From: Ophiocordyceps camponoti-saundersi (nom. inval.) | Taxonomy: Eukaryota > Ascomycota > Sordariomycetes > Hypocreales > Ophiocordycipitaceae | Length of the DNA: 64,000 nt | Direction: 5' to 3' | Assembly: GCA_003339415.1 (NCBI GenBank) | Contig: PDHQ01000011.1 | Span: 359,876-423,875, forward strand | Shown here: piece by piece, positions 1 through 64,000 of the stretch | Layout of the letters: every line of letters starts with the position of its first letter | How positions within the stretch are numbered: position 1 is the first letter of the stretch | Notes under the pieces: generated by a model | Told to the model about the DNA's origin: nothing | What the model saw: the letters and a program-made list of their open reading frames with translations, nothing else | Databases searched by the model: none | Program-made: the position numbers and the translations under genes

Positions 1-1166
1 CGTATTCCGGGTCAGGAGGTGAGGGCGTCAATCTAGGTACCATCCTTCCGAATACACGATACCCGAGTCGTTCTATACGAATTCGTGTTGATCGTGGGAT
101 AGGATTCCTATGGATGAGGTGGTAGGGATTCCGTCTCTTTCATCCGACAGTATCCGTGGTTGATCGAATTTGCGGAACCTTGATATCACGGACTAAAAGC
201 AGAGGCAACGACAGTCGATGAAAACAGTACCAACAGAACGGATGAGTTTTCGGCCGATTGTGAGGCATCTTCCCACCAGTTCGTATGTATTACATGTGCA
301 TGTGTATCTACATATCTGAGTCGTTGGTCAGAAACAGCCTGCTACCGACAACGAAGCTCAACAAGAGGCTTAGCAACTTCCCCAGAGGCTCAAGCACAGA
401 TGACGGGAACCTAGTCTCGGAGCATAATACTTGTTTGGTCTGCATAGTCCAGACCTGTTTACACTGTATTGCTTACCCCCGTCTTTGCCAACCGAGAACG
501 CTGCCAGCATGACTCGCGCCTGGCATGTACGTCATGTGGCACAATGGCATATAGAAATGAGCACGCCAAATTATGCTGTTACTTGTCACGAGTCGCGTAA
601 GACGACGGGATTGCCGCTACCAAAAAAAGGAAGAGGCTGGATGAGAGAGGTCGTGTTGCACAAGCTTACTTCTACGACAGCTGACGAATCGCCAACCTCG
701 GAACCGGGAACATGGGGCGCTGCACGGTGAAGATCGTGTAGTTGGTGGCTGTTTTTGCGCTTACGTTGGACTGTGAGGGCTTGGGGCGAACGGATACAGA
801 AACACACATACATACAGTAAGTGAAAGGGCCAATGTATGTAAGTCGTCGCCGATGATGATGCTCAAGCTTGACAATGATCAGACTACAAGCTCCTTTCTT
901 ACAAGTCGTTGTATGATATGTACTCTAACATTGTACCTACATATGCACATACATACATACATACGAACACGTTCACAACGCTTTGAAAGCTCATCCTAGG
1001 ACCTGGAGGCTGGAGCATAGGACCCTCTCGACTCCATAATAACCGAAGTCAAAGCTATGCGTGTCCCGGCCTGTTATACGCCTCCGCATACCGGCCGCGG
1101 TGTAACCAGGGCTGAAAAGAGAGTTGCAAACAGGTTATATGTATGTAGGTATCAGGATGAAATACA
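1..1166. other. Intergenic, no gene seen
   Basis: Several short open frames exist on both strands but none has a recognisable domain, a convincing start or splice structure. The stretch contains a CATA tetranucleotide tract at about 946-964. Its right end is the promoter side of the tyrosinase gene. Confidence 0.6.
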
Positions 1167-1173
1167 TATAAAA
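1167..1173 (+). promoter_or_regulatory. TATA box of the tyrosinase gene
   Basis: TATAAAA lies about 140 bp upstream of the tyrosinase ATG, followed by a pyrimidine-rich leader (about 1176-1300). Position and sequence fit a core promoter; there is no experimental support here. Confidence 0.45.
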
Positions 1174-1310
1174 GAGGTCTGCTCTCGCCAACAGGTCTTC
1201 TCGTTTTCTCTTAACACACAATCGCAGTTGGTCATAGGACGAGTGATTCCTATCCGACAGCAACTCTCAGTCACTCTCCATTATACAGCACCATCTATCA
1301 AACATCCCAC

Positions 1311-2967
1311 ATGTCTGGCCACAACCTCTCGATCCGCAAGGATATCCGCAACCTTTGCCAACAGGAGAGAGACAACCTCGTCCGGGCATTCGACGCCATC
1401 TGTAAGCTCCCGGCAGACGACGAGGACTCCTTCTTCCAGATAGCCGGCCTTCACGGGGAGCCGTTTCGCGGCGCCGGTTACAGCAGTCCCAGGTGGTGGG
1501 GTGGTTACTGCAACCATGGCAACATCCTCTTCCCGACATGGCACAGAGCTTACCTTCACCGACTGGAGACGGCGCTGAGGAATCAGGTTTCCGGCGTGAC
1601 GCTCCCCTACTGGAACGAGTTGGACGCCGAGACTACGTCTGGACCTGGCATACCGGACATCTTTCTGACCGAGACGTATCAGTTCGCGGATGGGGAGACT
1701 ATTCGTAACCCGTTACGATCTTACACCTACCAGCAGACCATCGTCGATCGACTTCAGACGATGCCGGATACCGACTACACCAAACCCAAGGGGATGCAGA
1801 CTCGCCGCTTCCCCTATTCCAGCCTCTACGGCGCGGCCGACAAGGTGACGACGCAATCCCACAACAACATCATGGACGCCCTTGGCATCGAGAAGACGAA
1901 CGAGTATCTCAACGACAACATCAAGGCCTGGCTCGCAGACCCGGCCCCCGGACCGGCCAACCCCAACAGCCGCGTCGGGATGGAGGCCGGTGTGGCGAGC
2001 CAGTATTTCAGGTGTCTCCGGGTGCCCAACTACGTCGTCTTCTCCAACACGACGTCTGCCGCCAGGTGGAACGACGATAACATGGACACGCCCGACTTCA
2101 GCCCCGTCGTTTCCCTCGAGACTCCGCACAACGCCATCCACGTGGCCTTTGGAGGCGTTCAGATCCCCGGACCTAACACGAGATCGGTGCCGGGAGCTCG
2201 AGGCGACATGGGCGAGAACGAGACGGCGTCGTTTGACCCCGTCTTTTACTTTCATCACGCCTTCGTCGATATGGTGTTTTGGCAGTGGCAGCTGCTTCAC
2301 GACCAGACCAAGGAGCTGATTGTTGACCCTCAGCTGGCGACCTATCCCGGAACCAACTCGGTTGACGGACAGGGCCCGACGCCGGGTGTTCAGGGCAACG
2401 TCTGGTTGACGCTCGACAGTCCCCTGGATCCCTTTAAGAACCCTCACGATCCTTGTCGTGCCATGACATCCAGGGTTCGTCTTGACTGAGGAAGTGAACG
2501 AATGAGGAGTATTAGTATGCTGACGAACAAGTTATTTGCAGGACGTCGTAGACACTCGGAATCTCGGCTACGTCTACCAGCTACCAGGTCAACAGGTCGG
2601 ACAGCCGCAGGAAGCTCAGATGCCGGTCAAGCTACCGCCATGTCCTCAGGTTCTCATCAGCGGCATCAACCGCGGAACGATATCCGGCTCGTTCTCCATC
2701 TCGGCCTGGGCCCTGGACGACAAGGGCGAGCCCTCGCAGATGGTGGGGATAGAGCCGATCCTGAGCCGGTGGCACGTCTCGGGCTGTGCCAACTGCCAGA
2801 GCCATCTCGAAGTGCGGGCTCACCTACCCCTGGAGGGCTGGACCAACGAGGAGGCGGAGAAGACCAAGTTTAGGATTCTAGTTCATACGCGAGATCACCC
2901 GGAAGGTTTGACGGAGTTGGACGGGAGGACACCTCGTTGGGAGATTGTGACGTGTCAGCACACGTGA
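1311..2967 (+). CDS. Tyrosinase (type-3 copper oxidase), two exons
   Basis: Oxidises monophenols and o-diphenols to quinones, the entry to melanin-type pigments. Exons 1311-2474 and 2542-2967 are joined by a phase-0 intron and give 529 residues. The CuA site has H48, H69 and H78 (the last in FPTWHRAYLHRLE); CuB has H273 and H277 (HNAIH) and H315 (YFHHAFVD). C67, two residues before H69 (CNH), matches the cysteine that forms a thioether with a copper-ligand histidine in fungal tyrosinases. The splice restores the conserved DVVDTRNLGYVY segment that ends the core. A roughly 120-residue C-terminal extension with CANC resembles the CXXC-bearing domain of Aspergillus-type intracellular enzymes. 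No signal peptide is visible, so cytosolic location is inferred. The donor GTTCGT is unusual but is the only one that keeps frame before the TGA at 2487. Confidence 0.92.
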
Positions 2968-3399
2968 GGCGGTTGATATTTCTGAGGGCGGCTGTTCGCA
3001 GCTGAAACTTTGATGAGATATGAGAATATATATGTAAGAATGGGGATCCGGGCTTATGTATGTAGGTATGTGTGTATACAGTATAAGTGAATGAGTCTTT
3101 ATGGCGAAGGTGTGATGATGTTATCACGATGGGTAGGTTGACGTTGGGCTGTCGAGGACAAGCTACCCTACACCCTGCTGCAGCTCTTTTGCAACCTCTG
3201 CCACGGCAACCATCGGATGGTTCTTGGTGAAGAAAGTGTGTATCTAGTGAGGAAAACAGATGAAATCGAACACTAAGGAGAAATACATGGATAGAACAGA
3301 AGATGAAGTTATACTATGGCTTTTACGCATCTTGATATCAGTGAAAGAATTGAGCAAAATAGAAGCACAAAACCATCAAGTGAAATGACGTGAAAAACA

Positions 3400-4909
3400 A
3401 TGGAAGGAAGAGAAAGACAAGAAAAACCACCCCCTTCATCTAACCATTCCCCTCCCTCTTCCCAGCGCAGCCAAGCAATGGACAATGACGCCGACCGTCT
3501 CCGACGAGAAATCGCCCAACGGGAAGCCGAACTAGCCGACCTCCGGTCCCGACTGGCGGCGACGGAAGAACCACCTCCGGCCGATGACGACCGACCGCTG
3601 ACGGAAGACGAATACCGGCGCTACAGCCGTCAGATGATCGTCCCCGGCTTCGGCCTCGAGGCGCAACTGAGGCTCAAGCGGGCCAGGGTCCTCGTCGTCG
3701 GCGCCGGAGGCCTCGGCTGTCCCGCCGCTGCTTACCTTGCTGGGGCGGGCGTGGGCGTGCTCGGGCTCGTGGATGCGGATTTCGTCGAGGTTTCGAATCT
3801 GCATCGTCAGGTGGCGCATTCGACCGAGAGGGTGGGTGTGGCCAAGGTGGTGAGCGCCATTGCTTATTTGCGCCGGTGAGTTTTGTCTCTCCTATCTCTG
3901 TGTCGACCTGCTGCTGAGGACAAGAAATTCATCGACTCCATCATCAAGACTCAACCCCATCGTCTCCTATCGTGGCCATGAGCAGCACCTCTCGCCGCAA
4001 AATGCCCGGGCCATCGTCTCGCAGTATGACGTAGTCCTCGACTGCACCGATCACCCTGCCGCCCGCTATCTCATCTCCGATGCCTGTGTCCTCTTCGGTA
4101 AGCCCTTGATCTCGGCCTCGGCCTTTCAGCTATCGGGCCAGCTCACGGTTCTCAATAATCCTCCGGGTCGCGGCCCCTGCTACCGCTGCCTGTTCCCCCG
4201 ACCGCCCCCGCCGGAGACGGTCGTCGGCTGCGGCGAGGGCGGCATTTTGGGCCCCGTTGTTGGCACGATGGGTGTGCTGCAGGCACTGGAAGCCATTACT
4301 CTCATCGCCGGCCGTGATCCGGACACGGAGTCGTCGTCGTCGTCGCAGCCTCGTATGCTACTTCTCAGTGCGCCGTCACCATCACATTCATCCTCTCGGG
4401 CTTGGCCCGAATTCCGATCCGTTCGCCTCCGAGGCAGACGAGATGACTGCTTCGCCTGCTCTGCTAGAGGCGGGCTTACGCTGCATCATCTCGAGTCCTC
4501 GATGGATTACGTCACCTTCTGCGGCGTTGCCAAGCCCGTCGCCCTCCTCGAGCCAGAGGAGCGTGTCTCCGTCGATGAATATCAGCGCAAGTGCGCCGCT
4601 CAGCCGGACCACGTCCTGATCGATGTCCGAGCAAAAGAGCATTTCAGCCTCGGCAGCATGCCGGGCGCCATCAACGTGCCTGTCCACCTCTTCAGCCGAG
4701 GCGAAGACGTAGCTGAGCTTCTCCGGCCCATCGATCGGGCCGACCTTCCCATCTACGTCGTGTGTCGCGTCGGCAACGATTCGCAAACCGTGGCGCGGAA
4801 GCTGAAGGATATGGGAGTGGACCGAGACGGCAAGCGCTTCGTGGGCGACATTGTCGGGGGCATCAAGGCGTGGAGGGACACGATGGATCCCACGCTGCCG
4901 TTTGTCTAG
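3400..4909 (+). CDS. UBA4: UBA4/MOCS3-type adenylyltransferase-sulfurtransferase
   Basis: E1-like enzyme that adenylates and thiocarboxylates the C-terminus of Urm1 for 2-thiolation of wobble uridine in tRNA; the same fold serves MOCS2A/molybdopterin synthase in organisms with molybdenum cofactor. Exons 3400-3875 and 3949-4909 (phase-2 intron, GTGAGT donor, AAG acceptor) give 478 residues. Visible parts: coiled coil (about 28-55), ThiF-type nucleotide loop GAGGLG (101-106), DCTDHPA motif, zinc-binding CYRC (236-239) and CFAC (326-329), E1-type catalytic cysteine C253 in [13 protein letters not shown], and a C-terminal rhodanese domain with active loop CRVGNDSQ (C431). ATG 3478 (residue 27) is an alternative start and is closer to the usual family N-terminus. 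It is convergent with PAM17, 169 bp away. Confidence 0.95.
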
Positions 4910-5078
4910 CCAGCGAACAGAGTGAGAAGAAAAGGAAAATGGGACAAGGAGATGTAGATGCTATATATATTGAGAGGTTTCAAAATAAAAAGACCAGAAC
5001 AAATTGAATCACTCCGACAAGGAATCTGCGGACCAAGCTCTCGCACACATTTCCCCCTCCAGTTTCGCCAGACATCAC

Positions 5079-5941
5079 CTAGACAAAGTTTGCCGTCTTC
5101 TTCTTGTTAAACGCCCGCTGATCTTTGAGCCATCGCCTGTAGCCCGCGACGCTCTGAATTCTCTCGCCGTAAAAGTCGGGCACTGAGGAAAAAAAGGTGG
5201 TCAGCAGGCGTCGGTGTGAGCAAAAGACAAAACAGGCGTACCTGGGTTACCGGCACTCGAGTTGGAAGGGTCAACTCTGTGCTTCTTGATCCTGGTGAAG
5301 AACTCGCTCTCCTTGCGCATCATCGGCGTCTTGAGGGGCAGGTTGAGGAGATAGAAGACCTGATTGCCGATTGTTGGCCCCGCCAGCCAACCCATGCTCG
5401 CACAAGCCACACCGAGAAGACTGATTGTAAATAAGGGATCGAGAGGGATTTGGGAGACGAGCGGTTCGGCGATGCCTGTCACAAGGAAGTAGGCGCCGGC
5501 TAGGCCGCAGACGACGAAGCCGGACACGGAGAAAAAGACCTGAACGCGACGGCGGCGAAGACGTAGAAGAAAGAATGAGTTCCAGTTGAGCGCCGGTTTA
5601 GGAAGAGGGTTGAAAGAAATGGGTGAAGAGGACGTCGTCGGCTTTGGAACGGTCTTGGTCTTGGTCGTCGTCGTCGTCGTCGTCGTCGTCGTCTGCGCGG
5701 TCGTGGTCGTGGTCGGTGGCACGGTCGTGGTAGTGGTCGTCGTCATCGTCGGTGGGACTCTCGTCGTCGGTGGGACTCTCGTCGTCGGCGGCACTGTCGC
5801 CGTGGGTGGCGCGACATTGGAAAGGAGGCGGCGCAGAGGTTCGATTGGAAGACTCAACCGGCCGTGGTGAAGACGACGACAGGGAGCGAAGCATAACGGT
5901 GCGTGCGGGCGGGAGACGACGGTTCTGAGAGCTGATGCCAT
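5079..5941 (-). CDS. PAM17: PAM17, mitochondrial import-motor subunit
   Basis: Inner-membrane protein of the presequence translocase-associated motor, working with TIM23 and Pam18/Pam16 in matrix import. Exons 5941-5242 and 5182-5079 (59-bp phase-1 intron, GTACGC...CAG) encode 267 residues. Splicing restores the conserved stretch GNPVPDFYGE followed by YRRWLKDQRAF, which is diagnostic. There are two membrane segments at about 134-158 and 171-193, then the conserved GPTIGNQVFYL and RVDPSNSS region. The N-terminus (MASALRTVVSRP...) is basic and hydroxylated, like a mitochondrial presequence. Oddity: residues about 45-105 are an almost pure Pro/Thr linker (VPPTTR repeats and poly-Thr runs) encoded by GTC/GTG-type trinucleotide repeats at 5640-5800, far more extreme than a normal linker. 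Confidence 0.93.
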
Positions 5942-6076
5942 TTTTCCTATGTCTTTCTCCGGTAGAAGCGCGGCGGACGCTCGTCGGCGAAGGGGGAAGC
6001 CAGCCGTTGGTGGTTTGAAGAAAACAACAAAAAAAAAAGAAAACAAAGACACAGACACAGAGTGAGAGGCAGAGAC

Positions 6077-6109
<33 letters not shown>

Positions 6110-6462
6110 CAAACACACGCACACACACGATATGCTCGTAGACAGTTCTGTAGCACGGGCGGGATATGGATGGATTTGACCGTGGGATGGAGGAGTGGGG
6201 TCGTGAGACTTTACAGCGGGCCTTTAGTCTGCTAGCCTCTGGAGTGGTAGCTGCTCTGCCCAAGTTTGATTACATAAGTCGCTGAGAGAAGCGCCGCTGA
6301 CTTAGCAAGATAACTCATCTGCCCTCCGTACCAGCCTGCCGATCACATACAACCTGCCTACCTGCCAACCTACACCTCTTTTGACGGCGACCTACCTCGG
6401 CCAAAAGGCCTTTTTCTACATCTCCTCTCGCCCCCGATCGTCTTCGGTCAAAGAGGACGATC
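5942..6462. promoter_or_regulatory. Divergent promoter region, PAM17 / chromodomain gene, with AG microsatellite
   Basis: This 521-bp space separates two divergently transcribed genes. An AG-rich microsatellite at about 6076-6109, preceded by A/C-rich sequence, lies in the probable leader of PAM17 (CT-rich in the transcript). No TATA element stands out. Confidence 0.5.
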
Positions 6463-7956
6463 ATGGCGCCGACGCCCTCCACCCAGCTGCAGCTACGCAA
6501 GAAGAAGCCAGGCCCCGGCCGAATCGTGGTGTCTCTGCCTTCGCCTCCGCCGCCGTACCAGCCAGGAAGCGGCCCGCCGTTACAGCGGATTCACTTGCTC
6601 CCGCCGCGCGACTCTACCGCCTATATCGTCGAACGTATCCTGCTACCGTCTCCGGGACCCGCCGCCGATGGGAAGCCACTACCGAAGCGCATGGCTTATA
6701 TTGTCGGGTGGACCGATCTCCCTGCCGCGAGCGTATCCGTGCCCGCCATGGAGGTACTACAATACGTCTCGCCGCGCGCGCTCGAGGAGTGGGAAGCCAA
6801 TATGGAGCTCGAACTCGACAAAGAACGCCGTATACTGGTCGAGGAGAAAGAGTCTGTAGGGACGCAGAAGAAGGCCCGTCCGCCTGCGCATACCAACATC
6901 GAATCTGCTGCCGTGGCCGATATCGAGGAGGATACCCAGCCTCACTCTATGTTGCCTGCCATGAGTCTATCAGCCATGAGTCTATCGACCCCTAAAAAGA
7001 GAAGGCTGGAGGACTTTGAGGGTTTTACCGACTATGAGGAAGGTTCTCCCTCGGGCCAATTAACACGTGAATCGGCTTGGCGAGAAGACCAAGGCGATAC
7101 GATTACGGTCAATACTAATGTTCCAAACGCTACCGGCTCAGGGTGGCCTTCGGCTGAAGAGGAAGAAGAAGAAGAAAACGACGCGGAAGAAGGATTTGGT
7201 CCGATTCGGAACCAAGGTATGCCGACAAAAATTCGGCCGTTCGCCTCAGCATCAGCCACGCAATATTCCAGTTTATTAAGCACACAAACCCTCACCAGCG
7301 GGAAAAACCCGTCGCAGGCAACCTCTGGGGGCTTTACTCCCTTCAACCAAAATCGTCGCTACTCGATGCCTCAAGCTTCGAGACTGAGCAGCGTGCCTTC
7401 GCCAGCGGCAGCAGCCAAGTCAAAGAAGCAGTCCAAGCCGCGTAAAGAGAGTTCAGCGACGAAGAAAAAAGCGACGAAAGTAGCGGCAGGGCCAGCACCC
7501 GCCATGGCAGCGGCAGTCGAACAACAAGACTGGGGGGTCAAGACCATCCTGGACGCGGATCTGTTTGAGGTCGAAGGTATAGGCCTGGTACGCTACTTTC
7601 AGGTGCTGTGGGAAGGAGACTGGCCCCCCGATCAGAACCCAACGTGGGAGCCGGAGGAGAACATTCCGCCCAATATGGTGCGCAACTACTTCAAGCGAGG
7701 CAAGAAGAGGAAGAGGAAGCCGAGAGTGAATGTTGCATCTTCCAAATCACCTTCTAAATCAAAGAAGAAGGCGACGACGAAGACGACGACGACAACAAAG
7801 TTGGGCGGTAACCTGCATTATGGGTCGGTGAGCGAGGCTTTTGCGGGTGACTTGGCTGATAATGGCTACATCAGTCAGACACCAACGGGAGACGACGACG
7901 AGGAGCTGGTTGTTGACGAAGACCAGCACGAGACGTTTCTTTCTCAACGGCGGTAG
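6463..7956 (+). CDS. Chromodomain-like nuclear protein
   Basis: Single-exon gene of 497 residues; ATG is in a good context (gatcATGGCG). Near the C-terminus (about 361-412) a chromo-type fold is visible: acidic lead-in, YFQVLWEGDWPP, then PTWEPEENIPP and NYFKRGKK, matching the strand-strand-helix pattern with the W/E signature of chromodomains. Residues about 49-120 (YIVERIL... YIVGWTDLP... ALEEWEANM) look like a second, more diverged chromo-like segment. The middle is low-complexity, with acidic and Ser/Thr/Lys-rich tracts (a poly-Glu stretch around 230, basic KKK clusters around 310-345 and 415-440) consistent with a chromatin protein. Binding target is unknown; a retroelement-derived chromodomain seems unlikely because no integrase or RT is nearby and the frame is intact. 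Confidence 0.7.
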   Translation: MAPTPSTQLQLRKKKPGPGRIVVSLPSPPPPYQPGSGPPLQRIHLLPPRDSTAYIVERILLPSPGPAADGKPLPKRMAYIVGWTDLPAASVSVPAMEVLQYVSPRALEEWEANMELELDKERRILVEEKESVGTQKKARPPAHTNIESAAVADIEEDTQPHSMLPAMSLSAMSLSTPKKRRLEDFEGFTDYEEGSPSGQLTRESAWREDQGDTITVNTNVPNATGSGWPSAEEEEEEENDAEEGFGPIRNQGMPTKIRPFASASATQYSSLLSTQTLTSGKNPSQATSGGFTPFNQNRRYSMPQASRLSSVPSPAAAAKSKKQSKPRKESSATKKKATKVAAGPAPAMAAAVEQQDWGVKTILDADLFEVEGIGLVRYFQVLWEGDWPPDQNPTWEPEENIPPNMVRNYFKRGKKRKRKPRVNVASSKSPSKSKKKATTKTTTTTKLGGNLHYGSVSEAFAGDLADNGYISQTPTGDDDEELVVDEDQHETFLSQRR

Positions 7957-8428
7957 ACCATGGCTGTGATATTTCATATCCTCGCCCTCCCCCCCCTTTT
8001 TTTCCCCCTTCTTCTGTCATCTTTCTGTCGTCTTTCATGGGCACACATGCCGTGACCGAAGGCAGAGACATTGTATTTTGTATCTTTCTCTTTGCTTTCT
8101 TCTTTCTCCCCGGCCTCGAGGCTATCTACTGGGAGATGGGCTTTTCAAAAGGCGATGGAGTTGGGAAGACAGAGGGGGTTCATGGAGATGCGGTTTGTAA
8201 GACTACGTATAGACGAAAGAGCAGTGAGAGATGCGAAACTCTCCTGGATGTTCCTAAATATAGAACTCTCTGTACACTTTCCACATCACCATTTTCATTC
8301 CCTGTGTCACCCTTTCTCTCTCTCAGTCACAACTGCATCTCCTTTTCTGCCCAACCCATTACTGTCCTCCCTTCCTCCATACTTTCGTACTGCGCTCCTC
8401 AGCAGGCCACACACAAGAACTTCGGCTT
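7957..8428. other. Intergenic between convergent genes
   Basis: The 472 bp hold the 3' untranslated regions of the chromodomain gene and the RRM gene. It is pyrimidine-rich; no further gene seen. Confidence 0.6.
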
Positions 8429-9997
8429 CTAGTCGTCATCGTTATGGGGCTGAGGCTTCATTTCGAGGAATCGCTTGACGACGTCCGGAACGGGGCAATC
8501 CTTCAAATCGCAGCATCCCCATTCGCACTCACCCTTGCAGTCGGGAACCCGCCACTCCTCGAGGCCCAACTCGCGAGCCTTCTCGCGGCGGTGACGGGCG
8601 AGCATGCCGTACCTCTCCCAGGTGCGGAGGTTAGGAGTGCCCTCGGCCCGGAAGGTCTCGTCCCACTCGTCGGCCCAGTCCGGGTCGTGGAGCGTGTTGG
8701 CCATGAGCAGCTTGTGGTCGTCCTCGACCGAGATGGACCAGCTCCAGGCTCGGCGGGTGAGTTTGATTGTGCTGCCTATGATGGAGTATTCGACGTCGAC
8801 GAACTTCTGGCGGGATTCGAGATAGTCGGGTAGCTCTTCGTAAGTTATGTCTAAAGCTTCGGCCAGCGCTCGGTTGCGCCTTTCGTTGTCTTTTTCGTAT
8901 TCTTCCGCCCAGTTGATTAGACTCGTCTCGTCGCCTTCTCGGTTCCAGGGCCAGCAGTTCCAGGTTTTTTCAAGTTGGTCTGGGGCAACGTGCTCGACGA
9001 TTGCCGTCTTGGAAGAGTAGTGGACGCAGCCGACGGACATGTGCGAAAACCAAACCTCGTAACCGAGAGCGATCCTTACCCTCTCCTTGGCCCTCACGCT
9101 CTCGCGAACGGACGTCATCTCCAGCGTCAAACTACCTTGCTTTCTGTCATAGTGGGCGCAGCAGATGTGTTTGAGGCCGACGATGCAAAGGGCGCGCCAG
9201 ACAAGGCCGTCGGAGAGGTATCCGAGGCTGAGGTAGCGGGTGCAGCCCTGGTCGAGCCAGACGAGCTCCTGAAGACTTGGCCAGGTTGGGGTGGGAACGA
9301 GCCAGACCTTTGGCTCGTAGACGCTCTTGTCCCCGGCCTGGAAGAGGACGGGATTCTGCTCCATGTGCTGGACCACGGCGTTGGCATCCTCTGCGTTCTC
9401 GAACAAGATGTTAGCAACTCGAGTAGAGGATCTGGACTTGATATCCGGCACGATGCTGACTCCCAAAAGGCCTTCACCGTGGCAGATTCCTAGAAGGACC
9501 TGGGTGGCGGTCGTGTCTGGCGGAAGGTTGAACAGCAAGACACGTCGGCTGCCGGACCGCTCGCCGTTCACCTCTGACGGGGAGCCGAGGACTATGGTAG
9601 GTGACAGACGGGTCAGGACGTCTGGGTGATAGGCAAGAGAGAGGAAGCTCTCGTTTGCCTTGACGGGGACCAGGGGAGGCCATTTGGCGTCGAGAACCTT
9701 TCTGATGGACGTTTCTTCCCGGTCTGCTAGCATCTCAGCCGTGATGGGAGTCTTGACGGGGGTCAAGGGAGGCCATTTTGCGTCGAGCACCTTCCTGATG
9801 GACGTTTCTTCCCGGTCTGCTTGCATCTCAGCCGTGATGGGAGTCTTGACGGGGGTCAAGGGGGGCCATTTTGCGTCGAGAACTCTCCCGATGGTAAGTT
9901 CCTCGTGCTCTGCAGCCGAAGAAATGCCAGTAACGGTTGTCGAGGTAGGAGTGTCGATCCCTGCCTCTGACTGGTAGTCTGGGATGATGATTTTCAT
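8429..9997 (-). CDS. RRM protein with tandem 31-residue repeats
   Basis: Encodes 522 residues from the ATG at 9997 (the frame stays open further upstream but without a better ATG). A diverged RNA-recognition motif is visible at about 152-220: RRVLLFNLPPDTT as RNP2-like strand and STRVANILFENAEDANAVV as RNP1-like strand. In front of it lie about 2.6 tandem copies of a 31-residue unit (residues about 34-114) with core VLDAKWPPLTPVK and TAEM-ADREE. The C-terminal half is rich in W, D and E and ends with a cysteine cluster (CKGECEWGCC) that could bind metal. I do not recognise a named orthologue; RNA binding is inferred from the RRM only. It is convergent with the chromodomain gene. Confidence 0.68.
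   Translation of the reverse strand: MKIIIPDYQSEAGIDTPTSTTVTGISSAAEHEELTIGRVLDAKWPPLTPVKTPITAEMQADREETSIRKVLDAKWPPLTPVKTPITAEMLADREETSIRKVLDAKWPPLVPVKANESFLSLAYHPDVLTRLSPTIVLGSPSEVNGERSGSRRVLLFNLPPDTTATQVLLGICHGEGLLGVSIVPDIKSRSSTRVANILFENAEDANAVVQHMEQNPVLFQAGDKSVYEPKVWLVPTPTWPSLQELVWLDQGCTRYLSLGYLSDGLVWRALCIVGLKHICCAHYDRKQGSLTLEMTSVRESVRAKERVRIALGYEVWFSHMSVGCVHYSSKTAIVEHVAPDQLEKTWNCWPWNREGDETSLINWAEEYEKDNERRNRALAEALDITYEELPDYLESRQKFVDVEYSIIGSTIKLTRRAWSWSISVEDDHKLLMANTLHDPDWADEWDETFRAEGTPNLRTWERYGMLARHRREKARELGLEEWRVPDCKGECEWGCCDLKDCPVPDVVKRFLEMKPQPHNDDD
9659..9898 (-). repeat. In-frame 93-bp tandem repeat inside the RRM gene
   Basis: Three copies, the last incomplete, start at about 9898, 9805 and 9712 (minus strand). 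The second and first units are nearly identical at DNA level, so the duplication is young; the period is an exact multiple of three. Confidence 0.85.
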
Positions 9998-12805
9998 TTT
10001 GGAAAACCAAAGAGAGAGAGGATATGAGTGACGTGTAGTGAGCAAGAGAGTATCCTTCTTTCTGTTCTTCTTCTTCCACTTCTTCTGGGGAGAAGAAGGG
10101 AAGATTTAGCAAACGGCCTCGGGACGCTGTGAAGAGGGCATCGTGAGTTAGAAGGAAGACGGAAAGAAAAGAAAGACTTGTTGGAAGGGAAAGATGCATA
10201 CAGAGAGAGAAAGAGAGTCTCTCGCAAAGGCGGTGAAGTCGATAGCAAAGCAAGAAGGAAGAAGATGGTGAAGATGAAGAAGAAGAAGAAGAAGAAGAGG
10301 AGGAGGAAGAAGGAAAATGTGGACGAAAGACGGTAACGGGAGAGGGAGAAGAGAAGAGAAGGAGAGAGAAGGTTGAAGAGATGAAAGGGAAGAAAGATTT
10401 TCCCGAAAGGAAATTAGAGAGGAAAGGAGGAAAATATTTTGGTGGGAGAGAAATAGAGATAGAGAGGGTTGTGTGTTGGGAAACGCACAGAATCACAGGG
10501 TATGCTGAGCCCTGGCTGGCCACCAGGTAGCGGAGTCTTGGGGCGCACCGCTAGGGCAGAGAAGGGGGGAAAGAAGAGACGGTGATTTTGCAGGGGTGAG
10601 GATGAAAGGTCACGGGGGAGATGGGATGGATGGAGGAGGTAAACGGAGAGGATGGGGGGTTGTGGTGAAGATTTCAAAGGAAGAAGGGGGGGGGGATGGG
10701 AGGGAGAAGGCGATGGCGATGATGATGATGATGACGAAGCAAGTCTCTCTTGTCGTCTCGGTATTTCCTGTTGATGGAATAGATGTTTCTTAATGCGAGC
10801 TACTGTCTTGATGCTACTCTGAGGTCATCGTCGTCGTCGTCGTCCTCCTCCCCCCTCGACGCAGGTGCGGCCTCCTCCTCACCGCCACCATCACCGACCT
10901 TTTGGACCATCAACTATCAGCGTCCTTTTCTGCCTCTCTCTAAGCCCGTATAAAGACTTTGCTATTCTTCCGGTTGAATAGGTATAAAAGCAAACAAGAG
11001 AAGCAATACGACATCCAAGGAGAAGAAGGGAAAAGAAAAAACAACATCGCCGCCTTGGGTGGTCTCGACGGCGAGGAGCGCACTGACGGTCAGAGGCTGT
11101 GTATGTCTCTAACCAACCTACCTATTCACCTACCTAGGTACCTACAAAGAAGGGCTTCGACCTCGTTGCGAAGCCAGCATCTTCTCTGCCTGCCCACCTA
11201 CATACCTATGACCTAGACGTATAGCGACGCCAGCATCGATCGTGCGTCTCTCGCCCGCCGGGTCGAGAGCATCAACATGGGAATCCCCGTGTTTCAAAGT
11301 CAGCAACCCTTCTGGAAATCCAGCATGGCCATTCCATGACATGTACATAGCGAGGGTGTGAATGCGGTGCAACGGAAATGAATGGCGATGCTGCAGCCTT
11401 GTTTATCTTATCAGATGGACTTTTAGGGGGGGCGGGACTTTGTTTTCCCCGCTGACCATGAACTGGCGATGGTGATACCCGACCAGTTCGACAGCACATG
11501 GGAGGGAGTTGCAAGTCAAAGGCTTCTGTTTTCAACCGAGGAGCATGCTATCGTCAACATATGGGTTCAGAGGTTTCCTTCTATTCCATCTCATGTGATG
11601 CCAATCGTCCAACATAGCAGTGAAGCCCTCCAGCTTCCGTCCCGTCGACGACCCAAAGTGCTGTGCGATTGGGGGCGTGGACAAGGTCAACCGAGGCGTT
11701 TAAACATCTCCGGAACCGCCATCCTGCTCAGCCTCGTTCCTCATCCTGCCATGTGCCAAGACACGAGATCTCTCACCAAGTAGTCCCCACCCGAGTTCCG
11801 TCTCCCGGCCTTCTTGACGGTCCCCTATTTGAGTATTGATGCCCACATACATATCCTCGGTAGCTCGTAGGTTCTGAAGCGGTGTCAACTCGACTCAGCC
11901 CGACGCTTTTCTGCTGCGCCACGGCCGCATGGATCAGACAGTTGGCTGTAGCCACGGTTAGAGGTTGTTACGAACCATGAGCCACTCAAAGCGGTGCTCT
12001 CTCCACTTTCGATGGCATAAACCAAGGACGGATCTCCGTGACTGGCATTTACTTTTAAATTAGTTGATATATACGATTAAAGGCTACGGTGAGTCTTTCT
12101 TTCTCCCCCCTGCTATTATTAGAAAGAGAATTGCGCTTTCGTCATCATAACGTTTGCACAAAGGAACAGCCAAGAGTTGGATCACTCTCTTTAACTTTCT
12201 ACATGTCCATGCATCCATACATACGACCTACATACTACATAGTAGTCATGCTCATAGTTTAAGAGTCCCCCGCCCGTTGCTTCGGTAACCTGCCTCTTCG
12301 TTAAGTGGTGTCGTAGACGTAAACCCCCCTGAGGCTTGGACACCCGTCACGGGGCTTAGACGCAGCGGAAGTGAGGCAGTTCCCCTAGGACGCCTTACAT
12401 ACATACATACAGCACCAAACTCCCACGACTAAATAAGCCGTGTGAAGGTTTGAGGGATGCAGGGATCAGTCCAGAGATCCATACAAGGTAAACAAGGATA
12501 CCCCCAATAATCTACCAAGTTACATGCACACTGCGAGCAATGAATCCAAGGGTTTATTTATTTACCGTTCTCTCCCCCCCCCTCCCTCGGTCGAGTTGCC
12601 AAGAGGTTGCTTTCGCCCGCTTCTCTTCTCACATCATGAAAGTCACCAACTAAAGCCAACTTCCATTCATTACATGCTACCAACTATATACATACATACA
12701 TACATCGACACGCGCGTCACTCTTTACCCCATCTCATATGACAACTCGCCCACAAGGTATCGCGAGTGCTTCTGCGACAAGTAGCAGCCTCAAGGATACC
12801 TCGCC
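9998..12805. other. Long intergenic region with strand-asymmetric purine tract
   Basis: No gene is supported in 2.8 kb. About 10,040-10,720 is strongly purine-rich on the plus strand, including GAAGAA and AGAG runs, which would be a pyrimidine-rich leader/promoter for the RRM gene. A ctacctaggtac-type motif is at about 11,115-11,145 and CATA tracts at about 12,399 and 12,690. Promoter of the GH76 gene is at the right end. Confidence 0.55.
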
Positions 12806-14401
12806 ATGATCGCGACCGCCGCGATTCCCTGGATCCTCCTCTTGGGAGCTCGCAGGGTGCTCGCAAGTGGCATCGAGGTTGACTGGAATAGCGATGGTTA
12901 GTGGAAGAAAAGAAGAAAAAAACATGCGCGACGGGCTGTCGTCACCCCTTGACAACCCATCCTCGTCCCTGATGCACGTGTTCACGACTATACAGACTCG
13001 ATAAAAGCAGCCGCGAGTGCTCTAGCCGCCGATCTCATGCCCTATTACGAAGGCAACCTCCCCGGCCACACACCGGGCCTCCTGTTCCTACCGCCGGACC
13101 CGGAACCCTGGTGGTGGGCCGGAGGCGTCCTCTTCGGCATCATGATCGACTACTGGCACTTCACCAAGGACACCAAGTACAACGACGTGGTCAAGGCGGC
13201 CATGGTCCACCAGGCCGGGGAGAACCAAGACTTCCTCACGCCCAACTGGACGGCGCACATGGGCAACGACGACCAGGGTTTCTGGGGCATGTCCGCCATG
13301 CTGGCCGCCGAGACGGGCTTCGACGATCCGGGACCGGACGAGCCTCAGTGGCTGGCGACTGCCCAGGGCGTCTTCAACACCATGGCTTCTCCCGAACGTC
13401 ATGACCAGACTTGCGGCGGCGGCTTGCGGTGGCAGCTTCACTTTTACAGCGTCGGCTACGACTATAAGAACAGCATCTCTAACGGCATCCTCTTCAACCT
13501 CGGGGCGAGGCTGGCGCGGTACACGGGCAACAGCACGTATGAGGAATGGGCCAACAAGATATGGGAGTGGGAGAGAGCCGTGGGCTTCATGACGGACGAA
13601 TATGCCGTCTATGATGGAGGCCATGTCTACAAGAACTGTACGAACATTTCCGATACCCAGTACACCTACAACTCTGCCGTCTGGCTTCAGGGGGCAGCCT
13701 TTCTATACAACCATGTGAGTTCCCCCGGGGTTTCATACAGCATGCGTTGATTGCCCTTTATCGCCCACGTGTGTCTCTTCCCAGGGACTGACGGCGTAAA
13801 CCAACACCCGAAACAGACAAACGGGAGCCCCGAATGGAGGCAGCGAGTACAAGGACTGCTAGACCACATGCTGGTGCAGTTCTTCCCCAAAGACGGCATC
13901 ATCAGCGAGACATCCTGTCAGAACGAAGAGATCAACACCTGCACCCGCGACCGGCTACTACACAAGGGCGTGAGCCTCCGCTGGCTCACCACCATCGCCC
14001 AGGTGGCCCCCTTCACGGCGGAGAAGATAAGGCCGGTGGTGGAGGCGTCGGCCAAGGCGGCTCTGAGTCAGTGCACGGGCGGCGATAACGGTCGTCAGTG
14101 CGGCTTCCAATGGTCTTCGGGAAAATACGACGGCACGACGAACGCGGGCACGCAGATGAGCGCCCTCAGCGCCGTAGTCTCCGTCCTCTATGGGCGAGGA
14201 CACATCACCGCGCCTCTGACTCGCGATACCGGCGGCACCAGCAGGGGGGACTCAGGCGCCGGCTCCAATGCCAATGTGCAGGATCTGAGGGGGCCGAGGG
14301 CGCAGCCTGTTACTACGGCCGATAGAGTGGGAGCCGGCTTCTTGACTCTTGTTTTCCTGGTGAGCTTTGTCGGAGTCGAAGCTTGGATTGTGATGAATTG
14401 A
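12806..14401 (+). CDS. GH76 endo-mannanase-like protein (DCW1/DFG5 type)
   Basis: Cell-surface alpha-1,6-mannanase-family protein thought to transfer GPI-anchored proteins to the wall glucan. Three exons: 12806-12896, 12996-13714, 13817-14401 (introns 99 and 102 bp, donors GTTAGT and GTGAGT) give 464 residues. Signal peptide MIATAAIPWILLLGARRVLA is followed by IEVDWNSDDSIKAAASALAADLMPYY spread over the first splice. The GH76 catalytic Asp pair is in GNDDQGFWGMSAM (about D121-D122); the conserved YAVYDGG...C and QFFPKDGIISETSC segments follow. The second intron is placed so that LYNH joins TNGSPEW, the family pattern. A Gly/Ser stretch and a hydrophobic C-terminus (about 440-464) fit a GPI-attachment signal. 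Function as wall transglycosidase is from the family. Confidence 0.93.
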
Positions 14402-15410
14402 GGCGATTTGATGAGAATGAATGAGTATGAATAGACGTGCATATATTAAACCTGATGATGATGCTGCTTACCCTCCCTCCCTGTCTTCCTCCGGCGCCTC
14501 GGGGAAGACGAAGAGTGACTGCTTGAGTAATAATCTGACGTATCAGAAAAGAATCCGAAAAAGAAGTCGTTCTTTATTCAAGAGAAAGACTCATCAGACG
14601 AGGACTCTCGGACGGACGAGACGACTCTACACGATGGATGGCCCCTTTCAACCCACCCCCTTTGCATCCCTTGCATCTCAGACGGGCATTTATTTCTTCA
14701 TCAAGCCTCTTCTTCAAGGACCAATCCCTATCCATCCCATCCCATCCCATCCAGCCCATCTTCCCCCCCCCCTCAAAGCAAGTGATTACCAAATAACAAC
14801 GTCGTTGGTTTTTCCCCCTTTCGGCTCTAGGCTATTTCTCAACCAATGTCTTTCTCCGCGGATATGCCCCGTGCATCGACGAGGGCCATATCCGTGCATA
14901 CATACATACATACAAAACAGACACGTATGTACATGCATCATCATCAATGGCCTGCCCAATGCTTTGTTTATATCTATTCATCATCCTCTTACGTTGATTC
15001 CCTTCTCTTGCCCACCATCTTCTCCATCTTGTTGGCTCTCTCTCTCTCTCTTCTTCTTCTTCCCTCTTCCCCCATACAGACAACGTAAGCTCGGTTACTG
15101 CTTACCGCTTGTCTTGGCTTTCTCAGTCTTTCTCCGAAGTCCGAATATACGGAGCGCCACTTTGTCTCTTGTCTCTCTCTCTCTCTCTCTGTCTCTCTAA
15201 TCATCTTATTGGGAGCGTCATCCCTGTCCTTCTCTCTTTTTCTCTCTCCGAACAACGGACTTATAGAACGCGTCGTCACTTTCTCTCTCTCTCTCTCTCT
15301 CTCTTCCCCTTCATTCAATCACACCAAACAGAGCCCGTCGTGATCATCTTCCTCTCTCTTTCTTCTACCAAGATCCATCTTCGTCTCCCTCACCCCCTCA
15401 ACCCAAAACA
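14402..15410. other. Intergenic with CT microsatellites, promoter of the HPP gene
   Basis: No gene seen. A CATA tract is at about 14,897 and several CT runs occur at about 15,040-15,056, 15,172-15,198 and 15,281-15,304, the latter two in the probable 5' leader of the HPP gene. Confidence 0.55.
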
Positions 15411-16506
15411 ATGGGCCGCAAGACCTGGAACTTAGACGTCGACCGTCATCTCAACCCTCTACTACCGCCGCCGCCTTGGACCCGGCTGCCGTACCCCCTG
15501 ACGCACTTCCTAGGCTACCGTCGTACGACGCCCTCGGCCAAGGGAAACCTGTTGACCACCTTTTGGGCCTTTCTCGGCATCTTTACCTCCCTATTGCTCA
15601 TCTCGGTCGTGACGCCGCGCGTGCCGTTATTCCGGGCTCACGGCGCCCCCATGATTGTCGGCTCCTTTGTACGTCTTTCCTCGTCTATTCTTCTTCCCTG
15701 TCTCCAATCTTTGAGATTCCCCCTGAGAGCGAGAGTCAAAGTTGCTATCAAGGTATATCAATCAAAGGCAAGAGTCTCTCCGAGAAGCAAGTCGGGACAT
15801 AAATCCGTATCAAGCAAGGGTTTGAATGTTGATGAAGAGAGAGTCTCCAACTCCATAAAAGGGCGCCGCCGCCGTACTCGAATTCTGCACCATCGATTCA
15901 CCGCTCGCTCAACCACGCAACGCCATCGTCGGCCAAATCATTGGCGCCGTAGTCGCCATCGCCATCGGGAAACTGTTCCAGCTAAGCGACCGCTTCGACG
16001 AGGTCCGCTGGGTAGGCGGAGCCCTGGCCTGCGCCTCGGCCACGGCCCTCATGAACCTCACGGGGACGGTTCATCCGCCCGCAGGCGCCACCGCCCTGCT
16101 TGCCGTCGTCGATCCGCGTCTCGTCAGCCTCGGTTGGCTGCTGTTACCCATCGTTCTTCTGGGGTGCGCCCTCATGCTGGCTGTCGCTCTGTTAATTAAT
16201 AATATCGAGCGCCGGTTCCCCCTTTATTGGTGGACCGCTCAGGATTTGTCTCGCCCCTCGGCAGCGCAGAATTATGGTCATGGTGGGAGAAGCAGCAGCG
16301 GCAGCAGCAGCAGCGGCAGCAGCAGCGGCAACAGCGGTGGCGTTGACGACGACGAAGAGACCACCATCGGATGCCCGTCCGTCGCCCACTCCGACAGCTC
16401 CCTGTCCGAGATTGTCGTCCGGCCGGGCCGTATCGTGCTTCCCAAACATGTCATTCTGACGCCCGATGAAGAGCGCACACTACAGTGTATGAGTCGAAGG
16501 CTGTGA
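15411..16506 (+). CDS. HPP-family integral membrane protein
   Basis: Exons 15411-15668 and 15862-16506 (193-bp phase-0 intron, GTACGT...AAG) encode 300 residues. The join restores GSFGAAAVLEFCTIDSPLAQPRN, the HPP-family signature around the first loop, and TVHPPAGATALL carries the His-Pro-Pro motif that names the family. Four membrane spans are visible: about 45-68, 76-92/98-120, 125-145 and 158-185. The family is found in bacteria, fungi and plants; a plastid member has been linked to nitrite transport, but substrate here is unknown. The C-terminal tail has a Ser/Gly low-complexity run encoded by AGC repeats (about 16,290-16,340), probably cytosolic. Confidence 0.9.
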
Positions 16507-17833
16507 TACCATGCATGTAGGTTTGTATCTTAGAGATGGATTCCCCATCTCCGATATCTCTGTTGAACATAATTAGCTTTGGAGTTGGATAATAAAGACA
16601 ACCTTTCACCTCTCCGTCTCACCCACCTTGCCTCGATCCACACGGCAGAAGTCTGTATGTAATTCGCAATGGGCCCCTCCGCGGCTACAAGCTGGAGACT
16701 CTCCTCAGCTCTCGTCATCTGGCCGACTCCTCCCTTCAGTCCCGCAATCAGAACCCCTCTTGGTTGTGATGCTCCTGCAAAGCTTAACCCTGGTCCTCTC
16801 CCTCTTCCCCCTCCTCCCCCCCCTCTTCCCCCTCCTCCTCCCCCTCTTCCCCCTCTTCCCCTCCCCTTCTCTGAGTGTATGTGTGTAGTATGTCAAAGTC
16901 TCAAGCGCGCCTTTGTCGATCGAATCCCCAACCGCGACGAGAAACGTGACCCCATCTGCATGGATAATCGCCTCGCTCATTACCCCGGAGCTTACCCAAC
17001 AGCAGTTGACCGCAAAGTGTAGATCTCAATGAACTGCGCCCTCCACCCGCGCTAGACACCACGTGGGGATTGGGCATCTTTGACGACACTTCACCCCATA
17101 CTGGTCATCTCTGACATAAGAGGCGTCTCCTTTGACTTGGGAGGTGGGGGAGGAAGAAGCAGGGGGGTGGCGTGGGAGGTAATATCAATGTGCCTCCCCT
17201 GGCTGTGGCCATGTCTCACCTTGAACTTGCCGGGCGGATTGCACTGTTGGCCGCTGATGGTGGTGACTGGCAGAAGCCAACGAGGAGTTAGTCGTCGGAA
17301 GAAGCCGACAAGACAAAGACTTGTGCCTTGACTAAGGCCGACCGCGCAGAGGGACAAATCTCCAGGTCGCGCTCGACAGCGACAAAGCCATGGACAAGTG
17401 AGCCAGATTGGAGCCAGGCAGGCGAAATCAATCCTGACGAAGCCCGGGGCGGTTCATGGCGCCAAATTCTCATCACCATCCACGTCAACGGCTGGCGGAG
17501 ACAAGACGATATCATGGGTGTGCCAATCGTCGATGCACCCCGATCGGCGATACCTTGCAGTCTCGTGCGGTCAAGTCCCAGACAGCTCTAGATGAGCTGC
17601 ATGTCTTAGAGTAAGCCATCTTCCCCCCCTCTCCCAAAGATCGAGGAACCTCCGATCACACAGACTGGCCCGTGACACGGTGAGAACCGAAGACAGGCGA
17701 GAACATGTCGAGGATGACTGACAGAAACATGACGGGCATTTCCTCGAAACCGCATGGCATCGACTTATGTGAACAACCGGCAAACGAGCACGTGGACCCC
17801 TCATCGCCGGAGGGGCTGAATGAGACAGAGGAA
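16507..17833. other. Intergenic, no gene seen
   Basis: 1.3 kb without a supported gene. A CCTCTTCCCC-type polypyrimidine tract occupies about 16,793-16,866. The right end is the 3' side of the PIP-kinase-like gene. Confidence 0.55.
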
Positions 17834-18958
17834 CTAAGACGCTTCTGCCGCGACAGATGCTTCTCGACCCGGCGTAAGCTCACCGGCCTCATCCGAACTG
17901 GATAGCTGCGGCTCACGGCTCGACACAAGCTTGTTCACCATTCTCAAGAACCGCTCTCTATACTCGGCTGGCTCCGCCGTGATGCTCATCGGGCCCTTTC
18001 TCGCCAGCAGATTGAAAGCACCGACAAGACCCGTCATGGCCTTTGCGCGCATCTTTTTCTTGGCCCAGAAAAAGTCGAGGACGACGGCGCGGTAGGTCCA
18101 TCGACCGTCTGTCGAGGCGACGCCTGTGCGCCAAGAGCTTTGGGCAGCGTGCAAATCGGTAAAGGGCGAGTCGGTGGCGGGGAAGCGCACGAAGAAGAGC
18201 GAGTAGTCGACGGCGCTCGAGTCGGCTAGAAGGGCGGTGTCGGCCTCGAGGAGCGTGACGAGGTTGCGCTTGGCCTCGGAGGATACGCATACCTCGCCGG
18301 GGAATTTGTCGACGAGGCGATCCTTGACGCTGGCGGGCGCCAGCCTACCGTCGGCAATGTCTCGTTCGGGGAAGAAGTAGTCGTCAGGTTTCAAGTCGTA
18401 CGTCTCGGCATCGCCATGGTCACCGTCAAGATGAAGCAGATTCTCCATGATGATATGATGCGTCGGCGCCGACCCCACGATACCGCCCAGTGTAATGTGC
18501 GGGCAAAACACCAAGTCTGTAATACGCACAAGTAGGCTACCGGGACATTCCGTCATGTGAGCCGAGTAGGCGTCGAGCAAGTCGTGGGTGAAGAATTCGT
18601 ACTCGAAACGTCGTGGGAGAGACTTGACAAGGAAGCAGCCGTCGGCAGTGGAGAAGAATGTCGAACCGCTATAGCCCAAGTCGCCGACGGGCACGAGCTG
18701 CTGCGACGCATCGTCACTGCGGCTGGCCGAGTTTCGGAACGAGTCACTATAGGCCTCTTCGTCGAGCTGCCAGACGTCTTGGCGCAGACGAAGGAAATCG
18801 GCGGGCCGATATCGCGCCAGGTTCAGCCTATAGAATGCGGCGAACGCGGCGACGGCGTGGATGCAGGGGCCGAGACATCCCGGCTGCCGCTCTCCGGTCG
18901 CGGGCTGCGCAATAGCGTCGGCGATGCTGGCGGAGATGCGACGCGATCGAATCTTCAT
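17834..18958 (-). CDS. PIP-kinase-like (PIPK core) protein
   Basis: Uninterrupted frame of 374 residues. The N-terminus (about 1-60) is followed by a PIPK-type catalytic fold: GDLGYSGSTFFST (glycine-loop region), FLVKSLPRRFEYEFF (lysine strand), LLVRITDLV, HHIIMENLL (hinge), ETYDLKPDDYFFPERD, DYSLFFVRFP and YRAVVLDFFWAKKKMRAKAMTGL. This order is that of phosphatidylinositol-phosphate kinases, but the protein is a compact stand-alone core much shorter than MSS4- or FAB1-type kinases. It matches a family of filamentous fungal proteins usually annotated as PIP5K-core or SAICAR-synthase-like fold. Activity and substrate are not known; the DLKPDD replacing the usual DLKGS suggests altered phosphate handling. 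It lies in tandem with the sulfotransferase-like gene, 282 bp downstream of it. Confidence 0.8.
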   Translation of the reverse strand: MKIRSRRISASIADAIAQPATGERQPGCLGPCIHAVAAFAAFYRLNLARYRPADFLRLRQDVWQLDEEAYSDSFRNSASRSDDASQQLVPVGDLGYSGSTFFSTADGCFLVKSLPRRFEYEFFTHDLLDAYSAHMTECPGSLLVRITDLVFCPHITLGGIVGSAPTHHIIMENLLHLDGDHGDAETYDLKPDDYFFPERDIADGRLAPASVKDRLVDKFPGEVCVSSEAKRNLVTLLEADTALLADSSAVDYSLFFVRFPATDSPFTDLHAAQSSWRTGVASTDGRWTYRAVVLDFFWAKKKMRAKAMTGLVGAFNLLARKGPMSITAEPAEYRERFLRMVNKLVSSREPQLSSSDEAGELTPGREASVAAEAS

Positions 18959-19240
18959 CTTCTGCGGTCCTCGGAGGACAAGGTAGTGTCAGGATGACGA
19001 GCAAGTCGCACCTGTGCCGTAAAAGGAAACGAGCTCTGCTCGTGTCGTCCAGGAAACTCCTACAACTTCGGTCACTACGATATTCCGTCCCGTTTACGCG
19101 TGACGTCAACGGTGTGCTTGTTGTTTTACCACCTTCTGCAAAGGGCCAACTTATGAACGCATTCATACGTCGATATCGATCATGATCAGGAATCAAAAAC
19201 AATTGCTATGTCAAAGAGCTATGTGTGAGAGAGACACAGA

Positions 19241-20119
19241 TTATTCGTACGATTCGTCCCCGAAATTTCTCTTCCACATCGTATAAGCCCCGTAAGCCAC
19301 CACTGACACCATAGCCAACCTGCCAACAAGCATAATGGCATTTTGATTCGCTCGCTTAACTGATCGCTTCATACTGCGAATCATGTTGAGTTGGAAAGTC
19401 TCGCGGTCGTTGATTCGGGGGAATGGAGCTTCAACCAGCTCGCCCGTCCTTGGATCTTTGACCGTAGGGATCGGCACGCCCAAATGCTCGCACAGCGGTT
19501 CCCAGCCATCCTGGATAGTATACTCGAGACATCGCTCGGCAGGAATACGGTCGTGACATTCTTTATACTGGCCTTCGAACCAAGCAATAGCCTTGTCTCT
19601 TTCTTTGCCATGATCGAAGTCGAGGCAATATGTCGTCATAACCTTTAAGAAACGTGTCCAGCTCCGCTGTTGCTCATCCAAGACGTAGCAATAAAGCCGG
19701 ACGAGCCTTGCTGAGAGGGGAATTTCCGTGATCGCCTTATGGACAGTGTGAAGCGCGCTCTCGTACCACTTATTCGGGTCCCGGTTGAGGACAACAACCT
19801 TTGCGTCTGGATATATTTCGGCCAGCTCAGCGCTAAAGAAGGCGGCAGGAACATCGCAGCAAGCCTGGTAGTGGCCGAGTAAACGGTCCCAGTCGGCTCT
19901 GGTAAACGTTCCCTTGCCCGCAAACTTGGCCTCGATAGCACGACTCCACATCTCTGGGTGGTCTATCGGGTTTTGCATTACCGCGTGCATGTGGTAGACG
20001 TCGTGAAAGCCGAGTTGCCAGAGAGCTGACCTCATGCTCATGGTGCCTGTGCGATGAGCACCGACGACGATGACCTTCATGGGGACGACACGGTCCGGGA
20101 CGCCGATGGGTTGCGCCAT
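19241..20119 (-). CDS. Sulfotransferase-like P-loop protein with C-terminal membrane anchor
   Basis: 292 residues from the ATG at 20119; the frame extends four codons upstream but begins there with TTG, so 20119 is the start. The N-terminal strand-loop VIVVGAHRTGTMSMRSAL (about 16-33) is the phosphosulfate-binding P-loop of the fungal/animal sulfotransferase_4 family; VVVLNRDPNKWYES is the matching second substrate-nucleotide motif. Conserved aromatic/acidic residues in the middle fit an all-alpha insertion of the family. A hydrophobic segment near the C-terminus (about 263-283, LVGRLAMVSVVAYGAYTMW) predicts a tail anchor. Substrate unknown. The family is often associated with secondary metabolism or is of unknown role; no cluster is seen here. 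Confidence 0.82.
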   Translation of the reverse strand: MAQPIGVPDRVVPMKVIVVGAHRTGTMSMRSALWQLGFHDVYHMHAVMQNPIDHPEMWSRAIEAKFAGKGTFTRADWDRLLGHYQACCDVPAAFFSAELAEIYPDAKVVVLNRDPNKWYESALHTVHKAITEIPLSARLVRLYCYVLDEQQRSWTRFLKVMTTYCLDFDHGKERDKAIAWFEGQYKECHDRIPAERCLEYTIQDGWEPLCEHLGVPIPTVKDPRTGELVEAPFPRINDRETFQLNMIRSMKRSVKRANQNAIMLVGRLAMVSVVAYGAYTMWKRNFGDESYE

Positions 20120-22996
20120 GTTGTGATTCAAAGAGAGCAGACAACTTGTACAGAGTTAACGATGGGGGTTGAAGTGGCTCGTCATCATGAGTGCTGCTGA
20201 TTGCAGAACTATGTATATATATAGGTGGTGTTCGTAATAGGTGTCTTGATGAGCGGTGAGGGTCAGGCGCTCGGAGTTGCGTCGGCGATTAACGCACCCG
20301 GGGAAGCGATGAACAGACGGAGCGTCGGCGGCCGTTGAATGCGACGGACCGAGAGGCCCTAGTGAGGCCCTTCAAGACAGGCATATGACGCTAGTTGCTG
20401 ACATTTGTGATGCCGGCAGAGACCAGTGCTTACATGTCATGGAGGCCTGACGAAAGGCCAAGTCAGAGAGCAGTGCTGACGGATAGGTTTTAGGCCCGTC
20501 GAGGGCCAATCTTGAAGTCCGTCGATGTCTGACGGTTGCCATGACTTTCTCTTCCATTGGATGGCGAGAAAGCTACCATCATTCTTACACTTGCACACGA
20601 ACAAGACTCCAAAAAGACGAACCAGGGCTGAAGCGTATGCAAGATTGCGATATATTGCACGTGTGTCCAGAGTCTCAGTTGCTAGGACCACTATCATAAC
20701 TGGGCCAGTTTCATGCGAATCATATCTGGGCAAGTACCCTCAACCACGGAGCATCTGTTATGATCTGTTATGCATGCACAGATTGATCACTCAGGGACAA
20801 GCATACATAGATGCTGGGTAGACAACGTACTCGATCTCCATCGGTTCTGCAACGCCGCACTGCTAGCTCGATTATATGAAGATTATGGCTTCGGCGCGCT
20901 TCAACCTTCCAAGGGATGAGGTCAAAAGAGAAATGATGACCACGTGACGCGTTTTGACGTTGTGCAACAACTTGAAGATAGGTAGGAACGGATACTGTGC
21001 TTTCACATTACGCATGCACGGTATTTATGCGACAACTATTATTATCCGTGTTTCTAAAGCCCCCCCCCCCCCCCCTCCCTCCCTTGCTTTTGTTTGCCTG
21101 TGTTAGAGCCACCCTCCCTATCGCGGAATCATCCAGAAAGAGGGCGGAAGCTGGAAGAGAAGACACGGAGAAGACTGTGCATATGTATTTTCCTCGTGTT
21201 GTATGTACGTGTGATGTTCAGACAGGATGATGCATGGACAAGACAAACTTTGCAGCCATCGCGTTCTCTTCAACTCAAGCAAGCAAATGTCTAGGTACTC
21301 AACATCGAGCTCTCGTCCGAGGATCGCCGGCGTGCCTCATCGTTGTGCAGGATCATGTCACCTAAAGGGCCCGAATCACCCGAGACTCTCGAGTTGTATC
21401 CTTCGATATATACTACATACATATATATGTACATATGTATGCATGTTATTATGCACAGACATATCTTCAACTGTACTACGTCTGTAATGTGCGGATATAT
21501 GTACATAATTGAAGATTAACTGAGGCTGAATTGTGACGCATCACCAGGAATAGTCGAAATCCTCCGTGGATGCGGCATTGGATGAAGATCTGAGCCCGCC
21601 GCAAACAAGCTTTTACATGCCGGACCCGCCAGCCCTGCCCTACATACTTGTACATATATTCATGCCTACATGAGTATTATGTACACTCCATGGACCTCCC
21701 TACATTCATACCTAGAAGATGGCTAGGTAGGTAGGCCATTGATTGGTCTCGGTGCCCATCCTTGCGAATTGGCGCGGTGAAACTTGATACTGTCACGTCA
21801 TTCAACGGCCATGTGCAGATATAGTCCGTACATAGTACGGAGGTCGGGCCCATGTCAGCACAAGGCCGCTTACCGAATCTCCAAGAGGTGCTAAGAGCCG
21901 CTAGAGGGGCTTATTGCCTAAAAGGTAAGCGATGGATTGCTCCGCAGCACGTGATCTACAGGATGCAAGAAAAAAGGCCCTGTTCCCTATTGCTACGCTC
22001 CCTGCTCTCTGGTGTGACAGGGCATCGGATCGACAGCAAAGGACAAGGCTCGGCGACCGATGCCGGCCTCAACCTAGCCCGGCCCTCCGGAAGCCCGGTA
22101 TCTCGGACCTCAGACAAGCCGCATCCCGCCGTCTCAAGCCGACTCTTGACTTTCCACACATGTAACAGCCATCACCCAAGTTCTAGGACGCGTCAGACCG
22201 GCCGCTGACTGAGAAGGCGGATGAAAGAAAGACGGATCCTCATGGCTGGCTGGACTAGTCCCACGGTTGGCATGCATTGCCCCGACCCACAACTTCACGA
22301 CGAAAAAAGTCTAAACCGCTCCCTGCTGCGGCTCCACGTCTACCATGCACCCGCCACGGCCAGAACCTGAGCGTGGAACAGAGAGAGTGACAGAGGAGAA
22401 ACAGCGGGGGCAGTGTGTGAAGAGAGAGAGGGAGAGAGAGAGAGCGGGCGAGGAAGAGAGAAAAGAGAGTGTGTCTGTCAGAGAAAAAGGGACTCGACAA
22501 CAGCCGCCCGACAAACGAGTCATTCTCCACGTGGAGCTGAGGCGGACCGCGGTTCCCACTCGAAGAGCAATGCCTTGTTGGAACCCACCATGCCGCGACC
22601 GCTTCCGTCGCCGCTTCAAGGCATGCCTTCCGACCTCTTATCGTCTACGATACATGTCACTTCGCGGTCTTCGATGACCCATAGAGACCCATCTTTAATC
22701 ACCTAGGATTATCGTGGGTCGACGTCGACGCTCGCCGCCGCCAAACTTACGCCCCTCCCCCCCTGGCTCCTTGGGCCTTGGCGTATAGCGGTAGGGTGAA
22801 AATTCATCTTAATGCCATCCCTTCTCTTCTTACCCTCTTTATTCGCCATCTCTGTTTCCTTCCCTCTCTGGTGTCTCTCCCCAACCTTTGTCAAAGGGGA
22901 GAAGGTGTCTAGTTTTCTCTTTGCGAGTGTCAAGACGGCGCTCTGAGACCTGTCTCAGGGCGAAGCTGCCGACCAAGACACTCTCCATCTCACGCC
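20120..22996. other. Long intergenic region, no gene seen
   Basis: 2.9 kb separate the sulfotransferase-like gene from the PRM10-like gene. It contains a TATATATATA run upstream of the former (about 20,213-20,222, a possible TATA element), a C homopolymer at about 21,061-21,076, and an AG-rich microsatellite at about 22,419-22,443. Open frames here lack domain features. Confidence 0.5.
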
Positions 22997-25669
22997 ATGG
23001 CGGGAGAGCCAACCAGCAGCAGCAGCCAGCCTAGTGACGTTCCGACGCCCAATCGAAAACCAAAGAAGCGTGTGGGCTGGCACTCCAGCAGTAATAGCGG
23101 CGGAGGTGTCGACAGCGGAGGGAATGACGGGAGCGCCTCCAGGTCACCGCTGTCCTCTCCAGGCCGACCACTGCTCTCCAACCCACCAGGAGCCCCGGAC
23201 GCTCACGAGCTCGTGTTGGCCCTCACAAAAGTTCTCTCGGACGAGCGAGGGCAGCAACGCGAATGGCAGGAGGTTCCGCTCATATCGGAGCCGCCTCCTG
23301 CTGCCGCTACCCCTCCCAAGGCACCAAGGCCGGCTCTGAGACGTAACACCAGCTACGATGCCCCGGAGGAACGCGAAAAGGCGGACCAGGCGGAGCAGCG
23401 AGCCACCCAGCGCCAGCTTCGCTCCCTGACTGACGCACGCCAACGGGCGGATCGGCTGGCCATATCCGTGGTCAGGGACTCTGCCCCGGGCTCTAGACGG
23501 ACCTCTCATGACTTGGATGCTGCATTCCAGCCCTTGATGGATGATCCAGATGATGTCGACGAGAGTGACGCCGCTACCTCTCCCGAGTCGAGGCTGGACG
23601 ACACTCTCCTCACACCCCACTGTCGTCGACGTAATATCGTGTCCGAAGACCACATCTGCGCCGAGTCTCTCGTCCGGTCTCACACATTGAGGGACAGGGC
23701 CCGCGACCTTTTCCATCGCAAGCACTCGTCGCCCGCCCGCCGCCAAACGCAGCCGCAGCAGCAGCAGCAGCAGGATAATCAAGACTACGTCTCCCGCCCG
23801 CCACGCTACCACGGCGGCATCCTATCCTCGCTGCTCAGGCTTTACAACGATGATAGAGGCGCCGGTAGTGGCAGCAACAACAGCAGCGGCTTCACCACGC
23901 CTACCTCGCCCGCAACCCCTCTCATGTCGCCCCGTCCGTCGCCGCCGCCATCGCGTCCGGCCTCGACGGCGGGAGGCCCCCGAGTCCGCAGCGGCAGCGG
24001 CCTGTTCGGCCACTCGACCACGTCTCTGTCGGAACTCATCAAGTCGTCGTCGATGCTGGCCGCGCCGGTGACGAGCGAGGTCCACGACCAGTGGACCGAC
24101 AAGATCAGGAGGGAGAGGCCGCAGAGGTCGAGCCGAAAGGAGCGCGCCCGCATCACGGTCCACATCGCCGGCATCATATCCCGACACCGGTACCTGCTCA
24201 AGCTCTGCCGAGCTCTGATGATGTACGGCGCCCCGACGCATCGGCTGGAGGAATACCTGACCATGTCGGCGCGCGTGCTCGAGATTGAGGGCCAGTTCCT
24301 CTACATCCCCTCGTGCATGCTCGTGAGCTTCGACGACAGCACCACCCACACGACTGAGGTCAAGGTGGTGCGCGTGCCGCAGGGCGTCGACCTCGGCAAG
24401 CTCCGCGACGTGCACAACATATACAAGGACGTGGTTCACGACAAGCTGGGCGTCGAGGAGGCGACGCGCCGTCTGGACGAGGTGATGCAGCGCAAGCCCA
24501 AGTTCCACACCTGGATGCGTGTCCCCGTCTACGGCATCGCCTCGGCCTGCGTCGCCCCCTTCGCGTTCGAGGGCCGCTTCGTCGACCTGCCCATTGCCTT
24601 TATCCTCGGTTGCATCGTCGGCCTGCTGCAGCTCGTCTTCGCGCCCAGTAACGAGCTCTACGCCCACGTGTTCGAGGTGTCGGCCGCCGTCATCACCTCC
24701 TTCCTCGCTCGCGGCTTCGGCTCCATCCAGCAAGGCAACCTCTTTTGCTTCAGCGCCCTGGCCCAGAGCAGCATCGCTCTCATCCTTCCCGGCTACATGG
24801 TCTTGTGCAGTTCGCTCGAGCTGCAGAGCCATAACATCGTCGCCGGCAGTGTGCGCATGGTCCACGCCATGATTTATACCCTCTTCCTCGGCTACGGCAT
24901 CACCATCGGCGCCTCGCTCTACGGCATGATGGACAAGAACGCCACGAGCGACACGCACTGTCGAGACCCTCTCACGCGACCGTGGTACTTTATCTTCGTC
25001 GCCGGCTTCACCCTGAGCCTGTGCGTCCTCAACCAGGCCAAGTGGCGACAGACGCCCACCATGACCTTTATGGCTCTCGCCGGCTTCTGCGTCAATACCT
25101 ACTGCAGCATCTACTTTGAGCAGAATACGCAAATCTCCAACATGCTGGGCGCCCTGACCATTGGCATCCTGGCGAACCTCTACTCGAGGCTTGGGCGCCA
25201 CATTCACAACTACTGGTACAACCTGGTTGAGTGGTGGGAGTGCAGAATGCGACCCCGATTCAGTAGGCGTCGTCGACCGGCCGAGTGCGCCGACAACTGG
25301 TCTATCCCGTCCATGTCGGATCCCGAATCTCGCCCGTCGTCGCCGGAGAAGCCGGTTCATCGGCAGCCGCGAAAAGTCGGCTACAGTCTCGCGGCGGCGG
25401 CCATGCTTCCCGCCATCTTCGTGCAGGTGCCGTCGGGTCTCGCCGCGGGCGGGTCGCTACTGGCGGGTGTCACGTCGGCAAACGCGCTCAACGGGAACCC
25501 CGAGGTTCTGGCGAACGGAGGGTCGAGGATGGGCGGCATAGACAGTACGGCCTTTAACGTCCTCTTCAGCGTCATCCAGGTCGCCATCGGCATCAGCGTC
25601 GGCCTGTTCATGAGCGCGCTGATTGTCTACCCGCTCGGGAAGAGGAGGAGTGGCCTATTCAGTTTCTAG
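22997..25669 (+). CDS. PRM10-like ThrE-family membrane protein
   Basis: Intronless, 890 residues, ATG in good context (cgccATGGCG). Residues 1 to about 380 are polar, Ser/Pro/Gln-rich and probably disordered and cytosolic. The DUF1212/ThrE N-domain begins at about 383 (HIAGIISRHRYLLKLCRALMMYGAPTHRLEEYL) and carries the conserved ALMMYGAP-HR-E motif; about ten hydrophobic segments follow (530-760 and again 795-885), the ThrE_2-type pair of domains. Bacterial ThrE exports threonine and serine; yeast PRM10 is pheromone-induced and of unknown role, so substrate is inferred only by family. A Gln run (encoded by CAG repeats at about 23,756-23,770) sits in the disordered part. A long open frame lies antisense to it and is a codon-bias shadow. 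Confidence 0.9.
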   Translation: MAGEPTSSSSQPSDVPTPNRKPKKRVGWHSSSNSGGGVDSGGNDGSASRSPLSSPGRPLLSNPPGAPDAHELVLALTKVLSDERGQQREWQEVPLISEPPPAAATPPKAPRPALRRNTSYDAPEEREKADQAEQRATQRQLRSLTDARQRADRLAISVVRDSAPGSRRTSHDLDAAFQPLMDDPDDVDESDAATSPESRLDDTLLTPHCRRRNIVSEDHICAESLVRSHTLRDRARDLFHRKHSSPARRQTQPQQQQQQDNQDYVSRPPRYHGGILSSLLRLYNDDRGAGSGSNNSSGFTTPTSPATPLMSPRPSPPPSRPASTAGGPRVRSGSGLFGHSTTSLSELIKSSSMLAAPVTSEVHDQWTDKIRRERPQRSSRKERARITVHIAGIISRHRYLLKLCRALMMYGAPTHRLEEYLTMSARVLEIEGQFLYIPSCMLVSFDDSTTHTTEVKVVRVPQGVDLGKLRDVHNIYKDVVHDKLGVEEATRRLDEVMQRKPKFHTWMRVPVYGIASACVAPFAFEGRFVDLPIAFILGCIVGLLQLVFAPSNELYAHVFEVSAAVITSFLARGFGSIQQGNLFCFSALAQSSIALILPGYMVLCSSLELQSHNIVAGSVRMVHAMIYTLFLGYGITIGASLYGMMDKNATSDTHCRDPLTRPWYFIFVAGFTLSLCVLNQAKWRQTPTMTFMALAGFCVNTYCSIYFEQNTQISNMLGALTIGILANLYSRLGRHIHNYWYNLVEWWECRMRPRFSRRRRPAECADNWSIPSMSDPESRPSSPEKPVHRQPRKVGYSLAAAAMLPAIFVQVPSGLAAGGSLLAGVTSANALNGNPEVLANGGSRMGGIDSTAFNVLFSVIQVAIGISVGLFMSALIVYPLGKRRSGLFSF

Positions 25670-27183
25670 CCGGCATCAGCTCGATGGCAGCGGTTCGACA
25701 CCAGACGAGACGAGGGATACTTATACAACAAAGGAATACGGCTCGAGCTGTCTCGTCATCTCTTCGTCATGACTATATCTGTTCCTGCGGTTCTCTTCGT
25801 CACCCGTAAAAAAAAGACGAAGGCGTTTACAAATTATGATACGGACTTCATTGCTTCGATGGCAAGCGACTGGCGTTTGGTTGATTTTGTTCTTCTTGCT
25901 TCCGTCCTGGACTTTGTTTTCGTTGAAGAAGGGAAGAGTTTGGATAAAAACAACCGTCTACGAGGCTACTCTGTCCACAGGCCACGAACTCGAAGGTGGT
26001 TGCCATCAGAGTGCGAAAGGGCAAGGAAAAAAACGGCAAAGTATTGGCGAGGAAAGATTTGTGTTGTTTCTTGAGAAAGGAGTTCTCCAGTGTGCATGCT
26101 GAGCATGTTTGGGATCGAAGAGAAGGACAGAGTGGGGAGAGTCATGTTGATGGAGGAGGATATTCACCTAACCTATGTGTTGGTACATCTACCCATCGAG
26201 ACAGCTACTACCACAATGAGCAATACAGGCTTAACGGGCATTTGAAGAGATGCTGCGGAATGAAGTTGATGAAGATGTGGATTGTCGTACCAATGTTGTG
26301 TGGAGTTGAGCTTGAAGACTAAGGGGGTGGTGGACTTTGGGGGACGAGACAGTAAGGGTTGGTATGGGGTTGAATAATACAAGATTAGGCATGGGGATAG
26401 GGCTTTAAGTTAATGATGAGCTGTTCCTTTGATACGGCTCACCCATCATGTTCCTTCCATGCGTAATACAGACATTTGGAGTAGCTGTAGTGAAATTGGG
26501 ACTAGTGAGAGACTCAGGATCGTGCCAGAGCATGATGATCGGAAGGCGGAGTCATAAAGGGAGGCGGAAACGGGCCTGTGGAGAAGGATGCTTGAGATGG
26601 CGAGATGGGACAGGGGGCTGCTGCATCAAGAGGCGAAGATAAGGATGGATGCCAAGGGTCCGGCTGCCTTTATCAAGCTGAGGGGAGAGAGGATCGGCCG
26701 CTGTAACTTTCGGGAAGCGGCAAGCGGAGTAGCCGTTTTGGAGCAGGACGTCAATCGAGGGAGAGAAGTGATGGAGGGGTGGAGAGAAGGAGTGAAAGGA
26801 AATTGTATGCGTGTGAATGGGTGATAAGAAGATAGGCAGAGAGGGAGGAATGACATGGTTAAGATGTGAAAGGAGACAATTACAGAGAGAGGAGTAGGTG
26901 TAGCCTGCCTTCTTATTACCTTACTAGGTAGGTAAGGGTGTGTAGGATGTTTGTTCATGAAGGATTAGCGGCTTGAAGAGTTGAGAGGTTTCGAAGGGAA
27001 GGCCGAAGCATGAATCGGTTATATACGGTCTAGTGAAAAAGGGGGGAAGCAAACGAAAGCGTCATTTCGAAGAAGGAAACGATTTTCGTTGAAGAGGTTG
27101 AACGAGATGAAACAGGCTGAACTTGAAACGAGGTGTAGATGGTTTGAGTAGGACAGGAAGAGGTAGAGAAAAAGAAAAAATAT
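25670..27183. other. Intergenic, no gene seen
   Basis: 1.5 kb between the PRM10-like gene and tRNA-Phe. Short open frames have no domains. A ctaggtaggtaag motif is at about 26,923. Confidence 0.5.
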
Positions 27184-27280
27184 TGCGGCCAGTGTGACTC
27201 GAACACACGACCTTCAGATAGGCATCCGTAGGATTGAAGTTAACTTCAGTCTGACGATCTCCCAGCTAATCTATGGCCGC
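27184..27280 (-). tRNA. tRNA-Phe (GAA) with 24-nt intron
   Basis: Complete cloverleaf on the minus strand: acceptor GCGGCCA pairs with TGGCCGC, D stem GATT/GATC, anticodon stem TCAGA/TCTGA, loop CT-GAA-G-A, T arm GTGTG-TTCGAGT-CACAC, discriminator A, no encoded CCA. The mature length is 73 nt. A 24-nt intron (27220-27243) lies one base 3' of the anticodon, the canonical nuclear position, and contains ACTTCA, which can pair with the anticodon region as in other intron-containing pre-tRNA-Phe. Confidence 0.96.
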
Positions 27281-27656
27281 AGTGATGAAGATTTTTGATT
27301 CTTAATTGATACTATGTCGCATTGCTCGTGCCCTACACGACCTGGTCAATGGGAATACGTTCGAAGACACGCGGAGCCATCGGGTACTGCGCTGATGGCT
27401 CAGTAGATATATTCGTTGTATTTTTTTTTTGTCGTCACCGGTTTCGGGGCATCGGCGGGACGGGATGGTTGTGCGTGCCGATGCAGGTGTGACGTTGGAT
27501 GGCGTGTTCCGTTTTGGTGGCTGCGGGGAGAGAGAGAAGAGAGGCATTGGGGGGATCACTATCGACATCTCCTTTTCCACGTCCATTCTGTCTTTCACTC
27601 TCTATCTCTGTTTATCCCACTTCTGCCTGCGAATCTCAAGAGGGAGGGAAAAAAAA

Positions 27657-28973
27657 ATGATGGTCCTTCGGCGAATATCTCATCCAAAATATCCTCCAAG
27701 GCTTCGAAAGCGAACCTCGAGGGATATGGGAAAGCTATTACAACGACAAGCCTCAACGTCTTTCCTCACAGGCGACGAAGAAAACGACCTCAGCCCAAGG
27801 CAGCAAGAAGTCCGTCAAGCCATCGGCGAAATCTGCCGCGATTTCCAAGACGACTACTGGAAAGAGCAAGAGCGCAAGCGAAGATTCCCCATCGAAATGG
27901 TCCGTCGTCTCGCCCAAGCCGGCTGGCTCGGCATCTGCGTCCCCGAAAGCTACGGCGGGAAAGGGCTGGGACTGTCGGAGGCGACGGTCATGATGCAGGC
28001 CGTGGCTGAGGTCGGTGGCGGGGGAATGGCCGCCGCCTCGTCCGTTCACATGAATATCTTTGGCTTGGAGCCAGTCGTCAGGTTCGGGTCGGAGGAGCAG
28101 AAGCGTAGGTTCCTGACGCCTTTGGCTGCCGGGCGCGAGAGGGCTTGCTTTGCTGTTACGGAGCCGGGGGCTGGGCTTGATACGTTGAGCCTCCGGTCTG
28201 TGGCTGTGAGGACGGGTGAGGAGGGGGAGGAGGAGGAGGAGATGGAGGGTGGTGAATACGTGCTGGGGGGAGAAAAGGTGTGGATCTCGGCTGCTCGGGG
28301 TGCTTCGCGCGTGCTCATCCTCGTGAGGACCGGTGCCATGGACGGAGGAGGGGCGGATGCCCTTTCGCTCTTCTACGCCGACCTCGATTCCGGAACGGCC
28401 TCGGGGGCGGTAACGATGAGCGACATAGCGCGCATGGGCAGAGCGGCCGTCGACAGCAACGCCGTCCGCTTCCAAGGCTGGCGCGTACCAGCTCGAGACC
28501 GAATCGGCCCGGAAGGAAAAGGCTTCGAAATACTCCTCTCCGCCATCAACGCCGAACGCATCCTCATCGCCTCCGAAGCCCTAGGTCTCGGCAGAGCGGC
28601 TCTCCGTCGAGCCGTCCTTCACACCACCACTTCTCACCACCCTACCATCGGCGGAGGCGAGTCTCATCAGCAGCAGAAGCTGGCAGGTAGCTACCTCGGA
28701 CTCGAAGCCGCTCGTCTCGCCATCCGTCACGCTGCTTCCCGCTACGACGCTGGCTTTCGAGACGGCGTCGCGGCCAACTCGGCAAAGTATCTCGCTGCCG
28801 AGGCCGCGTTCGATGCCTGTCGTCTTGCCGTCTTGCTGCTCGGTTCTGACTCTGATTTGCACGTTGAGCGTTACCTGCGTGAAGTCATGATTCCCCGTAT
28901 CGCGCCCGTTAGTCGAGAGATGATTTGCAATTACGTCGCACAGCGAGCTCTCGGCCTGCCCAAGTCGTATTGA
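27657..28973 (+). CDS. Acyl-CoA dehydrogenase-like flavoprotein
   Basis: 438 residues from the tandem ATGATG at 27657 just after an A-run; the frame is open upstream but lacks a better start. Family role: FAD-dependent alpha,beta-dehydrogenation of acyl-CoA. The acyl-CoA dehydrogenase order is visible: helical N-domain with LAQAGWLGICVPESYGGKG; FAD-contact strand ACFAVTEPGAGLDTLSL; beta domain YVLGGEKVWIS; RVPARDRIGPEGKGFEILLSAINAERI with AERILIASEALG; C-terminal helical domain ending LGLPKSY. The usual GG-GY-E segment that brings the catalytic base is replaced by LLGSDSDLHVERYLREVMIPRIAPVSREM, so the catalytic residue cannot be assigned. The basic, Arg/Ser-rich N-terminus may be a mitochondrial presequence. 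Confidence 0.83.
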   Translation: MMVLRRISHPKYPPRLRKRTSRDMGKLLQRQASTSFLTGDEENDLSPRQQEVRQAIGEICRDFQDDYWKEQERKRRFPIEMVRRLAQAGWLGICVPESYGGKGLGLSEATVMMQAVAEVGGGGMAAASSVHMNIFGLEPVVRFGSEEQKRRFLTPLAAGRERACFAVTEPGAGLDTLSLRSVAVRTGEEGEEEEEMEGGEYVLGGEKVWISAARGASRVLILVRTGAMDGGGADALSLFYADLDSGTASGAVTMSDIARMGRAAVDSNAVRFQGWRVPARDRIGPEGKGFEILLSAINAERILIASEALGLGRAALRRAVLHTTTSHHPTIGGGESHQQQKLAGSYLGLEAARLAIRHAASRYDAGFRDGVAANSAKYLAAEAAFDACRLAVLLLGSDSDLHVERYLREVMIPRIAPVSREMICNYVAQRALGLPKSY

Positions 28974-29924
28974 TGATGGGTTTTTTGCGTTGTATTCTTT
29001 CTGACATTGAAACTTGTTTCTCTGAGACTGATATTATTGCCTTCCTGATACCGATCCTTCTCGTATTCTCTCCCATCTCTCCAATGTATCGCCCAAGTCT
29101 ATCGCCTGCTTATCGTCGTCTCTTCTGTCTTCGACGTCAGTCCTCGTCTGGCCCGTCGTCATCGCCTTCATGGTTCCTGGCTTAGAATGATACCGTCTGC
29201 TTCCATGCGTCTGTTTCCCGGGCTTGTGAAACTCGGCTTCACTCCTTGATCGTTACCTCGAAAGAAGTAGGGGCACAACGATCGCTCGATATTGTCACCG
29301 ATTCCGAAGAGAAAGTCGCACGTCATGCGGAACTCCGTCTTCTTCCTCGCCTTCGTCCTCTTCATCACCCTGGAGCTCTTCTCACAGCTGGTCATCGGTT
29401 CAGGTAACGTCAAACCAGCTGTAACAGCCAGTTCAAGCATATGCTTATCCTTTCATCCTCCTCTGCCAGTCATAAACATCCTCAAGGCTCGTGGCAGGCA
29501 CGCCACTCATAGCATCACCGTCTCACACCCCGCCGAGATCGACTATACTGGGATCGTCGGTCTTCCGCAAGAAACAGCCACCTTTTGTAAAACCTATCTC
29601 GATTGTCCGTGGTGCTTAGGAACAGACATTGGTCGTCACAGATGCTGTCTAGCAGGACTTGATACACCTCTTCGCATCTGCGCCTGTGGCGCCAAGCCCA
29701 CTAGGGACTGCACGTAGCCGTTGAGGGCACAGAAAATCCAATCTCTTTCGTCTAAATTCTCATCGTTGAGAGCAATATGCGTGGTCTTAACAACGGCCGG
29801 TCCCAAGCCCCGTCTATGTAAAAGTCAAATGAAACACTCCCCGAGCCGAAAGGAAAACGCATGTAACATGTCCATATGTTCGCCTCCCGCTGTCCCAGGC
29901 TGAATAGACGGAAATAGAGCTTCT
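28974..29924. other. Intergenic, with a possible small secreted-protein frame
   Basis: Space between the acyl-CoA dehydrogenase-like gene and PDX2. The only frame worth noting is at 29325-29717 (listed separately). Confidence 0.5.
29325..29717 (+). CDS. Hypothetical small cysteine-rich secreted protein
   Basis: Frame of 130 residues from ATG 29325. The start is followed by a hydrophobic stretch (RNSVFFLAFVLFITLELF) then SQLVIG-SG, resembling a signal peptide, and nine cysteines follow, eight of them in the last 50 residues (CxxxxxCxxC, CC, CxC patterns). This layout recalls small secreted effectors, but there is no homologue I recognise, a GTAACG right after the signal could be a splice donor, and a frame of similar size exists antisense (29168-29440). 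It may be a chance frame. Confidence 0.25.
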   Translation: MRNSVFFLAFVLFITLELFSQLVIGSGNVKPAVTASSSICLSFHPPLPVINILKARGRHATHSITVSHPAEIDYTGIVGLPQETATFCKTYLDCPWCLGTDIGRHRCCLAGLDTPLRICACGAKPTRDCT

Positions 29925-30697
29925 TCATCTCTCTCGCATTATCTCGCGTAGCCACCAGACGTGTATGCGCGCATCCGGCGTCAACTCCGGGTGAAAGCTG
30001 GTGGCGAAGACGTTGCCCTGGCGCACAGCAATCACCTCGCCGGCCCCGTTCTTGGCGTGGGGAGGTAATCTGGCGAGGACGTTGACGGAGGCACCTCCCA
30101 GGACCTCTTCCACAACGGGGGCGCGGATGAAGACACCGGGGAACGGAGTCGTCGCAGCGCATTCGTCGCCGGCTAGGAAGGGAAGCTCGAGGTCTGTCAC
30201 GAAGCTCTCGAGCTGCCGACCGAAGTGGTTGCGGTGCGCCCGGACGTCGAGTCCGCCGATGAGCTCCTGGCCACCCTTTTTCGTCGCGTTGACATGCTCG
30301 GACAGGAGGATGAGGCCAGCGCAAGTCCCCCATACCGGCTTCTTCTGTACTCTTTTGGGTTTTCTCCATTAGCCAATCTCCCCGTCGCATTTGTGTATTC
30401 GACCTTTATTATCCCCCCCACCTACTTGACAAACTGCCGCAACGGCTCCAGCAGACCTGCTTGAGCGGCGGCGAAGGAGATGGCCGTGCTCTCGCCGCCG
30501 GGGATCACGAGGGCGTCGCATCGGGCCAGCTCCGACGGGTTCCGCACTTCGATGGCGCGCAAGGGAGATGAGCGAAAGATTGAGTCGCCGGCGCGGCGCA
30601 GGAGGCCAATGTGCTCGGCGAAGCCCCCCTGCAGAGCGAGGACGCCGACGGTCAGGCCCCCGTCCTCGGTCGCGTCGTGCCGGGAGGAGACGGTCAT
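29925..30697 (-). CDS. PDX2/SNO pyridoxal 5'-phosphate synthase glutaminase subunit
   Basis: Class-I-like glutaminase that feeds ammonia to PDX1 for vitamin B6 synthesis. Exons 30697-30426 and 30351-29925 (74-bp phase-2 intron, GTAGGT donor, AAAAG acceptor) give 232 residues. VGVLALQGGFAEH opens the protein, PGGESTA is the oxyanion/glutamine motif, and the splice places FVK-VQKKPVWGTCAGL so that C101 is the nucleophile; H211 and E213 in SFHPELT complete the triad. The intron placement is my inference from the family pattern: it is the only one that keeps frame across the stop at the end of exon 1. It is divergent from PDX1, its obligate partner. Confidence 0.92.
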
Positions 30698-31965
30698 GAT
30701 GCTGCTTCCTTTGTGTCGCCCTCTTTCGCGATGAAGATGCTCAATCGCATTGAACGGTTCCGGCGATGGGCCAGGGAAAAGTTGAGGGCCGACCTTCGGA
30801 GCGGATTACGGCGGCTCTCGGCAAATGGCGGCGTGGCGGCGTCGCAGGGTTGGGTCTGTTCGGCTTACCTCATCCCATCGGACATGGAGCAGGGGGACGG
30901 TCGGTCAAAGCGAAGCTGAGAAAGCTCGGAACATGGGGAGCAGTGGGCGTAATGGGTACAGCTTTGCCTTGTCATTTTCTCTTATATCGGGGTTTTGGTG
31001 CCTTTCCTTGCTGACCACTCGCCCAATGGAATTGACGTGAGACATTGCGCATACTGTACATGTATGAATGGTGCTCCGTAGAGTGCATATGTATGTATGT
31101 TTGTACGGCGGCCCCGCCCGGATCCGTTGCCCGGCCCCGTCCCGGGCTGTCGCCTCGGGTTTGCAGTTCTACAGTATGTATGTATTCTCTCTTCTTGGGT
31201 TGTGTGAGTTTAAAATCACGTGGCTTGCCACTCCTACCTAGGTATTCCAAAATACCATTCCTCATCACTCCCTGGACTTATCCGTACAAAGGGGCACTTT
31301 GTCTAAACCTTGGGTCACCATGTTCATGTCCGGTCGTATTTCAATAGTCAACATTGAGCTCCTGGTAGCCGTCGACAGGCCATGTACGGAGTAAATATGT
31401 ATGTATGTATCCGTATGCACATATCCGTATCTACATACATACGCCACGAAGCACGTCATCATCAGTCGGTCAGACACCATCTATTATCAGGCCAAGAAAG
31501 GTTTCATGTTTACAATCGACGACGTTCTGCCGAGACAAGTTGAAGAAAGATTCTAGAAGGGAAGAGGGAGAGAGGGAGAGAGAGAGAGAGTGTGTGTGTG
31601 ACGTCAGCCAGTAAAGTTACACGTATCGCGACTTGAAAAGGTGCCCCGGGGACAAGAAAAAAAAACGGGCCGGCTCCGGTCTCGGCGAAACTTTTTTTCT
31701 TCTTACTCGCCTCCGTCGCCTTTTCTTTTTGTCACCGCCGAGAGTCATTGAGTCATCATCATCATCGCGACTATCCTTTACTGAGGAGGCGAACACGGCC
31801 ATCGAACAGTCGACGGCTAGTCTCGGCTCGGGGGGGCGCATCAGCAGGTTACCGACATCTCCTTTAATTGTTTTTCGCCACCGTCGAGATTTCGAAGCAT
31901 TTCGCAGGAAAAAAAGCCACGCTTCAGACAGAAACCGACAAAGAAAAAAGGAATAGAGAGAAACA
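30698..31965. promoter_or_regulatory. Shared promoter region of PDX2 and PDX1
   Basis: 1.27 kb between the two divergent B6 genes. It holds TATG/CATA tracts (about 31,085-31,096 and 31,397-31,412, then 31,430-31,443), an AG/GT microsatellite (31,563-31,600) and a purine/pyrimidine-biased PDX1 leader. Divergent SNZ-SNO pairs are co-regulated in yeasts; common control here is inferred from the arrangement. Confidence 0.55.
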
Positions 31966-32886
31966 ATGGACAACAACGTCGTGACAACCAACGGCTCCAA
32001 GTCGTCCATGGTCGTCAAAACGGGCCTCGCCCAAATGCTCAAGGGCGGCGTCATCATGGACGTGACGAACCCGGAACAAGCCCGCATCGCCGAAGAGGCC
32101 GGCGCCATCGCCGTCATGGCCCTCGAGCGCGTACCGGCCGACATCCGGCGTGACGGGGGCGTCGCCCGCATGTCGGATCCGGCCGTCATCACCGCCATAC
32201 AGGCTGCCGTCACCATACCCGTCATGGCCAAGGCTCGCATCGGTCACTTCGTCGAGTGTCAGGTTCTCGAGGCGCTGGGCGTCGACTATATTGACGAGAG
32301 CGAGGTCTTGACGCCGGCCGACGATTCGAGCCACGTGGAGAAGAGCCCGTTCAGCGTACCCTTCGTCTGCGGCTGTCGCAACCTCGGCGAGGCCCTGAGG
32401 CGGATTGCCGAGGGCGCTGCCATGATCCGCACAAAGGGCGAGGCCGGCACCGGCGACGTCGTCGAGGCCGTTCGTCACATCAAGACGCTCAACCGCGATG
32501 TCGGCCGCGCGCGGGAGGCCCTCGCGGCCGGGGGTATGCCGCGCATCCGGGAGCTAGCGCGCGAGCTCGAGGTCGACGCCGAACTGCTACGCCAGACGGC
32601 CGAGCTGGGTCGGCTACCGGTCGTCAACTTTGCCGCCGGCGGCGTCGCCACTCCGGCCGATGCGGCGCTCATGATGCAGCTCGGCTGCGACGGCGTCTTC
32701 GTCGGTAGCGGGATCTTTAAGTCGGGTGATCCGGCGAAGCGCGCAAAGGCCATTGTTCGCGCCACCACGCACTTCAACGACGCGCAGGTTCTCGCCGAGT
32801 GCAGCACCGGCTTGGGTGAGGCTATGGTCGGCATCAATTGCGATGCCATGCGGCCCGAGGAGCGGCTGGCCGGTCGGGGCCACTGA
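31966..32886 (+). CDS. PDX1/SNZ pyridoxal 5'-phosphate synthase
   Basis: Synthase subunit that condenses ribose 5-phosphate, glyceraldehyde 3-phosphate and ammonia into PLP as a dodecameric (beta/alpha)8 barrel. The intronless frame gives 306 residues, the normal length, with ATG in a good context (aacaATGGAC). Visible signatures: [22 protein letters not shown] (D32), [12 protein letters not shown] with the first Schiff-base lysine K89, the phosphate-binding [10 protein letters not shown] with K157, and [34 protein letters not shown]. All catalytic residues are present. Together with PDX2 across the intergenic region this reconstitutes the complete DXP-independent B6 pathway. Confidence 0.97.
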
Positions 32887-34904
32887 CTTGAGTGTTTGGG
32901 GGGTTCTGGAAAAGTTGATAGAAGGCATTTGAGTCATGATAACATGATCATGAGTAAAGTGAAGTCTTTGTGTGTCTGTGTTGTGAATAGTTGTTGTGTA
33001 CCTACCTACTATGTGAGCATCGTCAACGTACCTAGTTTTCACGCATATATGTATGTATGTATGTTCACCTGTTATATATATGCATAAGTCGGATGTCAGA
33101 TCTTCGGCCTCAACGTATATGATGCTGTACGAAGTGTCGAGAGCATACATCTCCACATACCGATGCATCGATCATCATGAACAACGTCGTCTCCCCCCAT
33201 CAGCAGTTATTATTTGTAATGCTTCGTGAACAGGGGAGAAGACCTGAAAGAGGAGACAACGAGTGGAGGAGAGGGGTCAGGGGTTTTCACGGCCCAGAAA
33301 AAGGAGTCTGAGCTCATCCGCCCTCTCAACGTTCCCACATGCGCTCCAAGCGTTACAAACTCCACTGCTTTGCCGTCTTCGGGATTGCTCAGGGATCTTG
33401 ATTGGCCTGCAGTGTAAGACCGTCTCCCCCACACTGACAGTAGCTTATTTGCACGACGACCGGAGCATGCATGTACATACATACCCATATCGACCGAGGG
33501 GTCTTTTGGCGGGTGAGACATCAAGGGTCTTGTTTCTGACCTTGTCTTTAGCGTTTCACCGGATGCTTCTGATGGTGAGATCAATGCTGGGTTGTGCCTT
33601 GTGAATTCAAAGTTTCATTGTAAGGATATGATGTGATGTTGAAAGATCGTCTTGCAGCGAGTTCAAGCATCTTCAACTGCCCTCTTCCACCTCAACCTTC
33701 TTTTCCAAGTTGCCAAGTTTCGTTCACACTTCCTCCCGAATAACATGTTCCTCCGCCAAGGCCATTGCTCCAGATTTTCAGCTCTTCCCCCCCCCCCCCC
33801 CCCCTTTTCCCACTCGTTGTCCATCCGACGTATAGAAGCCTCAAGAGGCGTGTGTTCTTGAGATGCCCAGCATCTGTAAAGCTCCAATCTTCTCGATTCC
33901 TCCGCAGCTGCTCCGTGTATGTTCCTCGCATTTCTCTCCTTCTTCTCCCCTTTGCCCATATATTGCTTGTTTGGCTCGGTTCGGTTCAGTCGGTCGACCG
34001 TCTCGCCTCGTTCGGCCCTGCTCTTCGCTTTCTAGCTCGCTCGGTCGCTGATGTCTTTCGGTCGGTAGGATCGGTCGTCGGTCGAGTTGTTCAAATCGCT
34101 TTGGCATGAGATCAATCTCGAGAATCTTGTAGAGTCCGAATCAGCAAAAACCAAAGATTGACCAAGACAAATAACCAGACAGAACTCCACGGCCTTCAGA
34201 GGTGCTGCTCAGGCTAGTTTTTCTATCCACTGGAGAATACCCTGAGGGTAAATGTTCTGAGGGCAGATGCCCCGAGGACAAATACTCTCGGGTACAGCCC
34301 CTCAAAGAGTAGTATCAATCACCAGATCATCATCTAGACCATGTGGAGTCTGAAGAAAAGAATAAATGAAATCATGACTTCCTTTTTGTTGAAAAGTCTT
34401 GAAGACGAAGAAGCTTTCCAGACTTATAGCGGAGATCTTTCAAGGCGAAGTTGAAGTCGTGATAAGAGCCGAGATGTCGGCTTCGGTGACTCCTAACCAG
34501 AAGTTAGCCGTTGATCATCAAGAGAAGGCCACTGAAGCCCGCCCAACTTACGCTCGATTCGTCATTGTATTGCGGTTGTTGAAATGGCTCGGAAAAGCGA
34601 AGGCCAAGCTGATGATCGGAGAAAGATTCTTGAAGAGTCAGATCGAGCGCGACGATCCATCGTCTCAGACCTGGGGAAAAAAGAAGTCAGCTAAGAGTCT
34701 CTCGAGGTTTATGAAGGAGACGGGCAGCTTATCTTGGCTCGACCGCGCACCTTTTGCTTTGCTGACCATGGTGAAAACCGTGTCACTTGCAGTAAGAGAG
34801 CGACATGTCTTTTTAGTGGAGAGAAGAGGAATCGAAGAAGCTCGACAGGATTTCTTGAAGATAGAGTCGAAGCTGTCAAGTTCAGAGAACGTCCAAGGAG
34901 AGAA
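32887..34904. other. Intergenic, transition to the tandem array
   Basis: No gene is supported. TATG tracts are at about 33,048-33,063 and CATA at about 33,474-33,484, a C homopolymer at about 33,788-33,804, and short CGGTCG-type repeats at about 33,983-34,085. A 170-codon plus-strand frame (34399-34911) starts with TTG and overlaps the array edge; it is not called. Confidence 0.5.
34243..34302. repeat. Four diverged copies of a 15-bp repeat
   Basis: Units start at 34243, 34258, 34273 and 34288 with consensus TGAGGGYARATGYYC, the last two diverged. In one plus-strand frame they read as EGKCS, EGRCP, EDKYS, RVQPL. Confidence 0.55.
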
Positions 34905-37900
34905 AAGGTAAACCCGCCCACCAACCCAGCGCGGGAACCGAGTCAACCTGTCAAGACACGAGTTAGTAAAAGGTCATCAGAAGAAGACAAAAGGAAATAA
35001 GGGAGCAAATCCTGGCCCTCCCGCAAACCCATCGCTGGTCGCAGCGATAACCGTGTCAAGCTGAAGTCGAAAGTTGAACCCTCCCACCAACCCACTCGCA
35101 GAGCGCGAGGAACATTCGAAACCTGTAAAGACATAAGTTAGTTTGGATTCATGAGAAGAGAACAAAAGAAACAGGGAACAAATCCTGGCCCGCCCCAAAC
35201 CCATCGCTGGCTGTAGCGATGACCGCTTCAACTTGAAGCTGAAAGAACGCGAAGACGAAAGCTGAGCCCTCCCACCAACCCACTCGCAGAGCACGAGGAC
35301 CATTCGAAACCTGTAAAGACATGAGTTAGTTTGGATTCATTAGAAGAGAACAAACGAAACAGGGGAACAAATCCTGGCCCGCCCCAAGCCCACCGCTGGC
35401 TGTAGCGATGACCGCTTCAAAGTGAAGCTCAAAGAACGCAAAGACGAAAGCTGAACCCTCCCACCAACCCAGTCGTAGAGCACGAGGACCATTCGAAACC
35501 TGAAAAGACATGAGTGAGCTTGAGTTATGAGAGGCAACAAAGAAGATGGGAATCAAATCCTGGCCCGCCCCGTACCCATCGCTGGTCGCAGCGATAACCT
35601 ATTAGTGTGAAGTTTGAAATAACTTGGAGAAGATAGATTTGAACCCTCCCACCAACCCACTCACTCTCGTGAGGAACATCGAACTTGACAAGTCATGAGT
35701 TAGTCGAAGGCACTTGAAGAATAGGAGACAGGGAGGACTTAATTCTGATCGGCCTTATGCCCATTCGCTGGATGAAGAAGCTTGAAAGAGCGTGAAGAAG
35801 AATTTGAACCCTCCCACCAACCCACTCACTCTCGTGAGGACCATTGAACCTGACAAGATATGAGTTAGTCGAAGTCACTTGAAGAAGAGGAGACAAGGGG
35901 GACTTAATTCTGATTGGCCTCATGCCAATTCGCTAGATGAAGAGGCTTGAAAAAACGTGAAGAAGAATTTGAACCCTCCCACCAACCCACTCACTCTCGT
36001 GAGGAACATCAAACTTGACAAGATATGAGTTAGTCGAAGTCACTTGAAGAAGAGGAGACAAGGGGGACTTAATTCTGATTGGCCTCATGCCAATTCGCTA
36101 GATGAAGAAGTTTGGAAGAACCTGAGGAAGATGTATTTGAACCCTCCCACCAACCCACTCACGCTGAGCATGAGGACCATTGGATCTGACAAAAAATGGA
36201 GTTAGTTCAAGTCGCCCGGAGAAAGGGGGATAGGAAGACTTAATTCTGGTTGACCTCATGCCCATCGTTGGAAGAGAAGTTTGAGAGAACGTGAGGAAGA
36301 TGCATTTGAACCCTCCCACCAACCCACTCACGCGAAGCATGAGGACCATTGAATCTGCGAGTCATCAAGTCAGTTGAAGTTACTTGAGGAAAAAGAAACA
36401 CGGCAACTTAATTCTGATCAACCCCCAGGCCCTTCGCAGACCGCGCGTTGTTGTGAAGCTGTAACTTGTGGTTTAAAGCAGAAGAATCGAAGAGCGAGAC
36501 TGAAGTCGAAGATATGAAGTCGAAATAATTGTCGAGAACCCTCCCACTAACCCACTCACGCATAGCATGAGGACCGATCGAGGCGACCTGTAAAGACACA
36601 AGTTAGCTGAAGTCACCAGAAGAAAGACAAAAGAGAAGGGGCCAAATCCTAGCCCGCCCCATTCCCATCGCTGGCCGCAGCGATAACCATTGTTGCTTGT
36701 GAGGTTGCAACTTTCTGACTCGGAATCGATTGGCTTCGAAGAGCTCGGAAGAGAAGTCTTGATGAAGAAGTCAAGTCGAAGATGTTAACCCGCCCACCAA
36801 CCCACTCACGCATAGCGCAAGGAACATCTTGAACCTGAAGAAAGAAACAAGTCAGTCAAAGGTCACGAGAGGCAACAAAGGAGATGGGGGGGGGCAAATC
36901 CTGTCCCGCCCGCATTCCCATCGCTGTCCGCAGCGATAACCGTGTAAGTTGCTTTCGGGGTTGCAACTGCTTGATCGGAAAGGTCTTGAGCGTAGGAGAT
37001 CTGGGGTCTGAAGTGGGTGGCTGGAGGTATGAATCTCTAGAAGGGCAATCAGCAGACTTTCCAATTCAACAAGGGAAACGGAGTCAAATCCTGGCCCGCC
37101 CACTGCCCATCGCTGTAGAAGCGATAACCGAGTAAGTCGCTCTTGAGGTTGAGACTGCTTGATCGAGAAGGTCTTGGGTGTAGAGAGGTCTGAGGTCTGA
37201 AGTAGTCGGATCGAGGGATGAAGCTCTGTAAAGGGAATCAGCAGCTGTCAGAGATCGACAAAGAGGAGGAACAAATCCTGGCCCGCCCCATGCCCATCGC
37301 TGCTGAAGCGATAACCGTGTAGTCACACTCGAGGTTTCAACTGCTCAATCGGATATGTCTTGAGTGTAGAGAGTTCGAGGTCTGAAGCGAGAGATGAATA
37401 TATGTAGAGAGAATCAGCAGTTGTCAGTAATCGACAAAGGGAAGGGACAAATCCTGGCCCGCCCCATGCCCATCGCTGTCCGCAGCGATAACCGTGTTGT
37501 TTCGAAGTGGCAACTGCCTGCTTGAGAAGGAAGATCGGAAACGTCTTGAGGTAGAGAGTCTGAGTGAGGAAGTGATCGAGAGGTGAGGTCCTGCAGAGGA
37601 GATCAGTCAAGCTCGCCAGAAGACAAAGGGAGAAGGGGGCAAATCCTAGCCCGCCCCGTGCCCATCGCTGTAGAAGCGATAACCATGCTGCTTTGAAGTT
37701 GCAACTTGTTCGAAAACGTCTGGAGAGAAGAGAGTTTGAGGAAGAAGGTGACCGAGAGGTAAAGTTCTGCAGAAGAGATCAGTCAAATTCGTCTTCGGGG
37801 ACGGAACAATGGAGAAGAGAATCAAATCCTGGCCCGCCCCATGCCCATCGCTACCACAGCGATAACCGTATTGCTTCACAAGTTGCAATAAAATGATTGA

Positions 37901-39420
37901 GAGGAGTTTCAAGAAGCTTGAGAGGAGGATCGGAAAGGTTGAAAGGAAGTGAGGAGTCAACCAGAAGTGATCAAGGTACGATCACGAAAAGACAAGGTCA
38001 GCCACATCTGCCAAGAACAAACAAAGAGATGGGAGATCAAATCCTGGCCCGCCCCAAGCCCTTCGTTCGACAAGCGAAAACCGAATTGTTGCTTCACAGG
38101 TTGCAACTGGTTGCCCCGAGGCCCGGAATGTCTTGAAAAGGTCAAAAGAAGAATTGGTGAATTCGAAAGGAGAGGACACCTGAGGTTGAGTCAGTTGAAG
38201 CCATCAAAGGAAAAGACACATAAGGAGACGGGAACAAAGCCTGGCCCGCCCCATACCCATCGCTGCCACGAGCGATGACCGAGTTGCTTCGAGCTCGCAG
38301 CCAATTGCCCGAGGATTGAGAATCTGAGTTCTGAAGGGATCGAGGAAGAATCACCAGAGACAAGGTCAGTAAAAGCTGCCAGAGGAAAACACAAAAGGAG
38401 ACGGGAACAAAGCCTGGCCCTCCCGCATGCCCATCGCTGCCACGAGCGATCACCGAGTTGCTTCAAGCTCGCAGCCAATTGCCTTGAGGCTCGACAAGGC
38501 GGAATGGATTGAGGATCTGAGGTCTTAAGGGATTGAGAAAGAATCACCAGAGACAGAATCAGTAATAGCTGCGAGAGAGAAACACGAAAGGAAACGGGGA
38601 CAAAGCCTGGCCCGCCCGCATGCCCATCGCTGTCGCAGCGATAACCAAGTTGCTTGAGAGATGGCAACTGAATATCCCGAGGCTTTTGAAAAAAAAAGAA
38701 TCGAGAAGGTCGTAAGCAAGAGAGATGATTGCTGAAGGAAAAATCAGTCAAGATCACCAGAATAAGCACACAAGGAAACGGGGACAAATCCTGGCCCGCC
38801 CACATTCCCTTTCGCTTCAACAGCGAAGACCAGATTATCGACCGATTGCCCCGAGGCTCGAGAACTCGAAGAATTCGGTAGATGTATCGAAGAGATGGAG
38901 AGTCTGAAGTGTCGAGATACCATCACACAACAAACAAGTCAGTCAGTCAAAGTCTCCAAAGGGAAAAGGGGGGAAACAAAGCCTGGCCCGCCCTCATGCC
39001 CTTCGCCCGTTTGTAGCGAAAACCGAGTTGCTTTTCTTTGCAACTGTTTGTTCCGAGAGAAGGATTGGCGAGTTCTTTGAAGAGAGGGAGAAGAAGAAGG
39101 TCAGGAAAGTTTGAAGCTCAAAAGACATGTCAGTCGGATCAATTCATTATCAGGCGAGACAAAGGAAACGGGAAACAAATCCAAAAACCCGCCCTCATGC
39201 CCTTCGCTCCGATAGCGAAAACCGGATTCTTGACTCGAGATGGCGAATGATTATCTTGAAGAGAGATCGAAGAAGGTCGAGGAGAAAGAAGATGAAGTCG
39301 AGAGATGGAAGCTTGTAGAGAGAAAAGTTAATCAATTGATATCCGGAGAAAACGTACAAAGGAGACGGGAACAAATCCAAAGCCCTCCCGCATGCCCTTC
39401 GCTTTGAAAGCGACAACCGT
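34905..39420 (-). repeat. Tandem array of about 190-bp units with intron-like signals
   Basis: Roughly 24 units of 165-245 bp. Two unit types are seen. Between 34.9 and 36.85 kb each unit reads on the minus strand: branch-like CTAACT, 9-10 nt, then TCAG/ACAG, a 20-30 nt segment with GGTCCTC, then in seven units GTGAGTGGG (minus-strand G at 35,664; 35,829; 35,994; 36,162; 36,331; 36,559; 36,809). Four older-looking units have GCGAGT or ACGACT instead. Between 36.6 and 39.4 kb the recurring core is the aatcctggcccgcccc block and a hairpin (next entry). Minus-strand frames are open for up to about 200 codons across units but frame is not conserved. I do not recognise the family. Confidence 0.8.
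35028..39415 (-). repeat. Conserved hairpin core recurring 19 times
   Basis: Each copy has a 5-6 bp stem, ATCGCT...AGCGAT on the plus strand, with a 3-7 nt loop, followed by AACC or GACC. Copies lie near 35,031; 35,203; 35,390; 35,577; 36,665; 36,918; 37,106; 37,288; 37,470; 37,664; 37,846; 38,066; 38,257; 38,431; 38,627; 38,808; 39,000; 39,202; 39,397. In the copies at 38,066 and 38,808-39,202 the outer pair is changed on both sides to TTCGCT...AGCGAA, keeping the pairing. Confidence 0.75.
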
Positions 39421-39686
39421 GTGTATTGCTTCGAGATGGTGATGGATTGCTTTTTTTTTTTCGGGAGAAAGCTTGAGAGAATAGAGAGATGTGTTTCGAG
39501 CAGGAGATGTATCGAAGTCGAGAGGAGATGAATCGGAATCGAGTCGAAGTCGGAGGAGGGAGCTCGGGAGAGATGGACCTAGAAGAGAGGCAGAGAAGAG
39601 TCAGTTAGCGATGGTCCAATCAAGTGAAAGGAGGAGGAGAGACTCATCTTTTTTTTCTCTTGGGTTTCCAAACATTCCTGTGATGA

Positions 39687-39730
39687 CTAGAAGAAGAAGA
39701 AGAAGTCAGTCAGGGAAGAGACTCACTCAC
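39687..39730 (-). other. Intron-like module, 44 bp, best-formed
   Basis: Reads GTGAGTGAGTC, CCCTGACTGAC, a CTTCTT pyrimidine run and TAG. All four intron signals are at normal spacing, though 44 bp is at the short limit for fungal introns. Confidence 0.6.
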
Positions 39731-39766
39731 CTTTGTCGACCTCTCGAGCATTCGACCGGTTGATAC
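39731..39766 (-). other. Exon-like segment, 36 nt
   Basis: Bounded by TTTCAG upstream and GTGAGT downstream. Open in all three frames; frame 0 reads VSTGRMLERSTK. It shares ACCGGTCGAA with the next exon-like segment upstream. Confidence 0.5.
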
Positions 39767-39812
39767 CTGAAAGAACAAGTCAGTAATGAACAACAAGAAG
39801 GGAGGGAGTCAC
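39767..39812 (-). other. Intron-like module, 46 bp
   Basis: GTGACT donor, TTACTGAC branch site, TTCTTTCAG acceptor. Confidence 0.55.
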
Positions 39813-39862
39813 CTTTGCCCGCCACCCGCCCAATTGATTTTGACCGCTTCGACCGGTCGTAC
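39813..39862 (-). other. Exon-like segment, 50 nt
   Basis: Bounded by CTTCTTAG and GTAAGC; open in all three frames; ends in the GGGCAAAG motif shared by neighbouring segments. Confidence 0.5.
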
Positions 39863-39905
39863 CTAAGAAGAAGTTAGTAGAGGAAAATCAGAGGGGAGGG
39901 CTTAC
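39863..39905 (-). other. Intron-like module, 43 bp, with perfect TACTAAC
   Basis: GTAAGC donor, TCTACTAAC branch site 12 nt before CTTAG. TACTAAC is the strict yeast-type branch consensus. Confidence 0.55.
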
Positions 39906-40300
39906 CTTTGTCCACCCACCCACCCACTGAGGATGAGGTTTTGCTTGAAGCTCGAGAGGAGATGTCAGTGTAAAGAAGAAGACGAGTCAGGAGACTTGCC
40001 TTTGCCCACCCACCCACCCACTGAGGATGAGGTTTTGCTTGAAGCTCGAGAGGGGATGTCAGTGTAAAGAAGAAGAAGACGTGTCAGGAGACTTACCTTT
40101 GCCCACCCACCCTGCCCACTGAGGATGAGGTTCTGATTAGAGCTCGAGAGAAGATGTCAGTGTAAATCAAACGTTTCAGGAGGCTTACCTTTGCCCACCC
40201 ACCCTGCCCACTGATGAAGGTAGAGATTGAGTACTCGAAGAGACAATGTCAGTTAGAAATGGGAGAGGGAGTACTTACCAAAGCCCACCCACCCTGCCCA
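39906..40300 (-). repeat. Five successive 21-22 nt exon-like segments with G4 motifs
   Basis: Segments 39906-39926, 40000-40020 (21 nt), 40097-40118, 40189-40210 and 40279-40300 (22 nt) each follow CAG and precede a donor. They carry TGGGTGGGTGGGTGG or GGGCAGGGTGGGTGGG, the latter and 40000-40020 being canonical G-quadruplex patterns on the minus strand. Confidence 0.7.
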
Positions 40301-41688
40301 CTGATGAAGGCCGGAGCCGAGTACTGGAAAGGAGAATTTTTTTTCAGCAGAGAGGGGGGAGGGAAACTCACCAAGCCACGAAGCTTGAAATCCAGTGCTC
40401 GAAGAGACAATGTTAGCAAGGAAATGGGGGAGGGAAAACTCACCAAGCACTGACTTGAGCAACCAATGTTAACAAGGGGATGGGAGAGGGAATACTTACC
40501 TTTTCCCACCCGCCCTGCCCATTGACCAAGGTTGAAATCCAATGCTCGAAGAGACAATGTCAGTAAGGAGATGGGAGGGAAAACACTTACCAAAAGAAAA
40601 GCTGAAGTTGAGTCCGGTGGAAAATTGTCAGCACTGAGGCAAAGGGAGGGGAAGACTTACCAAAACCCACCCGCCCTGCCACAAGAGTCAAGTAGAGGAG
40701 AGTGTCAGCACAGAGACAGAGGATAGTGGAAACTCACCAAGCCCTCCCACCCTGCCACAAGAGGAAAAAAGCTGAAGTTGGGTCCAGTGGAAGATTGTCA
40801 GCACAGAGATAGAGAACAGAGGAGACTCACCAAGCCCGCCCGCCCTGCCACAAGAGGAGAGCCTTGTTCGATTCCGGTAGAGGAGAGTGTCAGCATAGAG
40901 GCAAAGGAAAGGGAAGACTTACCAAACCCACCCACCCTACCACAAGTGGATGATTGGAGAAGAGAGAAAGTCAGCGCAAGAGGAGAAGGAGGAAGACTCA
41001 CCAAACCCACCCGCCCTGCCACAAGTGGATGATTGGAGAAGAGAGAAAGTCAGTAAAAGAGGAGAAGAAGGAAGACTCACCAAACCCACCCGCCCTGCCA
41101 CAAGCGGAGGATCACTTGGAGGAGAGAGAAAGTCAGTAGAAGAGGAGAAAGAGGAAGACTCACCGAAGCCACCCACCCTGCCCACAAGAGCAAAGCTGAA
41201 GTTGAATCTCGAAGGAGAAAAAGGTCAGCAAGATTGAAGACTTACCAAGAAGCCCACCCGCCCTGCCACAAGAGAAATGCTAAAGCTTGGATTTTGGAGA
41301 AGAAAAAGAGAGTCAGCTCATAGACGGAGAAGATTGGAGACTTACCAAGCCCACCCGCCCTTCCACAAGAGAAAGCCGAAGCTGAAATTGAGAGAAGAAA
41401 AAAAAGAGTGTGGCCCACCCACCCTACCCACACGAGAAGACCTGTCAAAGAAGAGCGTCAGCGAGCTGGAGAGAGAGAAGAGGGAAGAGGTATTACTTCC
41501 CTGAAGAATCAAAACCCCCCACCCCCCCGGAGACAAGTTGAAAGTGTCAGCTTCTGTTCATGCACAAGGGAAGAGAAGACAAACCTTGGGAGAAGACGAC
41601 GCCAGCCCACCCCCGGAGACGAGTGAAAGGAGTCAGCAGCTGTTTGAGCAAAGGAAGAGGAGAAACAAACCTTGGAAAGAAAAAAAAA

Positions 41689-41719
41689 CCCCCCTCCCCC
41701 CCCCCCCCCCCCCCCTCCC
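41689..41719. repeat. Poly-C tract at the GC/AT boundary
   Basis: An almost pure C run preceded by an A-run marks the exact change from the array to AT-rich DNA. Confidence 0.85.
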
Positions 41720-43296
41720 TATATAGATTATTATCTTTAAGTTAAATTAAGCTCGACTATTTTACTATTTTAATATATTATCTTTTCTTTCTATTACCTA
41801 GCTATATAATACTTTTTCTTTTCCTACTATTATAAATTATTACGAATTATACGGATTACCCTATATTACTTAAAATTACTCGTATTTTCTACTTCTATAT
41901 CGAGGCGCTATTATTATCCTTTCCTACGTTAAAATTATTTTCCTAGGTATTATTAAAAGAGAAGAGCCGCTCCTTTTTTACTTACGGTTTTTTTACGATA
42001 TAATAATTCGTTTTACCTCTCTTCGGCTCTTACTAATATACTCCCTAACGCACCTTTCTTTACGGTAGCCCTGCTCCTTCGATACGTTCGTTAAAAATAA
42101 ATAAAGAAGACGCCGAAGTTATACTACTCGGCTATCTTCTTCTTTTCTGCCCGTTCGTTTCTTTATGCTTCCTCTTCCCTCTCGACCTTATCTTCCCCGA
42201 GATCTTATCCTTCCTATTCGTTTCCGTCTTCTTCTCTCCCTTCGCTTTTACTTTTTCTATCCGCCTATTCCTTTCGGCTTCCTCGGATCGACCTATCCGG
42301 CCGGATATCTTCGGACTTATAAGGAGTCCGCCTTTCTATCTAAGATAACGCTCTTTCCTTCTTAAGTATTTGATTAATTATAGAGATAGCGGCTATAGAG
42401 TGTAGGTAATAGCGTATAGCGTCCTTCTTCTTCTTTTCTTTCCCTGCCCTTTATTTCTCTTCTTCCTTTTCTAATTATTAGATCTTATAGTATCTTATCT
42501 TATCTTATCGTGAAATATAAACGCCTTTTATAGTTATTTTTAATCGATACTAATCTTATCGTTTTCTCTATTTAGATTTATAGCCCTATAAGGCTATAAT
42601 ACCCTTATCCCTTAGAAAAGGGTAAATAGACGCCTCTCTTAAACGGTTCGTTTTACTAGTATTTTTCTTCGTTTTTATAATAACGCCGCTAATTTACTCG
42701 TTTAAGTAACTTACGATATATTCACGTCCTAGTTTATCTAGATATAAACCCCCCTCCTCGCCCCCTTTCTTTTATATAAACTTATAAGTTTAATTCTTAA
42801 AAGCTATCTTACGCCGCTACTATTATTTAATTATAAAGAATAAGAAAATATCGAGAACGATATATTTTCTAAAATCCTAAACGCTCTTAGATAGATCGCG
42901 GATAACTTAGCCGCTAGGAACGAAGCTTATAATAACTCTCTTACTAACGTTACTTACTAGATACGACTACTTATATAAGCGTTTCTTAATATTGTTACGG
43001 AATTCCGATCCGCTATAAATTAGCTTCGCTCCCTTTATAAGCGCCTTAGTTATATAATATCCTAACTTAACCTCGTCGAATAACTATTAATACTAATTAG
43101 TAACGATAAAATAATAGGGCTCGAGGATAAACTTATAGTAGCTAATAGTCTGCCGCCCCGCGAATAAGGACGTACGGATATATCTATATACGACTTTAAC
43201 GAGGAGGAGCTAGACGAAAAGGAGATCTAAATCCTATAACTACCGGGGGGGGGGGATAAGTAGGTCTAAGGCTTATAACTAAATCGTGGAGGATTA

Positions 43297-43397
43297 GGGG
43301 GGGGGGGGGGGGGGGGGGAAAGTATTTTTTTTAGGGGGGGGTTAAAAGGGGGGGGGTTTTCTTAAAAAAAACGAAAAAAGAGGAAAANNNNNNNNNN
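43297..43397. other. Poly-G tract and 10-N assembly gap
   Basis: A G homopolymer of about 22 (43297-43318), further G runs, then ten N at 43388-43397. The gap length is probably nominal; sequence around it may be unreliable. Confidence 0.9.
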
Positions 43398-43461
43398 GTG
43401 CGTGGGGGGGGGTAGATCGTGGGGGGGGATCAGTGAGTGTCGGTGTGGGGGGGGAGGGGGG

Positions 43462-43950
43462 TTAATAGAGAGTCGGTTTTCTATATAAAAACGAGATAAG
43501 AGGTAAAAGGAAAGATAGGAACTATTTAACTAGTTATCGAGATTTTTAGGATAAGAATTTAAATTAGTAATTTATAATATAAAAGTATAAGGTTCGAAAT
43601 AAAGTTATAATTCCGTTTAGTAAAGTTTTTGCTATAAGTCCTCTCTAAGACTTAACTTATAATATACGACTTTTATAATAGCTATTAAGATAAGGTTAGA
43701 GGCTAATTACTTGCTTAATTTTTTTCTTCTCTTAAGGGAAACTAATCTATGCTATATACCTAATAATAGCCCCTATCCTATCTTAATCGCCTTTCGTGTC
43801 CTAATCTTTAGGAGCTCTTAAGAGAAGGAAGGGGCTAAGATACTATCTAATTAAACCCGGCATAAAACCTTAATAGCTTCCTAGCTAAAGTACGCGTATA
43901 TTTTTTTCCCCGGGCGTGTCCCTTACCGCCGCTAAACTACGCCGATATTC
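43462..43950 (+). repeat. Dispersed repeat family R1, copy A
   Basis: Shares the sequence from gtcggttttctatataaa through the gggaaactaa segment and on to ccgccgctaaact with copy D. Its left end is lost in the G-run/gap. Copies differ mainly by C/T and A/G exchanges. Confidence 0.7.
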
Positions 43951-44744
43951 GGTACTAATACTAAGGTAATATAAAGGAACTATTTAATATCCGCATTAAA
44001 GAGCGGATTACGTAGGACGTATATAATATTATTAATTATCTTTCCTATACCTTATAGCCGGTAAAGAGGCTGCTAGATAGCTTATAATAATCTTTACTAA
44101 GCTTTTACTTAATTATCTAAGCTATATTAGTTAACTAATAACTCTCGAAGTAACTTTTTATTCTAAGAAGTAGCTACTTTTTATTATAAGCCTTAATTTA
44201 TCTATAGCTAAAAAAGTTTATACGCTTCTTTAAGCTTAGTTGCCCGCGTCTGCGTCCGATAAGTATCGGCCTCCGGAGGGATATTCTTAAATATCTTCGA
44301 TAATTAAACCTAGGTATATAAGGCTTACCGCAAATAATAGTGCGGGCTTAGCGCTTATTAGGTTCCCGTCTTACTCTATTCTTTTTAAGAAGCTTAGAGA
44401 TAGGCACTTAATTACTATAGCTTATTATTTGCCTTTTTTAAGCGAACTCGCTACCGACTTCTGCTAATTACTTCTTCCCTTCTACTTCCTATTTACGTTG
44501 CTCTATCCCTTAAATATAAGTAATAAACTCTCTAGTATTCTTAGTAAGGAACCTCTTAAGCTATTCCTTATTCTTCGCCTAGCGTTAGCCTTTAAGTAAT
44601 ATCTCCTTTTTAATCGAGTCGGGCATAAAATCCCCGTCCTTCGAATTATTATTATTAAAATTGCTAAAGCTTATAAAAGTTAGTCCTTATACGTTAATAC
44701 CTTTAGTTATCCTTTATATATTTAGTATTAATTAAGTGCTTAAC

Positions 44745-45010
44745 CTCTTAAAACGAGTATTTAAATTATAAGCTTGCTATAAAAGTATAAGGATTATAGT
44801 AAAGCTATAATTCTATTTAGTAGAGTTTTTGCTAGAAGTCCTCTATAAGACTCGACTTATAATATATAACCTTAAGAATAGCTTAGAAGATAAGCTTAAG
44901 GGCTAATTCTTACTTTATTCCTCCGTCTTTCGAGGGAAACTAAACTATATTATATACTTTATAATAACCCTTATACTATCTTAGGCGACTTTTACGGGAA
45001 TAAATAAACA
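44745..45010 (+). repeat. Dispersed repeat family R1, copy B (partial)
   Basis: Holds only the central part (atttaaatt... to aataacccttatactatctta). Confidence 0.65.
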
Positions 45011-45169
45011 TACCCGCATACCGTAGCTAAGGAAAAAGAAGAAGAGAAAGGGAAAAGGGTGTAGAAAAAGGGGCAGTTCTAAGTTATTCCTAGTAATTTA
45101 AAGAGCGTAGATTTTATAGGGCTAAGGAAAGAAGGGGTCCGTAGCAGGTAGCTTTACCTAGTTTTGCGG

Positions 45170-45700
45170 GGGGGGGGACACCCTAAGCGAGCGTAGTAGA
45201 TACCTAAGGGGGCGTAACTTTTTAGGTGACCGGGGTCTTTAACTAATATAAGGGGGGGTCTCTAGCTATAGGGGGAAAAACTAGATAGTAATTCCTTATA
45301 AGGAGAAAGACTAGAAGTCGGTTTCTTATATAAAGATAAGAGAAGAGGGAGAAAAAAAAGTAAGAATTATTTAATTAAATTATAAAGGCTTTAAAATAAG
45401 TGTTTAAATTAGTAATTTATAGTATAAAAGTGTAAGGTTTAAAGTAAAGTTATAATTCCGTTTAGTAGAGTTTTTACTATAAGTCCTCTCTAAAACTTAA
45501 CTTACGATATACGGTTTTTATAATAGCTATAAAGATAAGGTTAGGGGCTAATTGCTTGCTTAATTCCTCCCTCTTTCGAGGGAAACTAACCTATACTATA
45601 TACTTATTAATAACCCCTACTTCGTCTTAACTACCTTTTATATCTTAATCTATATAAGCTCTTAGAAGAAGAAACGTGTTAAGGGACTATTTAACTAAAC
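45170..45700 (+). repeat. Dispersed repeat family R1, copy C
   Basis: Begins with accctaagcgagcgtagtag, continues through ctagctataggggg and the common core. Its right end runs into R2; about 80 bp similar to its right end recur at 46,030-46,110, as if R2 had inserted into R1-type sequence. Confidence 0.65.
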
Positions 45701-45714
45701 CCTGCTTAGAATCA

Positions 45715-46030
45715 CTATATTTATCGAGGCTGCCTTCGCTATATAATAAGTAGGAAATTAACCCCTTCTTATACGTATAAATCTAATCTTCCTAGGATCT
45801 GTAAGTCCTTTAACCCCTTTCTAGCTAAGTAATACTAATTAATTAAATTCGTTAGATTAGGCAAGCTAGTTTAAATAACCCTTTTAACGCCTGTAACCCT
45901 AACTTACTTATACGGTTTATAGGGCCCGGCAGACCTATACGGACCTAATAGCCCTGCTACCTTAAGACTGTCTTCTCTGCGAGGGATATGTGTCTATAAG
46001 CAGGGGTGCCTGTTACTCCCGCTAAATAAC
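45715..46030 (-). repeat. Dispersed repeat family R2, inverted copy
   Basis: Reverse complement of about 54,985-55,340 (shared cgggagtaac...cctgc, ccctcgcagagaagac, gtccgtatagg...ctgc). Less RIP-affected than its surroundings: several CA and TG survive. Confidence 0.65.
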
Positions 46031-47161
46031 TTTTATAATCCTAATCCTTAGGAGCTCCTAGGATAAAGAAAAAGATAGAAAACTATTTAATTAAATCCTA
46101 TATAATAGTAATATTATATTCTAGTTTTACGTTTATTTCCTCTAGGTATATCTATTACTGCTATTAACGTATCCTAACGCCTAATACGTAGTAAGCAGAT
46201 AACGTGCGCGTACCGCGTAAGTATAACTAAGTCTCTTACTATTACTTAGTAACTCGGGCATAGCCCGGATAAAATACTTCGCCGCCCTAGGAAAAAAGGA
46301 AAATCCGGACTTAGCTAGGCACAAATTAAAATAATATATAAAAAAAAATATATATACCTTTCTCTTTTTCTTTCTTTCCTTTCCTATATACTACCCTTCT
46401 TAATAGTAATAATTTAATATCTCTCCGCGTTCTCGTATATTATTATCTTACTAGCCTTTTTATATTAGTATATTACTCTTATTCTTACTATACTATTATA
46501 TCGGACGCGCTCGCGACGCTTATATTATTAAACCGCGCTAATAGTAAGTAAACTACGTAGGATAATAGTAATAATAAGGATACCGCCTTATTAGTTAATC
46601 TCTAGTGCCTATATACGCCCCGGCTTAATAACTTAATAAATAATAGCTTAGATTGCGTTCGGGGTCGCTGCGCGGCGTAGGATATGCTTCTACGGATAGC
46701 ACCTATTTACCGCCCACGCTCGCCTTCGGCCGGCTGTCCGCAACTTATAGGTAATAAGTCGAGATAATACTATTTTTACCGAGTCTCCCTAATAAGAAGG
46801 TCTTTTACCGCTAGGATTATAATAATATACCTTAACCTTAAGAAGTTCTACGCTAGGTCTCTATAATTTAAGATTAAGAGGAGGATATAGATAAAGATAA
46901 GCCCCTCGAGCCCGCAGTATATAATATAACCGGTAATATATCTTAATTATAGGAAACGCCTAAAAACGCGTTTTCCGGGTTTTTTAATTAATTTAGTGTT
47001 TAAGAACGGGATATAGGTTATCCTAGCGCCGACCCCTTAAATTTACTAGTTAAAGAGGCGGAATTAGCCTCCTATATACCTATAACCCCTAACTCCTTAG
47101 ATTTTATAGGGAATTTAGCTATTCTATTTAGCTAAGCCTTAGCAGATAAGCTTTATTTAGA

Positions 47162-48058
47162 CTATTTGCCGGAGCCCGCTTTTATATATAAAAGATTATC
47201 CCTTCGATTAAGGTCCACGAGGCTCCTCCTCCTTATACGACTCCTAGCGCGACCCCGACTCTTAGGACGATCCCGTACGAAGCGAAGGAAACTCCGGATC
47301 CCTTTATAGCTCTCGTAATTATCCTAAAAAGCCCGGCCTTCGTCTTTCCTCCCGTACGACTAATTTATAACGGTCTAATCACCCCTAAGAAAGTAATTAT
47401 ATTTAGTAAAGGTTAGCGAAAGGACTAGTATTACTTAGGCTAACTGTACGATATCCTGCACGATAAAGCTAAGCTTTTTATATCGTACTACTAAAGGATT
47501 AGCATTACCGAGGACTAGTACTATGCTGTCTTTCCGGACGTCCTTATAGGTTCCGCGTAATCGTACTACCTCTACTATATAGGACCCGAGAAGAGGTAGG
47601 ACGAGATCTAAAAGATGCTTAATTCGCACTTTAATACGGCTACGAATTACACGCAGTACTAGGTTAACTAGACCGGTATAACGTTCCCTTCCGTATAAAG
47701 GAAGTTCCCGGATAAGACGATACTAAAAGTCCTCGAGGAACTAATCGAGAAAATGCAACTTATATAACGCGCACTCGGCGAAGGGGAAACTTAGCTATAC
47801 GCTACGATAACTAGGGCCTGCCGTAGCGTGCCGGAACTTGAGCCGGCACTTCTCTCTACGAAGCCCTTATACGAAGAGTTTTTCTCTATTCTTTATATAT
47901 CGCTTTAGATCGCTCTTAACCGTAAGAAACCGATAGATTAATTCTTTATTAATCGACGCTATTATACGAATTCCCTATATTCGAATTCTCCCCGGCTATA
48001 GTAGGGGCAGATTTACGTCTAGACTATAAGTCTAGGACTAGAAAATTAGTTTTTATAA
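47162..48058 (+). pseudogene. RIP-broken retroelement Gag-like frame
   Basis: One frame stays readable for about 300 codons; about 19 in-frame stops are all TAG or TAA, none TGA, exactly what RIP produces from TGG, CAG and CAA. The readable text has the flavour of a fungal LTR-element Gag: Pro/Thr-rich N-part, then an acidic/aromatic middle (47,520-47,650), EELIEKMQL, LEPALLSTKPLYEEF and FFINRRYYTN. Family is not certain; no reverse transcriptase or integrase was identified nearby. Confidence 0.5.
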
Positions 48059-48140
48059 TATAATATATAAATTATCTTATCAACTAAGTATATTTTGTTA
48101 CCTCTTCTTATCTCCTATATTATATATAATAACCTACGTG

Positions 48141-48680
48141 ACTGCCCTCCTTGTCCCCTAAGGGATAAACCCGTTAACTGCTTTTCTTATCCCTTAAGGG
48201 ACAAACCCGTTAACTGCTCTTCTTATCCCTTAGGGGACAAACTTATTAACTGCTCTTCTTATCCCCTAAGGGATAAACCCGTTAACTGCTCTTCTTATCC
48301 CCTAGGGGATAAACCTGTTAACTGCTCTTCTTGTCCCCTAGGGGACAAAGGACAAACTTGTTAACTGCTCTTTTTATCCCTTAAGGGACAAACCCGTTAA
48401 CTGCTCTCCTTATCCCCTAAGGGATAAACCTATTAACTGCTCTTCTTATCCCTTAAGGGATAAACCTATTAACTGCTCTTCTTATCCCCTAAGGGATAAA
48501 CTTATTAACTGCTCTTCTTATCCCCTAAGGGATAAACCTATTAACTGCTCTTCTTATCCCCTAAAAGATAAACCCGTTAACTGCTCTTCTTATCCCCTAA
48601 GGGATAAACTTATTAACTGCTCTTCTTATCCCTTAGGGGATAAACCCGTTAACTGCTCTCCTTATCCCTTAGGGGATAAA
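48141..48680. repeat. 36-bp palindromic satellite
   Basis: About 15 head-to-tail units of 36 bp. Each contains an 18-bp palindrome, TTATCCCCTAGGGGATAA or TTATCCCTTAAGGGATAA or mixed forms, and a spacer ac(c/t)(c/t)(g/a)ttaactgctcttc. The period is 12 codons, so a frame reads as a repeated peptide, but it has no ATG and no context as a gene. Confidence 0.9.
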
Positions 48681-51600
48681 TACCTATTATCTCGGGTATA
48701 TCGTCGTCGTTCTGCACGGTATAGTTAATCTCCTTATCCTTTCGTACCTATATCGACGAAATATAGGACTCGACTCCCGCTTCTTAGACTAAGATACGGA
48801 TAAGACGCGTCTCTTTAGTCTGCCTAAAGCGCTGCACGCGATAGTTAGCTTACTTCTCTCTAGTTATCTTCTACGGGACTAACCCGTTAACTGCCTTTCT
48901 TATCCCCTAGGGGATAAACTTATTAACTGCTTTTCTTATCCCCTAGGGGATAAACTTATTAACTGCTCTTCTTATCCCTTAAGGGATAAACTTATTAACT
49001 ACTTTTCTTATCCTTTAGGGGATAAACTTATTAACTACTCTTCTTATCCTTTAGGGGATAAACTTATTAACTGCTTTTCTTATCCCCTAAGAGATAAACC
49101 TATTAACTACTCTCCTTATCCCTTACGGGATAAATACTTATTATCTCGGGTATATTATTATCGTCCTATACGGTATAGTTAATCTCTTTATTTTTTCGTA
49201 CTTACGTCGATAAAATATAGGACTTAACTCCCGCTCCTCGGACTAAGATACGGATAAGACGCGTCTCTTTAGTCTGCCCGAAGCGCTATATATAATAGTT
49301 AGCTTACTTCTCTCTAGTTATCTTCTACGGGACTAACCCGTTAACTCCTCTTCTTATCCCTTAAGGGATAAACTTATTAACTACTCTCCTTATCCCTTAG
49401 GGGATAAATACTTATTATCTCGGGTATATCGTTATTATCTTATATAGTATAGTTAATCTCCTTATCTTTTCGTACTTATATTAACGAAATATAGGACTTA
49501 ACTCCCGCTCCTTAAACTAAGATACGGATAAGACGCGTCTTTTTAATTTACCCGAAGCGCTGCACGCGATAGTTAGCTTACTTCTCTCTAGTTATCTTCT
49601 ACGGGACTAACTTATTAACTGCTCTTCTTATCCCCTAAGGGATAAACTTATTAACTACTCTCTTTATCCCCTAGGGGATAAATACTTATCGTCTCGGGTA
49701 TATTATTATCGTTTTATATAATATAGTTAATCTCCTTATCTTTTCGTACCTACGTCGATAAAATATAGAACTTAACTCCCGCTCCTCGGACTAAGATACG
49801 GATAAGATATATCTCTTTAGTCTGCCCGAAGCGTTATATACGATAGTTAGCTTACTTCTCTCTAGTTATCTTTTACGGGACTAACTTATTAACTGCTTTT
49901 CTTATCCCTTAAGGGATAAACTTATTAACTGCTCTCCTTATCCTTTAGGGGATAAATACCTATTATCTTAGGTATATCGTTATCGTCCTATATAGTATAG
50001 TTAATCTCCTTATCTTTTCGTACCTATATTAACGAAATATAAGACTTAACTCCCGCTCCTTAGACTAAGATACGGATAAGACGCGTCTCTTTAGTCTACT
50101 TAAAGCGCTGCACGCGATAGTTAGCTTACTTCTCTCTAGTTATCTTCTACGGGACTAACCTATTAACTGCCTTTCTTATCTCTTAAGGGATAAACTTATT
50201 AACTACTCTTCTTATCCCTTAAGGGATAAACTTATTAACTGCTCTTCTTATCCCTTAGGGGATAAACTTATTAACTACTTTTCTTATCCCCTAAGGGATA
50301 AACTTATTAACTACTTTTCTTATCCCCTAAGGGATAAACTTATTAACTACTCTTTTTATCCCCTAAGGGATAAACCTATTAACTGCTCTCCTTATCCCTT
50401 ATAGGATAAATACTTATCGTCTTAAGTATATTATTATTATCTTATACGGTATAGTTAATCTTCTTATCTTTTTGCACTTATATTAATAAAATATAAAACT
50501 TAACTCCCGCTCCTTAAACTAAGATACGGATAAGATATATCTTTTTAGTTTGCCCGAAGCGCTATATACGATAGTTAGCTTACTTCTCTCTAGTTATCTT
50601 TTATAAAACTAACTTATTAACTCCTTTTCTTATCCCCTAAGGGATAAACTTATTAATTACTCTCCTTATCCCCTAGGGGATAAATACTTATTATCTCGGG
50701 TATATCGTCGTTATCCTATATAGTATAGTTAATCTCCTTATCTTTTCGCACTTACGTTAACGAAATATAAGACTTAACTCCTGCTCCTCGGACTAAGATA
50801 CGGATAAGATATATCTTTTTAGTTTGCCCGAAGCGCTATACGCGATAGTTAGCTTATTTCTCTCTAGTTATCTTCTATAAGATTAACCCGTTAACTACTC
50901 TTCTTATCCCCTAGGAGATAAACTTATTAACTGCTCTCCTTATCCTTTAGGGGATAAATACCTATCGTCTTAGGTATATCGTCGTTATCCTATACGGTAT
51001 AGTTAATCTCCTTATCTTTTCGTACTTATATTAACGAAATATAAGACTTAACTTCCGCTCCTTAGACTAAGATATAGATAAAATACGTTTTTTTAATCTG
51101 CCCGAAGCGCTATATACGATAGTTAGCTTACTTCTCTCTAGTTATCTTTTACGGGACTAACTTATTAACTGCCTTTCTTATCCCTTAGGGGATAAACTTA
51201 TTAACTACTCTTCTTATCCTTTAGGGGATAAACTTATTAACTACTTTTCTTATCCCTTAAGGGATAAACTTATTAACTACTCTTTTTATCCCCTAAGGGA
51301 TAAACTTATTAACTACTCTTCTTATCCCTTAAGGGATAAACTTATTAATTACTCTTCTTATCCCCTAAAAGATAAACTTATTAACTACTCTTCTTATCCC
51401 TTAGGGGATAAACTTATTAACTGCTCTTCTTATCCCTTAAGGGATAAACTTATTAACTGCTCTCCTTATCCCTTACGGGATAAATACCTATTATCTCGGG
51501 TATATTATTATTATCCTATATAGTATAGTTAATCTCCTTATCTTTTCGTACCTACGTTAATAAAATATAAGACTCGATTTCCGCTTCTTAAACTAAAATA

Positions 51601-51860
51601 CGGATAAGACGCGTCTCTTTTATCTACCCGAAGCGCTATACGCTACCCTTCTTATCCTTAAAAGATAAACCTATTAACTCCTTTTCTTATCCCCTAGGGG
51701 ATAAATACCTATTATCTCCGGTATATAGTTATTATCTTATATAGTATAGTTAATCTCCTTATCCTTTTATACTTACGTTAACGAAATATAGGACTCGACT
51801 TCCGCTCCTTAAACTAAGATATAGACGAGACGCGTCTTTTTAGTCTACTTAAAGCGCTAT
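48681..51860. repeat. Higher-order repeat: about 205-bp blocks alternating with 36-bp satellite
   Basis: Ten blocks beginning gataaatac(c/t)tat start near 48,681; 49,133; 49,404; 49,679; 49,947; 50,406; 50,681; 50,955; 51,483; 51,703 and end at gggactaac; the last two are truncated. Between blocks lie one to nine 36-bp units. Block one keeps most CA/TG (for example ctgcacggt), the others have TA there. Confidence 0.88.
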
Positions 51861-52012
51861 ACGCTTCTCTTTCGTCTATCCGAAATACTATACGCGTCTC
51901 TTTCGTCTATCTAAAACGCTATACGCGTCTTTTTCGTCTGCCCGAAATGCTATACGCGTCTTTTTTATCTTTCCGAAATACTATACGTATCTCTTTCCTC
52001 TGCCTAAAATAC
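51858..52012. repeat. 31-bp tandem repeat, five copies
   Basis: Exactly five 31-bp units beginning tatacgc (51858, 51889, 51920, 51951, 51982) with mostly transition differences; directly adjoins the higher-order array. Confidence 0.88.
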
Positions 52013-53240
52013 TATACGCTATAGTTACGATATTTCGCTTACTTCTCCTTTATTATTTTCTACTATAAGTTTATAATAATAATACGATTTGCTAATATAA
52101 GGTTTAAACCTTCTTCGCTAATTCTTATTATAAAGACTTATTATAGGAGGTATAATAAGTATAGTAATAAATAATATATTTTTTAGAGATAGCCCTATAT
52201 AAGTAAGTAAGTAAGCTAGGATATATATTTTATATATATATTATATATTTATAGTTATATAGCTTATAGCTATACTTACGATTTGCTAACTAATTAGCTA
52301 CTAGGGATATCTAAATATCTCTTTCTCTTACGTACGTACGTACTAGTTCCTCCTTAGTTTCGTCTTTAGTAAAGTTACTAATTGCCTTATTCGTCTAAGT
52401 TTATATTATTACGCGTAAATAATAGTAGAAAGATACGTTCGCCTTCTATAATATATATCTTAGTACCTAAGGGATTAAGTTAATAAATTTAGCAAATATT
52501 ACTCGTAAGATATTCGCTTTTAATAAGCGAGCTAGTTACTCGGCTATTTATAGCACGACCCCGGGATAACCCCGGTAGAAATTATAACCCCGCTCGATCC
52601 TTTCCTTAGCTAGAGTTATACTTGCCCGAGCTCCGGTTAGGCAAGACGGGGGAAATATATAAGTAAGTTTATTATAAAGGGACTCGGCACCTATCTTAGG
52701 GCCGTTTATAGGTAGCGACTATAAGCTACCTCTTACTAAGGTTATAATTTTAGATAGATTCTAACGGAATCGGAATATTACGTTAAATAAAAAATAAACC
52801 GAGTAATTAATTTATATATCTAAGAGTTAGAATATAGGTAAGTATATTATATATATATTTATATAAACTATAAATATAAAGAGCTTAACCTCTAACTTTT
52901 AGGCTTAGAGGCCTTCCTTATATATATAATATATATATATATATAAAAATAGCGGTTCTTAGAGAAAGGCTCTTAAGAATAAAGATACTAGCTTCTAAGC
53001 TAGCGATATGCTAAGTAGGATTATTCTATCGTTACTAGGGAATCTAAATAAATATATATATCTTCGTATTAGAGTTTTCCTTCTACGTTTAATAACCCCC
53101 TTAATTATATCCTACCTACTTATAATTATATAAATTAAAGTCAGTTCTTCCTTTCTAATACTACCCTCGTAGCTACGGGGCTAAGGACTAACTAAAACGG
53201 TAATAGAGTATTCTTATAAAAGTAACTTATTATAAGGTTA
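52013..53240. other. AT-rich, no gene
   Basis: Simple TATA runs at about 52,226-52,256 and 52,921-52,944 and degraded sequence; nothing recognisable. Confidence 0.5.
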
Positions 53241-53244
53241 ATAG

Positions 53245-53400
53245 CAGTACTAATAAAGGTGTTAAAATTCCTAATACTTATAACTATAATAATAATTCTG
53301 CTAGGTCTATTTTATAAGGCTATGCCCTAAGAAGTAGGGTTGGCAGCGCTAACTAACTAAGAGGGAGGTCTATAAGGTAGGCCCTTATAACATAACTTAA
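53245..53400 (+). repeat. Direct repeat, copy 1 of 2
   Basis: Matches 53,955-54,110 (shared aattctgctaggt, ggcagcgctaactaactaag, agggaggtctataaggtagg), about 560 bp apart. Confidence 0.65.
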
Positions 53401-53954
53401 GATCTTCGCTATAATATTTACCGATATACGTACCGCAACTACCTAGAACTTAGATAATATCTATATACGATAGGAACTAAGGAAGTATAGTTATCCCTTA
53501 CTTAAGACCGGCGTAACTTCGGATAGATAACCTATAATAAACAAGCTCTCTAACATAATAAATCGGGCCTATAAGCTAGCTAACCTTATTAAGTAAGAGG
53601 TCTTCCCCTAAGCCTTATAGTTTTTCCTCTCTAATAAATAGTTTATATATATATATATACCTAGATACTTATATAAGCTACTAGTATAATATAGTATATC
53701 TTATATATACTGCTCGTAAGATTAACTATATATATTAGCCCGCTCTTCTTATACTTAGCAGTTTATTTCTCTTTTAGTCTAAGCCTCTAAGGTACTAACT
53801 ACTAATCGATAAACTTCTCTCCGGGCATTCCTTAAGCTAGTTAAGTAAAAATTATAGTTATAGCGGCCGTTATTTTCGTGCTCGGCACTAGAGGAAATCT
53901 AAGATACTTAGCGCTTAGTACTAAAAAAGCTATTCCTATATCTTATATAGCGAA

Positions 53955-54110
53955 AGGCAGCCTCGATAAATATAGTAATATTCCTAATATAATAACTATA
54001 ATTCTGCTAGGTTTATATAGCAAGGCTAGGGCCTTAGGAAGTAAGGCTAGCAGCGCTAACTAACTAAGAGGGAGGCTTATAAGGTAGGCCGTATAATACT
54101 AGATACTTCC
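53955..54110 (+). repeat. Direct repeat, copy 2 of 2
   Basis: Partner of 53,245-53,400. A short open frame across it (53,878-54,063) has a GTG or similar start and is not a gene. Confidence 0.65.
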
Positions 54111-54159
54111 GCGCTATAATAACGCCTTTACTATCCTTCCCTATTTCCCCGAATAGCTT

Positions 54160-54560
54160 ATCGGCAGTTACCTTAAAGTAAATAGAATCTAGCGTTTTCA
54201 CTATAATCGTATTATCGACTACCTTACTATATTCTTTAACGCTACTAGTTATAGGCCCGAACTACTAGTTATTCTTGCCTTCGTTAATATATCTTCTTAA
54301 AAGTTCTGCTATAGTTCGATATAAGGTAGCTAATAAACTAAATATACGGGAATAGCTCTAAGGACGATTTATTAGTATATCTCGTTTCTCTTAGCGTAAT
54401 TAGCTAACTAGATAACGAACCTAAAGCCGAGTTTGCTAACGATCTTTTAGTTAATACCCGTTATATTTACTCTATAGTAAGTAATATTCTTTCTTAGCTA
54501 TTAGAAAGATATCGATTAGTTACTATTATCCTCGGCTAAGAAGCATTTTACTTACTTAGA
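54160..54560 (-). repeat. Dispersed repeat family R3, left part, copy 1
   Basis: Parallels 61,780-62,070. In both copies one minus-strand frame is readable through TAG/TAA stops only (common elements LRR-YINE at its start and RDIL-NRP further on, read 3' to 5' in window order), so R3 probably contains a decayed coding region of unknown identity. Confidence 0.6.
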
Positions 54561-55595
54561 CTTAATATTATTAAGGAATCTTATAATACCTCGTAGCTTT
54601 ATACTGCCCCTATAGCCTCGTCCTAATATATATATAGCTTACCCGAGTTATAAGGACCCTTTATACGAGATCCTTCTTATCTTATAACTCCCTACTTTAC
54701 TTTTTATATTCCTTATTTATTACTTTATACGTTCGAATAGGTATTTAGTCTTTAGATATCTACCCTTTTCGTACGTTACGTACGAGAGGGTATCGCGATA
54801 ATAAGTATACTCTTTTTTAGGATCCCTCGATACTAATATCGGATAGCCCGTCTAATAGATATATCTTTAATCTCGTCGGTATAATTACGCTTATTAGAGC
54901 GCTATTATTATAGAAGGTAACGAATAAGCATAATAATTTTATACTTATAATAATAAAGAAGCTAACTTAGCTGCCGAGCTATAGGGATAAAGAAGAAGAG
55001 GCCTCCTAGTTTCGCGGGAGTAACGGGCACTCCTGCCCACATATATACACAGCCCTCGCAGAGAAGACCGTTTTAAGGAAGTATATAAGACTATCCGGTC
55101 CGTATAGGCCTGCAGGGACCTGCCGGGTTATACGGGCCGGTTAGGACTGCAAGGTTTAGAAAGGTTATTTAATCTCACCTACCTGATTTAATAGATCTAA
55201 TTAATTAGTATTCGCTTAGCTAGAGGGGGCTAAAGGACCTAGGAAGGGTTAGATTTGTACTTATAAGAAGGGGTAGATTTCCTACCCTTAGTAAGAAGAC
55301 CTAAGGCAGCCGTAAGCCCTTCTATATAAAGTTAGTCGCCGTGAGCGTATTCGGACCTAGCAAGGTAAGGCTACTTACTACGGATTCCTTCCTCCCTTAG
55401 CCCCTTTAATTCTACGTCTTTTAAATTTCTAGGAATTATACGGAATTACCCCTTTATCCCTTTTTCCCTTTTTCTTCTTCTTTTTCCTTTCTTCGGGAGT
55501 ATCCTTTTAACCCCGCTAAACTAGCTTAGTTACGTGAGTGCTTACTAGGTTTATCCTTAATAGTAAGCTTCGTCTATAATTACTCTTTAGCCTAA
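54560..55595. mobile_element. Probable nested insertion inside R3 copy 1, containing R2
   Basis: In R3 copy 2 the left and right parts are adjacent (62,070/62,095); in copy 1 they are separated by this about 1.03 kb, which includes R2 at 54,985-55,340. Ends are inferred from the loss of similarity; no clear terminal inverted repeats or target duplication were found. Confidence 0.4.
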
Positions 55596-55985
55596 CTATT
55601 TTTATAGTAAGAGAAATCTTAAATTATTCTATAGCTCCTTCTCGAAAGATTTATAGTTATGCTAGGAAGCTTATTTATAAACTTATTACTCGGATAGCTC
55701 TAAAGTAACTCCTTAAATCTTATAATACTATTATAAGTTTTTATCGTTAGATTCTATCTATAAAATATCTTAATAAAATATATTATAACCTAATTTTCTA
55801 CTATAAGCTATTAAGCGTATAGTTTTACTTATTATAGCGTTTAACCTTATAGGAAATTTACTTAAGTAATACTTCTATATCTCTAAGATTTAGCTAAATA
55901 CTACGCTAGTATTTAGTACTAATATTAAGGTTATAGAAACTCGTTAACTACTCCTCTTATAAATTATAGGATAAGCTAAGTAACT
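55595..55985 (+). repeat. Dispersed repeat family R3, right part, copy 1
   Basis: Parallels 62,095-62,465 from agagaaatcttaaatta to tttagtactaa; in both places the palindromic satellite follows directly. Confidence 0.65.
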
Positions 55986-56335
55986 GCCCTTTTTCTCCCC
56001 TAAGGTTAAACTCGCTAATTACTTTTCTTTCTCCTAGGTATAAACTCGTTCTTATTTACTACTTTTCTTATCCCTAAAAGGATAAACTTATTCACTCTAT
56101 TCTTATTCCCTAAGAGATAAACCCTTTTACTTATAAACCTATTTACTCCTCTTCCTATCCCTTATCGGATAAACCCGTTTACTTATAAACTTACCTACTC
56201 CTTTTCTTATTCTCTAAGCTATAAACCTATTTATTACTATTCTTATTCCCTAAGAGATAAACTCCCTAACTGCTCTTATCCTCTCCGGGATAAACCCGTT
56301 TATTATACTCCTTATCCCCTAAAGGTTAAGTTAAA
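55985..56335. repeat. Degenerate palindromic satellite, second site
   Basis: About nine diverged units with gataaac and ctcttctta elements; same family as 48,141-48,680. Confidence 0.7.
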
Positions 56336-56589
56336 AGCGATACCTATATAAACCCCCCCCCCTAACTCTCTATCCTTATAGCGAAAGTAGAATTAGCCCT
56401 TAGCTTTTCGGGCCGTTTTATTATTAGCCTCCGCCTTAGCTTTCGTTTCGAGCCTTAACTTCGCTACTATAATCGCCTCCTTTTAGAAGGAATAAACCTC
56501 TCTATTTAAATTAGATTTTCTATTAACTAATAAAATATCTTAAGGTAAGTATCTTAGCGAGATCGGAGCTAACGAACTAGTTATTAGTA

Positions 56590-57220
56590 TAGTACTTTAG
56601 CGGGGGAAAAAGGATACCCTAAGTAAGCGTAGTAAATACCTAAGGGGCGTAACTTCTTACGTAATTAAAATCTTTAACTAATATAAGGGGGGATCTCTAG
56701 CTATAGGGGGAAGAGCTATATAATAATTCTTTATAGGGAAAATAATAAGGAGTCGGTTCTCTATATAAAGATAAGAGAAAGAAGTAACGTAAAGGTAGAA
56801 ACTATTTAATTAAATGCTAAAGACTTCGAAAAGGGTATTTAAATTAGTAATTTATAATATAAAAGTGTAAAGTTTAAAATAAAGTTATAATTCCGTTTAG
56901 TAGAGTTTTTACTATAAGTCCTCTCTAAGACTTAACTTACGATATACGACTTTTATTATAGCTCTAAAGATAAGGTTAAGGGCTAATTACTTACTTAATT
57001 TATCCTCTTTCGAGGGAAACTAATCTATATTATATACCTAGTAATAGCCCTTATCTTAGCTTAACTACCCTCGTATATTAACCCTCGGCAGCTCTTAGGG
57101 AAAGAAAAAGGGGTTTAGGAATTATTTAATTAAACTTTTTATAAGTCCCTAATAATTCCCTAGCTAAGGTAGGCGCTTATATTTCTTTCGGCGTCCCTAT
57201 CTCCGCCGCTAAACTCCTCC
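56590..57220 (+). repeat. Dispersed repeat family R1, copy D
   Basis: Longest copy, aligned to copy C at its left part (accctaag-aagcgtagtaaatacctaag) and to copy A at its right part (ccgccgctaaact). Confidence 0.7.
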
Positions 57221-60088
57221 CTAAGCGCGTGCTATAATAATAAGTAATTAGCCCTTTTTCTCAGTAATAACTAACTTTTTCTTATAACTTAAATAAGGTA
57301 TATATAAGCGCGATAAAATAAAGGCGGAAAGGACTCTTAGTAAAGGAAATAATAAAGGAAACTCTAATTACTTCTTCTTAAGGTTTAACCCTTAGATCCG
57401 TCGACTCTAGCGTTCGCGCCGACCGCCCGCTAGTAGCATATCTCTCTTAGGTCCCTTCTCTCGCTCCCGTTATTACTTAATTAAATAGTTATCGATAGCC
57501 TTATCGATCTCGGCCTATATACTAGGGTATATAAGCCCCGGGGGCTATAAGCTAATAAAAAAACTAGTCTTCGGGATTATTAAGATTATCTTCGGTTCTT
57601 AAAGCTAGTCTCTAATAAGTGCGCGTCCGGTATATATTATAATAGATCCGGCCATATTAAGTGCGATATGCCTTCCTTATCGTATAGGTCCGTAACTCTT
57701 AGTCTAAGTTATATAATTCTTATAACGCTTAACCCCTCTAACCCTAAAGCTAAGCGGGTCTAGATTAATTAGTTCTTAGCTTATATTTATAGCTATAAGT
57801 CCTTCGCTAGGCTAGACTATAAGGTTCTTGCCTAAGGTAAAATAAGTAAAGCGTATTAATTTTAGCGTTCCTATATCTTTTTCCTCCCTTTTTCTTTTAG
57901 GGGCCGTCTTCTATAATATAAGGTTCTTAATTAAATAGTCGCGCTTCGTTAACTTCTTTATCCTCGCGCTACGCCTCGGAGAGAAAGCCGGCTATATTAG
58001 GGCCGGGTTTAATCCTGCGGGTATTTTCTTCCCCGTAGTAAGTTTCTTAGGCTATAATATGCCCGTTAATTCCTAAGGGATTATTTTCTTTATCTTAGTT
58101 ATTTCCTCTTTAGTTATAGCGTTATTAGGCGCCTTAGTCGCCTTATCTTCCTTCCTCGTATTCTTTATAGCGCTCGTCTCTCGTCTAAGTCCTTCTAAAG
58201 TCGGGGGGTTTTTAGATCTAAGAGAAGATAAAAGGCTAAATATCGGAACTATTTAATTATTAGTCGAGCCTTTTATAGTCTTATCCTCGGGAAGGTTCTC
58301 GTTATTTTCCTCTCTAACCTCTTCCTTATCTAGAGCCTTATTATCCCTAGCCCCTTCGCCCCTATTAAAGTCGTTAATATCGATCCCTTATAGTTCTTCC
58401 CGATCTCCCTAAGGCTGTCTTCTAACTTTAGTAGCGCCTAAGTATAGCACTATAATATAGCTTTTTATTATAAAGTTATTAGTAAGGGTTTTAGGCGTGA
58501 TAGTTCGGTATCTTCTAAGGATCCGGTAGTAGGGGACGGTGGCCTCGGGGCATAGGCCCCTAAGCGTCGTTAAGCCTACTTTTAGCTTTATTAAGAGATC
58601 TTCGCCGCCCTCCTAGTTCCTTAGTTTAAATCTATAACTATTTCCTAAGAAGTTAAACTATTCTAACTTTCGGATACTTAGTTTATTCGCCCTAATAGCA
58701 TATAGGTTACTAGTTATCTAAGCGATTAATTCGTCGTAGTTATTGCTATCGCTATCCTCGGTTCGTATAGCCTAGTCTCGCAAGAGAATATAGGAATCCG
58801 GGGGGGTCTCGAGATCTTCTCTAAACTATTTAACGCTTAATCCTCGCTTATTCGATAAGCTATTAATATATATATTAAGTTTAAGACCGATAAAGCTATA
58901 AGCCTAGTATTATAGTATAGAAAGGGCTAGGTATCCGCATTTATACTCTCCTTTCTATCGTATCCTAAGAATAACGATAAAATTAAAGGGGCAGTCCCCC
59001 TAAAACTCGCTTAAGATATCTCTCTATACGGCTATTACCTTTTTCGATTAAGGTACTCGCCCCGGCTCTATTAAGTTAAAAAAATAAAGTACTTAGGCTT
59101 ACTAATCCTAAAAGAAGCTGCCCTAATAATACTTAATATCGGTCCTATCCGCTCTAAAATTAACTATATTACCTAGAAGGGGGTAACTATTTGCTTCCTA
59201 CTTAAGGTTAAACTTAAGTATAATATAATAAACTTTCTTCTTAAATAGTATATTAGTAGTCTCGTTTATAGTAGTAGGTATCGTAATTATTATAGGAATC
59301 GTAAATAGGTGCACTTTATCCTAGATTCCCCTATTTAAGATTTTTATTATAGCTCCTAGCTTAAAGCTAGTTACTTATAATCGTCTTTATACTCTAAAAA
59401 TAAAACGCCTTATATTATCTATATAGCTACTCTAATCTTAAATATTATTAAACGGGATAATATTAGCGATCTCCTCGCTAGCTTAAAATATATATAAGTA
59501 TTTAATCGTATCTATAAAAAGCTTAACGCGTTCCTTCGGCTAAACTATTTATCTTATAAACTAAGGGGGCTATTTATACTTAAGGGTTCGCGCGAGCTTA
59601 GGAGTTACCGCTAAGAAAGGGAGATTAGGCAACGTAGGCCCTATCGTTACTTTACTATAAAGTATCGCCGTAGTAGTAAACTTATTATTTCGTTCGCTAA
59701 AAAATAGCCTTTCCGGTTTAAAGTTTACTTCCTTACTAAGCTTATAATCTAGGTTTGCTAAATCTATAATATATTTTAGTTATAATAATAGTGCGCTAAG
59801 TATAGCTTAGTTATTAAATAAATAGTTAGTTTAAAGGAAAAAGAGGGTGCGCGTGGGAAAAGAGGAAAAACGCGTCGCCTTATTTTATTATTATTCGCTA
59901 CCTTAGTTTTTAGGCTTACTACTTTATACTTTAGTTAGTACTGCGATATCGCGAAGGGAAGAGCGGGGAGGGCTCTTTCCTAATTAGGAATAAATAGTTA
60001 TTAGCTTACTATTTATATCGCCCTTATCCTCTCCCTCTCTTTTTTTTCTTTCTTTACCTGCTTAACTTAGACGCGTTAATAATAATAA
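57220..60088. other. AT-rich, possible decayed coding remnants
   Basis: Short minus-strand frames readable through TAG/TAA stops occur at about 57,650-57,850 and 59,100-59,240, suggesting a further broken element; not identified. Confidence 0.35.
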
Positions 60089-61087
60089 AAATCTTTAATC
60101 GCGATAGCGCCTAAGTTAACGGAAAAGGAGATAATCGAGGAGAAAAAGAAATATCTCCCTAATATTTATAACCTTATCTTATATAAGTTAAATACCGAAA
60201 ATATAAGCGTCCTATTAAGCTTAGGCTAGTAAGGCCGTATAGCGCTAAAAACTCTTCCTTACCTTAAATATATACGCGTAAGTATTTTAATTAAATAGTT
60301 CCGGATATCGAGACTAATTTTCTCTGCCTAGATTTACGCCTACCTTAAGATTTAGTATAAGGGAGGCGTTAACGTCGGGTATTTTAGCGTTCCTATATTT
60401 ATTAAGATAGCTTTCCGCGAGAAAGTTCCTTAGGAAGCCCTAGCTTTTATTAAGATAGAAATAGGTACCACGTCTCCTCTTAAGTTCTTTCTTTATTACT
60501 TTATTAGGGCTAGAGAGAGAGAGTACTAGGAGAAGACGCTAGGGGAACCCCGAGTTACTTATATCCCGACTAAGATCGCGCACCCGGAGGGCTTTTTCTT
60601 TAACTATTTAATCTAAGGGAAACGCCCTAAATACTATAAGGCTCTTCTTATCTCGATCTTTAGTTAACGTAACTTAAAGTTATATACTTATTACCTATAA
60701 TTATAAACGATAACCGTTACCTACTATAGGGAATATATATTAACGCTATTTTATAAGTGCGTTTTAATATACGGCTAAAGGGGTTATAGTTATTCTAATT
60801 ATATTTAGAATAGGACTAAGGCGGCTACTTATAATTAGCGTCGGCACTCCGAGTACGCTTATAGGGCAGAGATTAGTAAGGCCTTATAGATAGTAGGTTA
60901 CTTTATCGGTAGCTAGGATATTTTTACTAACTTTGTTATATATAAGGACTATCTAAATCCTTAAGTTACGCCTCGCTTAATTAAGGATATACCGAATCCG
61001 TTCCTAGATAATAGTTTAGAGCCTAAAGAGGGTAATAAGTAGCCTAATATTAAGGAGCGGGCTTAAAAGGTCTTAGAATTAAAGTGA
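60089..61087 (+). pseudogene. RIP-broken frame of about 333 codons, unknown function
   Basis: A single frame is readable from about 60,089 to a TGA at 61,085-61,087. About 19 internal stops are all TAG or TAA; the final TGA is the only one of its kind and is likely the original stop. The text begins basic and charged (KLTEKEIIEEKKKYL) and is Lys/Tyr-rich; many Tyr may be former Cys (TGY to TAY). Not recognised. Confidence 0.5.
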
Positions 61088-61779
61088 AGTAATTTATTAT
61101 AAGTATAAGGGTCTAGTAGAGAAGTTAAAATAAAGAAGAGTTATCGTACCTTTATTTAAGTATGCTATTTAGACTAAAATACCTTCCCCTTCCTCCCCGT
61201 AGATATTAAGTAAGAAAGGTTATAAGTGTTTAAAGCTTATATAATAACCGTAAGATAGCTCTAATATAAAGGGCTTTCTCTACTTTAGTAATCTAAGGGA
61301 GCTAAACTTTAAGGGTGGTTTTTTTAGCTTAGTCTAAGTATTAAGGAGACCGTCCCTAATAACTGCTTTATTAGTTTAGTTACTAGGAGATATATAACTC
61401 CTTAAAACTATTTAATTAAGGGTTCTAGTGCTTAAAACCTAATTCTTATTTATTTTAGCGTTAAATTCCTCCCTAGCTTAGAGGGTAGTAGTTTTAACGG
61501 AGGGGGGTACTTTCCCTTATAGAAGCTAGTTATCTAAGTTAGAGGACTACTATCTATCTTCCGCTTAATAGAACTTTTTAAGATAATCCCTAGAAACTAT
61601 TCTTTTAAGGTTAATCCTATTTAGTATTTTTAAAAGCACGGAACTATATCGGCATACTATTAGCTTACCGGCGTATATAATTATAAAGATAAGGGATTCG
61701 AATTTATCGTTTACTTTATCCTATACTTATAGTATATTAGCTTAAGAAACCGAAATCCGAATAACGCTAGCTATTATAC

Positions 61780-62070
61780 CTTCGTTAATACCCCTTCTTT
61801 AAAGTTCTGCGATAGTCTATTTTAGGGTAGCCGATAAACTTAATAAACTAGAATAGGTCTAAGGACGATTTCTTAGTATATCTCGTCTCTTATAGCGTAA
61901 TTAGCTAAGTAAACGATAAACCTAAAGATAAATTTGCTAACGGTATCTTAGTTAATAGCCGCTATATTTCTTTTATAGCTAGTAATATTCTCCCTTAGCT
62001 ATTAGAAAAAGATTAATTAGCTACTATTATCCTCGGCTAATAAGAATTCCACTTACTTCGACTTTATATA
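61780..62070 (-). repeat. Dispersed repeat family R3, left part, copy 2
   Basis: See the entry at 54,160-54,560. Confidence 0.6.
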
Positions 62071-62094
62071 TTTTTTATCTCCTCGGCTTAGTTT

Positions 62095-62465
62095 ATAATA
62101 ACTCTCTATTATTTCTTCTATAAGAGAAATCTTAAATTATCCTTTAGTTCCTTTACGAGGGTTTTATAGTTATACTTATATTCCTTCGTAAGCTTAATTA
62201 TAAACTTATTACCTAGATAGCTCTAAAGTAGCTCCTTATATATCGTAATATTTTTAGGAGTTTATATATTTAGATACGATCTATAAAATACTATTTATAG
62301 AACGTATTATAGTATAATATCTATATATAGGCTAAGGGACGTATAGTCTTAGTTATTATATCGCTTAACCGTTTAGGCAAATTTATCCGAATAATACTTT
62401 TATATCTCCTATATTTACCTATTTGCCGCGCCGGCATTTAGTACTAAGTAGTAACACTAGCGTAA
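62095..62465 (+). repeat. Dispersed repeat family R3, right part, copy 2
   Basis: See the entry at 55,595-55,985. Confidence 0.65.
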
Positions 62466-62830
62466 TAGAAACCTATTAACTGCTTATCTTATCCCTTAGG
62501 GGATAAACCTATTAACTGCTTATCTTATCTACTAAGGGATAAACCTCTTAAATGCTATTCTTCTCCCCTAAGGGATAAACTCGTTAAATGCTATTCTTAT
62601 CCTCTAAGGTATAAAACCGTTAACTGCTATTCTTATCCCCTAGGCCTTAAGGGATAAACTCGTTAAATACTATTCTTCTCCCCTAAGGAATAAAACCGTT
62701 AACTGCTATTCTTATCTTATAAGGTATAAACTCGTTAACTGCTATTCTTAGGATAAACCCGTTTACTACTCTTCTTATCCCCTAGTAGATAAACCCGTTA
62801 CCGTTTACTACTCTTTTGCACCTATTAAAC
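62465..62830. repeat. Palindromic satellite, third site
   Basis: About ten units with cttatcccctaagggataaa and gttaactgctattc; the spacer differs slightly (ctgctattc rather than ctgctcttc). Confidence 0.75.
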
Positions 62831-64000
62831 TAGTTATACTAGATAAGTTATCTAGGCAAGGTATAAAACGCCCTCTTCTCTTCCTCTCTCTCTCTTCTTC
62901 TTCCTTCTTCCTTTATCCTCTTCCTCTTTTTTTTTTCTTATATAGATTCTTTTATAAGAAAAGAAATATAGAATTTTTTCTACCCTCGATCGTAGCGTAC
63001 TAGAAGGGCGTTATCGCCTCCTCGAGATTCTAACTATATACGCGCTAATATTAGCTATAATAAACGCTTTTAGTGTTAATATAAGTATTCGCTTACGGAT
63101 TTTATATATAACTTAAAATAATATATTTTTCTTCTTCTATAAATATTAGAATAATAGGCACTCGCGCTACTTATAAGAAATATTATTCTTCTAGCTAAGA
63201 TTACCACGTCTACTTAGCTAGTAGCTATTTAAATTATATATAGCTATATATACTTTAGGGCCTTAGTTATATAGAGTTATAATAATTAGAATACTACGCC
63301 TTACTAGAAGTATAGCTATCCGAAAACTAGAGTATATCTATTCTAGTATTATATATCGCTTCCTAGCTTCTAGTATAGCGCTTATATAAGCTATTTATAA
63401 GCTAGCCTCGGGCAATAATATTCTTTCTAGCGTCTAATAGAAGTAGCTAGAATAATAGCATAGCTTGCTAATATAATCGCCGATAACGATAATATTACGG
63501 AGGATAGAGAGATTATAAAACTCGAGTATTCCCCTAAGCCTCCGAATAGGTAAGTTAGTCTTCTCTCGCCGGAGTATCTCGAGCACTCTATATAGTAGCC
63601 GGGGGGTATACCGTACCCTTTTACTTTAACTACGGCCTAGCAAGCTTAGGTAGACGCGGAGAAAAAATATCGGTTTAGGAGGTAACTTCTCCTTTATATA
63701 GAGAAAAGAAAGATAATATATAGTAAATATAAAAACAATACTTACGTAAATAATAATATAAAATATAAATAAAAATAAAAAAAAAAAAATATAACGATAA
63801 AAGAGAAATATATTAACGACTAGGAGTTAGATAACTTTGCCTCTAAGTATAAGTTCGGTTTCGAACTCCCTAGATAATTATCCTTAAAGAGGTTTTATAA
63901 AACTATCTCTAACTATATCGGAAGTTTAGATCTAAGTAATCTTAATATTATTTTTCTTAAATCTCCCCTCCTAGTTAATACTAATAAACGTTAATATATC
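62830..64000. other. AT-rich, no gene
   Basis: Degraded sequence with CT-rich and A-rich simple runs (62,875-62,935 and 63,778-63,790); nothing recognisable. Confidence 0.5.

Follow-up and report, generated by a model that had tools for sequence, protein, structure and literature searches.

The minus strand of the window analysed here (the whole stretch of 64,000 nt, which lies at the end of a 423,875-base contig in a genome of 45.7 Mb in 733 contigs) carries, between about 41.7 and 34.5 kb, what we regard with some reserve as a probable single-copy gene that expanded through the tandem duplication of a module, one short U2-type intron together with one micro-exon, and that, to judge from the sequence, would probably be non-coding. 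The gene content of this genome, its spliceosomal introns and mutation of the RIP type suggest a filamentous fungus. The 5' part of this locus of about 7 kb is an array of 20 intron and micro-exon units (section 1). Their splice signals equal those of introns in other genes of the same genome, and their divergence follows the rules of splice sites.

Results

An array of putative short introns and micro-exons

All of the 20 minus-strand donors that the original prediction had placed about 85 bp apart between 41,345 and 39,730 are present, with a mean spacing of 85.0 nt (Table 1). Its counts were reproduced as well: 16 of the 20 donors are exactly GTAAGT or GTGAGT, the others being two GTAAGC, one GTGACT and one GCAAGT (19 GT donors and one GC donor), and CTGAC or CTAAC occurs in 18 of the 20 units, with TTAAC (40,499) and CTGAA (40,371) as exceptions. 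GCAAGT is the usual tolerated exception among non-GT donors. Position -1 is a G in 20 of 20 donors, and the donors are intact in the four units that have no preceding G-run (40,590, 40,443, 40,371 and 39,730). On the plus strand of 39,640-41,400, we counted zero GTRAGT and one CTRAC.

The acceptor of section 1 is ambiguous, with two to four AGs in several units; in other units the sole AG considered lies 26-34 nt from the branch point, and distances of at least 26 nt were found in 4 of the 26 training introns described below. Segments between an acceptor and the next donor, originally given as 14-50 nt, measured 10-50 nt when the first usable AG was taken and 6-45 nt when the last one was (19 units), and the reported run of five successive segments of 21 or 22 nt holds if the CAG before TGGG is taken as the acceptor.

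The interval first proposed for the array (39,687 to 41,671) proved too narrow, since the locus continues to about 34.5 kb and contains a second micro-exon array. Between 39.4 and 35.0 kb there are 24 further units, spaced 165-252 nt apart (sections 2 and 3). In DNA searches of the genome with queries of 481 and 1381 bases, the match counts of which are lower bounds, matches were confined to this locus at E <= 0.001. Searches for Rfam families in the locus found none, and no snoRNA: over 33-43 kb nothing reached the gathering score, and the two matches below it (E 0.26 and 0.29) are not snoRNAs.

Table 1. Features of the locus and its surroundings (window coordinates).
Feature	Position	Strand	Basis
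AT-rich, strongly RIP-mutated block up to the contig end; the array begins at its edge	41750..64000	.	RIP index
Upstream related units without strong donors (CCAAG/GTTTGT twice), G-rich, following a long G run	41400..41700	-	by eye
Section 1: 20 tandem intron + micro-exon units, donor to donor 56-100 nt	39640..41400	-	sequence, intron model, alignment
Section 1 donors 1-10	41345, 41245, 41163, 41080, 41001, 40922, 40830, 40737, 40660, 40590	-	motif scoring
Section 1 donors 11-20	40499, 40443, 40371, 40278, 40188, 40096, 39999 (GCAAGT), 39905, 39812 (GTGACT), 39730	-	motif scoring
Hairpin ATCGCT-loop-AGCGAT (or TTCGCT-loop-AGCGAA), 19 units	35015..39444	-	pairing count
Section 2: hairpin, G-run, GGATTTG/GGCTTTG, pyrimidine tract and branch-point-like motif in units of 173-252 nt; canonical donor series absent	36600..39440	-	alignment, motif scoring
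Section 3: second micro-exon array (exons 19-28 nt, introns 145-222 nt, acceptors CTAAC-N-CAG)	34900..36960	-	motif scoring
Section 3 micro-exon, donor 36809 GTGAGT	36810..36834	-	
Section 3 micro-exon, donor 36559 GTGAGT	36560..36587	-	
Section 3 micro-exon, donor 36331 GTGAGT	36332..36354	-	
Section 3 micro-exon, donor 36162 GTGAGT	36163..36185	-	
Section 3 micro-exon, donor 35994 GTGAGT	35995..36013	-	
Section 3 micro-exon, donor 35829 GTGAGT	35830..35849	-	
Section 3 micro-exon, donor 35664 GTGAGT	35665..35683	-	
Section 3 micro-exon, GCGAGT as possible GC donor, below model cut-off	35288..35310	-	donor by eye
Section 3 micro-exon, GCGAGT as possible GC donor, below model cut-off	35100..35122	-	donor by eye
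Two further model introns past the arrays: donor 34750, length 80; donor 34551, length 59	34490..34750	-	intron model

Section 1 signals equal those of the genome's own introns

For comparison, we collected introns from the gaps in split protein-family matches of p450 and sugar-transporter genes, placing them by reading frame. Five of the 35 gaps had no candidate (loci L059, L070, L075, L081 and L083), and four of the 30 picks were dropped by eye (L058, L071, L076 and L080), which left 26 training introns; several of the 30 picks carried little weight, and there is a stop in some of the source exons. These 26 introns are 47-214 nt long, with mostly GTGAGT- or GTAAGT-like donors and with CTGAC- or CTAAC-like branch points 8-36 nt before the AG. 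The signals of section 1 equal those of the 26 introns, which belong to unrelated genes of the same genome and form a small set, partly selected by its own donor matrix. In the 17 section 1 introns found by the resulting model, the distance from branch point to AG is 11-34 nt, against 8-36 nt in training. Introns of 150-214 nt also occur in ordinary genes (L063, L074 and L082), and in the one in L063 the stretch from donor to branch point includes a long CT microsatellite.

The donors also fit the U1 snRNA. Three U1 genes were found, all with the canonical 5' end ATACTTACCTTG, which is complementary to CAAG/GTAAGTAT; these candidates score below the Rfam gathering threshold, with E-values of 9e-12 to 3.5e-8, and come from the 41 of 384 first-look candidates that were scored. 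They are divergent genes within one genome (L090, L091 and L092), each with its canonical 5' end.

Intron density exceeds chance

With cut-offs set at the 25th percentile of the training introns, the intron model detected 32 donors, 24 branch points and 17 non-overlapping introns in 39,640-41,400. A comparison of such scores with shuffled repeats had been suggested along with the original prediction, and it came out in its favour: 1000 dinucleotide shuffles of the interval gave means of 2.3, 10.5 and 0.53 and maxima of 8, 21 and 4, respectively, although shuffles overstate the case, the section 1 units being tandem copies that share motifs by descent. Elsewhere in the window, on either strand, at most three model introns were found per kilobase. 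Pairs of introns enclosing a short exon numbered 11 on the minus strand of the window, all of them in the array, and one on the plus strand, at 41,049. Other loci (L013-L092, with some overlap, and mostly made up of the training genes), 221,157 bases scored on both strands, yielded at most four introns per 1.7 kb and one short-exon pair; the window and these 221 kb are the ground on which the rarity of the architecture, as distinct from the sequence, was assessed.

The model recovers 14 of the 20 section 1 donors. At 40,188, 39,999 and 39,905 it prefers an overlapping GTGGGT within the G-run, which may be an alternative donor, and the donors at 40,499, 40,371 and 39,812 are absent from its list.

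Units diverged as spliceosomal introns do

Since the units are copies of one another, which shuffles ignore, the pattern of their divergence is the better control and stronger evidence than density. The 20 units share a mean identity of 56% over all pairs and of 70% between neighbours; 12 of them are closest to the adjacent unit, and 15 have their nearest relative within two units. When the units were aligned without gaps on their donors, identity was 1.0 at -1, +1 and +4, 0.90 at +2 and +5 and 0.81 at +6, and dropped to 0.46 at -2 and 0.44 at +7. Judged by site rate, the slowest of the 86 well-filled columns were A+4, the branch A, G+1 and the branch C, and the next four were G-run columns. 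With 15 G-run and two purine columns set aside, the ten donor and branch columns were slower than the 59 others (Mann-Whitney p = 7e-7, a test that treats columns as independent, which the columns of a unit are not); the 15 G-run columns were likewise slower (p = 0.001).

The unit tree gave the same picture, with no change at G+1, A+4 or the branch A (19 units aligned there), one change each at +2 and +5, and two at +6, compared with an average of 4.05 steps for the 59 other columns, three of which had one step. Donor position +3 changed at least six times, always between A and G (11 A, 9 G), and the branch purine three times, again always between A and G. As far as the sequences can tell, this divergence pattern is the constraint of spliceosomal introns, and a DNA-binding motif or homogenisation is unlikely to give so exact a pattern. 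The match to the genome's introns, the match to U1 and this spliceosome-type conservation support the original suggestion of a gene expanded by duplication of an intron and exon module. The other origin offered at the time, a satellite that evolved splice signals, may describe how the array began, but alone it is insufficient for the present constraint.

Sections 2 and 3 and a candidate hairpin

In the units of section 2, a G-run ending in GGATTTG or GGCTTTG comes after the hairpin, which 19 of the 24 units of sections 2 and 3 carry, and a pyrimidine tract and a branch-point motif come next. Branch motifs numbered 32 in this section (shuffle mean 20.3, maximum 31 in 300 shuffles), and three canonical donors in 2.8 kb exceeded the cut-off versus a shuffle mean of 1.6. 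Full introns of at most 110 nt were enriched neither in section 2 (1 versus a shuffle mean of 0.44) nor in section 3 (0 versus 0.47). Given this lack of enrichment and the absence of a donor series from section 2, the locus is not a single gene spliced uniformly throughout. GGATTTG occupies the position held by GGTRAGT in section 1, and the remainder of the unit resembles an intron. A variant U1 for this heptamer was considered and rejected: the three U1 candidates found among the 41 of 384 that were scored are all canonical, which leaves non-canonical GA-AG donors unsupported, if conceivable. Among the 123 columns aligned across the 24 units of sections 2 and 3, the branch A changes most slowly. 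The conserved branch points of the middle section, which come without canonical donors, are a puzzle.

In section 3, CTAAC-N-CAG precedes a micro-exon of 19-28 nt, which in 7 of 11 units leads into GTGAGTGGGTTGGTGGGAGGG or a near-match; GCGAGT stands at the donor in two of the remaining units, and the donor is lost in the other two. Between 34900 and 36450 we found 10 donors versus 2.4 in shuffles and 17 branch motifs versus 7.4.

The loops of the hairpin differ in length and sequence. Standard pairs fill 98.2% of its 114 pair cells, and in 4 of 19 units the outer A-U pair is replaced by U-A. Minimum-energy folds of 75-nt pieces contain the stem in 15 of 19 units by eye (11 of 19 by script, which took the wrong 3' arm in four). 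For covariation score and paired-cell share, just 2 of 500 shuffles came as high; only one of the six pairs changed on both sides, which 373 of 500 shuffles also achieve. Given so little covariation, confined to the outer pair, the hairpin is for now not accepted as a proven structure of the RNA. By eye, GTTGC-loop-GCAAC may form a second hairpin ahead of the first in some units of 36600-39440. Genome-wide, the hairpin pattern matched 14 times in the locus and four times elsewhere (reversed control: two), and the G-run/heptamer pattern, with at most one mismatch, 17 times in the locus and once elsewhere.

The array adjoins a RIP-mutated block

The two parts of the locus have composite RIP indices of -0.86 and -0.43, whereas values of 1.39 to 1.56 prevail between 41.75 kb and the end of the contig, and the start of the array coincides with a jump from -0.43 to +1.48. 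This edge is very sharp (41690-41750) and adjoins a G run of about 20 nt. Long mononucleotide runs of G (or C) are recurrent: they were seen in the window at about 33785-33802 and at 41690-41720, and also in L058, where a C run lies near a short stretch of N. The RIP-mutated, AT-rich block itself contains satellites with 36-bp units around TTATCCCCTAAGGGATAA-like palindromes (48141-51865, 56051-56227 and 62469-62777). In 34.4-41.8 kb, the minus strand has eight canonical G-quadruplex patterns, one of them in the G run preceding the array, and the plus strand has none; the remaining window has 7 and 4. Such G-rich content might explain the tandem growth of the array.

Alternative explanations

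Tandem copies that mostly resemble their near neighbours, a sequence private to the locus and the absence of a coding signal would also be found in a minisatellite, silent or no more than transcribed, that started from a unit containing an intron by chance, with splice signals inherited but unused. G-rich minisatellites, moreover, expand readily. Unused signals should decay, yet at 56% identity the donor and branch columns changed more slowly and varied only as splice sites may, and branch points are kept in sections 2 and 3 too, which leaves such a minisatellite unlikely, if worth serious attention. Many similar introns in one place might instead reflect the repeated insertion of introner-like elements, which exist in fungi (PMC4457414). 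We consider this very improbable: the units are exon plus intron, head to tail and for the most part closest to near neighbours, and at E <= 0.001 the 1381-base query matched nowhere else in the genome.

Spliced section 1 is open enough for a protein-coding micro-exon gene, in which splicing choices would lead to variable repetitive proteins in the style of schistosome MEGs or SP7-type effectors: 14,202 of 20,736 combinations of acceptor path and frame are fully open, and a full-length open run of the exons was reached in 1 of 200 mononucleotide exon shuffles. But this openness has no frame specificity. All three frames are open along the last-AG path, exon length is divisible by three in 7 of 19 units (first AG) or 8 of 19 (last AG), which is about chance, and the G-run is read in different frames across units. 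With all frames open and no bias towards multiples of three, we read the openness as composition and not as a coding frame; it is probably a composition poor in stop-forming words, and the locus probably non-coding. Codon scoring of unspliced sections 1-3 found no coding signal (mean best -6.1, -2.6 and 2.1, compared with 27.5-50.3 for six known genes, -6.3 for intergenic and -7.7 for AT-rich DNA). A coding gene has a slim chance, and a micro-exon gene in the schistosome sense is a poor fit, exon lengths being without a multiple-of-three bias and no single frame being favoured. A further thought concerns the position of the array at the RIP index jump and the several acceptors 26-34 nt from their branch points. 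These would suit a spliceosome-loading nuclear RNA at a heterochromatin border, whose distant-acceptor introns would hold splicing factors and so lead to RNAi recruitment or chromatin retention. In fission yeast, the intron of dg RNA, a centromeric transcript, promotes H3K9 methylation (PMC5322907), which offers an analogy. Position and analogy make up the case, and the donors are strong rather than suboptimal, so we judge this RNA rather improbable. A related possibility, to which we give a small chance, is a non-coding RNA gene acting as a serial spliceosome-loading platform at the border of the RIP block, in which dozens of tandem introns with functional signals and the hairpins of the middle section would serve, for example, chromatin retention or border marking, the micro-exons being a by-product.

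Discussion

If the locus is a gene that grew by tandem duplication of an intron and a micro-exon, as we favour, transcription would start near the edge of the RIP-mutated block and run away from the block. The ordinary spliceosome would remove introns of 45-75 nt in section 1 and of 145-222 nt in section 3, and splicing would leave an RNA in which G-rich micro-exons are strung together ahead of the hairpin-bearing sequence. More tentatively, the G-rich runs may have promoted the tandem amplification, as they do in G-rich minisatellites, and the product could be a repeat-bearing nuclear RNA in which repeats and bound splicing factors act together.

Known themes, namely tandem exon-intron lncRNAs, micro-exons and intron gain by duplication, would here be joined in a new form, in which the unit under splice-site constraint is an intron plus micro-exon of about 85 nt; we know of no smaller repeated intron-exon module. 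If spliced, the locus would be a natural test of how the spliceosome handles exons of 10-50 nt. It would then also bear on intron gain through tandem duplication and on non-coding RNAs that consist mostly of intron.

A literature search for the same architecture, judged by titles and abstract openings, brought up nothing that we recognised as equivalent. The SNORD115 and SNORD116 host transcripts and rat Bsr have modules of about 1-2 kb with a snoRNA in each intron. The array resembles them in being non-coding, on our reading, and in its many tandem exon and intron modules, but its unit is only about 85 nt long and Rfam finds no snoRNA in it. Schistosome micro-exon genes are protein-coding, with exons that are multiples of three, unlike the exons here (7 or 8 of 19). 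What they share with the array is a series of very short exons. A new intron with inherited signals can arise when a tandem duplication spans an intron-exon boundary, a known form of intron gain and close to what we propose; the described case is a single event in a coding gene, whereas about 20 successive units are found here.

The Firre locus is larger than the array locus described here. Its lncRNA has local repeats that act in RNA (RRD) or in DNA (R0), and, as in our array, these are present many times in one non-coding locus and absent elsewhere; Firre is mammalian, however, and the abstract does not describe splice signals as part of its repeat unit (PMC4820808). The introner-like elements of Dothideomycetes are multiplying and closely similar spliceosomal introns in fungi, which are dispersed into various genes (PMC4457414), whereas ours form one tandem array. 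The stwintrons of Hypoxylaceae, too, are related fungal introns that have multiplied in one genome and may have secondary structure; they differ from the array in being nested introns, repeated at many gene positions (PMC9024468).
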